Source: Ilex aquifolium
Lineage: Eukaryota > Streptophyta > Magnoliopsida > Aquifoliales > Aquifoliaceae
Reading direction: 5' to 3'
Length of the DNA: 64,000 nt
Assembly (NCBI GenBank): GCA_951799425.1
Contig: OX637409.1
Coordinates: forward strand, 13,426,960-13,490,959
Below the pieces are notes generated by a model. That model was not told the origin of the DNA, did not search any database, and saw only the letters and a program-made list of their open reading frames with translations. Made by a program: the position numbers and the translations under genes. Positions 1 through 64,000 of the stretch are shown here, piece by piece; the stretch's first letter is position 1; every line of letters begins with the position of its first letter.

Positions 1-533
1 TGAGTCTTTGATATTCCGTAGGCCTAGTCACGATTTATGCTTAGATACTCACCCTTAGTATCCCCAACTTCCCATGAATCAATCGTTCATTCATGCTCTA
101 TCGTAGGAGGGATTCGAGTTGAGATGGCATTCCTATTGGAGTAACCTCTTGGCTTTACCAACATTTGTTTTTCATTTGATTTTCATCAACATACACCACA
201 AAACAACTTTCAACAACCAAAAGATTTTACATTTTCTCTTACCCGAAATCACCTTCCCCTTGGTTTACTTCCTTCCCCGTGGAAACGACCTTGGAATACC
301 ACCAAGTAAAACACGACCCGCGAAAGTCTATTTGCGCTTGGGGAGCACTTTTGTACACACACACATAATTTTGTGCATCCACATTTCACATTTCCACCAT
401 CCCATTTTCCTTTCCTCTTGCCCTTTCTTTTCACACTATCCCAAGGGAGAGTGACACTCCCCTTATCCATGCATTACACATTTTGAGGGATAGATTTTAG
501 AGGTTAGGAAACAACAAGGTTTTTGGTCAAGCA
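1..533 (+). mobile_element. Family A LTR, 3' part (cut by window edge)
   Basis: This stretch matches the last 533 or so bases of the two LTRs of the complete A element (about 7284-7816 and 18641-19173), with the same opening TGAGTCTTTGATATT and the same end TCAAGCA. It ends at 533 and is followed directly by third-ORF coding sequence of another element. The next bases CTGAT would be the target duplication, but the matching left copy lies outside the window. It is either a solo LTR or the 3' LTR of a family A element. Open frames inside it have no conserved coding content. Confidence 0.85.
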
Positions 534-1334
534 CTGATATAATTGGGGAAAGACAACTACGTGTATTCGTACGGGGTATTGTTTTTTCAAGTTACACCGG
601 CTACTATAGCTGATTTTTTTCAACCCATACAAAGACAAGAAAACCCACAATATCCATACACTGAATTACCTGATTTGAATGTAATAGGAAGAGAAGTAAC
701 GGGTAATCCAGAATTTTTTTGGGGTAGACCCAACAAATATATAAAACAAGGGGATTTAACAGACAAATACCACATTCTGAATTTGATAACAGTGTATAGT
801 TTGCTACCCCGAGCCCAAAAGAATCAAATACATACTGAACATGCTTATTTCTTATATGCATTTGGGATGTGACACACAATTGACCTGCCGAACTTAATCA
901 TGGACCAAATGATACTTGTTGTGGATAGAAAGAAACCATCATTCTCATATGCTATGTTAGTTTCTCAGCTATGCAGGAACGAAGGTGTAATCATTGATCC
1001 GATATGGAAGACAGTGGACCGATTTGGAGCATTGGATAAGATTTCATTGAAAAAAAGTCATGGAGGACAACCGGAAGACCAACCTGAAGCACCACCTCCA
1101 CAACTAGAAGAGCCATTCCAGGTACCTAAAGAATTCTTACCACAAGAATAGGCTCCCCCACAAGAAGATCAACCATATATACCAATGGATGAGAAAACTG
1201 AGAAACAGATCTTACTAGGAATGGAAACTAGCATTACTCAGATCGACAAACGCATGGATGAATATGAGCAGAACCAAGCTGAGCTTTTGAAGTTATTTAG
1301 AGATCACTTCGAAGCAGGATCTTCTACTTCCTAA
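534..1334 (+). pseudogene. Third ORF (ORF3) of old Athila-like element G, 5' end missing
   Basis: One reading frame runs from the A LTR junction to TAA at 1332-1334 with two in-frame stops (TGA 870-872, TAG 1149-1151). The translation is homologous to the B third ORF at 48043-49134: shared blocks are the VTPATIADFF region, the NPEFFWGRPNKYI region, the ILNLITV block and the IDLPNLI block. It ends in a proline/glutamine-rich linker and a predicted coiled coil (about 1180-1334, many E/Q/K/M/L residues). Such proteins are often labelled putative plant transposon protein (I believe Pfam Transposase_32); the function is unknown, and no transposase or envelope residues are visible. The N-terminal part was cut off by the LTR insertion at 533/534. 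Another copy of the same region is at 62065-62368. Confidence 0.75.
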
Positions 1335-3019
1335 ACAGACTGGAGATTCTACAAAAATAATTTGCTATCTTTCACTCATCTTTTACATTAAGCACTTTTA
1401 CTTTATGCACTTAAATTTAAAGTTACTTTATGTTTTAACCATGTTGTTTGTTTTGAACTTGTTTGTGTTTAACTAGTTTCTGATAATTAATATGGAACTC
1501 ATGTTAATTCCATTAGGAGGATTATTTTATATAATTTACAGTTGAATTAGGTTAATATTCCTATGCTTTGTGAAAATAACTTTAATCTGATCACGCAGGA
1601 TTTTCATATTTTAGTTGTATATTATCTTAATATTTTCGTTTAAACTTATTCTGTTACAGCACGAATAGATTTCTTTATTTCATAAACCTTGTGAAATATT
1701 ACACTCTTTACATATTTAGTGGAAATGTATAACCAATTGAAGAATTTGAGCCAATCTTCCTTGGAGAGATATTCTACATCTACTCAAATAAACATCTTCG
1801 ATTCTATGGTAAACTTTCTTTGAATAATCTCATTAATTATTGTTTTGATTGGCACTTGTTAGATTGTATTATTAGCATTGTCCTTGAAATTATTTTATAT
1901 AGGAATAATATAGATGACTAATTTCTGGAAAATGATCTTAGGCCATTTTTCATTATCTTTGAGTCTTGACCATTTCTTTTACAAAATTATATCATTAGTC
2001 AACCATGATTGAGCCTGAAAGAGTATAAATTCTTTTCATGAAACCCGAAAAATACCTAAGCCACATGAAAATAGATTAAACCTACCTTTTGCTATCTAAT
2101 TTTCTTACATCCTCTTTTAAATCACTATGATACAGAAAAACAAAAGGAGAAGAAAACAAAAACAATGAAAATAAAAGAAAAGAGTATTGACTATATAAAG
2201 AAAAGAGCCAAGAAAGTGAAAAATGGAAAAAGAAAAAAGATGAATATGCAAAGTCTTAGAAAGCTAAGAAGAAGTGCACCACAATACAAAGAAAAGGTAG
2301 TTTTTGAATCCCATAGACATCGTTTCTTAAACCCTAAACCAATGGCCACATTACAACCCAAAGAAAGTCCTTTTTTATTCCAGAAATTATGTATCTATAT
2401 TAATCCTATCTATCTATCCATAACAGGATAATGTTGATAATATGTCTAATATAGTGTTGATATACAGTCGTGAGATTATGTCAAAATTCAATTTTATTCA
2501 GATACCCGTTCTTCAAATATATTACATGTGATATTATTTGCTTTGTTAACAATATTCCAAATCACATGTAACTATTAAGAGAATAGTCACTATAATGTAT
2601 GTGTTTTCTTTGCTGAGTGTATTTCAGGAAAGGATGTCAGATTTTTGAAACAAAAGAAATCAGTACACACACACAAGTTTTTATAAAAATATATAAATAA
2701 TGTTACAACTAACGTGTGTTACTCTTGTAGTGATCAGAAAGAGGAAGTATTGTAACAATGCACATGAATATTGATTTAATTTTAGTTGACAAAAATAAGA
2801 GTTATAAACTCCTAACTACTGATGTTTTTAGGCAGCTTCACTAAAAACCTTCACGAGACAAAACTCGTCCACTAGGGATCACCTAGGGTTTAACGACTTG
2901 TTGCATATGCTAAATGCAATCGTGAAAAAAATCTACGAAATTGATTTTACTTATGTTATGTTATTTTTATTTTGTGAAATAATTTTTATAAATTGTGTTT
3001 ACTAGGGACTAGTAAAGTT
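1335..3019 (+). other. Post-ORF3 noncoding region of element G
   Basis: AT-rich DNA between the ORF3 stop and the 3' purine tract. It includes a block near 1920-2130 (AATGATCTTAGGCCA, then GATTGAGCC, then TCTAATTTTCTTACATCCT) that is also found after ORF3 in B (about 52290-52490), and in A between pol and ORF3 (about 14189-14280). A purine-rich stretch at 2130-2260 gives a spurious lysine-rich open frame that is not conserved, so I do not call a gene. Confidence 0.7.
2851..2920 (+). other. Conserved triple-hairpin element (G copy)
   Basis: Three consecutive small inverted repeats: ACGAG/CTCGT (2853-2857 with 2864-2868), CTAGG/CCTAG (2872-2876 with 2882-2886) and TTGCAT/ATGCAA (2901-2906 with 2914-2919). 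The same three stems, in the same order, occur in the B copies at 20261-20330 (minus) and 55187-55268. All copies lie 100-180 bases before the 3' purine tract. A structured RNA element is the simplest reading; its role is unknown. Confidence 0.6.
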
Positions 3020-3020
3020 T

Positions 3021-3032
3021 AAGTTGGGGGTG
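3021..3032 (+). other. 3' polypurine tract of element G
   Basis: AAGTTGGGGGTG lies directly before the TGATTAAC start of the G LTR. It is preceded by AGGGACTAG, as in A (near 17490-17521). This is the expected plus-strand primer position. Confidence 0.75.
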
Positions 3033-3410
3033 TGATTAACCCTAACTAGTATGTAATTAAAAATGATTAAGTAATCAACTTTGTAAGATAAAACAATTAA
3101 ACATTATGAATTAGGATTTGTGTGTAAATTAAAGTTTTCAATACTTTATGTTTGAATTTCAGGGTTTAATATAGAAATACCGGAGAATATGAGGTAAACT
3201 TGCAAAGCTGGAAACAACGAAGGACCAAAGTGTAAAGCGGCACATGGAATAGCAAGAACACGACACATGGAAGCTCCAACATGAACACGTGTACCTACTG
3301 CAAGGCACCACCATCCGGATGGTGATGGGGGGTCCGGACGGCCACCTGGTGGTTTGTGTTGATCCATCCACCTCGTGCTTCCTTATTTGCCTATAAATAG
3401 CCATGCCCTC
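3033..3410 (+). mobile_element. 3' LTR of element G, truncated by B insertion
   Basis: Starts TGATTAACCC right after the purine tract. It holds a cluster of palindromes (3309-3352) and a TATA box CTATAAATAG at about 3391-3400, so this is the U3 promoter part. It breaks off at 3410, where the B LTR begins (TGATCAGTAC at 3411). The rest of the LTR is not in the window. Two overlapping minus-strand open frames in it are not coding. Confidence 0.75.
3309..3352 (+). promoter_or_regulatory. Palindrome cluster upstream of TATA box, G LTR
   Basis: CACCATCCGGATGGTG (3309-3324) is a perfect 16-base palindrome. GTCCGGAC (3332-3339) and CCACCTGGTGG (3342-3352, palindromic around a central base) follow, and the TATA box is about 40 bases further on. 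The layout matches the palindrome arrays in the other LTR families but the sequence is different. Confidence 0.6.
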
Positions 3411-5335
3411 TGATCAGTACTTAAAATTAGCATTGTACCATGCCTTTTTTAGACTAATTGTACTTTGATGGAGTTTAAGTGATAACATTTCAGGTCCTAA
3501 AATGAACAAGGACTCAAAAACAACTAGTATCACACTTGAGTGTAACACCAACACATTAGGGAACAAAATTGGAGAAGCTTGGAGCAAAGCAAGAACGTTC
3601 GAACACCAACTCACGTTCGAACATCCACTTGAACTATGAGAAGACTAGACTGCTGAGACATGGCGTGTTGAAGGCAAGAAAGAAAGACCCTGAGGTACTT
3701 GAGTACCACGTTCGAATGCCAACTCACGTTCGAACGCCAACTCACGTTCGAACGTCCACTTGAACTATGAGAAGACCAGACTGTTGAGACATGGCATGTT
3801 GCAGCCAAGAAATGGACTTCATAGAAGACTACATGCCACTTGAGTGAGAGCCTTAAACCCCATCTGGCGTTCGAACGCCCATAAAGCAAAGACAGAAGAA
3901 ACGTTCGAACGTTAGACAACGTTCGAACGACGATAAGGCAAAAACAGATGCAACGTTCGAACGCTAGATACCGTTTAAACATTCTCCACAGACTGGCTGC
4001 AGAGTAGTTGGCTTTTCACTTGGACTTGGGCAGCATACTCTATTCCTTCACCCCCTCTTGTCTCCTCCTCCTTGCCTATAAATACACCCATTGTTGGCGA
4101 GCTTGGGAGACTAGGTAGAGAGTTTGATGGAGGCTTAGACTCCCACTCATATTATTGTACAGTAATCTTATATTTCCTTATATGAAGAAGTAATTGTTCT
4201 AAGAGATTGGTTTGGCATTAGTCCAACATCTCTTAGCTTGTTGTAAAATTAGTTTTATGCTTATGCTTTCAATTACATGCATAGAAGGAGATAGATTACC
4301 TTTGGTTGTGGATCACCCTCCAAAAGTGACTACCTTTCTTCTGCTTTTAATTTGTGTTTCATTCACTTCCATTGCTTGAGCTTCTTTCTTCCCTTAGAGG
4401 AGTGAAACTCTTCCACTTTTCTAGAGCTTCGCCAAAGTCGTGAAGGGTGGAACGTGATTCACTCATTCTTTATTGAAGATCGGCTCCTTGTTTATTGTGT
4501 TTTGTTTTGTGACCCCTCTACTTGGAGGAATGAATATCACTCACTTTTTCTAGCTTTACCAAAGCCATGAAGAGTGAGTAGTTTCTCATTCACTCTTTAG
4601 TAAGAGGAGAAGGCCATGTATAAATTATCCAGAAATTATATTTGTGCAATTTCGATTATGCTTAATGCTTTATATTCCCCATGCTTATTGAATGATTGAT
4701 TGCATCTAGAAAAGCTAAGGTACTTTGTATAACCAGGAGTTCTTTCTATGACATAGATAACTCTTGCATAGAAAGACTCGTTGGTTCAAGGCAAGTACCC
4801 CGGCTAGATCTTTATGACTACCCTTCAATCTTCACCATTATTATGCTTCAATTAAAGAATGGAAATGGAACATCAATGTCATGATTTGATGTCTTGTAGA
4901 AACACTCGGCACAGACAATTCTTGTAAATTTCTAGAAAGACATCGGAATCATGTTCTTAATTCTCATAATCCACCTTTATCTTCCGATTAACCTGCTGTT
5001 GACACGGGGGTTAATTGAGTTATCAAGCACAAGTATAACAAACCGGATAATTAACTACATGTCCAGATCCTTGAACTAAAGAGTGACTCTTTTACATTAG
5101 AGCTTATTTCATATTTTGTTTAGAAAATTCTCTTGGAAAGAATCTTATATTATGTCCAGGAAACCTCACACCTCACACAACTTCAAATCTCAAGGGTTAC
5201 AATCAATAGGTCTCCACAACTGCTTATCTCAAAACACCAACAAGAGTTCCCTGTGGATTTGACTCCGGACTCAAACCGGATTATTACTACAGCTTGACCG
5301 CCTGTACTTGGGTGTACACATTTCGGATCAAGTCA
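3411..5335 (+). mobile_element. 5' LTR of left family B element
   Basis: Starts TGATCAGTACTTAAAATT and ends CAAGTCA before the primer site. It holds a palindromic GTTCGAAC array (3594-3963), a TATA box at about 4076 (CTATAAATACACC) and an R/U5 part that matches other B LTR copies at 55351-57032, 57078-58065 and (inverted) 19260-20181. Length is about 1.93 kb. It lies inside the G LTR; no second flank is seen because the element is cut at about 19260. Confidence 0.88.
3594..3963 (+). promoter_or_regulatory. ACGTTCGAACGT palindrome array, left B LTR
   Basis: About ten copies of the palindromic core GTTCGAAC, mostly inside ACGTTCGAACG, spaced irregularly and ending about 110 bases before the TATA box near 4076. 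The flanks CCAACTCACGTT and CAAAGACAGAAGAAACG recur with it. The same array occurs upstream of the B third ORF (49367-49671 and 51153-51445). Confidence 0.75.
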
Positions 5336-5341
5336 AGTTTT

Positions 5342-5359
5342 TGGCGCCGTTGCCGGGGA
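5342..5359 (+). other. tRNA-Asp primer binding site, left B element
   Basis: TGGCGCCGTTGCCGGGGA sits six bases after the LTR end and is complementary to the 3' end expected for plant tRNA-Asp, the usual primer of Athila-type elements. Confidence 0.9.
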
Positions 5360-5464
5360 ACCATAAAAGGTGTTTTAAGGTAAAAGGTAAAAAGACCTTT
5401 ATTTTTATATATATTCTTTGGTTTACGGTGAATAACTTTGTTTTGTGTTATTTTCATTAATTTT

Positions 5465-6159
5465 ATGTCTGAGGGCCCTCCTCACTATCAAAATTTGCCG
5501 GCAGAATCTTGTGAGTCTGTGAATCAGCCAGAACCGAATTCACCTAGATCTATAGCAGACTCTTGTGAGAGTAATATGACAAATAATGAGAGAAACGGGG
5601 AAGTCCCTATGAGAGCGGGGAAGTGCCTAACATTCGAACTTTGAGGAATTACTTAAATCCCATAAGAAATAGTGTCCCCTCTTGTTTTGTATTCCCTGAA
5701 GATGCTCCCTCTTTACTGTAAAGCCAGGGACAGTGCAGTTATTACTTGTTTTTCATGGATTTGATGTAGAAAATCCATATCTGCGTATAAAAGATTTTGA
5801 GGAAGTGTGTGGAACATTTCAAGACAATTTTGAACTAGTCAAGCTGAAACTTTTCGCTTTCTATTTAAGGGACAAAGCTAAACAATGGCTAAATTCTTTA
5901 AAAGCTCTTTCAATACCTAATTGGCAGGCATTGCAAAATGAATTTTTAAGAAAGTTTTTTCCTCTACACCGCACCAATGCACTTAAAAGGCAAATCATGA
6001 ATTTTACGGTTAAAGAAGGAGAAACTTTTTGCCAAAGTTAGGAGAGATTCAAAGATCTGCTCCAATCCTGCCCACATCACGCTTTTGAGAATTGGACTTT
6101 GGTAGGATTTTCTATGACTCGTTACCCTCTAGACTACGTCAGTTTGTCGAAATGATGGC
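5465..6159 (+). pseudogene. gag: gag, 5' part, left B element (interrupted by element A)
   Basis: Gag nucleocapsid-type protein that would coat and package element RNA. The first ATG after the primer site is at 5465 (MSEGPP...). The frame breaks at 5642-5644 and resumes at about 5733-6041, with the retrotransposon gag domain around FHGFDVENPYLRIKDFEE, KLFAFYLRDKAKQWL and FFPLHRTNALK. A TAG at 6039-6041 and a frameshift follow. The reading stops at 6159, where the 13-kb A element is inserted. The matching downstream part resumes at 19174: the duplicated ATGGC lies in the codons just before a GEF motif, as in the D gag. It is clearly diverged from A and D gag and is not functional. Confidence 0.8.
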
Positions 6160-7816
6160 TGATTAGCACAAAACTTTGTATATTTTGATGTGCTAATCAT
6201 ATCTTTTTAATTGTTTTCGGAGATTTAAATGATGGGAGTTAGGTTAATTGAACTCTTAACGATGATATTTGGTGTTTGCAGTTGAATGGTGCTAAATGAG
6301 GCCTCTTAAGGCCTTCCCCAATCATGTGAGGCAAATGAAGATGAGAAGACAGCTTGTGGATAGCTCAGTGGAGGAGGAAACCAGCAAATCAGGAAACCAG
6401 CCAAACCGTACCGGTACGCTAAGGCTACTGGAGTAAACCGTACCGGTACGTGTACCGGTACGCTCAAGCCACTGGAGATCGCCGTATCGGTACGCCTTGC
6501 CTGATCAGTCCAACTGCTCTGTAACTCATGATTGCTGATTTGAGGGACCCACCAACAGACATGCCCTGCTTCCCTGACGCACCTACAATGCTAGTGACCC
6601 CTTTCTACACCTATGATTGCAAGTTGGAGTCTTGTTGATAAATGAGGAGAGAGAAGAGAAGAAGAGCTGGGTGTGCAGACAAACTCTACAACCCTTCTTC
6701 CAGCCCAGTACTACTGCACCCCTATTGATGGAGGTCATTTTCTGGAGACTAGGGGATCTCTCCATGCACGTTTTTGGAAGCCAAGTCCAGGGTAGAGAGG
6801 CATTCAGCTGGGAGCAGAAAATAGATAGATATAGAGAGAGAAAAGTCTAGAGAAGATGATGAATAGTATTCTAGAGAGATAAATTTCAGATTTCTGCATT
6901 TTCTTCACTACATTGTCTTGTAATCTGCTGTAAGAACATTTCAAGCTTCATTTGAATACCATTAATTCCGTTTTTCTTCAAGTTCATTGTTAGTTTAATG
7001 CTCTCTTGACTTCTCACCATTAATGCAACAAGGTTCATTATTTTTCTTAGCTGTAACTGGGTCTCTCTGATCTCTGTCTACTTGCATTTTAGCTATTCAA
7101 GAACTTACTCTCTTGCATTGCATTTTTCTTACATAGTCAACTGCATTACAAGCATGAGTAGCTAAATCCTTTAGTTGGTAAAACCAAGGGGAATCTCCTC
7201 TTGGGTATGCCATGTCAATTCATTCTCCTCCCTTTCCAGAGATCAATGGTTCGGTTTGACTGGGTTGTGGGTGGATAAATTGGTGAGTCTTTGATATTCT
7301 GTAGGCCTAGTCACGGTTTATGCTTAGATACTCACCCTTAGTATCCTCAACTTCCCATGAATCAATCGTTCATTCATGCTCTACCGTAGGAGGGATTCGA
7401 GTTGAGATGGCATTCCTATTGGAGTGACCTCTTGGCTTTACCAACATTTGTTTTTCATTTGATTTTCATCAAGATACACTACCAAACAACTCTCAACAAC
7501 CAAAAGATTTTACATTTTCTCTTACCCGAAATCACCTTCCCCTTGGTTTACTTCCTTCCCCGTGGAAACGACCTTGGAATACCACCAAGTAAAACACGAC
7601 CCGCGAAAGTCTCCTTGTGCTTGGGGAGCACTTTTGTACACACACACATAGTTTTGTGCATCCACATTTCATATTTCCACCATCCCATTTTCCTTTCCTC
7701 TTGCCCTTTCTTTTCACATTATCCCAAGGGAGAGTGACACTCCCCTTATCCATACATTACACATTTTGAGGGATAGATTTTAGAGGTTAGGAAATAACAA
7801 GGTTTTTGATCAAGCA
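6160..7816 (+). repeat. 5' LTR of element A
   Basis: Starts TGATTAGCAC and ends GATCAAGCA. The first 40 bases hold a perfect 10-base inverted repeat (6160-6169 with 6190-6199). The U3 palindrome array is at 6407-6494. No convincing TATA box is visible; an AGATATAG string occurs near 6827. Confidence 0.93.
6407..6494 (+). promoter_or_regulatory. CGTACCGGTACG palindrome array, A 5' LTR
   Basis: Four copies at 6407-6418, 6439-6450, 6451-6462 (first base changed) and 6483-6494 (CGTATCGGTACG), separated by a related spacer with CTACTGGAG or CCACTGGAG. Each unit is two GTAC cores back to back. The array recurs upstream of ORF3 (15493-15604) and in the 3' LTR (17769-17836). Confidence 0.75.
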
Positions 7817-7820
7817 TTTT

Positions 7821-7838
7821 TGGCGCCGTTGCTAGGGA
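7821..7838 (+). other. tRNA-Asp primer binding site, element A
   Basis: TGGCGCCGTTGCTAGGGA, two mismatches from the tRNA-Asp complement seen intact in A' and the left B element, four bases after the LTR. Confidence 0.88.
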
Positions 7839-7870
7839 AGGCAAGTGTCAAACCAAGAAGGTGATTTCCG

Positions 7871-7921
7871 GACAACGGAGGTAAGTCCCGTGATCTTCAT
7901 CACGGGCTTAGGTACGTTGTC
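7871..7921 (+). promoter_or_regulatory. Leader hairpin with embedded splice donor, element A
   Basis: Between primer site and gag: outer stem GACAACG/CGTTGTC (7871-7877 with 7915-7921) and inner stem CCCGTGAT/ATCACGGG (7887-7894 with 7899-7906) closed by CTTC. The 5' side contains GAGGTAAGT, a consensus plant 5' splice site (cut after 7880). The same arrangement is in D (45767-45815); A' (about 31995-32060) keeps it in decayed form without the donor. The position suits a packaging signal and a donor for a spliced third-ORF mRNA; both roles are inferred. Confidence 0.6.
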
Positions 7922-7975
7922 TTGTGTATATATTTTTGTTTTTTTGTATATTTCCTTTTGTAAATAGTTTGTTGC

Positions 7976-10900
7976 ATGTGGGGAAGGGACGATCAAAACC
8001 GATTAGTTAGACAACCCTTAGGCCCCAACATGAACATCAACCAAGACCCACCCGAGGATGCGGGTGATAATTTTGAGAATGTCGGTGCAAATCCAAACGT
8101 TCAAGGAGGTGGGGGATTGCAACCACCTAGAATGCCCAACCCACGAGTGCAATTTCCTCCTCCTATGAATGAGGGGAATAACATTCCAATGGATCCTCCG
8201 GCAAGGTCTATGAGGGATTTCCTTCAACCAACTCGTAGCACCACACCCTCATGCATCCTCCTCCCAGTCCAAGCTCAGCTTTTTCAAGTTAAGCCAGGGA
8301 TGTTGCAATTACTTCCTACATTCCATGGGATTGAAAACGAAAACCCTTACCGGCATATAAAAGGGTTTGAGGATATAGTTGCAACATTCAATGCTAACTA
8401 TGCTATGGAGGACATAGCTCGACTGAAATTGTTCCCTTTCTCCCTTAGTGATAAGGCCAAATCATGGTTCGATGCCATGCGACCTCGACCCATTACCTCT
8501 TGGGCTCAAATGGTTTCGGTATTTTTGAACAATTTTTTTCCGGTTCATAGAACCACTGCTTTGAAAAAGGAAATTCAAAATTTTTCTGAGAAGCCCAATG
8601 AGCAATTTTATCAATGCTGGGATCATTACAAAGAGTTGTTGCAATCCATACCACATCATGGCTTTGAGTCGTGGCAATTGGTAAGTTTCTTCTACGAAGG
8701 AATCACACCAACCCATAGACAATTCATTGACATGATGTGCAATGGCGAGTTCTTGAACAAAGACCCTCATGAACCCCTAGACTACTTTAGTACATTGGCT
8801 CAAAATGCACAATCTTGGGACGTTAGGGATCCTAACGATGTACCTAGGACATCTCCGGGTAGTAGTCAGCCACAAGGGGGGGGATCTATGATTTGAGAAA
8901 CCGAGAAGACTTGCTTTCACAAATTGCCAAATTATCGAGGAAAGTTGATAGTCTTGAGGTCAATAGGAAGCATGGAGTGTCACATATGTCAAAGATCGAG
9001 GGGGTTTGTTCAATTTGTGAGAGTGTCGAGCATCCCATATCGGAGTGCCCGAGCATTCCGGCGCTTAAGGAAGCATACCATGAACAAGTCCATGCCTTCA
9101 ACCAACCGAGGCAATCATTTTCTCCAAATGCTAACACTTACAATCCGGGGTGGAGTAATCACCCTAATTTCAGTTGGAGAAATGATAACCCCGTCCCTCA
9201 TGGATCAAACACATACACATCTCCCATGCCAACTAAGCAAAGTCAACACCACAACCAATACCAAGGTCAAGGGCAAGCATCGAGCTCCCAATACCCCCGG
9301 TCCAATCCGCAAGGGTATTCATCCAATCCACCTCCACAAAATTTCTCCCAAAGTCCACCGCCCCAAAACTTCTCCCAACAAGGTCCATCCAATCCTCCCA
9401 CCTACCAACCCCCTCATAAAAGGAACTTGGAGGATGTGCTCTATAACTTCATTCAAACCCAAACCACCTTCAATAACAACATGTCGGCTCAACTCACCAA
9501 AATCACCAATGCCATAGGGTTATCACAACAAGAGAAGGGAAAATTCCCCGCTCAACCCCGAGAGAACCCTAAGGGGCAACATTTCATTGAGTCATCCGAC
9601 CCCACCAAAGAGAGTTGCGAGCAACTCAAAGCTATCACCACCCTCCGTAGTGGCAAACAAATTGAAAAAATCATTTTGCCAAGGGTCTCACCCAAAGCTT
9701 CATTGCCAATAGAAGAAGGTAAGGAGAGTGAGACCAAAGAGGGTAAGGAGAGTGAGACCAATGAGGGTGAGTTGAGTAAAGAGAAAGAGGGGGAGGGTGA
9801 TGAGAAAGAAAAAGTGACCGATGATTCCTTCTTTGTTCCTTCTATGCCTGCCCCTTTCCCACATCGTTTGAAGCTACCTGTCAAGGTGGCAAATTATACT
9901 GATATTTTAGAAATGTTTAAGCAGGTGAAGATCAACATCCCGCTCCTCGATACCATCAAGCAAATACCATCTTGTGCCAAAATTTTGAAGGATCTATACA
10001 CGGTAAAGAGGAGATTGAATGTCTGGAAGAAAGCATTCTTAACCGAACAAGTCAGCTCAATTTTGAGGACCAATACTCCTCCCAAATTCAAAGATCCCGG
10101 TTGTCGAACAATTGCTATCACCATAGGGAATTGTCGGGTGGAACAAGCATTGCTTGACTTGGGAGCGAGCGTCAATCTCCTTCCCTACTATGTGTATCAA
10201 CAACTCAAGCTTGAGGAGTTGAAGTCCACTTCCATTATGCTTCAATGAGCGGATCGGAGCTCAATGTGTTCAACCTAGCGAAGCAACCGGGTGATGATGA
10301 GGAAATAAGCGAGGTCAATAGAATCGACACCTTGGTTGAGGAGCACATGGACTTGGAGAGGATGTTGAGGTTCAAGGATGAAGGAGTTGTGAATCTTGAG
10401 GAATTGGAGGAACTAGAGAAGGTTGGAGAATTGAAAGGGATGACAACCTGGATCCCTACATTTGAGGAGTTACCCAAACAAGGAAAGAGAATTTTCCCGT
10501 CAAACGAACAAAAGCCGAACCTGGAATTGAACCATTACCCTCACATTTGAAGTACACCTACCTTGGCGATGGCGAAACATTCCTGGTGGTCATTAGCTCT
10601 ACGCTGAATGAGGAACACGAAAAAGAGCTTTTGGAGGTATTAAGAAAACACAAAGGAACAATTGAGTGGACCATTGCGGATATCAAGGGCATAAGCCCTC
10701 TCATTTGCACCCACCTCATATACCTAGAGGAGGACTCCAAACCTTCCCGACAACCACAACGACGGCTAAACCCCATCATGAAGGAGGTGGTAAGGGATGA
10801 GGTTTTGAAGCTACTTGATGTGGGGATCATTTTTCCAATTACGACAGTAAGTGGGTCAGCCCCACACAAGTAGTGCCAAAGAAATCCGGAGTCACGGTAG

Positions 10901-13434
10901 TGGAAAATGATGAGAATGAGCTAATACCTACAAGAGTGATCACCGGATGGAGGGTATGCATTGATTATCGGAAGTTGAACTCATGCACTAGAAAAGATCA
11001 TTTCCCGATGCCATTTCTTGATCAAGTTTTGGAAAGAGTAGTTGGGCACCTATTCTATTGTTTTTTAGATGGGTAGTCTGGCTACAATCAAATAGAGATC
11101 GCATTGGAGGATCAAGAGAAGACTACTTTCACCTGCCCCTATAGTACTTTCGCCTACCGCCGCATGCCGTTTGGTTTATGCAATGCTCCAAGGACCTTTC
11201 AGCGATGCATGATGGGCATCTTCAGCGATATGGTGGAAAAGATCGTAGAGTTCTTCATGGATTAATTTTCAGTGTTTGGAGATTCGTTTGACGGATGCTT
11301 GACTAATTTGGAGAAAGTCCTAACTAGATGTGAAGAAAAAAATCTGGTGTTGAATAGGGAAAAGTGTCACTTTATGGTGACGGAAGGAATTGTGCTGGGC
11401 CACATAGTCTCGGAAAGGGGTATTGAAGTTGACAGATCCAAGGTGGAGGCCATCTCCAACCTCCCCACGCCGAGGGCCATTAAGGGAATCCGGTCGTTTT
11501 TAGGCCATGCAGGTTTTTATCGTAGGTTTATAAAAAATTTCAGTGCATTGGCCCGACCCTTGACCAACCTACTGTCTAATGAGGTTCCCTTTGAGTGGTC
11601 AGATGACTGTGAGACATCTTTTAAAAAACTTAAGGGCATGCTAGTCACGCCTCCTATCATGCGACCACCCAGATGGGATCTACCTTTCGAGCTCATGTGC
11701 GACGCGAGTGATTACACGGTCGGCGCAGTGCTCAGTCAAAGAGAGGAAAACAGGCCGTATGTAATACACTATGTTAGCAAAACACTCAATGATGCTCAAA
11801 TGAACTACACTACCACCAAGAAAGAGTTGCTAGCAGTAGTGTTTGCCTTAGATAAATTTCGCTCATATATCATTGGTTCGCCTATTGTTGTCTTTACTGA
11901 CCATTCTGCTTTGAAGTATTTGTTATCTAAGCAGGATGCGAAACCAAGGCTCATTAGGTGGATACTCCTCCTACAGGAATTTGACTTGACGATCAAAGAC
12001 AAGAAAGGAGTTGAGAACGTGGTGGCGGATCATTTATCACGGCTTGTGGTGCAGGAGACTGATGAGCACATTCCGATCCCTGACTTTTTCCCTGACGAAC
12101 ATTTACTTTCAATTCATTCAGTATGTCCTTGATATGCTGATATATGCAATTACCTTGTAACAGGACAGATCCCGCCGCAATGGAGTCCAGAGGATAGAAG
12201 ACAATTCATGGCGGATGTTAAGTATTTCTACTTCGACAACCCGTATTTGTTCAAATATTGCCCTGACCAGGTCATGAGGAGATGTGTACCCGAAAATGAA
12301 CAGCGGGATGTCTTAGCATTTTGCCATTCACAAGCTTGCGGCAGACATTTTTCAGCAAAGAAGACTTCCGCTAAAATTCTTGAATCAGGTTTCTACTGGC
12401 CATCTCTTATCAAAGACTGTGTTTCATTCTGTAAGGCATGCGACAGATGCCAACGATTGGGTAGTGTAACCCGTCGAAGTATAATGCTCCTCTCTCCCGT
12501 GCTTATCATAGAAATATTCGACTGTTGGGGCATCGATTTCATGGGTCCGTTCCCTATGTCATTCGGTTATCTGTATATCCTTCTGGCAGTGGACTATGTG
12601 TCCAAGTGGGTGGAGGCCATCCCGACCAAGACTAATGACCACCGGGTCGTAGTCAAGTTCCTCAAAGAGAATATCTTTTCAAGGTTTGGGGTACCTCGAG
12701 CTATAATCAGTGATGGTGGATCACACTTTTGTAATAGGCCATTTGCATCTCTAATGTCCAAATATGGCGTCACTCACAAAGTATCCACCGCTTATCACCC
12801 ACAAACAAATGGCCAAGCCGAGCTAGCCAATAGGGAGATCAAGACCATCCTAGAAAAAACTGTCAACCCAAGTAGAAATGATTGGTCCAATAGACTAACC
12901 GATGCCCTGTAGGCATATCGCACTGCCTATAAGACTATTTTGGGTATGTCTCCCTACCGGCTTGTCTATGGAAAGGCTTTCCATCTGCCTGTCGAAATGG
13001 AACACAAGGCCTATTGGGCTATTAAAACTTTAAACTTTAATTTGAGAATGGCCGGTACACATAGGAAGTTGGAGCTGAATGAATTGGAAGAAATTCGTCG
13101 AGATGCGTACAAGAGCTCAAAAATTTCAAAGGAAGGGGCTAAAATCTTTCATGATAATTCCATCACACGGAAATCATTTGAGCCCGGGTAAAATGTGCTC
13201 TTATACTATTCTCGCCTCCAAATTTTTCAAGGAAAACTCCGATCCCGTTGGGATGGCCCATATCTTGTCAAGGTGGCCTACCCCAACAGAGCTGTTGAGG
13301 TAACTAACCCTGAGAATGGTCACACATTCAAAGTAAATGGTCAAAGACTCAAGCCATTCTTCGAGGGTTTTGGAGAGCAAAAAGTGGAGGAAGAGTTGAC
13401 GGATCCCGAGTATCCGGAGTGTGTGGAGGATTAG
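7976..13434 (+). pseudogene. gag-pol: gag-pol polyprotein of element A (broken)
   Basis: Starts at ATG 7976 (MWGRDDQNRL), the same start as D and A'. Gag domain about 8280-8740; zinc knuckle CSICESVEHPISEC at about 9007-9050; protease DLGA at about 10159; reverse transcriptase about 10750-11300, whose YMDD-like box is damaged; RNase H from CDASDY at about 11698; integrase HHCC and DDE core about 12310-12840. Defects: a run of nine G near 8877 shifts the frame; at about 10245 some 215 bases of the protease region present in D are missing; further shifts near 10530 and 10845. From 10873 to the end one frame is kept but carries stops at 11074, 11263, 12130, 12910 and 13189, three of them at tryptophan or glutamine codons of D. 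It cannot make a working polyprotein. Confidence 0.93.
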
Positions 13435-13640
13435 CTAGTGTTTGTACTCTTTAATGTACAGTTACTTTCATGTATTTACGTTATCTTTATTTTCTTGTCA
13501 CTCACTTTCTTTGCTTGTATAGTTGTGTCTTTATTAATTTCAGATCTTGGTGCCGTTGTGCAAAGCTCAATCACGAGGTGTTCTCTTACCCTACTCATTG
13601 TTACGGTCTTTCATTGCATACTATATAATTCTTTTTTGAT

Positions 13641-13680
13641 GCATTGAGGACAATGCATGATTCTAGTTGGGGGGTGAGGT
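13641..13680 (+). other. Internal purine tract with stem-AGGA-stem hairpin, element A
   Basis: About 200 bases after the pol stop: GCATTG-AGGA-CAATGC, a perfect six-base stem with an AGGA loop, followed by TTCTAGTTGGGGGGTGAGG, which looks like the 3' purine tract. It is conserved in A' (26102-26140), D (39681-39718) and, weaker, B (50567-50600). A hairpin of the same design precedes the true 3' purine tract of the chromovirus E (59944-59961). Confidence 0.65.
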
Positions 13681-15480
13681 GCACCATGTGTATGATACAC
13701 CAAGTTTGTGGGAAATTTTTGAGTTTTGCTTGCATTAGTAGAAAATATGTGAAATTTTTGAAAATTTTTTGATGAACAATATCTGATTGTTGACCTGTAT
13801 TCCTTCATGAAGAGTGTGTGAGCTAGGTGACATGTTGATCCTTGTTGTGAACCTTGTGCACATGAGCACCCTATGGAATTTGATCCTATGCAAAAGTATC
13901 AGATATGTATTTATTTTTGAACTCAACTGTATGTGATTCTTGATTGTGTAATCTCTGCAATTTACGGATTGAATTCATGTTTTAAGCTTGACATAAATAG
14001 TGGAGATGAGTAAGGACCCGTGAGAGCTTTAGTGCCAAATCCTTTTGGAGGGAACTTACAATTACTCAAAGAACAATTTTTCATTGTCAAATTTGTTCAA
14101 TAGTCTCATTATGCTTGTTTTGGTTAGTTGCATTTGAGTAGTGGATTGATTTGTCTTGACCATATGATGCTCTCCCATGTCTATCTAGAAATGATCTTAG
14201 GCCATTTTTTGATTTCTTTGAGCCTTAGCCTTTTTCTTGTGAAAAATTATCCCTAGTGCCGTGATTGAGCCTTAATTGTAAATTCGGTTCCATGCCACAC
14301 AATTGACCAAGCTAGTGCAAAATGATAAAATCTACCTCACCTTGGTTGTTCCTAGTGCTGAGTATGAGAGATCATAAAAGAGAAGGAAGTAGGGTGTGGA
14401 AACTCAAACAAAAGGGATGAATGATGTTGAAACTCAAAGAGTTGAACGGAAAAGAATGAAAAATACAAGAAAAGGAGAAAAAAGGGTGGAAGGAAAAAAA
14501 AAAGAAAAGAAAAATGTTAAGGAAAAGAAGAAAGAAAAGAAACAAAGAGTGAAGTGATGGTGTTAGCCTAGAAATCCCACAAAAGGGAGATCTTTTTGAA
14601 ATAAAGGTCATTCACTCGGAACAACCTTCTTTGTTATCCTATATCCTTCGTTCCTTTTGCCTCAATGCCACCTCAAGGCCCCATTATAACCCGTGAAAGT
14701 CCCAAGTGATCCAGAGAAGCATGGGAGGTGCATAATTTCAAAGGAAATGATGAGTCAAGTCTTACTACCTAATGCCCTAGCATTCTGTTCATGAGACTAT
14801 GCCAAGGTCGCTCCTTTTCATAGATGAACTTCATTTTGGATTACATGTGACCACACTTTGTTTTGAACACAAGATTCTATATCACATGTACACATGGAGT
14901 GCATACCAGGATAACTTGAGTGTATTTCATTGTTTAAGAGTGACCCTTGGTGAGTTTTGCATCGAAACTGAATTTGTCTGGCTATTCGAATGTAAATTCC
15001 GTTGTGTAAGTGCTCAAATTGATTGTTAAACTTCACACACACTCGAGTTGAAAATAAATTTATAGGTGCATACCTTAGACTAGTATCTAAGACTATGGTG
15101 TGGCTCATGTATACTTAGTTCAATCATTTGAGAAATCTGTCAAATAGCTCCATGCTTGCAAGAATGAGGGAATATGGCTCAACTTCTTGATATTTGAAAA
15201 GAATTAGGAATGTCTTTGTTTTTCAGTATATGACTACCATTTTGGGTGTTCATTTTGATAGTTAAGAATAGAAATCCATTCCTTGTACGTTGAATGCTTT
15301 AAAAGTTTAAATCACTTTGCAATTTCAGTAATAATTTGGGCATGATGGTTCGGACTGTGGTTCATAAGTGGAGTACATTTTGGGGTAGAGTAGAGGTCAT
15401 GAAAATAGAGTTAGAATGTGTAGGGGAGGTCCTAAAATGAAAGGGAGTAGTGAAGGGCTGCTCAGCAGGAATTTTTAGGG
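13681..15480 (+). other. Noncoding block between pol and ORF3, element A
   Basis: About 1.8 kb without a gene, with a purine-rich stretch at 14380-14560. Landmarks AATGATCTTAGGCCA (14189), GTGATTGAGCC (about 14262) and TTCATGAGACTATGCCA (about 14787) are shared with A' and D in the same place, and with B and G in a different place, after ORF3. Open frames here are not conserved. Confidence 0.7.
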
Positions 15481-15492
15481 AGTCAGCCAAAC

Positions 15493-15604
15493 CGTACCGG
15501 TACGTATACCGGTACGCTAAGGCTACTGGAGCAAACCGTACCGGTACGCGTACCGGTACGCTTTTGCCACTGGAGTTCGACGTACCGGTACGCGTACCGG
15601 TACG
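15493..15604 (+). promoter_or_regulatory. CGTACCGGTACG array upstream of ORF3, element A
   Basis: Six units at 15493, 15505 (TATACCGGTACG), 15537, 15549, 15581 and 15593, five of them perfect 12-base palindromes. The spacer text CTAAGGCTACTGGAG is the same as in the LTR array. The array ends about 270 bases before the ORF3 ATG. This is the strongest copy of the motif in the window and suggests an internal promoter for ORF3. Confidence 0.75.
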
Positions 15605-15872
15605 TTTTTCCTGGGAAGCCAAGATTTAGGACTTTTAATCGATTTGTTTTAAAACATCTTCATTTCCCTCCTAAAATACAGCCCCCCTTCACTTCTCTCT
15701 CTCACCCGAAATCAACCCTTAAGCTTCCAATCACACCAAACCCCCTTTAATCTCTCAAATCCTCTTCCTTGTTCTTTGATTGAGTGGAAACCAACCTTGT
15801 GAAACCCTAATTGCCGAAATTCCCCAAACCCTTTTCCCTCTCCAATTCTCAAAACTTTTTCAAATCTCTCAA

Positions 15873-17213
15873 ATGGCTCGCTCTCTAGGGTGTTTCCAAG
15901 TGACCATGGACTCAATTGAGAGTCTCCTCTTCGCCCTTTGTACGTTTCTGATGATGGGGGCACTGTTGCTATGCATGGCCCGCACCAAGACGACGGGACA
16001 CAAATCCCGTCCACCCGAAGGCTCAAGTGGTCGTAAAAGAAGTAGAGAGGGGTCGAGTGGGGATAGGAATGAGCAGAGAAAGAAAGCGAAAAATGAGGCT
16101 AGGGATCGATTGATCCAGGCGAAAGAGGTGACTTGTGAAAGGTACCTGGACTCCATCTCCCTCACCCCTAGGAACGAGGCCATAAAAATCATTGAAGCAC
16201 ATGGTATGAAGTTTTGGTTTGAGCCGGTTGAAGGGTACAATCTATCGATATGTAGGGAATTTTACCAGATGCTCCGGGTGTCTGAGGTGGATGGTGTGGA
16301 AATCCTAAAAACCAACGTCTGTGGCAAGGCATTTGTGGTAACTCCGAATATCATTGCCACACTCTTGGGAGGGTACGAGAGGCCACCGGAGTCTACGCTT
16401 GTCTATCCCCACAACATCACCAGACCCAAGAAAATTTCTGAGTTGGTTGAGTTGATGTATGAAGACCTTGGAGATTTCAAAGGGACAGTGCAAAGTGGGA
16501 GACTCAAGCCCACTTATGGATTGCTTAACAAGCTCCTCCACTACAATCTTATGCCCAGGGGTGCTGAAAAGAAGCCAAACATAGAGAAGCTGACCCTCTT
16601 GGATGCGGTCGTTTCTGGGAAGGCCGTTGATTTTGCCCTTCTTATTTGGCAGGAAATGAAAAATTTTGCTGAATTGCAGAAGCCCATGATTAAACTGCCA
16701 TTCGGGGACTTGGTAACCCGGATGTGCATGCAATTCAAGGTTAAGGGCTATGTATTCGACAAGATTACCCCACCTGAGTTTGGAGCCATTAGCAGGACCA
16801 GTAAAAAGAAAAGGAAAGCAATGAGTCGAGGAAAGCGAGCCAAGAACATGGCTGCTGGTTCTGAGGCCCCCGGGGCATCTTCATCTGCTGGGCCATCTGT
16901 TGCAGCACCTCCCCATTCAATCCCTTAGCGCCTCGATGCACTAGAGACTACAGTGCATGGGATCGAGGCTACTGTGCTAGGAATGGAGGCTATGATGCAA
17001 GAGCTGTTCCTACATACCTTCCCTGGGAGACCCATCCTAGAAGTCCCCACTAGACCAGCACCGGCCACTGCTCCTTCTGCTTGTGCCCCCTCTGCCCCTA
17101 CAACAGTCGAGGAGGAGGAGGATGATGATGGAGAAACTGAAGAATCAGGGGAGGGTGAGGAGTATAATGAAGGTGAAGAGTCCGAGGAGGATGATGGCTC
17201 TGAGGATGATTAG
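15873..17213 (+). pseudogene. Third ORF (ORF3, env-position) of element A
   Basis: First ATG at 15873. In order: a hydrophobic segment at about residues 15-35 (SIESLLFALCTFLMMGALLL), a basic low-complexity part (GRKRSREGSS...EQRKKAK), a conserved core shared with A' and D (KFWFEPVEGYNL, VTPNIIATLLGGYERPP, YGLLNKLLHYNL, PFGDLVTRMCMQFKVKGY), a second basic patch (SKKKRKAMSRGKRAK) and a very acidic C-terminus. It is in the env position but shows no furin site, fusion peptide or glycoprotein cysteine pattern. One in-frame TAG at 16926-16928 replaces a glutamine codon of A' and separates the acidic tail. Function unknown; basic patches plus an acidic tail fit a nuclear or nucleic-acid-associated protein, while the leader argues for a membrane role. 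Confidence 0.85.
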
Positions 17214-17508
17214 GATGATATGTAGTAGTTTATAGTTTGTATTTTTTTCTTTTAGGGTTGAATTGGATGGAATGAAGTCGTAGGCTATTTTGTCTCTTTT
17301 GTTGTCATACGTTATGTACTCCAACTTCAGAACACATTAATGAAAATACCACAATTTCGGATTTAATCTTGTCTATTATTTTGAAATTGCATTATGATTT
17401 ATGCTTTTTAATTGATTGAATGAATGGTTAGCTAGATGGATTAGGTGTGTATTATACTTATTCTTTTGTGATTGAAAATAATCTTTTGCTAAGGGACTAG
17501 CAAAACCT
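17214..17508 (+). other. ORF3 3' untranslated stretch, element A
   Basis: About 300 bases between the ORF3 stop and the purine tract, AT-rich with no gene. It ends in AAGGGACTAGCAAAACC, the same lead-in as before the G purine tract. Confidence 0.6.
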
Positions 17509-17521
17509 AAGTTGGGGGCTG
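17509..17521 (+). other. 3' polypurine tract of element A
   Basis: AAGTTGGGGGCTG directly before the 3' LTR. Confidence 0.8.
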
Positions 17522-19173
17522 TAATTAGCACAAAACTTTGTATATTTTGATGTGCTAATCATCTTTTTTTAATTGTTTTCAGAGATTCAAATGATGGGAG
17601 TTAGGTTAATTGAACTCTTAACGATGATATTTGGTGTTTGCAGTTGAATGGTGCTGAATGAGACCTCTTAAGGTCTTCCTCAATCATGTGTGGCAAATGA
17701 AGATGAGAAGACAGCTTGTGGATAGCTCAGTGGAGGAGGAAACCAGAAAATCAGGAAACCAGCCAAATTGTACCGGTACACGTACCGGTACGCGTACCGG
17801 TACACTAAGGCTACTGGAGTAAAGCGTACTGGTACGCCTTGCCTGATCAGTCCAACTGCTCTACAACTCATGATTGCTGATTTGAGGGACCCACCAACAG
17901 ACTTCCCCTACTTCCCTGACGCACCAACAATGCTAGTGACCCCTTTCTACACCTATGATTGCAAGTTGGATTCTTGTTGATAAATGAGGAGAGAGAAGAG
18001 AAGAAGAGCTGGGTGTGCAGACAAACTCTGCAACCCTTCTTCCAGCCCAGTACTACTGCATCCCTACTGATGGAGGTCATTTTCTAGAGACTAGGGGATC
18101 TCTCCATGCACGTTTTTGGAAGCCAAGTCCAGGGTAGAGAGGCATTCCGCTGGGAGCATAAAATAGATAGTTATAGAGAGAGAAAAGTCTGGAGAAGATG
18201 ATGAATAGTATTCTAGAGAGATAAATTTCAGATTTCTGCATTTTCTTCACTACATTGTCTTGTAATCTGCTGTAAGAACATTTCAAGCTTCATTTGAATA
18301 CCATTAATGTTGTTTTTCTTCAAGTTCATTGTTAGTTTAATGCTCTCTTGACTTCTCACCATTAATGCAACAAGGTTCATTATTTTTCTTAGCTGTAAAT
18401 GGGTTTTAAATGCATCCTTCTCTGATCTCTGTCTACTTGCATTTTAGCTATTCAAGAACTTACTCTCTTGCATTGCATTTTTCTTACATAGTCAACTGCA
18501 TTACAAACATGAGTAGCTAAATCCTTTAGTTGGTAAAACCAAGGGGAATATCCTCTTGGGTATGCCATGTCAACTCATTCTCCTCCCTTTCCAGAGATCA
18601 ATGGTTCGGTTTGACTGGGTTGTGGGTGGATAAATTGGTGAGTCTTTGATATTCCGTAGGCCTAGTCATGGTTTATGCTTAGATACTCACCCTTAGTATC
18701 CTCAACTTCCCATGAATCAATCGTTCATTCATGCTCTACCGTAGGAGGGATTCGAGTTGAGATGGCATTCCTATTGGAGTGACCTCTTGGCTTTACCAAC
18801 ATTTGTTTTTCATTTGATTTTCATCAACATACACTACCAAACAACTCTCAACAACCAAAAGATTTTACATTTTCTTTTACCTGAAATCACCTTCCCCTTG
18901 GTTTACTTCCTTCCCCGTGGAAACGACCTTGGAATACCACCAAGTAAAACATGACCCGCGAAAGTCTCCTTGCACTTGGGGAGCACTTTTGTACACACAC
19001 AGACATAGTTTTGTGGATCCACATTTCATATTTTCACCATCCCATTTTCCTTTCCTCTTGCCCTTTCTTTTCACATTATCCCAAGGGAGAGTGACACTCC
19101 CCTTATCCATACATTACACATTTTGAGGGATAGATTTTAGAGGTTAGGAAATAACAAGGTTTTTGATCAAGCA
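17522..19173 (+). repeat. 3' LTR of element A
   Basis: Matches 6160-7816. Its first dinucleotide is TA instead of TG, a terminal G-to-A change. It ends GATCAAGCA followed by the target duplication ATGGC. It includes a 12-base insertion near 18405 relative to the 5' LTR and an altered palindrome array. Confidence 0.93.
17769..17836 (+). promoter_or_regulatory. CGTACCGGTACG array, A 3' LTR
   Basis: Units at 17769 (TGTACCGGTACA), 17781 (perfect), 17793 and 17825 (CGTACTGGTACG). Order and number differ from the 5' LTR array, so the array changes faster than its surroundings. Confidence 0.7.
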
Positions 19174-19259
19174 ATGGCTCAAGGAGAATTTATGGGAAAA
19201 ATGTCTGGAGGAGGCATTCATTTTTTTGACACCATATCTGACAGTTCTCAGATGTTTCA
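19174..19259 (+). pseudogene. gag: gag continuation, left B element
   Basis: The frame opening MAQGEFMGKMSGGG begins in the duplicated ATGGC and continues the gag interrupted at 6159; GEF corresponds to the [11 protein letters not shown] region of D gag. It stops where an inverted B LTR begins at about 19260, a rearrangement junction. Confidence 0.7.
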
Positions 19260-20181
19260 ATCTTCACGGCTTTACGAAGCTCTAGAAAAGTGGAAGGGTT
19301 TCACTACTCTAAGGGAAGAAGCTCAAGCTATGGAAGTGAATGCATCAAATATTGAAAGTAGAAGAAAGGTAGTCACTTTTGGAGGGTTTCCTCCTCAACC
19401 AAAAGTAATCTATCTCCCTCTATGCATGTAATTGAAATCCTAAATCTAAGACTAACAAAGCAAGAAAATGTTGGTCTAGTGGAAAAACTACCTCCCAGCT
19501 CCCTTGAAGCTTCCACAAGGGGAGTATTTATAGGCAAGGAGGAAGGGGGGGCAAGGTAGTGTAGATGAATAGTACAAGGCTTTGAAAGTCCAAGTGAAAG
19601 TCCCAATGTCCGGAGAGAAGATCAACCACTCTGCAGCCTGTCTTGGGACAACATTCGAACGTTGTCTGGCGTTCGAACGTTGCTTCTGTCTTTGCTAGAT
19701 GGGCGTTCGAATGTTGCTTTTGTCTTTGCTAGATGGGCATTTGAACGCCAGATGGGGTCTGATCTTCCCACTCAAGTGGCACATGGTCTTCTGGAGATCT
19801 ACTTCTAAACGCTTTGAATCACTGCCTTTGCACTCATTAGCCTGGTTCTTAATAGTGGAGGAGAACGTTCGAACGTGAGTGGGCGTTCGAATGTGGTACT
19901 CAAGTACTTCAATGTATTTCTTCTCATCTGCAACATGCCATGTCTCAGCAGTATGGTCTTCAAATAATTCAAGGGAACGTTCGAATGCGGATTGGCGTTC
20001 GAACGTTCTTGCCTTGGTCCAAGCTTTATCCAATTTTGCTCCAGAATATGCTGATGTTGCGTGAAAGTTTGCCTTTGGTCCCTTGTACAATTTATGTCCT
20101 GAAATGTCATCATTTAAACTCCATCAAAGTATAATTAATCTTAAAAAGGCATAGTGATATGCTAATTTTAACTACTAATCA
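19260..20181 (-). mobile_element. Inverted family B LTR fragment (3' LTR of minus-strand B element)
   Basis: Reverse complement of the first ~1 kb of the B LTR: it starts (minus) TGATTAGTAGTTAAAATT at 20181, has the GTTCGAAC array (19651-20007) and TATA box (about 19526), and breaks off at about 19260 within the part matching about 4430. The missing end is joined to the plus-strand B gag. Confidence 0.85.
19651..20007 (-). promoter_or_regulatory. ACGTTCGAACGT palindrome array, inverted B LTR
   Basis: About eight sites, for example ACATTCGAACGTTGTCTGG and AACGTTCGAACGTGAGTGG, in the same LTR position as in the other B copies. Several have single-base changes in the CG of the core. Confidence 0.7.
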
Positions 20182-20588
20182 CACCCCCCAACCTAAATAT
20201 TGATCTCTAGTAATACAATAATTGAAAATATATTTCTAATGCCATTTTTGTAGGTCATCCGGTTGCATTTAGCGTATGCAACAAGCCTTTAAACCACTAG
20301 GTTTACCCTAGTGGACGAGTTTTGTCTCGTGAGGGTTTTCAGTGAAACTACCCATAAACTTCAGTCGAACAGATGTGTATGTACGATTGGTGGTTAAAGT
20401 AAGTTAGCATCATGGTCGTTAGGACACCCAACCCTCAATTTCGACTTATATCCTTCACATTTATTTTCCATAGGTATTTATTCTATGCAAAAATTAGCAT
20501 CTGTCACATTGGTATTTGAAATTCCCTGTGTAGTAGGAATGATCATTCTGGTAACAAGAATTATTATATAACAAACATTCCACGTTAC
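20182..20588 (-). other. Post-ORF3 region and purine tract of minus-strand B element
   Basis: Begins (minus) at the purine tract TTTAGGTTGGGGGGTG (20182-20197) and includes the triple hairpin at 20261-20330. It is interrupted at 20588 by element A', whose duplication GTTAC is at 20584-20588. The region continues at 33502. Confidence 0.75.
20261..20330 (-). other. Conserved triple-hairpin element (minus-strand B copy)
   Basis: Stems TTGCAT/ATGCAA (20263-20268 with 20276-20281), CCACTAGG/CCTAGTGG (20294-20301 with 20307-20314, a perfect eight-base stem) and ACGAG/CTCGT (20315-20319 with 20326-20330). Same order, on the minus strand, as the G copy. Confidence 0.65.
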
Positions 20589-22261
20589 TGCTTGATCAAA
20601 AACGTTGTTTTTTCCTACCCTCTAAAAACCATCCCTTAAAGTATGTAGTGTATGGATAAAGGGGAGTGTCACTCTCCCTTAGGATAGTGTCAAAAGAAAA
20701 AGAAGGAGAAAAGAAAATGAGATGGTGGAAATGTGAAATGTGAATGCACAAAAATTGTGTGTGTGTGTACAAAAGTGCTCCCCAAGCGCAAGGAGACTTT
20801 CGCGGGTCGTGTTTTACTAGGTGGTATTCCACTGTCGTTTCCACGGGGAAGGAAGTAAACCAAAGGGGAAGGTGATTTTGAGTAAAAGAAAGTGTAAAAT
20901 CTTTGTGGTTGAAAGTTGTTTGGTGAGTGTGTGTTGATGAAAATGAAGTGAGAAACAAATGTTGGCAAACCCAAGAGGTTACTCCAATAGGAATGCCATC
21001 TCAACTCGAATCCCTCCTCAAATACAGCATGAATGAACGATTGATTAGTGGGAAGTTGGGGGTAAGAAGGGTGAGTATGTAAGCATAAACCGTGACTAGG
21101 CCTACGAAATATCAAAGACTCACCAATTTATCCACCCTCAACCCAGTCAAACCGAACCATTGATCTCTGAAAAAGGGAGGAGAATGAGTTGAAATGGCAT
21201 ACCCAAGTGGAGGTTCCCCTTGGTTTTGCCAACTAAAATATTTTAGCTACTCATGCTTGGGATGAAATGAATAATGTAGTGAGGATGCATTCCAAAGGAA
21301 TAAAGCTCTTGAGTAACTAAATGCACATAAACAAAAATTATAAATGAAAGCAATAAATACCCATTTTAAAAGTAAGAAAAATAAACCTTTGATGCATTAA
21401 TGGTGAAAGCTTAAAGAGAGAAATAAACTTGCAATCAACTTCTAGGAACTAGCATTAATAACATTAAAATGAAGCTTGAAAGGTTCTTACAGCAGATTAC
21501 AAGACAATGTCATGAAGAAAATGTAAAAATCTCAAGTTTATCTCTCTAGAACACTATTCATCATCTTCTCTAGACTCTTTCTCTCTTTATATCTATCTAT
21601 CTCTGTCCAATGTGCTGAATGCCAATGCTCGAGATCCCTTTCCCTCCAAAAACGTGCTTGGAGAGATGCCCTAGACTCAGAAGTGACCTCCATCTGTAGG
21701 GGTGGAGGAGGAATGGGCTGGACAGAGGGGTTGCAAAGCTTGTCTGCACACCCAGCTCCTCTTCTCTTCTCTCTCCTCATTGATGACCTAGACTCCAAAC
21801 TTGTAATCAAAGGTGTGAAAGGGGTGAATAGTGTTGTGGGCGTGTCAGTGGAGCATGGGAGGTCTGTTGGTGGGACCCTCAAAGCAGCAGACATGAGTTG
21901 CAGAGCATTTGGGCAGATCAGGCAAAGCGTACCGGTACGCGTACTGGTATGTCGAACTCCAGTGGCTTCAGCGTACCGGTACGATGAACTCCAGTAGCCT
22001 TAGCGTACCGGTACGGTTTGGCTGACTTCTTGATTTTTTGATTTCCTCCTCTCCTGAGCTATCCCCAAGCTACCTTTTCATCCTCATTTGTCTCAAATGG
22101 TTTGGGAAGGCCTTAAGAAGCCTCATTTAGCACCTTTTAACTGCAAACACAAAATATCATCGTTAAGAACTCAATTAACCTAACTCCCATCATTTAATCT
22201 CCAAAAGCAATTAAAACAAAATGATTAGAACATAAAAATATACAAAGTTTTGTGCTAATCA
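20589..22261 (-). repeat. 3' LTR of element A'
   Basis: Reads TGATTAGCAC on the minus strand from 22261 and ends GATCAAGCA at 20589. Full length, about 1.67 kb, with palindromes at 21928-22015. Confidence 0.93.
21928..22015 (-). promoter_or_regulatory. CGTACCGGTACG array, A' 3' LTR
   Basis: Units at 21928, 21940 (CGTACTGGTATG), 21972 and 22004, with the spacer CTCCAGTGGCTT or CTCCAGTAGCCT between them, as in A. Confidence 0.72.
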
Positions 22262-22276
22262 CACCCCCCAACTTAG
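22262..22276 (-). other. 3' polypurine tract of element A'
   Basis: On the minus strand CTAAGTTGGGGGGTG directly before the LTR start. Confidence 0.8.
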
Positions 22277-22565
22277 GTTTTCCTAGTCCCTTTGCAAAAA
22301 GTTATTTCCAACACAAGACAATGAGTATAACACACACTCAATCCATTTAATTAACCATTCATCCAATCAATTAAAAAGCACAAATCATAATGCAATTCCA
22401 AAATAACATAGACAATATTGCATCCAAAATTGTGGTTTCTTCACTAATGTGTTATGAATTTGGAGTACATAGAGTAGGACATCAAAAGAGACAAAATAGC
22501 CTACGACTCCATTCTATCTATATCCAAACCAACCCCAAAAGAAAAGATAAAAACTACAAAGCCTA

Positions 22566-23915
22566 CTACACATCCTCCTCATCATCACCAGAACCATCAC
22601 CCTCCTAAGACTCATCACCTTTATCATACTCCTCACCTTCCCCAGACTCCTTAGTGTCGTCATCATCATACTCCTCCTCCTCCTCAACTGTTGTGGGGGC
22701 AGAGGGGGCAGAAGCAGAGGGAGCAGTGGCTGGTGGAGTGGGGACTTCTGGGATGGGCCTCCCAGGGAAAGTATGCACAAACAGCTCCTGCATCATTGCC
22801 TCCATACTCAGCAAAATAGCCTCAATCCCATGCACCGTAGCCTCTAATGCATCGAGGTGCTGAGGGACCGAACGTTCAGGTGTAGCAGCGGATGGCCCAG
22901 CGGATGAAGATGCCCCGGGGGCCTCAGAACCAGCAGCCATGGTCTTTGCCCATTTCCCTCGACTCATTGCTTTTCTTTTCTTCTTACTGGTTCTGCCGAT
23001 GGCTCCAAACTCTGGGGGGGTAATCTTGTCGAACACATAGCCCTTAACTTTGAATTGCATGCACATCCGGGTTACCAAGTCCCCGAATGGCAGTTTGATC
23101 ATAGGCTTCTGCGTCTCAGCAAAATTTTTCATTTCTTGCCAAATGAGAAGAGCGAAGTCAATTGCCTTCCCGGACACGACTGCATCCAAAAGGGTCAGCT
23201 TCTCTAAATTTGGTTTCTTTTCCGCACCCCTTAGTGAAAGATTGCAATGGAGGAGCTTATTCAACAGTCCATAAGTGGGCTTCAACCTCCCACTTTGCAC
23301 TGTTCCCTTGAATTCTCTAGGCTCCTGATACATCAATTCTGCCAATTTAGATATCTTCTTGGATTTGGTGACGTTATGAGGATAGACAGGTGTAGACGCA
23401 GGTGGCCTCTCGTACCCACCCAGGAGTGTGGCAATGACATCAGGGGTCACCACAAACATTTTGCCCCGAACATTGGTTTTCAAGATTTCCATTTCGTCCA
23501 CCTCTACCACCCGAAGCATTCGGTAAAATTCCCTACACATTGACAAGTTATACCCCTCAACAGGCTCAAACCAAAACTTCATACCATGTGCTTCGATAAT
23601 TTTCACAGCCTCATTCCTTGGGGTAAGGGAAATGGAGTCCAGGTACCGTTCACAAGTGACCCCCTTCTCCCGAATCAGTCGATCCCTAGCCTCATTCTTG
23701 GCTTTCTTTCTCTGCTCACTCCTATCGCCACTCGACCCCTCCCCATTTCTCTTGCGACCACTAGATCCTTCGGGTGGAGGAGATTCAGGTCCCATTGTTT
23801 TGGTGTGGGCCATGCACAGCAACAGTGCCCCCATCGTCAGAAAAGCACAAAGGGTCAAGAAGAGTCCCTCAATCAGGTCCATGGTCTCTTGGAGAATCCC
23901 TATAGAACGAACCAT
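22566..23915 (-). pseudogene. Third ORF (ORF3) of element A'
   Basis: ATG at 23915. It is open for 436 codons to TAG at 22605-22607, which replaces a glutamate codon of A; the old end is TAG at 22566-22568, so only about 13 residues of the acidic tail are lost. Structure as in A: hydrophobic leader (LIEGLFLTLCAFLTMGALLL), basic part, core (KFWFEPVEGYNL, VTPDVIATLLGGYERPP, YGLLNKLLHCNL, PFGDLVTRMCMQFKVKGY), basic patch KKKRKAMSRGKWAK, and acidic end. It is the longest uninterrupted ORF3 in the window and its near-intactness contrasts with the ruined gag-pol beside it. Function unknown. Confidence 0.88.
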
Positions 23916-24183
23916 CTGAGAATTTTAGGAGAATTTGAGAAATGAAGAGAGAAGAGGGTTTGGGGAATTTTCGGCACTTAGGGTTTCAAAAGGTTGATTT
24001 CCACTGAATCACAGCACAAGGGAGAGGATTTGGGAGATTTAAGGAAGATTGGTGTGATTTGGAAGCCTAAGGGTTGATTTGGGTGAGAGGGGAGTGAAAG
24101 GGGGGTTGTATATTAGGAGGGAAATGAAAGGTGTTCCGAAAGAAGTCGATTAAAAGCCCTAACCTTTGGCATCCCAGGCAAAG

Positions 24184-24270
24184 CGTACCGGTACGCGTAC
24201 TGGTACGTTGAACTCCAGTGGCTTCAGCGTACCGGTATGCTGACTCCAGTAGCCTTAGCGTACCGGTACG
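24184..24270 (-). promoter_or_regulatory. CGTACCGGTACG array upstream of ORF3, A'
   Basis: Units at 24184, 24196 (CGTACTGGTACG), 24228 (CGTACCGGTATG) and 24259, with the same spacers as the LTR array, about 270 bases before the ORF3 ATG. A CTAATATACAA string (minus, near 24107-24117) could be a weak TATA box. Confidence 0.72.
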
Positions 24271-26101
24271 GTTTGGCTGACTTTCTGAAAATTCCTGCTG
24301 AGCAATCCTTCACTACTCCTTTTCATTTTAGGACCTCCCCTATACATTCTAACACTCTCTTTATGACCTCTACTCTACTCTAAACATATACTTCATACTC
24401 CACTTGTAAATCACCATTCGAACCATCATGCCCAATTCATTACTGAAACTGCAATGTGATTTAAAATTTTGATGTACTAAATACACAAAACATAGCCTCC
24501 TACTTTTAGATATCAAAATGCACACCAAAATGTAAAACATGAATTCAGTTCAAAGCAGCATTCCTAACCCTTTTCAAATATCCAAAACTTGAGAAATATT
24601 CCCTCATTCTTGCAAGCATAGAGCTATTTAACAAATTTCTCAAATGATTGAACTAAGTATACATGAGCAACACCATAGTCTTAGACACTAGTCTAAAGTA
24701 TGCACCTACAAATTTATTTTCAACTCGAGTGTGTGTGAAGTTTAACAAGTAATTTGAGCACTTACGCAACAGAATTCACATTCGAATAGCTAGACAAATT
24801 CAGTTTCAATACAAAACTCACCAAGGGTCACTCTTAAGCAATGAAATACACTCAAGTTATCCTGGTATGCACTCCATGTGTACATGTGATGTAGAATCTT
24901 GTGTTCAAAACAAAGTGTGCTCACATGTAATCCAAAAATGAAGTTCATATATGAAAATGAAGCGACCTTGGCATAGTCTCATGAACAGAATGCTAGGGCA
25001 TTAGGTAGTAAGACTTAACTCATCATTTCTTTTGAAATTATGCACCTCCCATGCTTCTCTAGATCACTTGGGACTTTAAGGGTTATAATGGGGCCTTGGG
25101 GTGATATGTAGGTAAATGAAATGAAGGATATAGGATAACAAAGGGGGTTGTTCCGAGTGTATGACCTTTATTTCAAAAAGATCTCCCTTTATGGGATTTC
25201 TAGTCTAACACCATCACCGCACTCTTTGTTTCTTTTCTTTCTTTTCCTTAACATTTTCCTTTTCTTTTGATCATTCTTTTCTTCTTTTCACTCCCTTTTT
25301 CTCCTTTTCTTGGATTTTCATTCTTTTTCATTCAACTCTTTGAGTTTCAAATCATTCATCCCTTTTGCTTGAATTTCCAAACCCTACTTCCTTTTTCTTT
25401 TACGATCAAATCATATCCAGCTGTAGGAACAACCAAGGTAAGGTAGATATTCATCATTTTCATTGGCTTGGTCAAATGCGTGGCATAGAAACGAGCTTCA
25501 ATTAAGGCTCAATCACGACACTAGGGATAATATTTACACAAGAAAAAGGGGCAAAGGCTCAAAATATTCAATGATGGCCTAAGGTCACTTCCAGGTCCGC
25601 ATGGGATGGCATTATACGTTCAAGAAAAATCAGTCTACTACCCAAATGCAACTAACCAAAACAATTATAATGAGACTATTGAACAAATTTGACATTGAAA
25701 AATTGTTCTTTGAGTAATTGTAAGTTCCCTCCAAAAGGATTTGGCACTAAAGCTCTCATGGGTCCTTACTCATCTCCACTACTTATGTCAAGCTTAAAAC
25801 ATGAATCCAATCCGTAAATTGCCGAAATTACACATTCAAGAATCACATACAGTTGAGTTCAAAAATCAATACATATGTGATACTTATGCATAGGATCAAC
25901 TTCCATAGAATGCTCATGTGCACAAAGTTGACAACAAAGATCAACATGTCATCCAACTCACACACTCTTCATGAAGGAATACAGGTCAACAATTTGATAT
26001 TTTTCATCAAAAATTTTCAAAAATTTCACATATTTTTCACTAATGCAAGCAAAACTCAAAAATTTCCCAACAACCTTGGTGTATCATACACATGGTGCAC
26101 C
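24271..26101 (-). other. Noncoding block between pol and ORF3, A'
   Basis: Same block as 13681-15480 in A, with a pyrimidine-rich stretch (plus strand) at 25220-25400. No gene seen. Confidence 0.7.
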
Positions 26102-26140
26102 TCACCCCCCAACTTGAATCATGCATTGTCCTCAATGCAT
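26102..26140 (-). other. Internal purine tract with hairpin, A'
   Basis: On the minus strand ATGCATTG-AGGA-CAATGCAT (eight-base stem) followed by CAAGTTGGGGGGTGAG, just after the pol stop. Confidence 0.65.
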
Positions 26141-26340
26141 CAAAAAATATATAGTATGCAATGAAAGAAAGTAAAAATGAGTAGGGTAAGAGAACACCTC
26201 GTGATTGAGCTTTTGACACAAGCACCAAGATCTGAAATTAATAAAGACACAACTATACAAGCAAAGAAAGTGAGTGACATGAAAATAAAGATCACATAAA
26301 TAAATGAAAGTAATTGTACACTAAAGAGCATAAACACTAG

Positions 26341-29300
26341 CTAGTCCTCCACAAAATCCGGATACACGGGATCCGTCAACTCTTCCTCCATTTCTTGCTC
26401 TTCAGAACCCTCGAAGAATGGCTTGAGTCTTTAGCCGTTTACTTTGAATGCCTGGCCATTCTCAGGTTTTGTCACCTCAACAGCTCCATTGGGGTAGGCC
26501 ACCTTGACAAGATAGGGGCCATCCCAACGGGATCGGAGTTTTCCTTGAAAAATTGAGAGGCGATAATTGTATAAGAACACTTTTTTCCTGGGCAGAAATG
26601 ATTTCCGTATGATGGAATTATCATGAAAGATTTTAGCCCGTTCCTTTGAAATTTTTGAGCTCTCGTACGCATCTCGTCGAATCTCTTCCAACTCATTCAG
26701 CTCTAACTTCCTATGATCACCGGCCATTCTCAGATTAAAATTTAAAGTCTTGATGGCCCAATAGGCCTTGTGTTCCATTTCGACTAGCAGGCGGCAAGCC
26801 TTTCCATAGACAAGCCAGTAATGAGACATACACAAAACAGTTTTGAATGCAGTGCGATATGCCCATAGGCCATCGGTCAATCTATTGGACCAATCCTTCC
26901 TACTTGGGTTAACAATTTTTTCTAGGATGGACATGATCTCCCTATTGGCTAGCTCGGCTTGGCCATTTGTTTGTGGGTGATAAGCGGTGGATACTTTGTG
27001 AGTGACGCCATATTTGAACATTAGAGATGCAAATGGCCTATTACAGAAGTAGGATCCACCATCACTGATCATTGCTCTTGGCATCCCAAACCTCGAAAAG
27101 ATATTCTCTTTGAGAAACTTGACTACGACCCAGTGGTCATTAGTCTTGGTCGGGATGGCCTCCACCCACTTGGACACATAGTCCACTGCCAGAAGGATGT
27201 ATAGATAACCGAATGACATAGGGAATGGACCCATGAAGTCGATGCCTCAACAGTCGAATATTTCTATGACAAGCACAGGGGAGAGGGGCATCATGCTTCT
27301 CCGGGTCACACTACCCAATCGTTGGCATCTGTCGCATTCCTTACAGAACAAAACACAATCTTCGATAAGGGAGGGCCAGTAGAAACCTGATTGAAGAATT
27401 TTAGCCGAAGTCTTTTTCTCTGAAAAATGTCCACCGCACGCTTGTGAATGGCAAAATGCAAGTACGTCCCATTGTTCATTCTCAGGTACACATCTTCTCA
27501 TGACTTGGTCGGGACAATACTTGAACAAGTATCGATTGTCGAAGTAGAAGTACTTCACATCCGCCATAAATCGTCTTCGATCTTCTGGGCTCCAGTGCGG
27601 TGGTATCTGTCCTGTTGCAAGAAAGTTACATATATCAACATACCATGGACATGCCGAATGAATTGAAAGCAAATGTTCGTCAGGGAAAAAGTCAGGGATC
27701 GGAATGTGCTCGTCGGCCTCTTGGACCACAAGCCGGGATAAATGATCCACCACCATGTTCTCAACTCCTTTATTGTCCTTGATCATCAAGTCAAAATTCT
27801 TGTAGGAGGAGTATCCACATAATGAGTCTTGGTTTCGCATCCTGCTTAGACAACAAGTACTTCAAGGTAGAATGGTCAGTAAAAACAACAATAGGCGAAC
27901 CAATGATGCATGAGCGAAATTTATCTAAGGCAAACACTACTGCTAGCAACTCTTTCTCGGTGGTAGTGTAATTCATCTGAGCATCATTGAGTGTTTTGCT
28001 AGCATAGTGTATCACATACGGCCTGTTTTCCTCCCTTTGACAGAGCAGTGCGCCGACCGCGTAATCACTCGCATCGCACATGAGCTCAAAAGGTAGATCC
28101 CACCTGGGTGGTCGCATGATAGGAGACGTGACTAGTATGCTCTTAAGTTTTTTAAAGGAAGCCTCACAGTCATCTGACCACTCAAAGGGAATCTCCTTAG
28201 ACAGTAGATTGGTCAAGGGTCGGGCCAATGCACTGAATTTTTTTATAAACCTGCGATAAAAACCTGCATGGCCTAAAAATGACCGGATTCCCTTAATGGC
28301 TCTCGGCGTGGGGAGGTTGGAGATGGCCTCCACCTTGGATTTGTCGACTTCGATACCCCTTGCCGAGACTATATGACCAAGCACAATTCCTTCCGTCACC
28401 ATAAAGTGACACTTTCCCAATTCAACACTAGATTCTACTCCTCACATCTTGTTAGAACTTTCTCCAAGTTTGTCAAACATCTGTCGAATGAATCCCCAAA
28501 CACAGAAAAGTCGTCCATAAAAACCTTCACTATCTTTTCCACCATATCACTGAAAATCCCCATCATACAGCGTTGAAAGGTCCCCGGGGCATTGCACAGT
28601 CCAAATGGCATGCGGCGGTAGGCAAAGGTACCATAGGGGCACGTGAAGGTGGTCTTCTCTTGATCCTCCATAGCAATCTCGATCTGATTGTAGCTGGAGT
28701 ATCCATCTAAAAAGTAGTAGAATAAATGACCCGCTACTCGTTCTAGGACTTGATCGAGGAATGGCAATGGGAAGTGGTCTTTTCTTGTGCAAGCGTTCAG
28801 CTTTCGGTAATCGATGCACACCCTCCATCCGATGATCAATCTTGTAGGTATAAGTTCATTCTCATCATTCGCAACCACCATAACTCCGGATTTCTTAGGC
28901 ACTACTTGTGTGGGGCTAACCCACTTACTATCAGCAATTGGAAAAATGATCCCTACATCCAGTAGTTTCAGAACCTCATCCCTCACCACCTCTTTCATGA
29001 TGAGATTCAACCGTCTTTGTGGTTGTCGGGAAGGTTTGGAATCATCCTCAAGATATATGCGGTGTGTGCAAATGAGAGGGCTTATACCCTTGATATCCGC
29101 AATGGTCCACCCATTACTCCTTTATGCTTTCTCAATACCTTCAAGAGTTCTTTTCTTGTTCCATATTCAATGTAGAGATAATGACCACCGGGAATGTTTC
29201 TCCATCGCCAAGATAGGCATACTTCAAATGGGAGGGTAACGGCTTCAACTCCAGGTTTGGCTTTTGTTCATCTGATGAAAAAATTTTCTTTTCTTGTTGG

Positions 29301-31970
29301 GGTAACTCCTCGAATGTAGGGATCCAACTTCCCATCCCTTTCAATTCTCCTACATCCTCTTGCTCATCCAACTCCTCAAGATCCACAACTCCTTCTTCCT
29401 TGAATTTCAACATCCTCTCCAACTCCAAGTGCTCCTCAACCAAGGTGTCGATTCTATTGACCTCACTTACTTCCTTATCATCACCCGGTTGCTTTGCCAA
29501 GTTGAATACATTGAACTCTATTGTCGTGTTCCCAAACACCAACTTCATTAGACCGTTCCTGCAATTTATCACAGCATTAGACGTAGCAAGGAAGGGTCAT
29601 CCAAGTATAACGGGGATCTATGAACTAAGGTTAGCAACATGATGTGTATCTAGCACAATAAAATCGACGGAAAAGTAAAATTTATCAATTTTAACCAAGA
29701 CATCTTCCACTACTCCCCTTGGTGTGCAGATGCTACGATCCACTAATTGAAGCGTAATTGAAGTGGGCTTCAAATCCTCAAGCTTAAGTTGTTGATACAC
29801 TCAGTAAGGAAGGAGATTGACACTCGCCCCCAAGTCAAGCAATGCTTGTTCCACCCGACAATTCCCTATGGTGATGGCAATTGTTGGACAGCGGGGGTCT
29901 TTGAATTTTGGAGAAGTATTGGTCCTCAATATTGAGCTGACTTGTTCCGTGAGGAACGCCTTCTTGTGGACATTCAATCTCCTTTTCACTGTGCACAGAT
30001 CATTCAATATTTTAGCACAAGATGGGATTTGCTTGATGACGTCGAGGAGTGGAATGTTAATGTTCACCTGCTTAAACATCTCCAAGATATCAGCATAATT
30101 AGCCACCTTGACAGGTGGCTTCAAACGATGTGGGAATGGGACAGGCACGGGAGGAATACACACACAATCATCAGTCAATTTTTCTTTCTCATCAACCTCC
30201 CTTTCTTTCTCTTCACTCAACTCACCCTCTTCGGCGTTACCCGAGATATCTTTTACTTTTGGCAATGTGGTCTTGGGTGAGACCGTAGGTAAAATGGTTT
30301 TGTCAATTTCTTTGCCACTACGGAGGGTGGTGACAGCTTTGAGTTGCTCACAACTCTCTTTGGTGGGGTTGGATGACTCAATGGCATGTTGCCCCTTAGG
30401 GTTTTCTTGGGGTTGAGCGGGGAATTTCCCCTTCTCTTGTTGTGACACCCCTATGGCATTGGTAATTTTTGTGAGTTGAGCTGAGATGTTGTTGTTAAAG
30501 GTGGTTTGGCTTTGGATGAAGTTGTAAAGCACATCCTCCAAGTTCCTCTTATGGGGAGGTTGGTAGGTGGAAGGATTGAACGGTCCTTGAGTAGAAAAAT
30601 TATGTGGTGGTGGGTTCGAAGAATACCCTTGCAGATTATTTCGGGGGTATTGGGCGCTAGACGCTTACCCTTGGCCTTGGTATTGGTTTTGGTATTGACC
30701 TTGCTTAGGAGGTGCGGGAGGTGTATGTGCAATTGAACCATGTGGCGTGGGATTCTCATTCCTCTAACTAAAATTTGGGTAATTACTCCAACCCGGATTA
30801 TACGTGTTTGAGTGAGAAGAGAATGATTGCCTTGGTTGGTTAAATGCATGGACTTGCTCATGATATGCTTCCTTAAGCACTAGAATGTTGGGGCACTCCA
30901 ATGTGGAATGCTCCACATTCTCACATATTGAGCAGAATTCCTCGGCCTTTGACACTTGTGACACCCCTTGCCTCCTATTAATCTCAAGGCTCTCAACCTT
31001 CCTAGATAATTTGGCAATTTTTGAAAGTAAGTCCTCCCGGTCACTTAGGTCATAAATCCCTCCCATATGAGTTTGGCTACTCCCTTGAGGGGAAGACCAT
31101 GGTACATCGGTGGGATTTGTGATGTCCCATGACTGTGCATTTTCCGCCAATGCATCAAAATAATCTAAGGCCTCATCAGGGTCTTTGCTAAAAAACTCCC
31201 CATTGCACATTATATCGATGAACTATCGATGGCCGGGTGTGATTCCTTCATAGAAGAAACTCACCATTTGCCATGGTTCAAAGCCATGGTGTGGAATGGA
31301 TTGTAGCAAATCATTGTATCGTTCCCAGCAGTGATAAAATTGTTTCATTGGGCAGCTCAGAAAAATTTTGAATTTGCTTCTTTAGGGTGGTGGTTTTATG
31401 CACCGGAAAAAACTTGTTCAAAAACACAAAAATCATTTGTCCCCAAGATGTCACGGTCCGGGATCTCAAGGAATGAAGCCAAGTTTTTGCCTTATCAGTC
31501 AGGGAAAAAGGGAACAATTTCATTCTTGCTATCTCTTCCATATTATGATTGGGGAGAAATGTTGCAACTATTTCCTCAAAGTCTCTTATATGAGAATAGG
31601 GGTTCTCATTCTCAATTTCGTGAAAAGTGGGAAGTAATTGCAACATCCCTGGTTTAACTATGAAGAGATGAGTCTGGACCGGAAGGTGGATGCATGAAGG
31701 TGTGGTGGTGCGGGTTGGTTGAAGGAATTCCCACATTGACCTCGCCGGAGGATCAATTGAGATATTGTTCCCTTCATTCCTAGGTGGGGGAAAATGCATT
31801 CGTGGATTGGGCACTCTATGTTCTGGTCCTCCCCCACCCCTTTGCACGTTCGGGTTGGCATCCACATTTTCAAAATTATCACCCGCATCCTCGGGTGGGT
31901 CTTGGTCAAGATTCATGTTGGGGCCAAGGGGTTGCCTAACTAACCGATTTTGGTTGTCCCTTCCCCACAT
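26341..31970 (-). pseudogene. gag-pol: gag-pol polyprotein of element A' (broken)
   Basis: ATG at 31970 (MWGRDNQNRL), end TAG at 26341-26343. Gag domain about 31680-31200, knuckle CSICENVEHSTLEC near 30940, protease DLGA near 29830, reverse transcriptase about 29010-28435 with an intact FMDDFSVFG box (near 28520), RNase H about 28100-27780, integrase about 27480-26900. Defects include an extra A shifting the frame near 31346, TAG at 31223-31225, stops in the linker near 30770 and 30665, stops around the protease (29801, 29618 and just beyond), a frameshift before 28420, another near 27790-27840, TGA at 27247 for the tryptophan before the first catalytic aspartate of integrase, and TAA near 26431. 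Several open pieces survive but no complete enzyme except perhaps the RT core. Confidence 0.93.
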
Positions 31971-31994
31971 GCAACAAAATATCTAAAAATGAAT

Positions 31995-32060
31995 TTATAC
32001 ACGAGACAACGTACCTTAGCCTGTGAGGAAGATCATGGGACTTAATTCCGTCGTCCGGAA
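31995..32060 (-). promoter_or_regulatory. Leader hairpin, A' (decayed)
   Basis: Corresponds to the A and D leader hairpin: CCCATGATCTTCCTCACAGG on the minus strand, with two changes in the inner stem. The splice donor is lost (AATTAAGT instead of GGTAAGT). Confidence 0.5.
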
Positions 32061-32087
32061 ATCACCTTCTTGGTTTGACACTTGCCT

Positions 32088-32105
32088 TCCCCGGCAACGG
32101 CGCCA
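32088..32105 (-). other. tRNA-Asp primer binding site, A'
   Basis: Minus strand TGGCGCCGTTGCCGGGGA, 18 of 18 to the expected tRNA-Asp complement, four bases after the LTR. Confidence 0.92.
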
Positions 32106-32109
32106 AAAA

Positions 32110-33501
32110 TGCTTGATCAAAAACGTTGTTGTTTCCTACCCTCTAAAAACCATCCCTTAAAGTATGTAGTGTATGGATAAAGGGTAGTGTCACTCTCCCT
32201 TAGGATAGTGTCAAAAGAAAGGGCAAGGAGAAAAGAAAATGAGATGGTGGAATGTGAAATGTGAATGCACAAAAATTGTGTGTGTGTGTACAAAAGTACT
32301 CCACAAGCGCAAGGAGACTTTCACGGGTCGTGTTTTACTTGGTGGTATTCCAAGTTCGTTTCCACGGGGAAGGAAGTAAACCAAAGGGGAAGGTGATTTT
32401 GAGTAAAAGAAAGTGTAAAATCTTTGTGGTTGAAAGTTGTTTGGTGAGTGTGTGTTGATGAAAATGAAGTGAGAAACAAATGTTAGCAAACCCAAGAGGT
32501 TACTCCAATAGGAATGCCATCTCAAGATTTTAGCTACTCATGCCTGGGATGAAATGAATAATGTAGTGAGGATGCATTCCAAAGGAATAAAGCTCTTGAG
32601 TAACTAAATGCACATAAAAAGAAATTATAAATGAAAGCAATAAATACCCATTTTAAAAGTAAGAAAAAGAAACCTTTGATGCATTAATGGTGAAAGCTTA
32701 AAGAGAGAAATAAACTTGCAATCAACTTCTAGGAACTAGCATTAATAACATTAAAATGAAGCTTGAAAGGTTCTTACAGCAAATTACAAGACAATGTTAA
32801 GAAGAAAATGTAAAAATCTCAAGTTTATCTCTCTAGAACACTATTTATCATCTTCTCCAGACTCTCTCTCTTTATATCTATCTATCTCTGTCCAATGTGC
32901 TGAATGCCAATGCTCGAGATCCCTTTCCCTCCAAAAACGTACTTGGAGAGGTGCCCTAGACTCAGAAGTGACCTCCATCTGTAGGGGTGCAGGAGGAATG
33001 GGCTGGACAGAGGGGTTGCAGAGCTTGTCTGCACACCCAGCTCCTCTTCTCTTCTCTCTCCTCATTGATCACCTAGACTCCAAACTTGCAATCAAAGGTG
33101 TGAAAGGATGAATAGTGTTGTGGGCGTGTCAAGGGAGCATGAGAGGTCTGTTGGTGGGACCCTCAATGCAGCAGACATGAGTTGTAGAGCATTTGGGCAG
33201 ATCAGGCAAAGCGTACCGGTACGTCGAACTCCAGTGGCTTCAGCATACCGGTACGGTTTGGCTGACTTCTTGATTTTCTGATTTTCTCCTCTCCTGAGCT
33301 ATCCCCAAGCTACATTTTCATCCTCATTTGTCTCAAATGGTTTGGGAAGGCCTTAAGAAGCCTCATTTAGCACCTTTTAACTGCAAACACCAAATATCAT
33401 CGTTAAGAACTCAATTAACCTAACTCCCATCATTTAATCTCCAAAAGCAATTAAAATAAAATGATTAGCGCATAAAAATATACAAAGTTTTGTGCTAATC
33501 A
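32110..33501 (-). repeat. 5' LTR of element A' (internally deleted)
   Basis: Same ends as the other A' LTR but only 1392 bases. About 240 bases are missing at 32525 (the part matching 21004-21240) and a shorter piece within the palindrome array, where only two units are left (33212, 33244). Confidence 0.92.
33212..33255 (-). promoter_or_regulatory. CGTACCGGTACG array, A' 5' LTR (reduced)
   Basis: Two units, CGTACCGGTACG at 33212-33223 and CATACCGGTACG at 33244-33255. Two units seen in the other LTR are absent. Confidence 0.68.
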
Positions 33502-34459
33502 GTTACCACCTTTCATGGATAGCTTTGATTTCACAAGCCACTCTTAGAATGCTCTCAGCAAAAATTCAGTCCGATTTATAGTGACTTGTCTTTCAAGGGA
33601 CATGTGATCAGAAGATGGCCAATCGAAAAATCACATGTACAATTAGTAAGGGAGTGAAGTTTAAGGAAACAAACTAATCATGTTTTGGCATAATCTCATG
33701 GAGGAATATTGATGCAAATAAAGAAATACTAGTTACCATACCCCACTTTTGGTTGACGACACATACATGCATCAGACATGAGATCAATTAGGGCTTTTTA
33801 TAGGTTGTAATGTGGCCAGAGGTCAGTGGCTAACGAAATGACGTCAATGGTATTCAAAAGCTATCCTTTCATTCTGTAATGTAGCACACCTCTTTCTAGC
33901 TTTTCGACATTTTGCCCAGAAATGGTATTTCTTTCTTTCATTTTTCTCATTTTTCACTTTCTTGGAAATTTCATGCCTTTCTGTTTCTTTTCTTTTTTAA
34001 TTGTTTCCACCAATTTTTCTTTTTATTGAATAGCAGCCACCATAGTCTTTTTCTTTTCCCTTGCATTTCTATGTCATATTGATTTATAAGAGGATGTAAG
34101 AAAATTAGATAGCAAAGTATGTCAAGTATACTTTCTTGTGGCTTGGTAATTATATGGGTTACTTGGAAAAGAAATAATGCATTAAAGACTCAATCTCGAC
34201 TAACTAGGGATATAATTTGTAAAAGAAATGGCTTAAGGCTCAAAATTAAGTCAATGATGGCCTAAAATCCATTCTCAAATATGTGCATATGTGTCGTATG
34301 AACAGATTTCTTGTGGGATATGTCAATAGATCTCCTTAGTTGCGTCAATCAAAGCAATTTTAATGAGATTATTCAAAAATTGGAAGTGAAAGATCTTATT
34401 TGAGTAACTGTTGATTATCTCTCAAAAGTATCGCAAGGCTCGAAACTTACCATGGTACT
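33502..34459 (-). other. Post-ORF3 noncoding block, minus-strand B (between A' and D)
   Basis: Continues B from 20588. It matches the plus-strand B region 54621-55000 and, more distantly, the A/D block between pol and ORF3 (for example D 39140-39330: GATGGCCTAA, ATGAGACTATT, TTTGAGTAA landmarks in the same order). No gene. It ends at the D target duplication GTACT (34455-34459). Confidence 0.75.
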
Positions 34460-36131
34460 TGATTGAGCAAAAACAATCCTATTCCTAACCCCTTAATTAC
34501 TATCCCCCAAAGTGTATGTGTGATAAATGTTCAAACGGGAAGGGAGGTCAAGCTCCCTTCGGATAGTGTGAAAAGAAAGGGCAATAGGAAAGGGAAAAAA
34601 AAGTTAATGGGAATGTGATATGTGAATGCACAAAAATGCTCCCCAATCGCAAGGAGACTTTCGTGGGTCGTCTTTTACTTGGAAGTATTCCAAGGTCATT
34701 TCCACGGGGAAGGAAGTAAACCAATTTGAAAGTGATTTTGGGAAAAGAATGTGTAACAATTCTTGTGGTTGAAGTGGTTTGGTAAAATATGTTTTGGTGG
34801 AAATGAAATGAAGAAGCAAGTGTTGGCAATCCCAAGAGGTCCCTCCAATGGGTATACTATCTCAACTCAAATCACTCCTCCGATTGAGCATGAATGAACG
34901 GTTGATTCGCGGAAAGCCGAGGATAAGGTAGGTGAGTATCTAAGCATAAACCGTGACTAGGCCTACGGATTATCAAAGACTCACCAAATCATCCACCTTC
35001 AATCCGGTCAAACCGAACCATTGGACTCTAAAGGGAGGGTGTAGAAAGAGTTGAAATGGTATACCCAAAAAGGAGGATTCCCCTTGGTCTTGCCAACAAA
35101 AGGATTTAGCTACCCATACTTGAAATGAATATGACAATGGAAAGATAATGCATTTTAGGGATATAAAGTTTTGAAGTAACTAAGTGCAAGAAATCATGGA
35201 CTAGAAGTGAATGAAGTGAAAATCCATTTTATATCTATGAACAAGAACAACTTGGAAGCATTAATGGTAGAACTTAAATGGAAGCATTAAACTAGCAATG
35301 GACATAAGGAAAAATGGCATTAATGACATTCAATGAAGATCTAAAGGTTTATACCATTGATTACAAGACAATGCAGTAGCAGAAATGCAAAAATCACAAC
35401 TTTCTCTCTCTAAAATTACTATTCACCATCTTCTCCGCCTAGAGCTTCTCTCACTATCTTTTTCTCTATGCTATCCCAGAATGCCCATCATTGGAGAGCT
35501 TTCCCTCCCAAAAATGTGCCTGGTCAGCTCCTGTAGCTCCCTGAAGTGACCCCCATCGGTAGGGTGCAGTCTAGATGACCTGGACAGGGGAGTGCAGAGT
35601 TTGTCTGCACACCCAGCTCCTCCTCTTCTCTCTCTCTAAAATTTAAAGCTGTAGCTCTAGAGTGCAGAGGAAAGTGTGGGCCTGACGAACAGTGTTGTGG
35701 GCGTGTCAGAGGAGTGTGGGGGCATCTATGGTGGGACCCTCGAAGTAGCTGAGCAGATCTGCAGATTCTGGGCTTGTCAGGCAAATCGTACCGGTACTGA
35801 GTACCGGTACTTCAACTCCAGAAGGTTTGGCGTACCGGTATTGAGTACCGGTACCATATAGTACCGGTATTGAGTACCGGTACTGTTCTGCCTCCTTGTC
35901 TGAATCTTCTGATTCCTTTGCTCCTGAGCTGTCCCCAAGTTCTCTTTTCATCTCCTTTCATCCCAAGTGGTATGGGAAGACCTTAACAAACCATATTTAG
36001 CTCCTTTCAACTGCAAACATAAAATATTGACGTTAAGACTTCAATCATCATAACTCATATCATTTAATCTTCAAAAACAAGTGAACTGAGCTGATTAGCA
36101 CCTTAAAATATACAAAGTTTTGTGCTAATCA
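34460..36131 (-). repeat. 3' LTR of element D
   Basis: Minus strand start TGATTAGCAC at 36131, with a perfect 10-base inverted repeat in the first 40 bases; ends GCTCAATCA at 34460. Related to but distinct from the family A LTR. Confidence 0.94.
35787..35884 (-). promoter_or_regulatory. GTACCGGTAC palindrome array, D 3' LTR
   Basis: Six GTACCGGTA(C/T) cores arranged as pairs joined by TGA (GTACCGGTACTGAGTACCGG type), with a CTCCAGAAGG spacer. This is a variant of the A motif: the inner palindrome is kept, the outer CG is often lost. Confidence 0.72.
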
Positions 36132-36149
36132 CACCCCCCCAGCTTAGGT
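36132..36149 (-). other. 3' polypurine tract of element D
   Basis: Minus strand AAGCTGGGGGGGGTG directly before the LTR. Confidence 0.8.
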
Positions 36150-36410
36150 TTTGCTAGTCCCTTAGCAAAAGATTCACTCCCCAGCACAACACAACGAAAA
36201 TAGCAACACATTCAATCCAAATCAACAACCATTCATTCAATCAATCAAAATGCAATTAACAGCATGAAAGTGAGTAAAATGGAACAATTGTGGGTTTATA
36301 TTGATGTGAACGAAGTTGGAGTACAAAATGGAGTAGGTCATTAAAAAGAACGAAATAGCCTAATCTCCCATCCCAAACTACACAAAATCCTATACTAACA
36401 CAAGCACTCC

Positions 36411-37595
36411 TTACTCTCCATCACTCTCTTCATCATAACCCTCTGATTCTTCCCCTTCTTCAGACTCCTCATCATCTTCCGCTTCCTCATTAACCCTGGA
36501 GGTTGAAGGTGCAGTAGGAACTTCTGGGATGGGTCTCCCAGGGAATGTGTGCATGTACATCTCTTTCATCATCACCATCATTCCCTGAACTGAGGCCTCA
36601 ATCTCATGTACTGTCGTTTCTAGTGCATCAAGTCTCCTAGGGACTGAGCGTGCTGAAACAGGCTTGAATGGCATGGTGGGTGCAGTCGGTACAAAATCCT
36701 CATCAGAATCAAGCTGAGCTCGCTCCCCACGACCCATAGCCTTCCTCTTTTGGCTACTGGCCCTGCCTATAGCCCCACTCTCGGGGGGAGTGAGCTTTTC
36801 TGATGCGTAGCCCTTAACCTTAAAATGGTTACACAGTCGAGTAACCAAGCTCCCATATGGCAGGTTAGTCAATGGCTTCTCTGTGATGGCAAAGTCTTTC
36901 ATAACTTCCCAAATAACAAGGGCAAAATCAATTGTTTTGCCCGACACAACAGCATCCAGGATGGCCAGCTTTTCCATGTTTGGTTTCTTTTCTGCAGCCC
37001 TTGGGAGTAGGTTATAATGAAGCAGTTTGTTGAGAAGCCCATAAACATGCTTCAACCCACCACTATGAACCACTCCCTTGAATTCAGCCGGATCCTCATA
37101 CATCAAATCGACAAACTCCGCCTTAGTCTTAGCTCTACCCATGTTGTATGGATAGACAGGTGGGGAAGATGGAGGTCTCTGATAGTTTCCAAGAAGGGTG
37201 GCTATGACGTTAGGGGTCACTGTAAATACATTTCCCCTAACATTCACTCTCAGAACTTCCCCAACAGCAACCTCAACTAATTTCAATGAACGGTAGAACT
37301 CCCTTACCAATGCCAGGTTGTAACCCTCAACTTCCTTGAACCAGAAATGCATCACATGCCCCTCAATGATTTTCACAACGGGATGAATGGGGGAAAGGGA
37401 CATTTTATCCAAAAAACGTTCACAGGTCACACCCTTACCATCGATCAACTGGCGTCGGGCATCCCTCTTAGCCCTCTTCCTCTGCTCCTCTGGGTCCTCA
37501 CTTGACCCTTCGCCTCATCTCTTCCGGCTAGAGGAGACCCTGGCAGGAGGGGAACTGGGCTCGGGTCCTGGTCCTGGTCTCTTAGTGCGAGCCAT
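36411..37595 (-). pseudogene. Third ORF (ORF3) of element D
   Basis: ATG at 37595 (MARTKRPGPG). Codon 27 is TGA (37515-37517) where A has an arginine-glutamate region, most simply CGA to TGA. After it the frame is open to 36411 (345 codons from the next usable methionine at 37448). There is no hydrophobic leader, unlike A and A'; the start corresponds to the inner MARTK of A. Core blocks: FWFKEVEGYNL, VTPNVIATLLGNYQRPP, YGLLNKLLHYNLLP, LPYGSLVTRLCNHFKVKGY; then basic QKRKAMGRGER, a short helix, and an acidic tail (EEAEDDEESEEGEESEG). Function unknown. Confidence 0.87.
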
Positions 37596-37800
37596 TGAGT
37601 TTATCCGATGAGGGTTGTCCAAAGCAAGCGAAATCAAAGGAGGTTTTATGGATTGAGAGGGAAGTGGGGAGGGTTTTGGAACCTTGGAGTGTTTTCGAGT
37701 GAGGGAGAGAGGGATAGGGCAGGAATAGAAGTGGGGAAATGAAGGGTTTAACGAGGAGTTTAAATTAAAAGCCCTAAAAAAAATTTCGTGTCAGACAAAT

Positions 37801-37872
37801 CGTATCGGTACTTCGACTCCAGAAAGTTTGGCGTACCGGTACTGAGTACCGGTACCATATCGTACCGGTACT
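37801..37872 (-). promoter_or_regulatory. GTACCGGTAC array upstream of ORF3, D
   Basis: Cores at 37801 (GTATCGGTAC), 37832, 37846 and 37861, with the same TGA joints and CTCCAGAAAG spacer as the D LTR array, about 200 bases before the ORF3 ATG. Confidence 0.72.
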
Positions 37873-39680
37873 GTTATGCTTTGTCTGACAAACTCCTCCT
37901 GCTGAGCATACCACCACTCCAATCCAGCTTAGGACCTTCCTAGACATTTCATCACATTACTTGTGACTCCAACTCCCTTCAAAAGATGTACTCCACTTAT
38001 TTTCCACAATTTGATCCATCATGCCCAAGTTAATATCAAAATTGCAAAGTGATTTAAAACTTTGATGCATTCAACATCCAGGGAATGGATTTCTATTATT
38101 TAATTATCAAAATGAGTATCCCAAAATGTAAAAATGGATTTAAACAACACACATAGTTCTAATCCTTTCCAAATATCAAAAACTTGAGCAATATTCCCTC
38201 ATTCTTGCAAGCATGGAGTTATTTAACAATTTTCTCAAATGATTGAACTAGGCTAACATGAGCAAAACCATAGTTTTAGATACTAGTCAAAAGTATGCAC
38301 CTAAACATTGATTTTCAACTTGCGTGTGTGTGAATTAAACAAGTAATTTGAACAGTTACACAATAGGATTCACATTCGAAAAGCTGGACAATTTCAGCTT
38401 CAATGCAACAACTCACCAAGGGACACTCTTAAGCAATGAAATACACTCAAGTTATCCTGGTATGCACTCCATGTGTACATGTGAGATAAAATCTTGTGTT
38501 CAAAACAAAGTGTGCCCACATGTAATCCAAAAATGAAGTTAACAAATGAAAATGAAGCGAACTTGGCATAGTCTCATGAACATAATATTAGGGCATTAGG
38601 TAGTAAGACTAAACTCATCATTCCCTTTGAAATATGCACCTCCCAACTTCTCTAGATCACTTAGGACTTTAAGGGTTATAATGGGGCCTTGGGGTGGTAT
38701 CTAGGAAATTGAAATGAAGGATATAGGATAACAAAAAGGGTTGTTCCGAGTGAGAGACTTTTATTTTAGACAAACACTTCCCTTTTCATGGGATTTTGAT
38801 TCTCACCCCGTCACCACATTCTTCGTTTCTTTTTTTTTTTTTTTTTTTTCTTTCCTTCTTTCACCCATTTTCTTCCTTTTCTTGGATTTTCATTCTTTTT
38901 TCATTGAACTCTTTGAGTTTCAACATCATTTATCCCTTTTGTTTGGGTTTCCACACCATACTTCCTTTACTTTTGCAATCACTCATTTCTGCTTTTAGGA
39001 ACAACCAAGGTGAGGTATATCTTTCTTGTTTTCATAGGCTTGGTCAATTGTGTGGCATAGAAACAAATTCCAAATAAGCTCAATCACGGCACTAGGGATA
39101 ATATTTGCACAAGAAAAAGGTTAAAGGCTCAAAATATTCAAAGATGGCCTAAGATCACTTCCAGGTCCGCATGGGAGGGCATTATATGTTCAAGACAAAT
39201 CAGTCTACTAACCAAATGCACTAACCAACGCAAACATAATGAGACTATTGAACAACTTGACAAAAAAAATATGTTCTTTGAGTAATTTTAAATTCCCTCC
39301 AAAAAGGATTTGGCACTAAAGCTTTCAAGGGTCTTTACTCGTCTCCACTACTTATGTCAAGCTTAAAAACATGAATCCAATCCGTAAATTGCCAAAATTA
39401 CACATTCAAGAGTCACATACAGTTGAGTTCAAAAATCAATACCTAAATGATACTCATGCATAGGATCCACTTCCATAGAATACTCATGTGCACAAATTTC
39501 ACAACAAAGATCAACATGTCATCAAACTCACACAAACACATCATGAAGGAATACAGATCAACAATTAGATTTTTTTTTTTCATCAAAAATTTTCAAAAAT
39601 TTCACCTATTTTTCACTAATGCAAGCAAAAATCAAAAATTTCCAAACAACAACCTTGGTGTATCAAACAAATGGTGCACC
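37873..39680 (-). other. Noncoding block between pol and ORF3, D
   Basis: Same block as in A and A', with a run of about 20 T at 38828-38849 (plus strand). No gene. Confidence 0.7.
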
Positions 39681-39718
39681 TCACCCCCCAATTAGAATCA
39701 TGCATTGTCCTCAATGCG
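39681..39718 (-). other. Internal purine tract with hairpin, D
   Basis: Minus strand GCATTG-AGGA-CAATGC, then TGATTCTAATTGGGGGGTGAGG, just after the ancestral pol stop (39923). Confidence 0.65.
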
Positions 39719-40105
39719 ACAAAAAGATATAGTATGCAATGGAAGACAATAAAAAGATAAATAAGGTAAGAGAACACCTCGCAATTGCGCTTCCGACAAA
39801 AACACCAAGATCTGGATCAAGGAGAAACCAATCTATACAACCACATCAAGTGAGTGACATAAAATAAGATTGACATAAATAAGTAAAAAAAAAAACTGTA
39901 CAGTAGAAGGAATAATCCCTAGCTAACCCTCCATCAATTCCGAGTATACCGGGTCAACTAAATCCTCTTCCACCTCATGTCCCTCAAAACCCTCAAAGCA
40001 TGGCTTGAGTCTTTGGCCATTGACCTTGAATGTTTGGCCATCCTTAGGGTTTGTGATATCTACCGCTCCGTTGGGGTAGGCCGCCTCAACAAAATAGGGG
40101 CCATC

Positions 40106-43100
40106 CTAACGGGATCTTAGTTTTCCTTGGAATACGGAGAGACGAGAATTATACAAGAGTACTTTTTGCCCGGGCCTAAATGATTTTCGTGTGATGGAAT
40201 TATCATGAAAAACTTTAGCCCGTTCTTTTGAAATTTTGGAACTCTCATATGCATCTCTTCGGATCTCTTCCAATTCATTCAGTTCCAACTTTCTCTGCTC
40301 CCCGGCCATTCTTAAGTTAAAATTCAAGGTCTTTATAGCCCAGTACGCCCTGTGCTCCATTTCAACCGGCAAATGGCAAGCTTTTCCATAAACCAGCCGG
40401 TAGGGAGACATACCCAAAACAGTCTTATAGGCAGTACGGTATGCCCATAAGGCATCGGTCAGTCTGACTGACCAATCCTTCCTGTTCGGGTTAACCATTT
40501 TTTCCAAGATATTCTTAATCTCCCTATTGGCTAATTCAACTTGGCCATTGGTTTGTGGGTGGTATGCAGTGGATACTTTGTGTGTAACGCCATATTTAAA
40601 CATTAATGATGCAAATGGCCTATTACAGAAGTGGGATCCACCGTCACTGATCATTGCACGAGGCATCCCAAACCTCGAGAAAATGTTCTCTTTAAGGAAT
40701 TTGACTACGACCCGGTGGTCATTAGTCTTGGTTGGGATTGCCTCAACCCACTTGGACACGTAGTCCACCGCCAGAAGAATGTACAGATAACCAAACGACA
40801 TGGGGAATGGACCCATGAAATCGATGCCCCAACAGTCAAATATTTCTATGATAAGGACGGGGGAAAGGGGCATCATATTCCTGCGGGTCACACTACCTAA
40901 TCGTTGGCATCTGTCACATGCCTTACAATATGAAACACAGTCTTTAATGAGAGAGGGCCAATAGAAACCTGACTGCAAAATTTTGGCCGAAGTCTTCTTT
41001 GTCGAGAAATGTCCGCCACAAGCTTGGGAATGGCAGAATGCAAGGACGTTCCGTTGTTCATTTTCTGGCACGTATTTCCTCATGACCTGATATGGGCAAT
41101 ATTTGAACAAATACGGATTGTCGAAGTAAAAATACTTCACGTCTGCCATGAATCGTGTTTTATCCTCCAGGCTCCATTGTGGCGGTATTTGTCCTATTGT
41201 AAGGTAATTACAAATGTCAGCGTACCAAGGACAAACTGAATGGATCGAAAGTAAATGTTCATCAGGAAAAGATTCGGGAATAGGGATATGCTCATTAGTC
41301 TCCTGCACCACCAGCCGGGATAAGTGATCCGCCACAACATTCCCAACTCCTTTTTTGTCTTTAATTGTCAAATCAAATTCTTGTAGGAGGAGGATCCACC
41401 TAATGAGTCTTGGTTTTGCATCCTGCTTAGATAACAAGTACTTCAAGGCAGAATGGTCAGTAAAGACAACAATAGGCGAACCAATGATATATGAACGGAA
41501 TTTATCGAGAGCAAACACTACGGCTAGCAATTCTTTCTCAGTGGTAGTGTAATTCATTTGAGCCTCATTAAGTGTTTTGCTAGCGTAGTGTATGACATGT
41601 GGTCGATTGTCCTTCCTCTGACCAAGCACTGCGCCAACCGCGTAGTCACTCGCGTCGCACATGAGCTCGAAAGGTAGATCCCAGTTGGGTGGTCGCATGA
41701 TAGGAGGCGTGACAAGCATGCTTTTTAGTTTTTTAAATGATGCCTCACACTCATCCGACCACTCAAAGGGAATCTCCTTAGACAGTAAATTTGTCAGAGG
41801 TCGGGCCAATGCACTAAAATTTTGAATGAAACGGCGATAAAAACCTGCATGGCCCAAAAATGACCGGATGCCCTTGATGGTTGTTGGCGTGGGAAGGTTG
41901 GAGATGGCCTCTACCTTGGATTTGTCAACTTCGATGCCCCTTGCCGATACTATATGGCCCAAGACTATTCCTTCCGTCACCATGAAGTGACACTTCTCCC
42001 AATTAAGCACAAGATCCTTTTCTTCACATCTCTCCAATACTCTCTCCAAGTTATCTAAGCATCCATCAAAGGAATCACCAAACACGGAAAAATCATCCAT
42101 GAAGACTTCCAAAATTTTCTCCACCATATCGCTAAAAATCCCCATCATGCACCGTTGAAATGTCCCCGGGGCATTGCATAATCCGAATGGCATACGGCGA
42201 TAGGCAAAGGTGCCATAAGGGCAGGTGAAAGTAGTCTTCTCTTGGTCCTCCAATGCGATCTTGATTTGGTTGTAGCCAGAGTACCCGTCTAGGAAACAAT
42301 AAAATAGGTGCCCTGCTACCCTTTCCAAGACTTGGTCGAGAAACGGCATTGGGAAATGATCTTTCCGTGTGCAAGCGTTGAGCTTCCGGTAGTCGATGCA
42401 AACTCTCCATCCGATAATGACTCTTGTAGGTATGAGTTCATTTTCCTCATTTTCAATCACTGTGACTCCGGATTTCTTTGGGACAACTTGTGTGGGGCTT
42501 ACCCATTTGCTATCCGCAATTGGAAAGATTATGCCCACATCAAGTAGCTTTAACACCTCATCCTTCACTACTTCTTTCATGCTCGGATTCAATCTCCTCT
42601 GAGGTTGTCGGGAGGTTTTAGCATCTTCCTCAAGATAGATGCGATGGGTGCAAATTATAGGGCTTATTCCCTTGATATCTGCAATAGTCCACCCGATCGC
42701 TCCCTTATGCTTTCTCAATATCCCCAAAAGATTTTCTTCTTGTTCCATGGTTAGGGTAGAGCTAATGACTACCGGGAAAGCCTCATCATTGCCAAGATAG
42801 GCATATTTCAAATGTGCGGGCAATGGCTTCAATTCCAATTTTGGATTTCTCTTATCCGAAGGGAAAATTTTCTTCTCTTGTTTAGGTAGCTCTTCAAATG
42901 TGGGGATCCACCTTTCCATCCCTTTCAACTCTTCCTCCTTTTCTTGATCATCCAATTTCTCCAATTCGACCAATTCTTCCTCCTTGAGTTTCAACATCCC
43001 TTCTAACTCCAAGTGCTCCTCAATCAACGTGTTAATTCTATTGACCTCATTTGCCTCCTCGTCATCCCCTGGTTGCCTTGCCAGATTGAAAACGTTAAGT

Positions 43101-45706
43101 TCCATGGTCATGTTCCCGAATGCCAATTTCATCAGACCATTCCTACAATTTATCACTGCATTAGATGTAGCAAGGAAAGGTCGCCCAAGTATCACGGGGA
43201 TTTGGGAACTAAGATTAGCAACAGGATGAGTATCTAAGACAATAAAATCAACTGAAAAATAAAACTTATCAACTTGAACCAAAACATCTTCCACTACTCC
43301 CCTTGGTGTGCGGATGCTACGATCCGCAAGTTGAAGTGTGATTGAAGTAGGTTTCAACTCCTCAAGCTTGAGTTGCTGATACACGGAGTAGGGAAGAAGA
43401 TTAACACTTGCTCCCAGATCAAGCAATGCTTGTTCGACCCGGCAATTTCCGATAGTGATGGCAATTATTGGACAACCGGGATCTTTGAACTTGAGAGGAG
43501 TGTTGGTCCTCAGAATGGAGCTCACTTGTTCTGTCAAGAATGCCTTCTTCCGGACATTTAGCCTCCGCTTTACCGTGCATAGATCTTTCAAAATTTTGGC
43601 ACATGACGGTATTTGCTTGATGGCATCGAGGAGCGGGATATTGATTTTTACCTGCTTAAACATGTCTAAAATATCAGAATAATTAGCCACCTTGACAGGT
43701 GACTTCAAACGATGGGGAAAGGGGGCAGGCATAGGAGGAAAACACAAGCTATCATCAATCACATGTTCATTTTCAATTTGCTCATTTTCTTTGTCTTTAC
43801 TCACTTCACCTTTTTCGGCCACACGTTCCTTGGCCTCACCCTCAATGGACTCTTCTATTGGCAATTGTGCCTTGGGTGGAACCTTTGGCACTATGGTCTT
43901 ATCAATTTGTTTGCCACTACGAAGAGTGGTGACCGCCTTGAGGTGCTCACAATTCTCTTGGGTGGGCTCAACTGATTCAACCACATTTTGGCCCTTGGGA
44001 TTTTGTTGTGGTTGAGAGGGGAATTTCCCCTTCTCTTGTTGAGACAAGCCTATGTGATTTGTGATCTTTGTGAGTTGAGCCGAAATGTCCTTATTGAAGG
44101 TGGTTTGGCTTTGAATGAAGGCATGGACCACATCTTCTAGACTCCTTTTATGAGGTGGTTGGTAGCTGGAAGAACTAGATGGGCCTTGTTGGGAAAAATT
44201 CTGTGGGGGAGGATTGGATTGGTACCCTTGTGGATTGGACCGTGGGTATTGGGAGCTAGAAGCTTGCCCCTGACCTTGATATTGGGATTGGTACTGACCT
44301 TGCTTGGGAGGTGCAGGAGATGTGTATGTATTTGAACCATAGGGGATGGGGTTCTCATTCCTCCAACTGAAATTAGGGTGATCACGATACCCCGAATTGT
44401 AAGTGTTGGAATTTGAAGAAAATGATTGCCTTGGTTGGTTGAAGGCATTGACTTGTTCATGGTATGCTTCTTTAAGTGCCGGAATGCTCGGACACTCCGA
44501 TGTGGAATGCTCGACACCACCACAAATAGAACAAGCCTCCTCGGTTCTTGACACATGAGACACCTCTCGTCTCCTTTCCACCTCAAGGCTATCTACTTTC
44601 CTAGACAATTTGGAAATTTGTGAAAGTAGGTCCTCCCGGTCTTTCAAGTCATATATCCCTCCCCTTTGAGATTGACCACTTACTGGCAATGTCCTAGGTA
44701 CATCACTTGGATCCCTAACATCCCAAGATTGTGCATTTTCAGCCAAGGTGCCAAAGTAGTCGAGGGCCTCGTCAGGGTCTTTGTTCAAGAATTCACCATT
44801 GCACATCATGTCAATGAATTGTCTATGGTTTGGTGAGATTCCTTCGTAGAAGAAACTCACCAATTGCCACGATTTAAAACCATGATGTGGTATGGATTGA
44901 ATCAACTCTTTGTAGCGATCCCAACACTGATAGAATTGTTCATTGGGTTTTTCAGAAAGGTTTTGAATGTCTTTTTTCAAAGAAGTGGTTCGATGAACCG
45001 GAAAAAACTTTTTTAAAAAGAATGAAACTATATGGTCCCAAGATAGCATGGTCCGAGGCCCCATGGAATCAAACCAAATCTTTGCCTTACCCTCCAACGA
45101 AAAAGAGAACAATTTCATCCTTGTTATCTCTTCCATGTTGTAATTTGGGATAAAGGTTGCAACCATTTCCTCATAAGACTTTGGATGACTATAAGGGTTT
45201 TCCTTCTCGACCCCATGAAATTTAGGGAGTAGTTGCAACATCCATGGTTTGATTACAAAGAGATGAGCTTGGACAGGAAGAACAAAGCATGATGGTGTGG
45301 CGCTACGGGTTGGTTGAAGGAACTCCAGCATTATCCTTGGTGGAGGGTCAAGTTGGATGTTCGCTTCATTCCTAGGTGGGGGAAATTGCACTCGTGGGTT
45401 GGGCATCCTAGGTGGTTGCAATCCCCCACCCCTCTGCATATTCGGGTTAGCATCCTCATTATCAAAAGCATCGGGAGGGGGATATTGCATTCTTGGGTTA
45501 GGCATCCTAGGTTCGGGCAATCCCCCACCCCTTTGAGCATTTGGATTTGCACCGACATTGTCAAAGTTTCCACCCCCTTGCATGTTTGGGTTGACATCCA
45601 CATTTTCAAAATTGTCACCCGCATCCTCGAGTGGGTCTTGGTCTATGTTCATGTTGGGGCCTAAGGGTTGTCTAACTAATCGGTGATAGTCGTCCCTTCC
45701 CCACAT
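40106..45706 (-). CDS. gag-pol: gag-pol polyprotein of element D, single open frame
   Basis: ATG at 45706 ([10 protein letters not shown]); the frame is also open 18 codons upstream to a GTG at 45760. Residues counted from that GTG: gag domain about 180-320; zinc knuckle C410, C413, H418, C423; protease DLGA 781-784; reverse transcriptase about 1060-1240 with FMDD at 1220-1223; RNase H D1369, E1410, D1435; integrase H1577, H1584, C1615, C1618 and catalytic D1647, D1706, E1742 (DD35E). All are intact. The frame ends at TAG 40106-40108 in place of the TGG of the sister copies; the old stop is TAG 39923-39925, so only the last 61 codons after the integrase core are lost. The gag N-terminus has three tandem NPN-GGG-PPP units where A has one. 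No frameshift separates gag and pol. Confidence 0.95.
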
Positions 45707-45766
45707 GCAACAAGATATATATCTACAATTGAAATTATACACAAACAAGAATATGTACACGAGACA

Positions 45767-45815
45767 ATGTACCTCAGCCCGTGATGAAGATCACGGGACT
45801 TACCTTCGTTGTTCG
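45767..45815 (-). promoter_or_regulatory. Leader hairpin with splice donor, D
   Basis: Minus strand: inner stem CCCGTGAT/ATCACGGG (45778-45785 with 45790-45797), CTTC loop; outer ACAACG/CATTGT with one mismatch; AAGGTAAGT splice-donor consensus at about 45798-45806. Confidence 0.6.
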
Positions 45816-45845
45816 GAATTCACCTCCTTGGTTTGACAATTGCCT

Positions 45846-45863
45846 TCCCCAGCAACGGCGCCA
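45846..45863 (-). other. tRNA-Asp primer binding site, D
   Basis: Minus strand TGGCGCCGTTGCTGGGGA, one mismatch to the tRNA-Asp complement, three bases after the LTR. Confidence 0.9.
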
Positions 45864-45866
45864 AAA

Positions 45867-47538
45867 TGATTGAGCAAAAACAATCCTATTCCTAACCCCT
45901 TAATTACTATCCCCCAAAGTGTATGTGTGATATATGTTCAAACGGGAAGGGAGGTCAAGCTCCCTTCGGATAGTGTGAAAAGAAAGGGCAATAGGAAAGG
46001 GAAAAAAAATTTAATGGGAATGTGATATGTGAATGCACAAAAATGCTCCCCAATCGCAAGGAGACTTTCGTGGGTCATCTTTTACTTGGAAGTATTCCAA
46101 GGTCGTTTCCACGGGGAAGGAAGTAAACCAATTTGAAAGTGATTTTGGGAAAAGAATGTGTAACAATTCTTGTGGTTGAAGTGGTTTGGTAAATATGTTT
46201 TGGTGGAAATGAAATGAAGAAGCAAGTGTTGGCAATCCCAAGAGGTCCCTCCAATGGGTATACTATCTCAACTCAAATCACTCCTCCGATTGAGCATGAA
46301 TGAACGGTTGATTCGCGGAAAGCCGAGGATAAGGTAGGTGAGTATCTAAGCATAAACCGTGACTAGGCCTACGGATTATCAAAGACTCACCAAATCATCC
46401 ACCTTCAATCCGGTCAAACCGAACCATTGGACTCTAAAGGGAGGGAGTAGAAAGAGTTGAAATGGTATACCCAAAAAGGAGGATTCCCCTTGGTCTTGCC
46501 AAAAAAAGGATTTAGCTACCCATACTTGAAATGAATATGACAATGGAAAGATAATGCATTTTAGGGATATAAAGTTTTGAAGTAACTAAGTGCAAGAAAT
46601 CATGGACTAGAAGTGAATGAAGTGAAAATCCATTTTATATCTATGAACAAGAACAACTTGGAAGCATTAATGGTAGAACTTAAATGGAAGCATTAAACTA
46701 GCAATGGACATAAGGAAAAATGGCATTAATGACATTCAATGAAGATCTAAAGGTTTATACCATTGATTACAAGACAATGCAGTAGCAGAAATGCAAAAAT
46801 CACAACTTTCTCTCTCTAAAATTACTATTCATCATCTTCTCCGCCCAGAGCTTCTCTCACTATCTTTTTCTCTATGCTATCCCAGAATGCCCATCATTGG
46901 AGAGCTTTCCCTCCCAAAAACGTGCCTGGTCAGCTCCTGTAGCTCCCTGAAGTGACCCCCATCAGTAGGGTGCAGTCTATATGACCTGGACAGGGGAGTG
47001 CAGAGTTTGTCTGCACACCCAGCTCCTCCTCTTCTCTCTCTCTAAAATTTAAAGTTATAGCTCTAGAGTGCAGAGGAAAGTGTGGGCCTGACGAACAGTG
47101 TTATGGGCGTGTCAGAGGAGTGTGGGGGCATCTATGGTGGGACCCTCGAAGTAGCTGAGCAGATCTGCAGATTCTGGGCTTGTCAGGCAAATCGTACCGG
47201 TACTGAGTACCGGTACTTCGACTCCAGAAGGTTTGGCGTACCGGTATTGAGTACCGGTACCATATAGTACCGGTACTGAGGACCAGTACTGTTCTGCCTC
47301 CTTGTCTGAATCTTCTGATTCCTTTGCTCCTGAGCTGTCCCCAAGTTCTCTTTTCATCTCCTTTCATCCCCAAGTGGTATGGGAAGGCCTTAACAAACCA
47401 TATTTAGCTCCTTTCAACTGCAAACATAAAATATTGACGTTAAGACTTCAATCATCATAACTCATATCATTTAATCTTCAAAAACAAGTGAACTGAGCTG
47501 ATTAGCACCTTAAAATATACAAAGTTTTGTGCTAATCA
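45867..47538 (-). repeat. 5' LTR of element D
   Basis: Equal in length to 34460-36131 and nearly identical. Its palindrome array (47193-47290) has GAGGACCAGTACTG where the other LTR has GAGTACCGGTACTG. Flanked by GTACT. Confidence 0.95.
47193..47290 (-). promoter_or_regulatory. GTACCGGTAC palindrome array, D 5' LTR
   Basis: Same arrangement as 35787-35884 with a few substitutions, two of them in the last palindrome. Confidence 0.7.
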
Positions 47539-48042
47539 GTACTTTTCGTCATCTCCACTGGTTATGTCAGGTTTCTCAAGGGATGTCGGTTATATATTAA
47601 TTCCTTTTTCAAGTTTGGTCATCTTGTACCTTAAGAATAACAAATATCAGTGTACATTTGATATTTTAAGAATAGAGAAAATACCATTTTTCAAGGATCT
47701 GTGGTTTTAAGTCTAGATTGCTAAGTTATGTGTCAAACCGATCATGTGATTAGTCACTTTAACAAACAGTCTCAAAATCCACATTTGTTCCAACATTTAT
47801 TAACAAATAATAATGTCATGCTAATTCTACACATGCATTTAAAAAGATAAAAGTGATAAACTGAATCATTCATTTCACAAAATATGATCGTTTTAACATA
47901 AACACCAAGGATTCAATTCATCCAACCAAAGAAGTAACAAAAGACACAAAAACTTTTAAACATCCATAACAACCCATAACAGAAGAAACTCATCCATGAA
48001 AAGAAGAAACAAATACTCCACTCAAGAACAGCAATCTCTCTC
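47539..48042 (-). other. Post-ORF3 region of minus-strand B (right of D)
   Basis: Noncoding sequence directly after the B ORF3, homologous to the plus-strand B stretch 51650-52200 (shared landmarks such as CATGATCGGTTTGACAC and GATATTTGTTATT). No gene. Confidence 0.72.
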
Positions 48043-49134
48043 TCACTCTCCTCCAGCTCCACCTCTCATAAGGCGAAGAATCTCATCCTGCTTAGCTTCG
48101 ATGCTAAGCATGATATCTCTAAGTGGGTGCCGGGTGCTGGTGCTAGTGTTGGGTCCTGCCTCCTCCTCTGGCTGCACCTGGGCTCTCTCAACATCTATCT
48201 CTCTCTCCTCCTCCTCATCGAGCTCATCCTGCACCTCGTCGACTCCTCGAGTAGGGGGCTTCTCTTGTCTAGCCGTGGGGGCACCACTATGTCCTTGGCT
48301 CCTTTAGAAGGAAGCCTTCTTCAGTGGCCCCATTGGCTTTTGGATAGTCATCTCAGGCCTCACCCTGATCTTGTGGTTCTTGCACATTTTCGTTACCAAA
48401 GTGCCAAAAGGAAGTGAGCTTCTTTTTACGTCACATCCCTTCTTCATCTCAGTCAAAATTAGGGAGGGGAGATCTATGCTTTGGCCTTTCCCAAGTGGGT
48501 AGAGCAATCGGGCCATATCGGGGAGGATTTCGTTCTTTCGTCCAATTGGGGCAAAGTTCGAAACCGTAATCAAATTTAACATTTTGCACTTATTGGTTAG
48601 CTTGCCTTGTAGAAGAAATCTCCGCCCCACCCAAGAAAAACCAGCCATCCCCGTTAGCTCTGTCCCAACTACATTCATTGCTACGTTCTTCCTCGGGGGA
48701 TAGGCTGGCCTTGGCACCCGAGGCATCTCCTGTCTCAACTCCCGGATATAGTCCTCATGCACATCAATATGGGCTCCCCTCACATACGTTCTAATTGCCC
48801 CATTGATGATCTTGGCGTTGGAGAAAAACTCCTGCACCAAGTCAACCACGGCTTCTCCGCCGTTTCTTATGTATAATATCCACCCCCTTCTCTCAAAATT
48901 CTCCAAAATACCCAACTCAGCAAAATCAACCAATACCACATCACGTTCACATACCACACAATGGTTTTGGTAAAATTTTTCATACCTGTTTGCCTTGAGC
49001 ACAGTGGGGAAGTGGGTTCGATCATATCCCCGCGTAATGGGCCTCCCCTCTCTCTCATCGATGACTTCTTCCACCATATTAGGCTCTTAACTCAGTGGGT
49101 TGCGCCTAGCAGGGAGCTTGACTCTTGGAGGCAT
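48043..49134 (-). pseudogene. Third ORF (ORF3) of minus-strand B element
   Basis: ATG at 49134 (MPPRVKLPARRNP) and stop at 48043, about 363 codons in one frame with two in-frame TAA (49087-49089 and 48304-48306). The main open part gives 257 codons from 49077. Core blocks align with G ORF3: LVQEFFSNAKI, GTELTGMAGFSWVGRRFLL, KCKMLNLITVSNFAPIG, QSIDLPSLILTEM, LPFGTLVTKMCKNHKI. It shares the LPFG..VTKMC motif with the A/D ORF3, suggesting distant homology of all third ORFs here. The tail is acidic (DELDEEEEREIDVE) and ends in a short coiled-coil-like helix (IEAKQDEILRLM). Function unknown; no envelope features. Confidence 0.8.
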
Positions 49135-49344
49135 GGTTTTTCGGGTTTGGGAATGTTAGGGCTTGAAAGACTTGGTTTTCTTATGAGAATGAAGATTTTT
49201 GATGTGGGAGTGGCTTTGGGATGGTTGATTTTAGGTAGAAATGGAGAATGGGTGGTGTTTTGAGGCTTGGTTAGTGAAGGGTCAACCTAGGGTTTAGAGG
49301 TTTTTGAAGGGTTTTGGGGTTTTTGAAATGAAGACAACGAACCA

Positions 49345-49680
49345 AGCTTTTATAGCCTGGTAATTGACGTTCGAACGTTGATGATGTTCGAACGTATGTA
49401 GAAGGATTTCAAAAATATCGTTCAAACGTGAATGATGTTTGAACGTGATGAGCTCCGAGTACTTTTGACTTCTGTCAGAGACCAAAGTACTGTAAGTAGG
49501 TGACGTTCGAACGTGCTATTGGCGTTCGAACGTGTTACTCTCGTTCGAACGTTCTATTGGCGTTCGAACGTGCTAAGCTCCCAGTACTTTTTGTTTCTAT
49601 CAGAAGCTTCATCAAAGACTGAGTACTGCAAGCAGCTGACGTTCGAACATCGCTTGGCATTCGAACGTCAAATCAAAAAT
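49345..49680 (-). promoter_or_regulatory. ORF3 upstream promoter region with TATA box and GTTCGAAC array, minus-strand B
   Basis: A TATA box (minus CTATAAAAGC, about 49348-49355) lies about 210 bases before the ORF3 ATG. Directly upstream are about ten palindromic sites between 49367 and 49671 (for example ACGTTCGAACGT at 49367-49378 and a run of four near 49502-49570). The same motif is the LTR array of family B. CAGTACTTT repeats are interspersed. Confidence 0.72.
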
Positions 49681-49739
49681 CAAAAGTTTTTTTGCATATT
49701 GATATACACAATAAGGGAGGGCTTTATATAGAAGTTTGA

Positions 49740-50000
49740 ACCAAAAATTCATGGCATCTCAAGTTAAGTCCCTACTCACGCTTTAGGTTGGTATTCTTGG
49801 ACATTCTTTACTCGGCACATGTTTTCATTTCAGTCAAAAGAGTTTGTATAAAAAAATTTTTACACTTTTTACAAAAATTCAGACCCTTGGCTCTCATTCC
49901 CAAAACACAATTTTTCACAGTTTTGTTAGAAAGCAGTCTAATTCGAGTCATCCTCTGTCTCCGTGTCATTTGAACCATCAGTGACTCTTCTAATTTTCTG
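49740..50000 (-). other. B spacer upstream of ORF3 promoter
   Basis: Noncoding. Its inverted counterpart is at 50936-51050 in the plus-strand B copy, so the two B pieces form an imperfect inverted pair around a 0.9 kb centre. Confidence 0.6.
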
Positions 50001-50320
50001 TCACACAAACCGGTTAAGCAAAGTACCGGAATAGGATGGCGTGTCAGGATAATCCTTAATCTGCCTATTCACTATCCAGTCTAATCGATCGAGCGCGCGA
50101 CCGGAAATTGGTTCAGAACACTGATTATATCTTTTCTCGTGAAAGACTCTGCCACACTGTTTATAGGCACCAAGTCTTTTGGCACGACGGCGTTTAGCGA
50201 AGGTGCTTCTGCCACACAATGGTTTCGCTTGCTGTTCTCGGATTTCGGCTTTCCTTACCAGTCTTGCTTTTCTTATGATCACAGTATGCACATCAGATGG
50301 AAAAGTGCGTAAAACTCACA
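50001..50320 (-). pseudogene. Small basic cysteine-containing ORF between internal purine tract and ORF3, family B
   Basis: About 100 codons open on the minus strand to 50001, without an ATG at its start. It is rich in arginine and lysine, with CGR, CGRVFHEKRYNQC and a W-containing end (LDRLDWIVNRQIKDYP). The C and H spacing loosely resembles a zinc-binding knuckle. In the next frame an acidic tail (NDTETEDDS) follows, so it may be the frameshifted end of a longer protein. Not seen in A or D. I do not recognise the family; it may be a remnant rather than a gene. Confidence 0.3.
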
Positions 50321-50566
50321 GACTAAACCAAAAAAGTTTAACATCCATACTTTCTAAGCTTTAAGACTCACTATCTGGTTCTTTAACATCTGCCAGTCAC
50401 AAAGACGATTGAAGCTGACTCACAAACATAATCATCAATTTATCCAAAATACGAGGCAAGGTACACAATATGATCCGTAACAGTAACAACAGCAACAAAA
50501 ACAAAAAAAAATTACGGGCACAAAAAACAAAAAAAATTTACGGGCACAAAATATGAACTGTAGTTC

Positions 50567-50600
50567 TCACCCCCAACCTAAACTTAACATTGTCCCCAAT
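50567..50600 (-). other. Internal purine tract with weak hairpin, family B
   Basis: Minus strand ATTG-GGGA-CAAT followed by GTTAAGTTTAGGTTGGGGGTG, the B counterpart of the post-pol signal of A/A'/D. The minus-strand B element ends just beyond it, so its gag-pol is deleted. Confidence 0.55.
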
Positions 50601-50608
50601 ATTTCGAA

Positions 50609-50893
50609 TTGTTTCTCATTCACTCTTTAGCAAGAGGAGAAGGGCATGTATAAGTTATCCGGGAATCATATTTGTGCAATGTTTTTATGCTTAACGCTTA
50701 TTTCTTCTTGTTATTGGATGATTGATTGCATCTAGCAAAGCTAAGGTACTTTGTATAATTGTGGGCTCTTTCTATGACACGGATGACTCTTGCATAGAAA
50801 GACTCATCAGTTCAAGGCAAGTACCCCGGCTAGATCCTCATGACTACCCTTCAATCTTCCCCCTTATTGCATTTCATTTAAAGAATGGAATAT
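50609..50893 (+). mobile_element. Family B LTR fragment (plus strand)
   Basis: Matches 56541-56822 almost exactly (R/U5 part of the B LTR). It is cut on both sides by rearrangement: a B internal piece in the opposite orientation on the left and an inverted filler on the right. Confidence 0.8.
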
Positions 50894-50935
50894 TGTTCTT
50901 GGGTCCTTGTTCAGTTTAGGGCCTGAAATGACATC
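50894..50935 (-). other. Inverted filler copied from the B LTR start
   Basis: Reverse complement of LTR sequence at about 55424-55463, the stretch starting at GATGTCATTTC. It sits between two plus-strand B pieces, as expected of template-switch repair. Confidence 0.7.
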
Positions 50936-51522
50936 AATTTGTTGTAAAAAGTGTAAAAATCTTTTTGTATAAATTCTTTTGATTAAAATGAAAATACGGG
51001 CCGAGTAAGGAATACCCCAAAATACCAACCTGAAGCGTGGGTAGGGGTTCATCTTGAGACGCCTTAGTTTTTTTTTGAATTAAATTTGTGTGTTTTGCCT
51101 TCTTTGATTGTATATAGTGTAGTGGAGAAAAAACTTTAATTTTTGGTTCAACGTTCGAACGCCAGGTAACGTTCGAACGTTGGCTGCTTACAGTACTCAG
51201 CCTCTGATGAAGCTTCTACTGGAACTTAAAAGTACTGGGAGCTCAGTCCGTTCGAACACCAATAGACCGTTCGAACGAGATTAACGTTCGAACGCCAATA
51301 GAACGTTCGAACGAAGAGAACTTACAGTACTTTGGCCTCTGACAGAAACTCAAAAGTACTGGGAGCTCACCACATTCGAACGCCATACCACGTTCGAACG
51401 GTCTGTTTAAAATCCTTCTACCCACGTTTGAACGTCACCAACGTTCGAACGTTACGACTCAAGCTATAAAAGCCTGGCTCGTCTTCTTCATTTCAAAACC
51501 CTCCAACTCAAAAACCGAAAAA
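50936..51522 (+). promoter_or_regulatory. ORF3 upstream promoter region, plus-strand B
   Basis: Mirror of 49345-49870. The GTTCGAAC array runs 51153-51445 with about nine sites; the last is about 20 bases before a TATA box (CTATAAAAGC near 51464). The ORF3 ATG is at 51523, about 55 bases after the TATA box. Confidence 0.72.
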
Positions 51523-51643
51523 ATGCCAAGAGTCAAGCTTCCTGCCAGAAGGAACCCAAACACCCAAGAGCCAAATTTTGTTGAAGAATTGGTGGACGTG
51601 AGAGAAGGAATGCCACCACTCACAAGGAGGAGAGTGAGAGAGA
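51523..51643 (+). pseudogene. ORF3 remnant of plus-strand B (internal deletion)
   Basis: ATG 51523 (MPRVKLPARRNP), matching the start of the minus-strand B ORF3. After about 40 codons it jumps to the 3' end of the gene at a GGAGGAGAGTGAGAGAGAG stretch that also occurs at the end of the other B ORF3 (48035-48056, minus). The whole core is therefore deleted and no product is expected. Confidence 0.7.
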
Positions 51644-52734
51644 GGGATTTCTGTTCTTTTTTTTTTTTTATGTTTGTTTAAAGTGCTTCTTTTTATGAAT
51701 TTCTTCTTTGATAGTTGTAAGTTTTTGTGTGATTGTGAATGAATCGAACCGTTGATATTAAAAGATGATATTTTGAAATGAATGGTTCCATTTATCACTT
51801 TTATTTGTTTTAATGCATTTGAAGATTTAGCATAAAAATTAAAAGGTGATGGAACAAATGTGGATGTTAAGAATGCTTGCTAGAGTAAATATGCACATGA
51901 TCGGTTTGACACCTCCATTTATCAACCGAGACTTAAAATCACATTTCTTGAAAAAAATTGGTATTCTCTCTATACTTAAATTGTCATATATACATCGATA
52001 TTTGTTATTTTAAAGGTACAGGAGGATCTGACTCGAAAATGGAATTGGTATATAACCAATACCCCCTGGAAAACCCGACATACACAGTGGAGATAACAAA
52101 GAACACCAGGGTGAGTTTCGAACCTAACAATGCTTTCGAGAGTCAATCAATGTTTACTCAAGTAAATTTTTTTTCACTCTCAATTTTTGAATGATCTCAT
52201 TAACCTTGCTTTGATTGACGCACTTAAAAGTGATCTATTGACATATCCCACAAGGAACCATCGTATACGACACACACATGTGCACATGCTTGAGAAATGA
52301 TCTTATGCCATCTTTGATATAATATTGAGCCTTAGACCTTTCTTTGACAAAATTTATCCCTCGTTAGCCATGTTTGAGCCATCAATGTATGATTTTTTCT
52401 TTGATAAACCTATATGATTACCAATCCACATGAAAGCATATTTGACATACCTTGGCTATCTAATTTTCTTACATCCTCTTTGTAAGATGATACAGAAAAA
52501 GGAAAAGGAAAAGGAGCATTCGAGATTATCATCCAAGAAGAGTTGATTGGAACAATTGAAACAAAACAGAAGCAAAAAGGCAAGAACTTGCCAAGAAAGT
52601 GAAAAATGAGAAAAATGAAAGAAAGAAATGTCATCTCTCGGCAAAATATCAAGAAGTTAGAAAAAGGTGTGCTACAATACGTAAACAAAAGATAGCTTTT
52701 GAAAATCCCTGACGTCGTTTCGTTAGCCACTGAC
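51644..52734 (+). other. Post-ORF3 noncoding region, plus-strand B
   Basis: Homologous to 47539-48042 and to G 1735-2350. It contains the landmark block at 52290-52490 (GAAATGATCTTATGCCA, then TTTGAGCC, then TCTAATTTTCTTACATCC) and a purine-rich stretch. It ends at the solo LTR target duplication CTGAC (52730-52734). No gene. Confidence 0.72.
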
Positions 52735-54620
52735 TGATTGATGAAAAACGTTGTTGTTTCCCAACCCCTAAACATCACCATTTGACATGTGTATGGCTTA
52801 TAGGACTAAGGGAGTGTCACTCTCCCTCGGGGTGATGCAAGAGATTAGGCAACAACGGATTGGTGGAAAATGGAATGAACAAAATGTGAAATGAAATACG
52901 GGTGTGTGAACAAAAGTGCTCCCCAATCGCAAAGAGTCTTTTGTGTGTCGGTGTTTTACTTGGAAAAGTATTCCAAGGTCGTCTCCTCAGGGAAGGAAAG
53001 TTCAAGTTGTGTGAAGGTGATTTTGCAAAAGGTAAAGAAAGTGAAAAATCTTTTGTTTGTGTTTTGTGAGTGAAGTTTGTGAATGGAAATGCAAGAAAAC
53101 AATTGTTCGCTAATCCAAAGGGTCATTCCAATAGGAATACCAACTCAACTCAAAACCTTCCTCCAAGGGTTTATAGATGAACGATTGATTCGTGGGAAGC
53201 TCGGGACAAATGGAAATGAGGATCTAAGCATAAACCGTGACAAGTCTACGGAATATCAAAGCCTCACAACCAAATGGAGGTGAGGATCCAAGCATACCCC
53301 GTGACAAATGCCTACGGGATATCAAGGACTCACCACCACGTCCACACTCAACCCAGTCAAACCGAACCATCGTACACTGGGGAGGAAAGAAAATAAGTTG
53401 AAATGGAGGGCCCAAGAGGAATTCTCCCTTGAATTAGCCAACTAAAAATCTAGCTACTCATGCATAAAGGAAATACATACAATATGTAAAGAGACATGGT
53501 ATTGAAATGGAGATTAAAGCTTAACTCAATGCCAGAAATCGTAAACTATGAAGAAAAATATTCAATACCCATTTTAAACTTAAAATGAAGAAAACTTGGA
53601 AGCAACAATGGTGGAATCTAGAACATATGATTAAACTTGAAATGTACTTGAAGTAAATGACATTAAATAAAGATTACAAGATCCTTACATTAAACTACAA
53701 GTGAAAAGATGGAAGAAAATGCAAAAACATAAACATTTCTACTATTCATCTTCTTCCTCACTATTCTAAGCTTAGGTAGCCACCCCTCTGCAATGCTGAA
53801 TAATGCTGAATATATGGTGTGTTTGCCTTCAAATTTCGTGCATGGTGGTCCCCCTAGCCTGTGTGCAGGCCTCCCATCAATAGGAGGCTGAGTTGAAGCT
53901 TGGACAGGCTAGGAGAAGGTTAGCCTGCAACTCCCCTGGCAGCCCCCTTCTCTCCCATCCTCATTAATGCCATTGCCTCCAAATGTCTTCAAGTAGGGTG
54001 TAGGAGGCATGGTTGTAGGGATAAAATGTCGGGCTAGGTGTGGGAGAAGTGTAGGTGGGACCCCCAAGCAAGTGGAGATGAGTTGCAGGCGTTTTTGGGC
54101 TGTTCATACACCAGTAGCTTCGGCGTACCGGTACTGAGTACCGGTACGGTGTACCGGTATGGTTTGTCTGCTCCGGACCAGTTTTCATAGAATTGGCATA
54201 ACTTTTAATCCAACCTTCCGATTGAGCTGAAATTTTGACACAATACAGAAGACATCCAGATCTACAACTTTCATGTTTTGAACGGTTTCAGACTCGAAGT
54301 GGATCATGGTCAAAATGGAGGAAAACCGAGGCTCTTCAACCCAGTGGTGTGGCTGCTGGCGCTTTTGTTCCCAAACACCAATACCTCCTTGATTTCTTCA
54401 CTTTTAAGCCTCCAAATCTTCATGTAATGTGTACATGCCCTCACCACACATCCATCATAGTTGCAAGGTCCTAAAATACATGATTTAAGTTATAAAAACA
54501 TGCAACCTCGAGAATTCAACATTATTCATAAAATCGACTAAATCTAAGTACTTAGATGCAAAAGTTGAGTTAAAATGCATGTAATGAGACCATGAAATAT
54601 ACAATATTTTGTGCTCATCA
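52735..54620 (-). mobile_element. Solo LTR F, related to A and D
   Basis: Minus strand TGATGAGCACAAAATATTG at 54620 to TTTTTCATCAATCA at 52735, 1886 bases, flanked by CTGAC on both sides (52730-52734 and 54621-54625) with no internal region between. The U3 palindromes are at 54124-54160. The end near 52735-52760 resembles the A LTR end (AACAACGTTTTT). It formed by LTR-LTR recombination of a former full element. Confidence 0.92.
54124..54160 (-). promoter_or_regulatory. GTACCGGTAC array in solo LTR F
   Basis: Three cores: CGTACCGGTACT, GAGTACCGGTACGG and TGTACCGGTATG. The TGA joint as in D and the outer CG as in A make it intermediate. Confidence 0.65.
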
Positions 54621-55350
54621 CTGACCTCTGGCCACGCTACAACTTATGGAAAGCCCTAATTGATCTCAAGTCTGTTACATGCATGTGTTGTTAATCAAAA
54701 TTGGGATATGGTAAATAGCATTCCTTTTAATTGCGTTAATATTCTTTCATGAGATTATGCCAAACATAAGTAGTTGCTTCTTTAAAATTTCACTCCTTTC
54801 CTAAATTGTGCATGTGATTTTTCGATTGGCCATCTTCTGATCACATTATCTGTGAGAAACAAGTCACTATAATCAGAGTGAACTTTTGCTGAGAGTATAC
54901 TACGTGAGATTTGTGAAATCGAAACTATCCATGGAAGGTGATAAAAGGGAGTATTTGTTACATAACAATTCCTGTTGCTTGAATGATCATTCCTACTGCA
55001 TTGAGAATTTCAAATACCAATGTAACAAATGATAATTTTTGCATAGAATGAATACCTGTGAAATAAGGACGTGTGAGACATAAGTCAAAATTGAGAAGCT
55101 GGTGTCCCAACGACCATGATGCTAATTTACTTTAATCAGCATTCTCCTGTACACATCTGTTCGATTAAAGTTTGTGGGTAGCTTCACTGGAAACCCTCAC
55201 GAGACAACACTCGTCCGCTAGGGTAAACCTAGTGGTTCAACGGCTTGTTGCATAAGCTAAATGCAACCGGATGACCTACGAAAATGGCATTAGGAGTAGA
55301 TTTTTCTTTTTCGTATTACTAGAGACTATCAATATTTAGGTTGGGGAGTG
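54621..55350 (+). other. Post-ORF3 region (second part), triple hairpin and purine tract, plus-strand B
   Basis: Continues the region cut by F. The triple hairpin is at 55187-55268 (ACGAG/CTCGT, CTAGG/CCTAG, TTGCAT/ATGCAA). The 3' purine tract TTTAGGTTGGGGAGTG ends at 55350 before the LTR. Confidence 0.78.
55187..55268 (+). other. Conserved triple-hairpin element (plus-strand B copy)
   Basis: All three stems are kept although the sequence between them differs from the G copy. ACGAG at 55199-55203 pairs with CTCGT at 55210-55214; CTAGG pairs with CCTAG near 55218-55232; TTGCAT pairs with ATGCAA near 55248-55266. Confidence 0.65.
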
Positions 55351-57032
55351 TGATTAGTACTTAAAATTGACATATTATTATGACATTTTAAGACTAATTG
55401 TACTTTAATGGAGTTTAAGTGATGTCATTTCAGGCCCTAAACTGAACAAGGACCCAAGAACAACAAGTACCACACTTGGATGCAGCACCAGCACATTAGA
55501 GCCCAAAATTGGAGAAGCTCGGAGCACAACCAGAATGTTCGAACGCCAACTCACGTTCGAACATCCACCTTACACTGTAGCAGACTCAACTGCTGAAGAG
55601 AAGGCGTGTTGCAGTTAGGAAAGAAGACTGGAGCTCTGAAGCACTTGAGTGTCACGTTCTAACGCCAACTCACGTTCGAACGTGCACTTGAGTTGATGGA
55701 AGACCAGACTACTGCAAAGAGTTGGAACTGAACTTCACAGAAGACCAACAGACCACTCGAGTGAAAGGGTCAGAGCAAATATGGCGTTCGAACGCCCTTA
55801 GTGCAAAAACAGAAGAAACGTTCGAACAGCAGTCAACGTTCGAACGCCCGTAGTGCAAAAACAGAAAAAACGTTCGAACGCCAACTCACGTTCGAACGTT
55901 ATCCATAGACTGGCAGCAGAGTTGTTGACTGTTCACTTGGACTTGGGCGGCAAACACTATTCCTTCACCCCCCCCCCCTTGTCTCCTCCTTTTGCCTATA
56001 AATACTCCCCTTGTTGGAGAGCTATGGGAGCCAAGTAGGAAGTAGGAAAGTTGATGGAGGCTTAGACTCCCACTCTCATTGTAGATTTAGCTCATTTTCC
56101 TTGTATGAAGTTTTTATTTTAGAGATTAGTTTGGCTTTAGTCCAACATCTCTTGCTTGTTATAACAGTAGTTTATGCTTATGCTTATGTTTATGCTTTCA
56201 TTTTTCAGGCATAGAAGAGAGATAGCTCACCTTTTGGTTGAGGAAGCAACCCTCCAATTCTTGGTTGAGGAAGCCACCCTCCAAATGTGACTAGCTTTCT
56301 TCTACTTTTATTGTTCATACATTTCACTTCCATTGCTTGCGCTTCTTTCTTTCTTAGAAGAGTGAAACTCTTCCACTTTTCTAGAGCTTTACCAAAGCGG
56401 TGAAGGGTGGAACGTGATTCACCCATTCTTTGTTAAAGATTGGCTACGCATTTGTTGTTAATTTATCTTATAAGTTCTCTACTTGGAGGGATGAGCATCA
56501 CTCACTTTTCTAGCTTTACCCAAGCCATGAAGAGTGAGTAGTTTCTCATTCACTCTTTAGCAAGAGGAGAAGGGCATGTATGAGTTATTCGGGAATCATA
56601 TTTGTGCAATGTTTTTATGCTTAACGCTTATTTCTTCTTGTTATTGGATGATTGATTGCATCTAGTAAAGCTAAGGTACTTTCTATAATTGTGGGCTCTT
56701 TCTATGACACGGATGACTCTTGCATAGAAAGACTCATCAGTTCAAGGCAAGTACCCCGGCTAGATCCTCATGACTACCCTTCAATCTTCCCCCTTATTGC
56801 ACTTCATTTAAAGAATGGAATATTAATATCATGATTGAATGTCTTGTAGAAACACTTGCTTGTTTGTAGACGGGTTAAGTTTCGGCACAGGCAATTCTTG
56901 TAAACTTCTAGAAAGACATCGGAATCATGGTCTTAATTCTCACAATTCATCTTTATCTTTCGATTAACTTGCTGTTGACACGGGAGTTAATTGAGTTATC
57001 AAACACAATTATGACAAACCGGATAACTAACG
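55351..57032 (+). mobile_element. 3' LTR of plus-strand B (3' end cut)
   Basis: Starts TGATTAGTACTTAAAATTG. GTTCGAAC array 55535-55900, TATA box near 55996. It ends about 57032, some 250 bases short of the LTR end seen at 5335, at a filler junction. Confidence 0.87.
55535..55900 (+). promoter_or_regulatory. ACGTTCGAACGT array, B LTR
   Basis: About ten sites in the same order as in the next copy (57245-57610). The TATA box CTATAAATACTCC follows about 95 bases after the last site. Confidence 0.73.
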
Positions 57033-57077
57033 TGCTGGTGCTGCATCCAATTTTGGGCTCTATTATTATGACAAACC
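57033..57077. other. Filler DNA between tandem B LTR copies
   Basis: GTGCTGGTGCTGCATCC and AATTTTGGGCTCTA are inverted copies of two neighbouring LTR stretches (about 55478-55511). TTATGACAAACCGGA is a direct copy of 57010-57024. Confidence 0.65.
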
Positions 57078-58065
57078 GGACATATTATTATGACATTTTA
57101 AGACTAATTGTACTTTAATGGAGTTTAAGTGATGTCATTTCAGGCCCTAAACAGAACAAGGACCCAAGAACAACAAGTACCACACTTTGATGCAGCACCA
57201 GCACATTAGAGCCCAAAATTAGAGAAGCTTGGAGCACAGCCAGAATGTTCGAACGCCAACTCACGTTCGAACGTCCACCTTACACTATAGCAGACTCAAC
57301 TGCTGAAGAGAAGGCGTGTTGCAGTTAGGAAAGAAGACTGGAGCTCTGAAGCACTTGAGTGTCACGTTCGAACGCCAACTCACGTTCGAACGTGCACTTG
57401 AGTTTATGGAAGACCAGACTACTGCAAAGAGTTGGAACTGAACTTCACAGAAGACCAACAGACCACTCGAGTGAAAGGGTCAAAGCAAATATGGCGTTCG
57501 AACGCCCTTAGTGCAAAAATAGAAGAAACGTTCAAACGGCAGTCAACGTTCGAACGCCCGTAGTGCAAAAACAGAAAGAACGTTTGAACGCCAACTCACG
57601 TTCGAACGTTATCCACAGACTGGCAGCAGAGTTGTTGACTGTTCACTTGGACTTGGGTGGCAAACACTATTCCTTCACCCCCCCCTTGTCTCCTCCTCTT
57701 GCCTATAAATACTCCCCTTGTTGGAGAGCTATGGGAGCCAAGTAGGAAGTAGGAAAGTTGATTGAGGCTTAGACTCCCACTCTCATTGTAGATTTAGCTC
57801 ATTTTCCTTGTATGAAGTCTTCATTTTAGAGATTAGTTTGACTTTAGTCCAACATCTCTTGCTTGTTATAACAGTAGTTTATGCTTATGCTTATGTTTAT
57901 ACTTTCATTTTTCATGCATAGAAGAGAGATAGCTCACCTTTTGGTTGAGGAAGCAACCCTCCAATTCTTGGTTGAGGAAGCAACCCTCCAAATGTGACTA
58001 GCTTTCTTCTATTTTTATTGTTCATACATTTCACTTCCATTGCTTGCGCTTCTTTCTTTCTTAGA
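57078..58065 (+). mobile_element. Second tandem family B LTR copy (both ends cut)
   Basis: Begins about 20 bases into the LTR (CATATTATTATGACATTTT) and follows 55370 onwards almost base for base to about 58065, including the array 57245-57610 and the TATA box near 57705. The high similarity to the neighbour suggests a recent local duplication. Confidence 0.85.
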
Positions 58066-58122
58066 AGAGTGAAACCCAAACCTATTTTTATTTTTATTGT
58101 TCATACATTTCACTTCCATTGC
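58066..58122 (+). other. Filler junction between B LTR and chromovirus E
   Basis: After CCCAAACC comes a second copy of TATTTTTATTGTTCATACAT and the 16 bases after it, already present at about 58012-58047, and then E pol begins. This marks a deletion that removed the 5' half of E. Confidence 0.7.
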
Positions 58123-59932
58123 TTATGGCTCGAGGCAACTCAAAACACATGAGCAGAACTATCCCACTCACGACTTGGAGTTAGCCGCTGTGGTTTTTGC
58201 TCTTAAGTTGTGGAGGTGTTATTTGTATGGAGAGAAATTCCAAGTGTTTTCTGACCATAAGAGCCTCAAATATATCTTCACGCAGAAGGATTTGAATCTC
58301 CGCCAAAGAAGGTGGATTGAGTATTTAGAAGACTACGATCTCACGCTCAATTACCATCCGGGGAAGGCCAATGTAGTCGCCGATGCACTTAGCCGAAAAT
58401 CATGGGGTGAACTCAATGTTCTTGCAAGTAAATGGAAGTGGAGGGATGTCCTTGGAGACTATGATCTATGGGTTGGAGAAGATAGATCTCGGCCATGCCT
58501 ACTCCAACGTAAGGTTGTGGAGTTACAACGAGTGGATCTTGACTTAGAGTCAATTCGAGCTAAATTGGAAAATGGGGAAGCAATTGAAGGGTGGTCTTTG
58601 AGAAATGGAGAACTGAGATATGGGGAGAAGCTATGTGTTCCCGATGATTCGTCCCTAAAGGAAGAGGTACTTGGAGAGTGTCATCGCTCTAAGTTTGTTA
58701 TCCACCCCGGTAGCACAAAAATGTATAGGGACATGAAGCGCCAATATTGGTGGAAGGGAATGAAGAAGGATGTGGCAAGGTTTATAGCACAATGCGCGAT
58801 GTGCCAGCAGGTGAAGATCGAACATCAAAAGCCAGGAGGATTACTACAGTCTTTGCCTATCCCAGAGTGGAAGTGGGATCACATCACCATGGATTTCGTG
58901 TCGGGTTTATCACGGACGTCGCGCGGGCATAATGCAGTATGGGTTATTGTGGATAGACTCACCAAGTCCGCTCATTTCTTGGGTATGAAGACCACGGACA
59001 CATTCGAGACCTTGAGCCAGCTTTATATCCGGGAGATTGTACGATTGCATGGAGTTTCGCTTTCTATTGTGTCGGATCGTGATTCTCGGTTTGTGGCGCG
59101 CTTCTGGCAAAGTCTACAACAAGCCATGGGGACAAAGTTACATTTCAGTACAGCGTTTCATCCCCAAACGGATGGCCAATCCGAGAGGGTGATACAGATT
59201 ATGGAGGACATGTTACGTGCTTGCGCGTTGGACTTCAAAGGAAACTGGAGTGATCACTTGCCGTTGGTGGAGTTTGCGTATAATAACAGCTATCAGGCAA
59301 GCATTGGGATGGCACCGTATGAAACATTGTATGGAAGACCATGTAGATCCCCGATGTGTTGGTTGGAAGCCGGCGAATGTAGTTTCTTTGGACCGGAGAT
59401 TGTTCGAGAAACTACCGAGAAAATTCAACTCATCCGAGAGAGGCTACGCACGGCACAAAGTCGACAGAAAAGCTATGCGGATCAAAGACGGAGACCCTTG
59501 GAATTCAAAGTGGGAGACTACGTGTTCCTCAAAGTGTCGCCCAAGAAAGGAGTATTTAGATTCTGCAAGAAGGGAAAGTTAGCGCCAAGATATACCGGGC
59601 CATTTGAAGTGATCAAAGTTGTGGGTAAAGCGCCGTATCAGTTGCGGTTACCAGCTCATTTGTTTGGGGTACATGACGTGTTTCATGTGTTGATGTTGAG
59701 AAAGTGTCAATCGGATGCAACGCCGGTCATGGACTTGGAAGATATTGAAATTCAAGACGGAGCAACCTATGAAGAACAACCGGTGAAGATTCTCGACGCC
59801 AAAGAGAAGGTGCTCCACAACAAAGTCATCCGACTAGTGAAGGTTTTGTGGCAACACCATGGAGTGGAAGAAGCTACTTGGGAACCGGAGCTAGAAATGC
59901 GAGAGAAGTACCCGCACATATTCGCTACTTGA
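58123..59932 (+). CDS. pol: Chromovirus (Tekay/Del-type) pol, 3' half: RNase H, integrase, chromodomain
   Basis: Open to TGA 59930-59932. The frame is open back to 58097 but the first codons come from filler; true coding starts at YGSRQL. Residues from 58097: RNase H part with the [12 protein letters not shown] region and D53 ([10 protein letters not shown]); integrase zinc finger H206, H213, C243, C246; catalytic D276, D337, E373 (DD35E); a GPF-type C-terminal region ([12 protein letters not shown]); and a chromodomain-like end ([22 protein letters not shown]). No internal stop occurs in 600 codons, so the deletion that removed gag, protease and RT is probably recent. It cannot transpose by itself. 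Confidence 0.92.
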
Positions 59933-59936
59933 GGTA

Positions 59937-59973
59937 AGTTTCGAGGACGAAACTTTCTTTAAGGGGGGTGGAT
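59937..59973 (+). other. Hairpin and 3' polypurine tract of element E
   Basis: AGTTTCG-AGGA-CGAAACT (seven-base stem, AGGA loop, 59937-59954 approximately) followed by TTCTTTAAGGGGGGTGGAT and the LTR. The hairpin design equals that after pol in A/A'/D. Confidence 0.75.
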
Positions 59974-60482
59974 TGTAAACCCCCACATGTTTAGATTAAT
60001 ATAGTAATATAATTTTCTAGTAATTCTAATATAAGCAATGAAGTAACAATAAACTAAACAGATTGTAATAGTAGGAATAAATACTAGGGAGACAAATGGA
60101 TTGTAACGTTTAAGTGTCGAAGGTGTATAAGCTTGAGAAGAGGGATTATGTAAGTTTCTAAAATAATTTAGGTCAAAATAATGCTTCCATTGAATCCGGA
60201 CGGTCAAAAAACATTGGGAGAGGTAATATGGGGTGTATTGGAAACTAGGAAGTATTCCGGAGTGAAAACACACTTAGAGAGAATTTGGGTAAAAATGAGT
60301 TGGGACACCTTCTAGTATTTAGGTCATAACTTTTTATTGTGATCTCTAATGGATCTAAAATTTGGACAGTAGATAGCAGACATCTAGGGCTACAAAAGGG
60401 TATCTCATAAAAGTTTTCCAATTCGACCTCTAAATGGGTCAAAACTGCACTGGAAGTTGGAACAAAAATATGGCAGTCAAAC

Positions 60483-60494
60483 CGTACCGGTACG
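60483..60494 (+). promoter_or_regulatory. CGTACCGGTACG palindrome in chromovirus LTR
   Basis: Perfect 12-base palindrome in the context AAACCGTACCGGTACGCCC, the same context as in the A arrays (AAACCGTACCGG), about 65 bases before the TATA box. Single copy. Confidence 0.6.
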
Positions 60495-61132
60495 CCCGAA
60501 AGAAAAACTGATATTTTGAACAGTAAATGTCGGGGGTTTTGGCTCAAAACCTAGCACTATAAATACCTCAAAACATCTCTTTAGCCTCATTACTCCACTC
60601 CTAACCCTAGAAACACTTAGAGAGAAAGAAAGGAAGAGAGAAACTCAAGATCAAAGGAGAAAAACACAAGATTTAAGGGTGATTCAAGATTCAAGTCCTA
60701 GATTTCAAGAACATTAGGTAGGGGTTTTCTTCCATTCTTGTCCATTGAGGTTAGGGCATAAATATATGTATGTTTTCACTCTCATTCTTATATATATGGT
60801 ATGAAATACTTGATTCTTGACATTCTTGCAAAGATTATCATGTTTTAAACAAATCTATGGTGGAATAACCATTAAATCCCTTTTTCTCATCTTCAAACCC
60901 TAGGTTTCAAGAGTAGGGGTTTTTCTTTTGATTTCTCCCATGTTCTTGATTTCAAAACTTTAGTGTTTCATGTTGAACAACAAAATGGTATTTATGATGA
61001 TCTCTTGTACATGTTCTTATATTACTCTTTGTACAACTACTTGAGAAAATTGGGGGTATATGGAATTGTTTGTTAATTGAGGAAATTGTGGACATCGTAT
61101 TTCTTGTATGGTTGTTTGGAGGAACATGAGTG

Positions 61133-61333
61133 AGAGGTTTCTTGTAAGGATGCTCATTCCTTCTCAAGAGGTTCCTTGTAAGGATGCTTGAGAAACCAAG
61201 CCTTGAGGGTGAGAGGTTCCTTGTAAGGATGCTCATGCCAAAAGAGGACAGTATGTGATTTTCTCAAGAGGTTCCTTGTAAGGATGCTTGAAAAACCAAA
61301 CCTTGAGGGTGAGAGGTTCCTGGTAAGGATGCT
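61133..61333 (+). repeat. GAGGTTCCTTGTAAGGATGC repeats in E LTR
   Basis: Five copies of a 20-base unit (near 61133, 61168, 61212, 61268, 61312), in alternating contexts (GCTCAT or GCTTGAGAAACCAA), so the higher-order unit is about 100 bases. It lies in the transcribed part of the LTR. Confidence 0.75.
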
Positions 61334-62064
61334 CATGCCGGGGAGGACAATCTTATATCATGTGTGGGAAATGGTTTATATTTTGGAAATGGATGTTTAT
61401 TGGAACTTGGTTGTTATTGTTCATTTCTATTACTATTGCTACTTAAACTTGGAAATCCGTTGTAAAATGCCCATGTTTTACTTCAAAGATTATATATGCT
61501 ATTTGTGAAATGAGACCGGCCATTTTATATGTTTTTATAAACCTTGTTCGAGTTTGAGAGGAATGTTGCTACAGAGCTTAGTGCTCACCCCCTACAAACA
61601 ACATATTTCAGGTCTTTGTCTAGAGGAGGAGCTCGGAACTGACGAGCCGGGACATTGGGAAGCACCCATAGAAGGGAACGTAGATCCCGAGGGAGACGCT
61701 TAGTGTTCTATTTTCTTTTGTGATAAACTAGGAAGTTCCTTTTGAGGCAATGTAAAGTCTAACATTATTTTTATATTTCCGCTGCCAAGTGTACTTTAAT
61801 TCTTTTGGGATGTAGATGGCATTGTTTGGCATATTCTTTTGGATAATGATGTAAGTATGTTTATGAATCAATGGACCCGGTGTGGTCAATGTAGTATAAT
61901 TGCACAGGTTGTGTTTTGGGTAGAGCTCCCCGAACAAAGGAGACTCTGCCCAAATTTTGTTAAATGAAGGACCCTCGGTTATTTATGGATTTTTATTAGT
62001 TGCTCTCATGGTATAAATGGTTTTAGAATGTAATGCCGTCCAGGGTGGTATTTGGGGCGTTACA

Positions 62065-62368
62065 GTTACATTATGTCAGATTATGTGTTCCTGCCTATGA
62101 CTGCCTAGTTCAAGAATTTTGTAGTAATGCTGATATAATTGGGAAAAGACAATTATGTGTGTTCGTACGAGGTGTTGTTTTCCAAGTTACACCGGCTACT
62201 ATAGCCGAATTTTTCCGACCCATGCAAAGACAAGAGAACCCACAGTATCCTTATATTGAATTACCTAATTTAAATGTCATAGGAAGAGAAGTGATGGGTA
62301 ATCCAGAATTTTTTTGGGGTAAACCAAACAAATATATAAAGCAAGGGGATTATATATGACAAATACCC
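62065..62368 (+). pseudogene. ORF3 fragment of a second G-type element
   Basis: Reads in one frame DCLVQEFCSNADI, VFVRGVVFQVTPATIAEFF, NPEFFWGKPNKYIKQGD and then stops. It overlaps the G ORF3 piece at 534-770, with clear nucleotide similarity, so it is a different copy. E is inserted at its left end, and similarity ends near GACAAATACC (about 62368). Confidence 0.75.
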
Positions 62369-63110
62369 GTACTCCTTGTTTGTTTATAGCTGATAAGGAT
62401 AGATTTCTAGGCATGGGCCGCCGTGACAGCCGAGCCCAATACGCCCTGAAAACCCAGAATGTGGATTCGGTAGCCCGAAGGAAATGTCCCCAAGCAGGCC
62501 ACATCGAGAGCAGAGGGCCTAAGGGACCAAAGTCCAAAGGGTCCAAAGAGCCAACAGCCCAGCCCTGATCCGAATCTCAGCCCATAACCTAAGATGAGCC
62601 ATGTTACACCATGTGCTCCAAGGACAAGGGGGACCAGCTCTGATTCCTCAGAGTTACACCCTGCAAAAGGCAGAGGGAAGTGGTGCCGAACAAACCAGGG
62701 TGGTTGTGGGCACAGTACCGCCGGTAGACAGAAGAGCTTGTAGGGAAAGGACGAAAGGTCCCCACAAGACTAGGAAAAGGAGGAGGAACAGCAAGAAACC
62801 CTAGGAAGACGCACCATATAAATAGAACAGTAGAAGCAGGGAAGAAGGATCGACTCCTGAGTCGTCTTCCTGACCTTCTCTCCCGTATTTTACTCTTGAT
62901 CCTGGAATACCCAGAGAAGAAAGGTTTTGTAACGGCTTTGTGCCTGTAATTCTCTTATCATCATTTGAGATCAATATACTGCATCAAGGAGTAAGAGTCT
63001 CCATTACAGTGGATGTAGCCCAAGTCCATCGGCGAGGGTGAACCACTTACATTCTGTGTTTGCCATTCCATAACACTAGTTTTCTTAAGCCAACCCTTTA
63101 AAACCCAACA
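62369..63110 (+). other. Unclassified LTR-like promoter region
   Basis: GC-richer than its surroundings. It has a TATA-like CATATAAATAGAACAG at about 62814-62829, a pyrimidine-rich stretch (CCTGACCTTCTCTCCC), and GGATGTAGCCCAAGTCCATC...GGTGAACCAC (63012-63050), a layout typical of the R/U5 part of plant LTRs. I cannot find ends, a primer site or a target duplication, so the family is open. Open frames here lack known domains. Confidence 0.45.
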
Positions 63111-63339
63111 GAACCTCATCAGGCTGGGTTTGGGTGATTAATTCTGAGACATCATCAATAACAATGGGGTGTGAGTAGTCGTTTATATCCTTCAGTGAAG
63201 GGTAAACATATGTATATCATCGGTTAGATTATGGAAATGCTGATGTTTTATATATTTATGTATTATACGTTTCATGCATGATACACCGATGCACATAGTT
63301 TCGGTGCTGAGCCTGGAATTATGTCATCGGTGCATCATC

Positions 63340-63920
63340 AACCTGCCAGTCTAACAACCACGGTGTTCCTACCGGTATGGGTTGTGCTCCACCAGAACGC
63401 TAAGGATGTTTAACTGATGCATGGTACCAAACCTAAATGATCCTCATGAATGACTTGTCCTTCTAGGTTATTAGGGTTTAATTACTATATATAACTATAT
63501 TGCCAGTCTAATAACCACGGTGTTCCTACTGATACGGCTTGTCCTCCACCGGAACGCTGAGGATGTTTAACTGGTATATATATCACAGATAACCAATTGG
63601 GTAATTCAAGTATTCCTCATGAATGGCTTGGCCTTCTAGTTCACTCGAATTAGTCAATTGGCACATCTATAACCAGCTAACCTTAGAAGTTGTTGTGTTA
63701 TGAATAATACCACCAGCTAACCTGAGAAGTTGTTGTGTTATGGTTTAAATATGTATGTACTTACTATCACAAGACATTGAATAATTCAAGTATTCCTCAT
63801 GAATGGTTTGTCCTTCTAGTTTGCTTGGATTAGTTACTTGTCATGCATATAACCAGCTAACCTAAGTCGTTGCTGAGTTATGACTTTATATCACCAGCTA
63901 ACCTAATAAGTTGTTGTGTG
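63340..63920 (+). repeat. Degenerate composite repeat array at right edge
   Basis: Three recurring units. Unit a, CCAGTCTAACAACCACGG with the next 55 or so bases, occurs at about 63345 and 63504. Unit b, CCTCATGAATGGCTTGTCC, occurs near 63445, 63616 and 63794. Unit c, CCAGCTAACCT plus AGTTGTTGTGTTATG, occurs near 63672, 63712, 63852 and 63893. The spacing is about 160-180 bases for units a and b. It is a satellite-like or internally duplicated noncoding sequence that reaches toward the window end. Confidence 0.7.
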
Positions 63921-64000
63921 ATAGTTTATATACATCAGACCTACCAGTTTACTTGCCAGTAAAATGGAAGTTAATTGTTGTAAGGTAGTATTTCCAGTAT

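Follow-up and report, generated by a model that had tools for sequence, protein, structure and literature searches.

Retrotransposons in a 64,000-nt stretch of Ilex aquifolium DNA (GCA_951799425.1, contig OX637409.1, positions 13,426,960-13,490,959, forward strand; hereafter the window) carry arrays of short palindromes at two places, in their LTRs and again before a third open reading frame, ORF3. We consider it probable, with a good measure of reserve, that these arrays are upstream activating sites of the LTR promoter and of a separate ORF3 promoter, and that they are most likely read by one or more host factors. This proposal draws on arrays paired in all six units that could be read, the use of two palindromes, a 12-bp dyad, TATA boxes (in family E and at 7 of 24 arrays in C1 regions) and purifying selection on ORF3; promoter activity, co-regulation and factor binding are what we infer from these features.

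In the proposed mechanism, the arrays would act as upstream activating sequences for RNA polymerase II promoters, of which each element would have two: one in the LTR, giving the full-length RNA, and an internal one directly before ORF3. Because the same family-specific palindrome stands at both, a single dimeric factor could activate ORF3 along with gag-pol. The reader would be a host transcription factor, or a related set of them, whose site was gained by several LTR families. A host factor is favored because elements without a detected ORF3 carry the same module; its host identity is the weakest step of the explanation.

Palindrome arrays lie in LTRs and before ORF3

The 12-mer CGTACCGGTACG occurs 43 times in the window when up to two mismatches are allowed, compared to 0.29 expected from 100 dinucleotide shuffles, and its exact form has 14,692 sites in the 800-Mb genome compared to 14 for the pattern read backwards. 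Fifteen copies in the window are exact, none of them in element D, whose units are AGTACCGGTACT-like; the core common to the units of elements A, A' and D is TACCGGTA. The earlier description of a 12-mer array in all three elements is thus right about the array and wrong, for D, about the exact 12-mer. All nine arrays that the first-pass annotation had listed for the LTRs and pre-ORF3 regions of A, A' and D are where it had placed them (Table 1), the last unit of the one at 47193-47290 being decayed.

An unbiased scan of the window for three or more identical 10-bp palindromes inside 250 bp returned 12 clusters, eight in LTRs, four before ORF3 and none at other places. Seven were clusters of GTACCGGTAC and five, in family E, of CGTTCGAACG. 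The controls gave neither mirror-repeat clusters in the window nor any cluster in 30 block shuffles. A search with the two-unit motif had no matches in viral contigs and matched five plasmid records at E about 3, which is chance level.

The pieces of D include gag, protease, RT, RNaseH and integrase in the order of Ty3/gypsy elements; pol order was examined in D only, and A and A' are collinear with D in self-BLAST. The Athila-type layout, in which a sense ORF separates a Ty3/gypsy pol from the 3' LTR, is present in D, with A and A' collinear. We keep the name Athila from the first-pass annotation as a putative assignment that rests on ORF3 and this layout.

With the ORF3 of D as query, at least 111 scored matches were found among 5,916 first-look candidates; by row count, 59 of the listed matches had 91-100% identity and 52 had 72-75%. 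The first entry in the 72-75% class, here called C14, has the TACCGGTA array in both its pre-ORF3 stretch (L033) and its 3' LTR stretch (L034). No further ORF3 matches were found in L026-L032, adjoining the window. Taken together, the same palindrome core is found before ORF3 and in the LTR of all six units in which the 5' end of ORF3 could be read (A, A', D, E1, E2 and C14), five of them in the window and one beyond it; the fragments L025, 585-1049 and about 62072-62367, whose 5' ends are missing, were left out of this count. The co-occurrence of LTR and pre-ORF3 arrays that had been claimed is thus borne out, with no readable unit carrying only one of the two.

Table 1 Arrays, ORF3 frames and promoter-like features (window coordinates unless a region is named)
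Element	Feature	Position	Strand	Basis
A	LTR pair	6157-7816/17517-19173		self-BLAST
A	5' LTR array, 4 units, 250-337 bp into LTR	6407..6494	+	
A	pre-ORF3 array, units as three pairs	15493..15604	+	
A	ORF3 leader: AT-rich TATA-like stretches, then C/T-rich leader with AAACCCTAA; without TATAWAW	15605..15872	+	
A	ORF3, PF20167 (E 9e-22, first 351 aa), one in-frame stop, basic patch, acidic tail	15873..17215	+	
A	3' LTR array	17769..17836	+	motif search, self-BLAST
A'	LTR pair	32110-33501/20589-22261		self-BLAST
A'	3' LTR array	21928..22015	-	
A'	ORF3 (PF20167)	22605..23924	-	
A'	pre-ORF3 array, two perfect 10-bp units	24184..24270	-	
A'	5' LTR array, shortened	33212..33255	-	
D	LTR pair	45867-47538/34460-36131		self-BLAST
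D	3' LTR array, spacing 13/16/31	35787..35884	-	
D	ORF3 open frame (PF20167)	36411..37514	-	
D	pre-ORF3 array, spacing 13/16/31 like D LTR	37801..37872	-	
D	5' LTR array; last unit, beyond 47277, decayed	47193..47290	-	
E	LTR array; TATAAATA about 113 bp downstream	3596..3963	+	
E1	3' LTR array of CGTTCGAACG, decayed	19866..20005	-	
E1	ORF3-like open frame, PF20167 E 5e-20; early stop in frame from leader ATG	48304..49086	-	
E1	TATA box CTATAAAAGC between array and ORF3	49346..49355	-	counted by hand
E1	pre-ORF3 array of CGTTCGAACG	49368..49649	-	
E2	pre-ORF3 array of CGTTCGAACG	51152..51451	+	
E2	TATA box CTATAAAAGC; ORF3 start about 51523	51464..51473	+	counted by hand
X	array in X LTR, itself inserted in E2	54124..54161	-	
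E2	3' LTR array of CGTTCGAACG; TATAAATA about 98 bp downstream	55536..55898	+	
E	second E LTR copy, array present	57246..57608	+	
Chromovirus-like	single palindrome after pol, 63 bp before TATAAATA	60483..60494	+	counted by hand
L007, L030, L031	CTTCCGGAAG arrays replacing GTACCGGTAC	L007:7991-8358, L030:9210-9463, L031:6814-7067		

The ORF3 protein and array carriers without a detected ORF3

The domain PF20167, known from the third ORF of sunflower Athila, is present in the ORF3 of A, A' and D and in the ORF3-like frame of E1, and in A, A' and D it is the only domain above cut-off. The ORF3 sequences of A and A' differ by 11, 9 and 30% at codon positions 1, 2 and 3, a sign of purifying selection. 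Likeness among A, A', D and C14 is 59-83% where measured, and that of E to A, A' and D is 23-31%. The basic patch and acidic tail attributed to ORF3 in the first-pass annotation are both present. A search of solved structures with ORF3 gave no match at E 1, and the AlphaFold2 model had a mean pLDDT of 41, an unusable fold. In A (15873-15980) and at the equivalent place in A', an extra N-terminal hydrophobic stretch precedes the MARTK-like start of the relative P0003, and the open frame of D starts later. P0009, a related ORF3 piece, is labeled as coming from Ilex paraguariensis.

Other carriers of the array were sampled in 20 C1 regions of 10 kb each, which were picked by the exact motif and do not span whole elements. 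Athila-type LTR probes matched one of these regions (L016) and none of the other 19, and the ORF3 queries from A', D and E1 had no match in any of the 20. The pol found near arrays in the window, L008 and L014 has an integrase with SH3_Tf2-1. At 58073-59932 of the window SH3_Tf2-1 is strong and Chromo scores 16.4 bits against a cut-off of 25.1; a Chromo search in L008 at 0.001 gave no match. We label these elements chromovirus-like because of the integrase SH3_Tf2-1 and the sub-threshold chromodomain in the window. Their arrays are placed in LTRs by pol order in L008 and by the alignment of L013 to the gag-bearing L007. A copia-type gag frame is also present in L009.

These carriers resemble the Athila-type elements in more than the palindrome. 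Among spacers of carriers without an ORF3 match, 19 of 28 match an Athila spacer at 13 or more of 20 positions (background 0.6% for shuffled spacers and 0.4% for random 20-mers), and 105 of 110 unit intervals, pooled over Athila and other carriers, are 12, 13, 16, 31 or 32 bp; these counts, like the symmetry counts below, are inflated by common ancestry and motif-based fetching, related arrays not being independent. Neighboring elements have other palindromes, namely CTACCGGTAG (L022, L028 and L029), CTTCCGGAAG (L007, L030 and L031) and CGTCCGGACG (L019). As judged from these comparisons, the palindrome module is not Athila-specific. The CTTCCGGAAG array of L007 occupies the same place as the array in the aligned LTRs, and an array of TTCTACCGGTAGAA-like palindromes with longer spacing is found at L029:7756-7947.

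These data bear on a VANC-like alternative, in which the ORF3 protein of each family would bind its own palindrome, in the LTR and before ORF3, and counter silencing or activate, while other carriers borrow this activity. We regard it as unlikely, with some room left for it since other elements could indeed borrow the target site of ORF3. The palindrome type tracks the ORF3 family, A, A', D and C14 having TACCGGTA and E having GTTCGAAC, and the basic patch and acidic tail would suit such a role. A sunflower Athila PF20167 protein is nuclear by prediction. According to the available text of PMC5735166, VANC proteins target short, family-specific motifs within noncoding tandem repeats, and VANC6 acts also on the unrelated AT9TSD1. 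Against this alternative, chromovirus-like regions carry the array with no ORF3 match in the fetched DNA, further chromovirus-like regions have their own palindromes (CTACCGGTAG and CTTCCGGAAG), searches of the ORF3 of A, A' and D for the VANC domains DUF1985 and DUF287 gave no match, and no DNA-binding fold was modeled.

A broader version is, to our minds, slightly more doubtful: every LTR family would combine a diversifying palindrome with a cognate dimeric reader, that of the Athila-type elements being the ORF3 protein as a positive feedback activator or anti-silencer, expressed from a promoter in which its own target site lies, and the carriers without ORF3 would parasitise ORF3. The first-pass annotation had proposed that ORF3 has its own promoter with LTR-like cis-elements and that the ORF3 protein might be their regulator. 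The first part is supported by the six paired arrays and the TATA boxes at both places in E, which suggest such a promoter. The second is not supported, as the same palindrome, spacing and spacer motif recur in C1 array regions of which 19 of 20 are without an Athila LTR match and 20 of 20 without an ORF3 match.

LTR and pre-ORF3 arrays compared within families

Without masking, the LTR block aligned to the pre-ORF3 block over 87 bp at 91% in A, 125 bp at 91% in A' and 72 bp at 92% in D (E <=4e-21). With the palindromes masked, the matches were 20 bp in A (E 7e-4), 80 columns in A' (E 1e-5) and, weakly, 19 bp in D (E 0.013). Unit spacing goes with the family at both places, being 12 and 31-32 in A and A' and 13/16/31 in D, and an altered core, TACCAGTA, is common to the pre-ORF3 array and the 3' LTR of A'. 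Pairwise array identity is 0.96-0.98 within A' against at most 0.95 with other families, and 0.92 within D against at most 0.91. By contrast, the LTR and pre-ORF3 arrays of A are 0.84-0.87 identical, less than the pre-ORF3 arrays of A and A' (0.93), and with masking D LTR against D pre-ORF3 (0.85-0.88) is not clearly above D LTR against A pre-ORF3 (0.86). By these measures, spacer matching inside a family is clear in A', modest in D and absent in A.

When one LTR per element was scored, the best partner of the LTR array was the element's own pre-ORF3 array in four of four cases (A, A', D and C14). The reverse held in three of four, the C14 pre-ORF3 array scoring higher with the D LTR. In E the masked LTR and pre-ORF3 arrays had no BLAST match at E 0.01, indicating that the palindrome itself is the main thing common to the two places.

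Such similarity could also be a by-product: an exchange of sequence between the 3' LTR and the internal site close to it, through gene conversion or template switching, would have left a functionless array before ORF3. This seems to us decidedly improbable. The similar blocks of A, A' and D do take in spacers and short flanks, flanks are common to the LTR and pre-ORF3 arrays of C14, and around the array identity between A and D drops to about 0.6, from about 0.85-0.9, in a mosaic-like manner. However, the masked E arrays are without a match at E 0.01 (a limit that masked D, at 0.013, would also miss), the similar block ends near the array edges, and in E a TATA box and a C/T-rich leader follow the array. 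Separately, the noncoding DNA that separates pol from the array (13600-15200 in A, with equivalents in A' and D) has 0.77-0.95 identity per 200-bp step, about equal to or above the adjoining end of pol. The drop in identity between A and D falls between 15200 and 15600, after this stretch.

Promoter-like signals and dyad symmetry

Promoter-like signals are present in E, in which a TATA box follows the array at both places, CTATAAAAGC before ORF3 and TATAAATA in the LTR. In both E1 and E2, CTATAAAAGC starts 12 bp past the pre-ORF3 array. TATAWAW was found neither within 450 bp downstream of the LTR or pre-ORF3 arrays of A, A' and D nor, by eye, in the 400-bp pieces of C14; the pre-ORF3 arrays of A and D are followed only by AT-rich stretches such as TTTTAAAA or TTTTAATTTAAA. 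Among the 24 arrays in C1 regions, seven have TATAWAW 52-81 bp away (in L005, L009, L010, L012, L013 and L018 and one in L022) and 17 have none within 100 bp. The spacer motif is readable in six of the seven and has TCCAG towards the TATA box, compared to CTGGA in element sense in Athila, so its orientation may be irrelevant. An antisense promoter starting from the array was considered and set aside, because in A, A' and D the first 300 bp on the antisense side of the arrays contain no TATAWAW. Instances farther out on that side lie at 313 bp (D 5' LTR) and 428 bp (A pre-ORF3 array).

We analyzed symmetry around 143 TACCGGTA sites from the window and L005-L029. Subject to the inflation noted above, the first and second flanking pairs were complementary at 119 of 143 sites (shuffles 91.3, maximum 104) and 97 of 143 (73.5, maximum 90), and the third and fourth at 51 (50.7) and 31 (40.3) of the 143. 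Because the excess is confined to pairs 1 and 2, the site is a dyad of 12 bp, with outer bases that tend to vary in concert. This covariation is in keeping with a reader that binds duplex DNA as a dimer. Of 22 single substitutions in cores close to arrays, 17 are C-to-T or G-to-A, a bias expected where CpG is methylated.

For the identity of a host reader, one candidate is an SBP/SPL factor recognizing GTAC, which is present twice in CGTACCGGTACG. SBP domains bind a palindromic GTAC core, as described in the accessible part of PMC8563897. GTAC is missing from other arrays, those of CTACCGGTAG, CTTCCGGAAG or CGTTCGAACG, and for this reason we disfavor SPL/SBP as the sole reader and find this candidate very improbable. 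Least credible of all is that the palindromes work as RNA or single-stranded hairpins, whether as a small-RNA trigger or as an export or packaging signal: palindromic LTR regions of maize Sireviruses are reportedly linked to hairpins and small RNAs, and the LTR and pre-ORF3 sites are both located in the 3' portion of the genomic RNA, but the recurrent 12/13/16/32 spacing and the place before TATA boxes better suit duplex DNA.

Relation to known systems

The closest layout is that of the Sirevirus RMs. In the available text of Bousios 2010 (PMC2829016), these family-specific palindromes lie in the LTR upstream of TATA and again upstream of ENV, four ENV-less elements are without the internal copies, and an internal ENV promoter is proposed. 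As there, a palindromic motif is repeated here in the LTR and before the env-like gene or ORF3. Sireviruses, however, are Ty1/copia elements, while A and D belong to Ty3/gypsy and have an ORF3 with PF20167 (pol order taken from D, A being collinear). According to the same text most RMs have the form CGG...CCG, whereas the palindromes here are centered on CCGG or TCGA (GTACCGGTAC, CTACCGGTAG, CTTCCGGAAG, CGTCCGGACG and CGTTCGAACG). One array type is, moreover, shared with chromovirus-like elements here, and in E the internal array is followed by a TATA box. Because A and D are Ty3/gypsy, we regard the present arrays as a putative parallel system to the Sirevirus RMs and not as a member of it.

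VANDALs are DNA transposons. They resemble the present elements in having short family-specific noncoding repeats in an element that encodes an accessory protein (PMC5735166); the VANC motifs reported in the available part of that paper are not palindromes, and no VANC domain was found in the ORF3 of A, A' and D. ONSEN likewise has clustered host-factor sites in its LTRs, of a kind gained in several families and in ONSEN by duplication. The available text of PMC5059998 describes its sites for LTRs alone, with no second copy before an accessory gene, and its factor is HSFA2. Gene23 of maize Grande is an accessory gene with its own promoter between pol and the 3' LTR. It is, however, an antisense gene, and a palindrome array is not mentioned in the passages available from PMC7264820 and PMC11728184. 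Such arrays in Athila or chromoviruses were not described among the literature matches listed, as far as the excerpts go.

Proposals for how plant env-like genes are expressed differ between elements and include splicing, suppression of a stop codon and an internal promoter (PMC2829016, available text). The arrays point to a precise internal promoter for the env-like gene. With the Sireviruses, two retrotransposon superfamilies would have one layout, which suggests that the third gene needs co-regulation with the LTR. One site type across LTR families, with its exact copies in the genome numbered above, would spread the binding sites of one factor widely.

Family E and its nested insertions

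The analysis of E covered its arrays, ORF3 and LTRs, and the continuity of E1 and E2 across insertions is taken from collinear BLAST blocks. On this basis the E1 segments 19866-20005 and 48304-49649 probably belong to one element split by the insertions of D and A'. As E1 and E2 are related copies, we count them as one family and one case. The ORF3 of E2 has its 5' start and is missing most of its body. Between 19254 and 58075 two copies of E lie head-to-head, with A', D and the X LTR nested inside, and every insertion point lies between the ORF3 and the 3' LTR of E. Two further fragments (585-1049 and about 62072-62367) resemble the E ORF3-like protein and are missing their 5' ends; the segments 534-771 and 62130-62367 are 87% alike.
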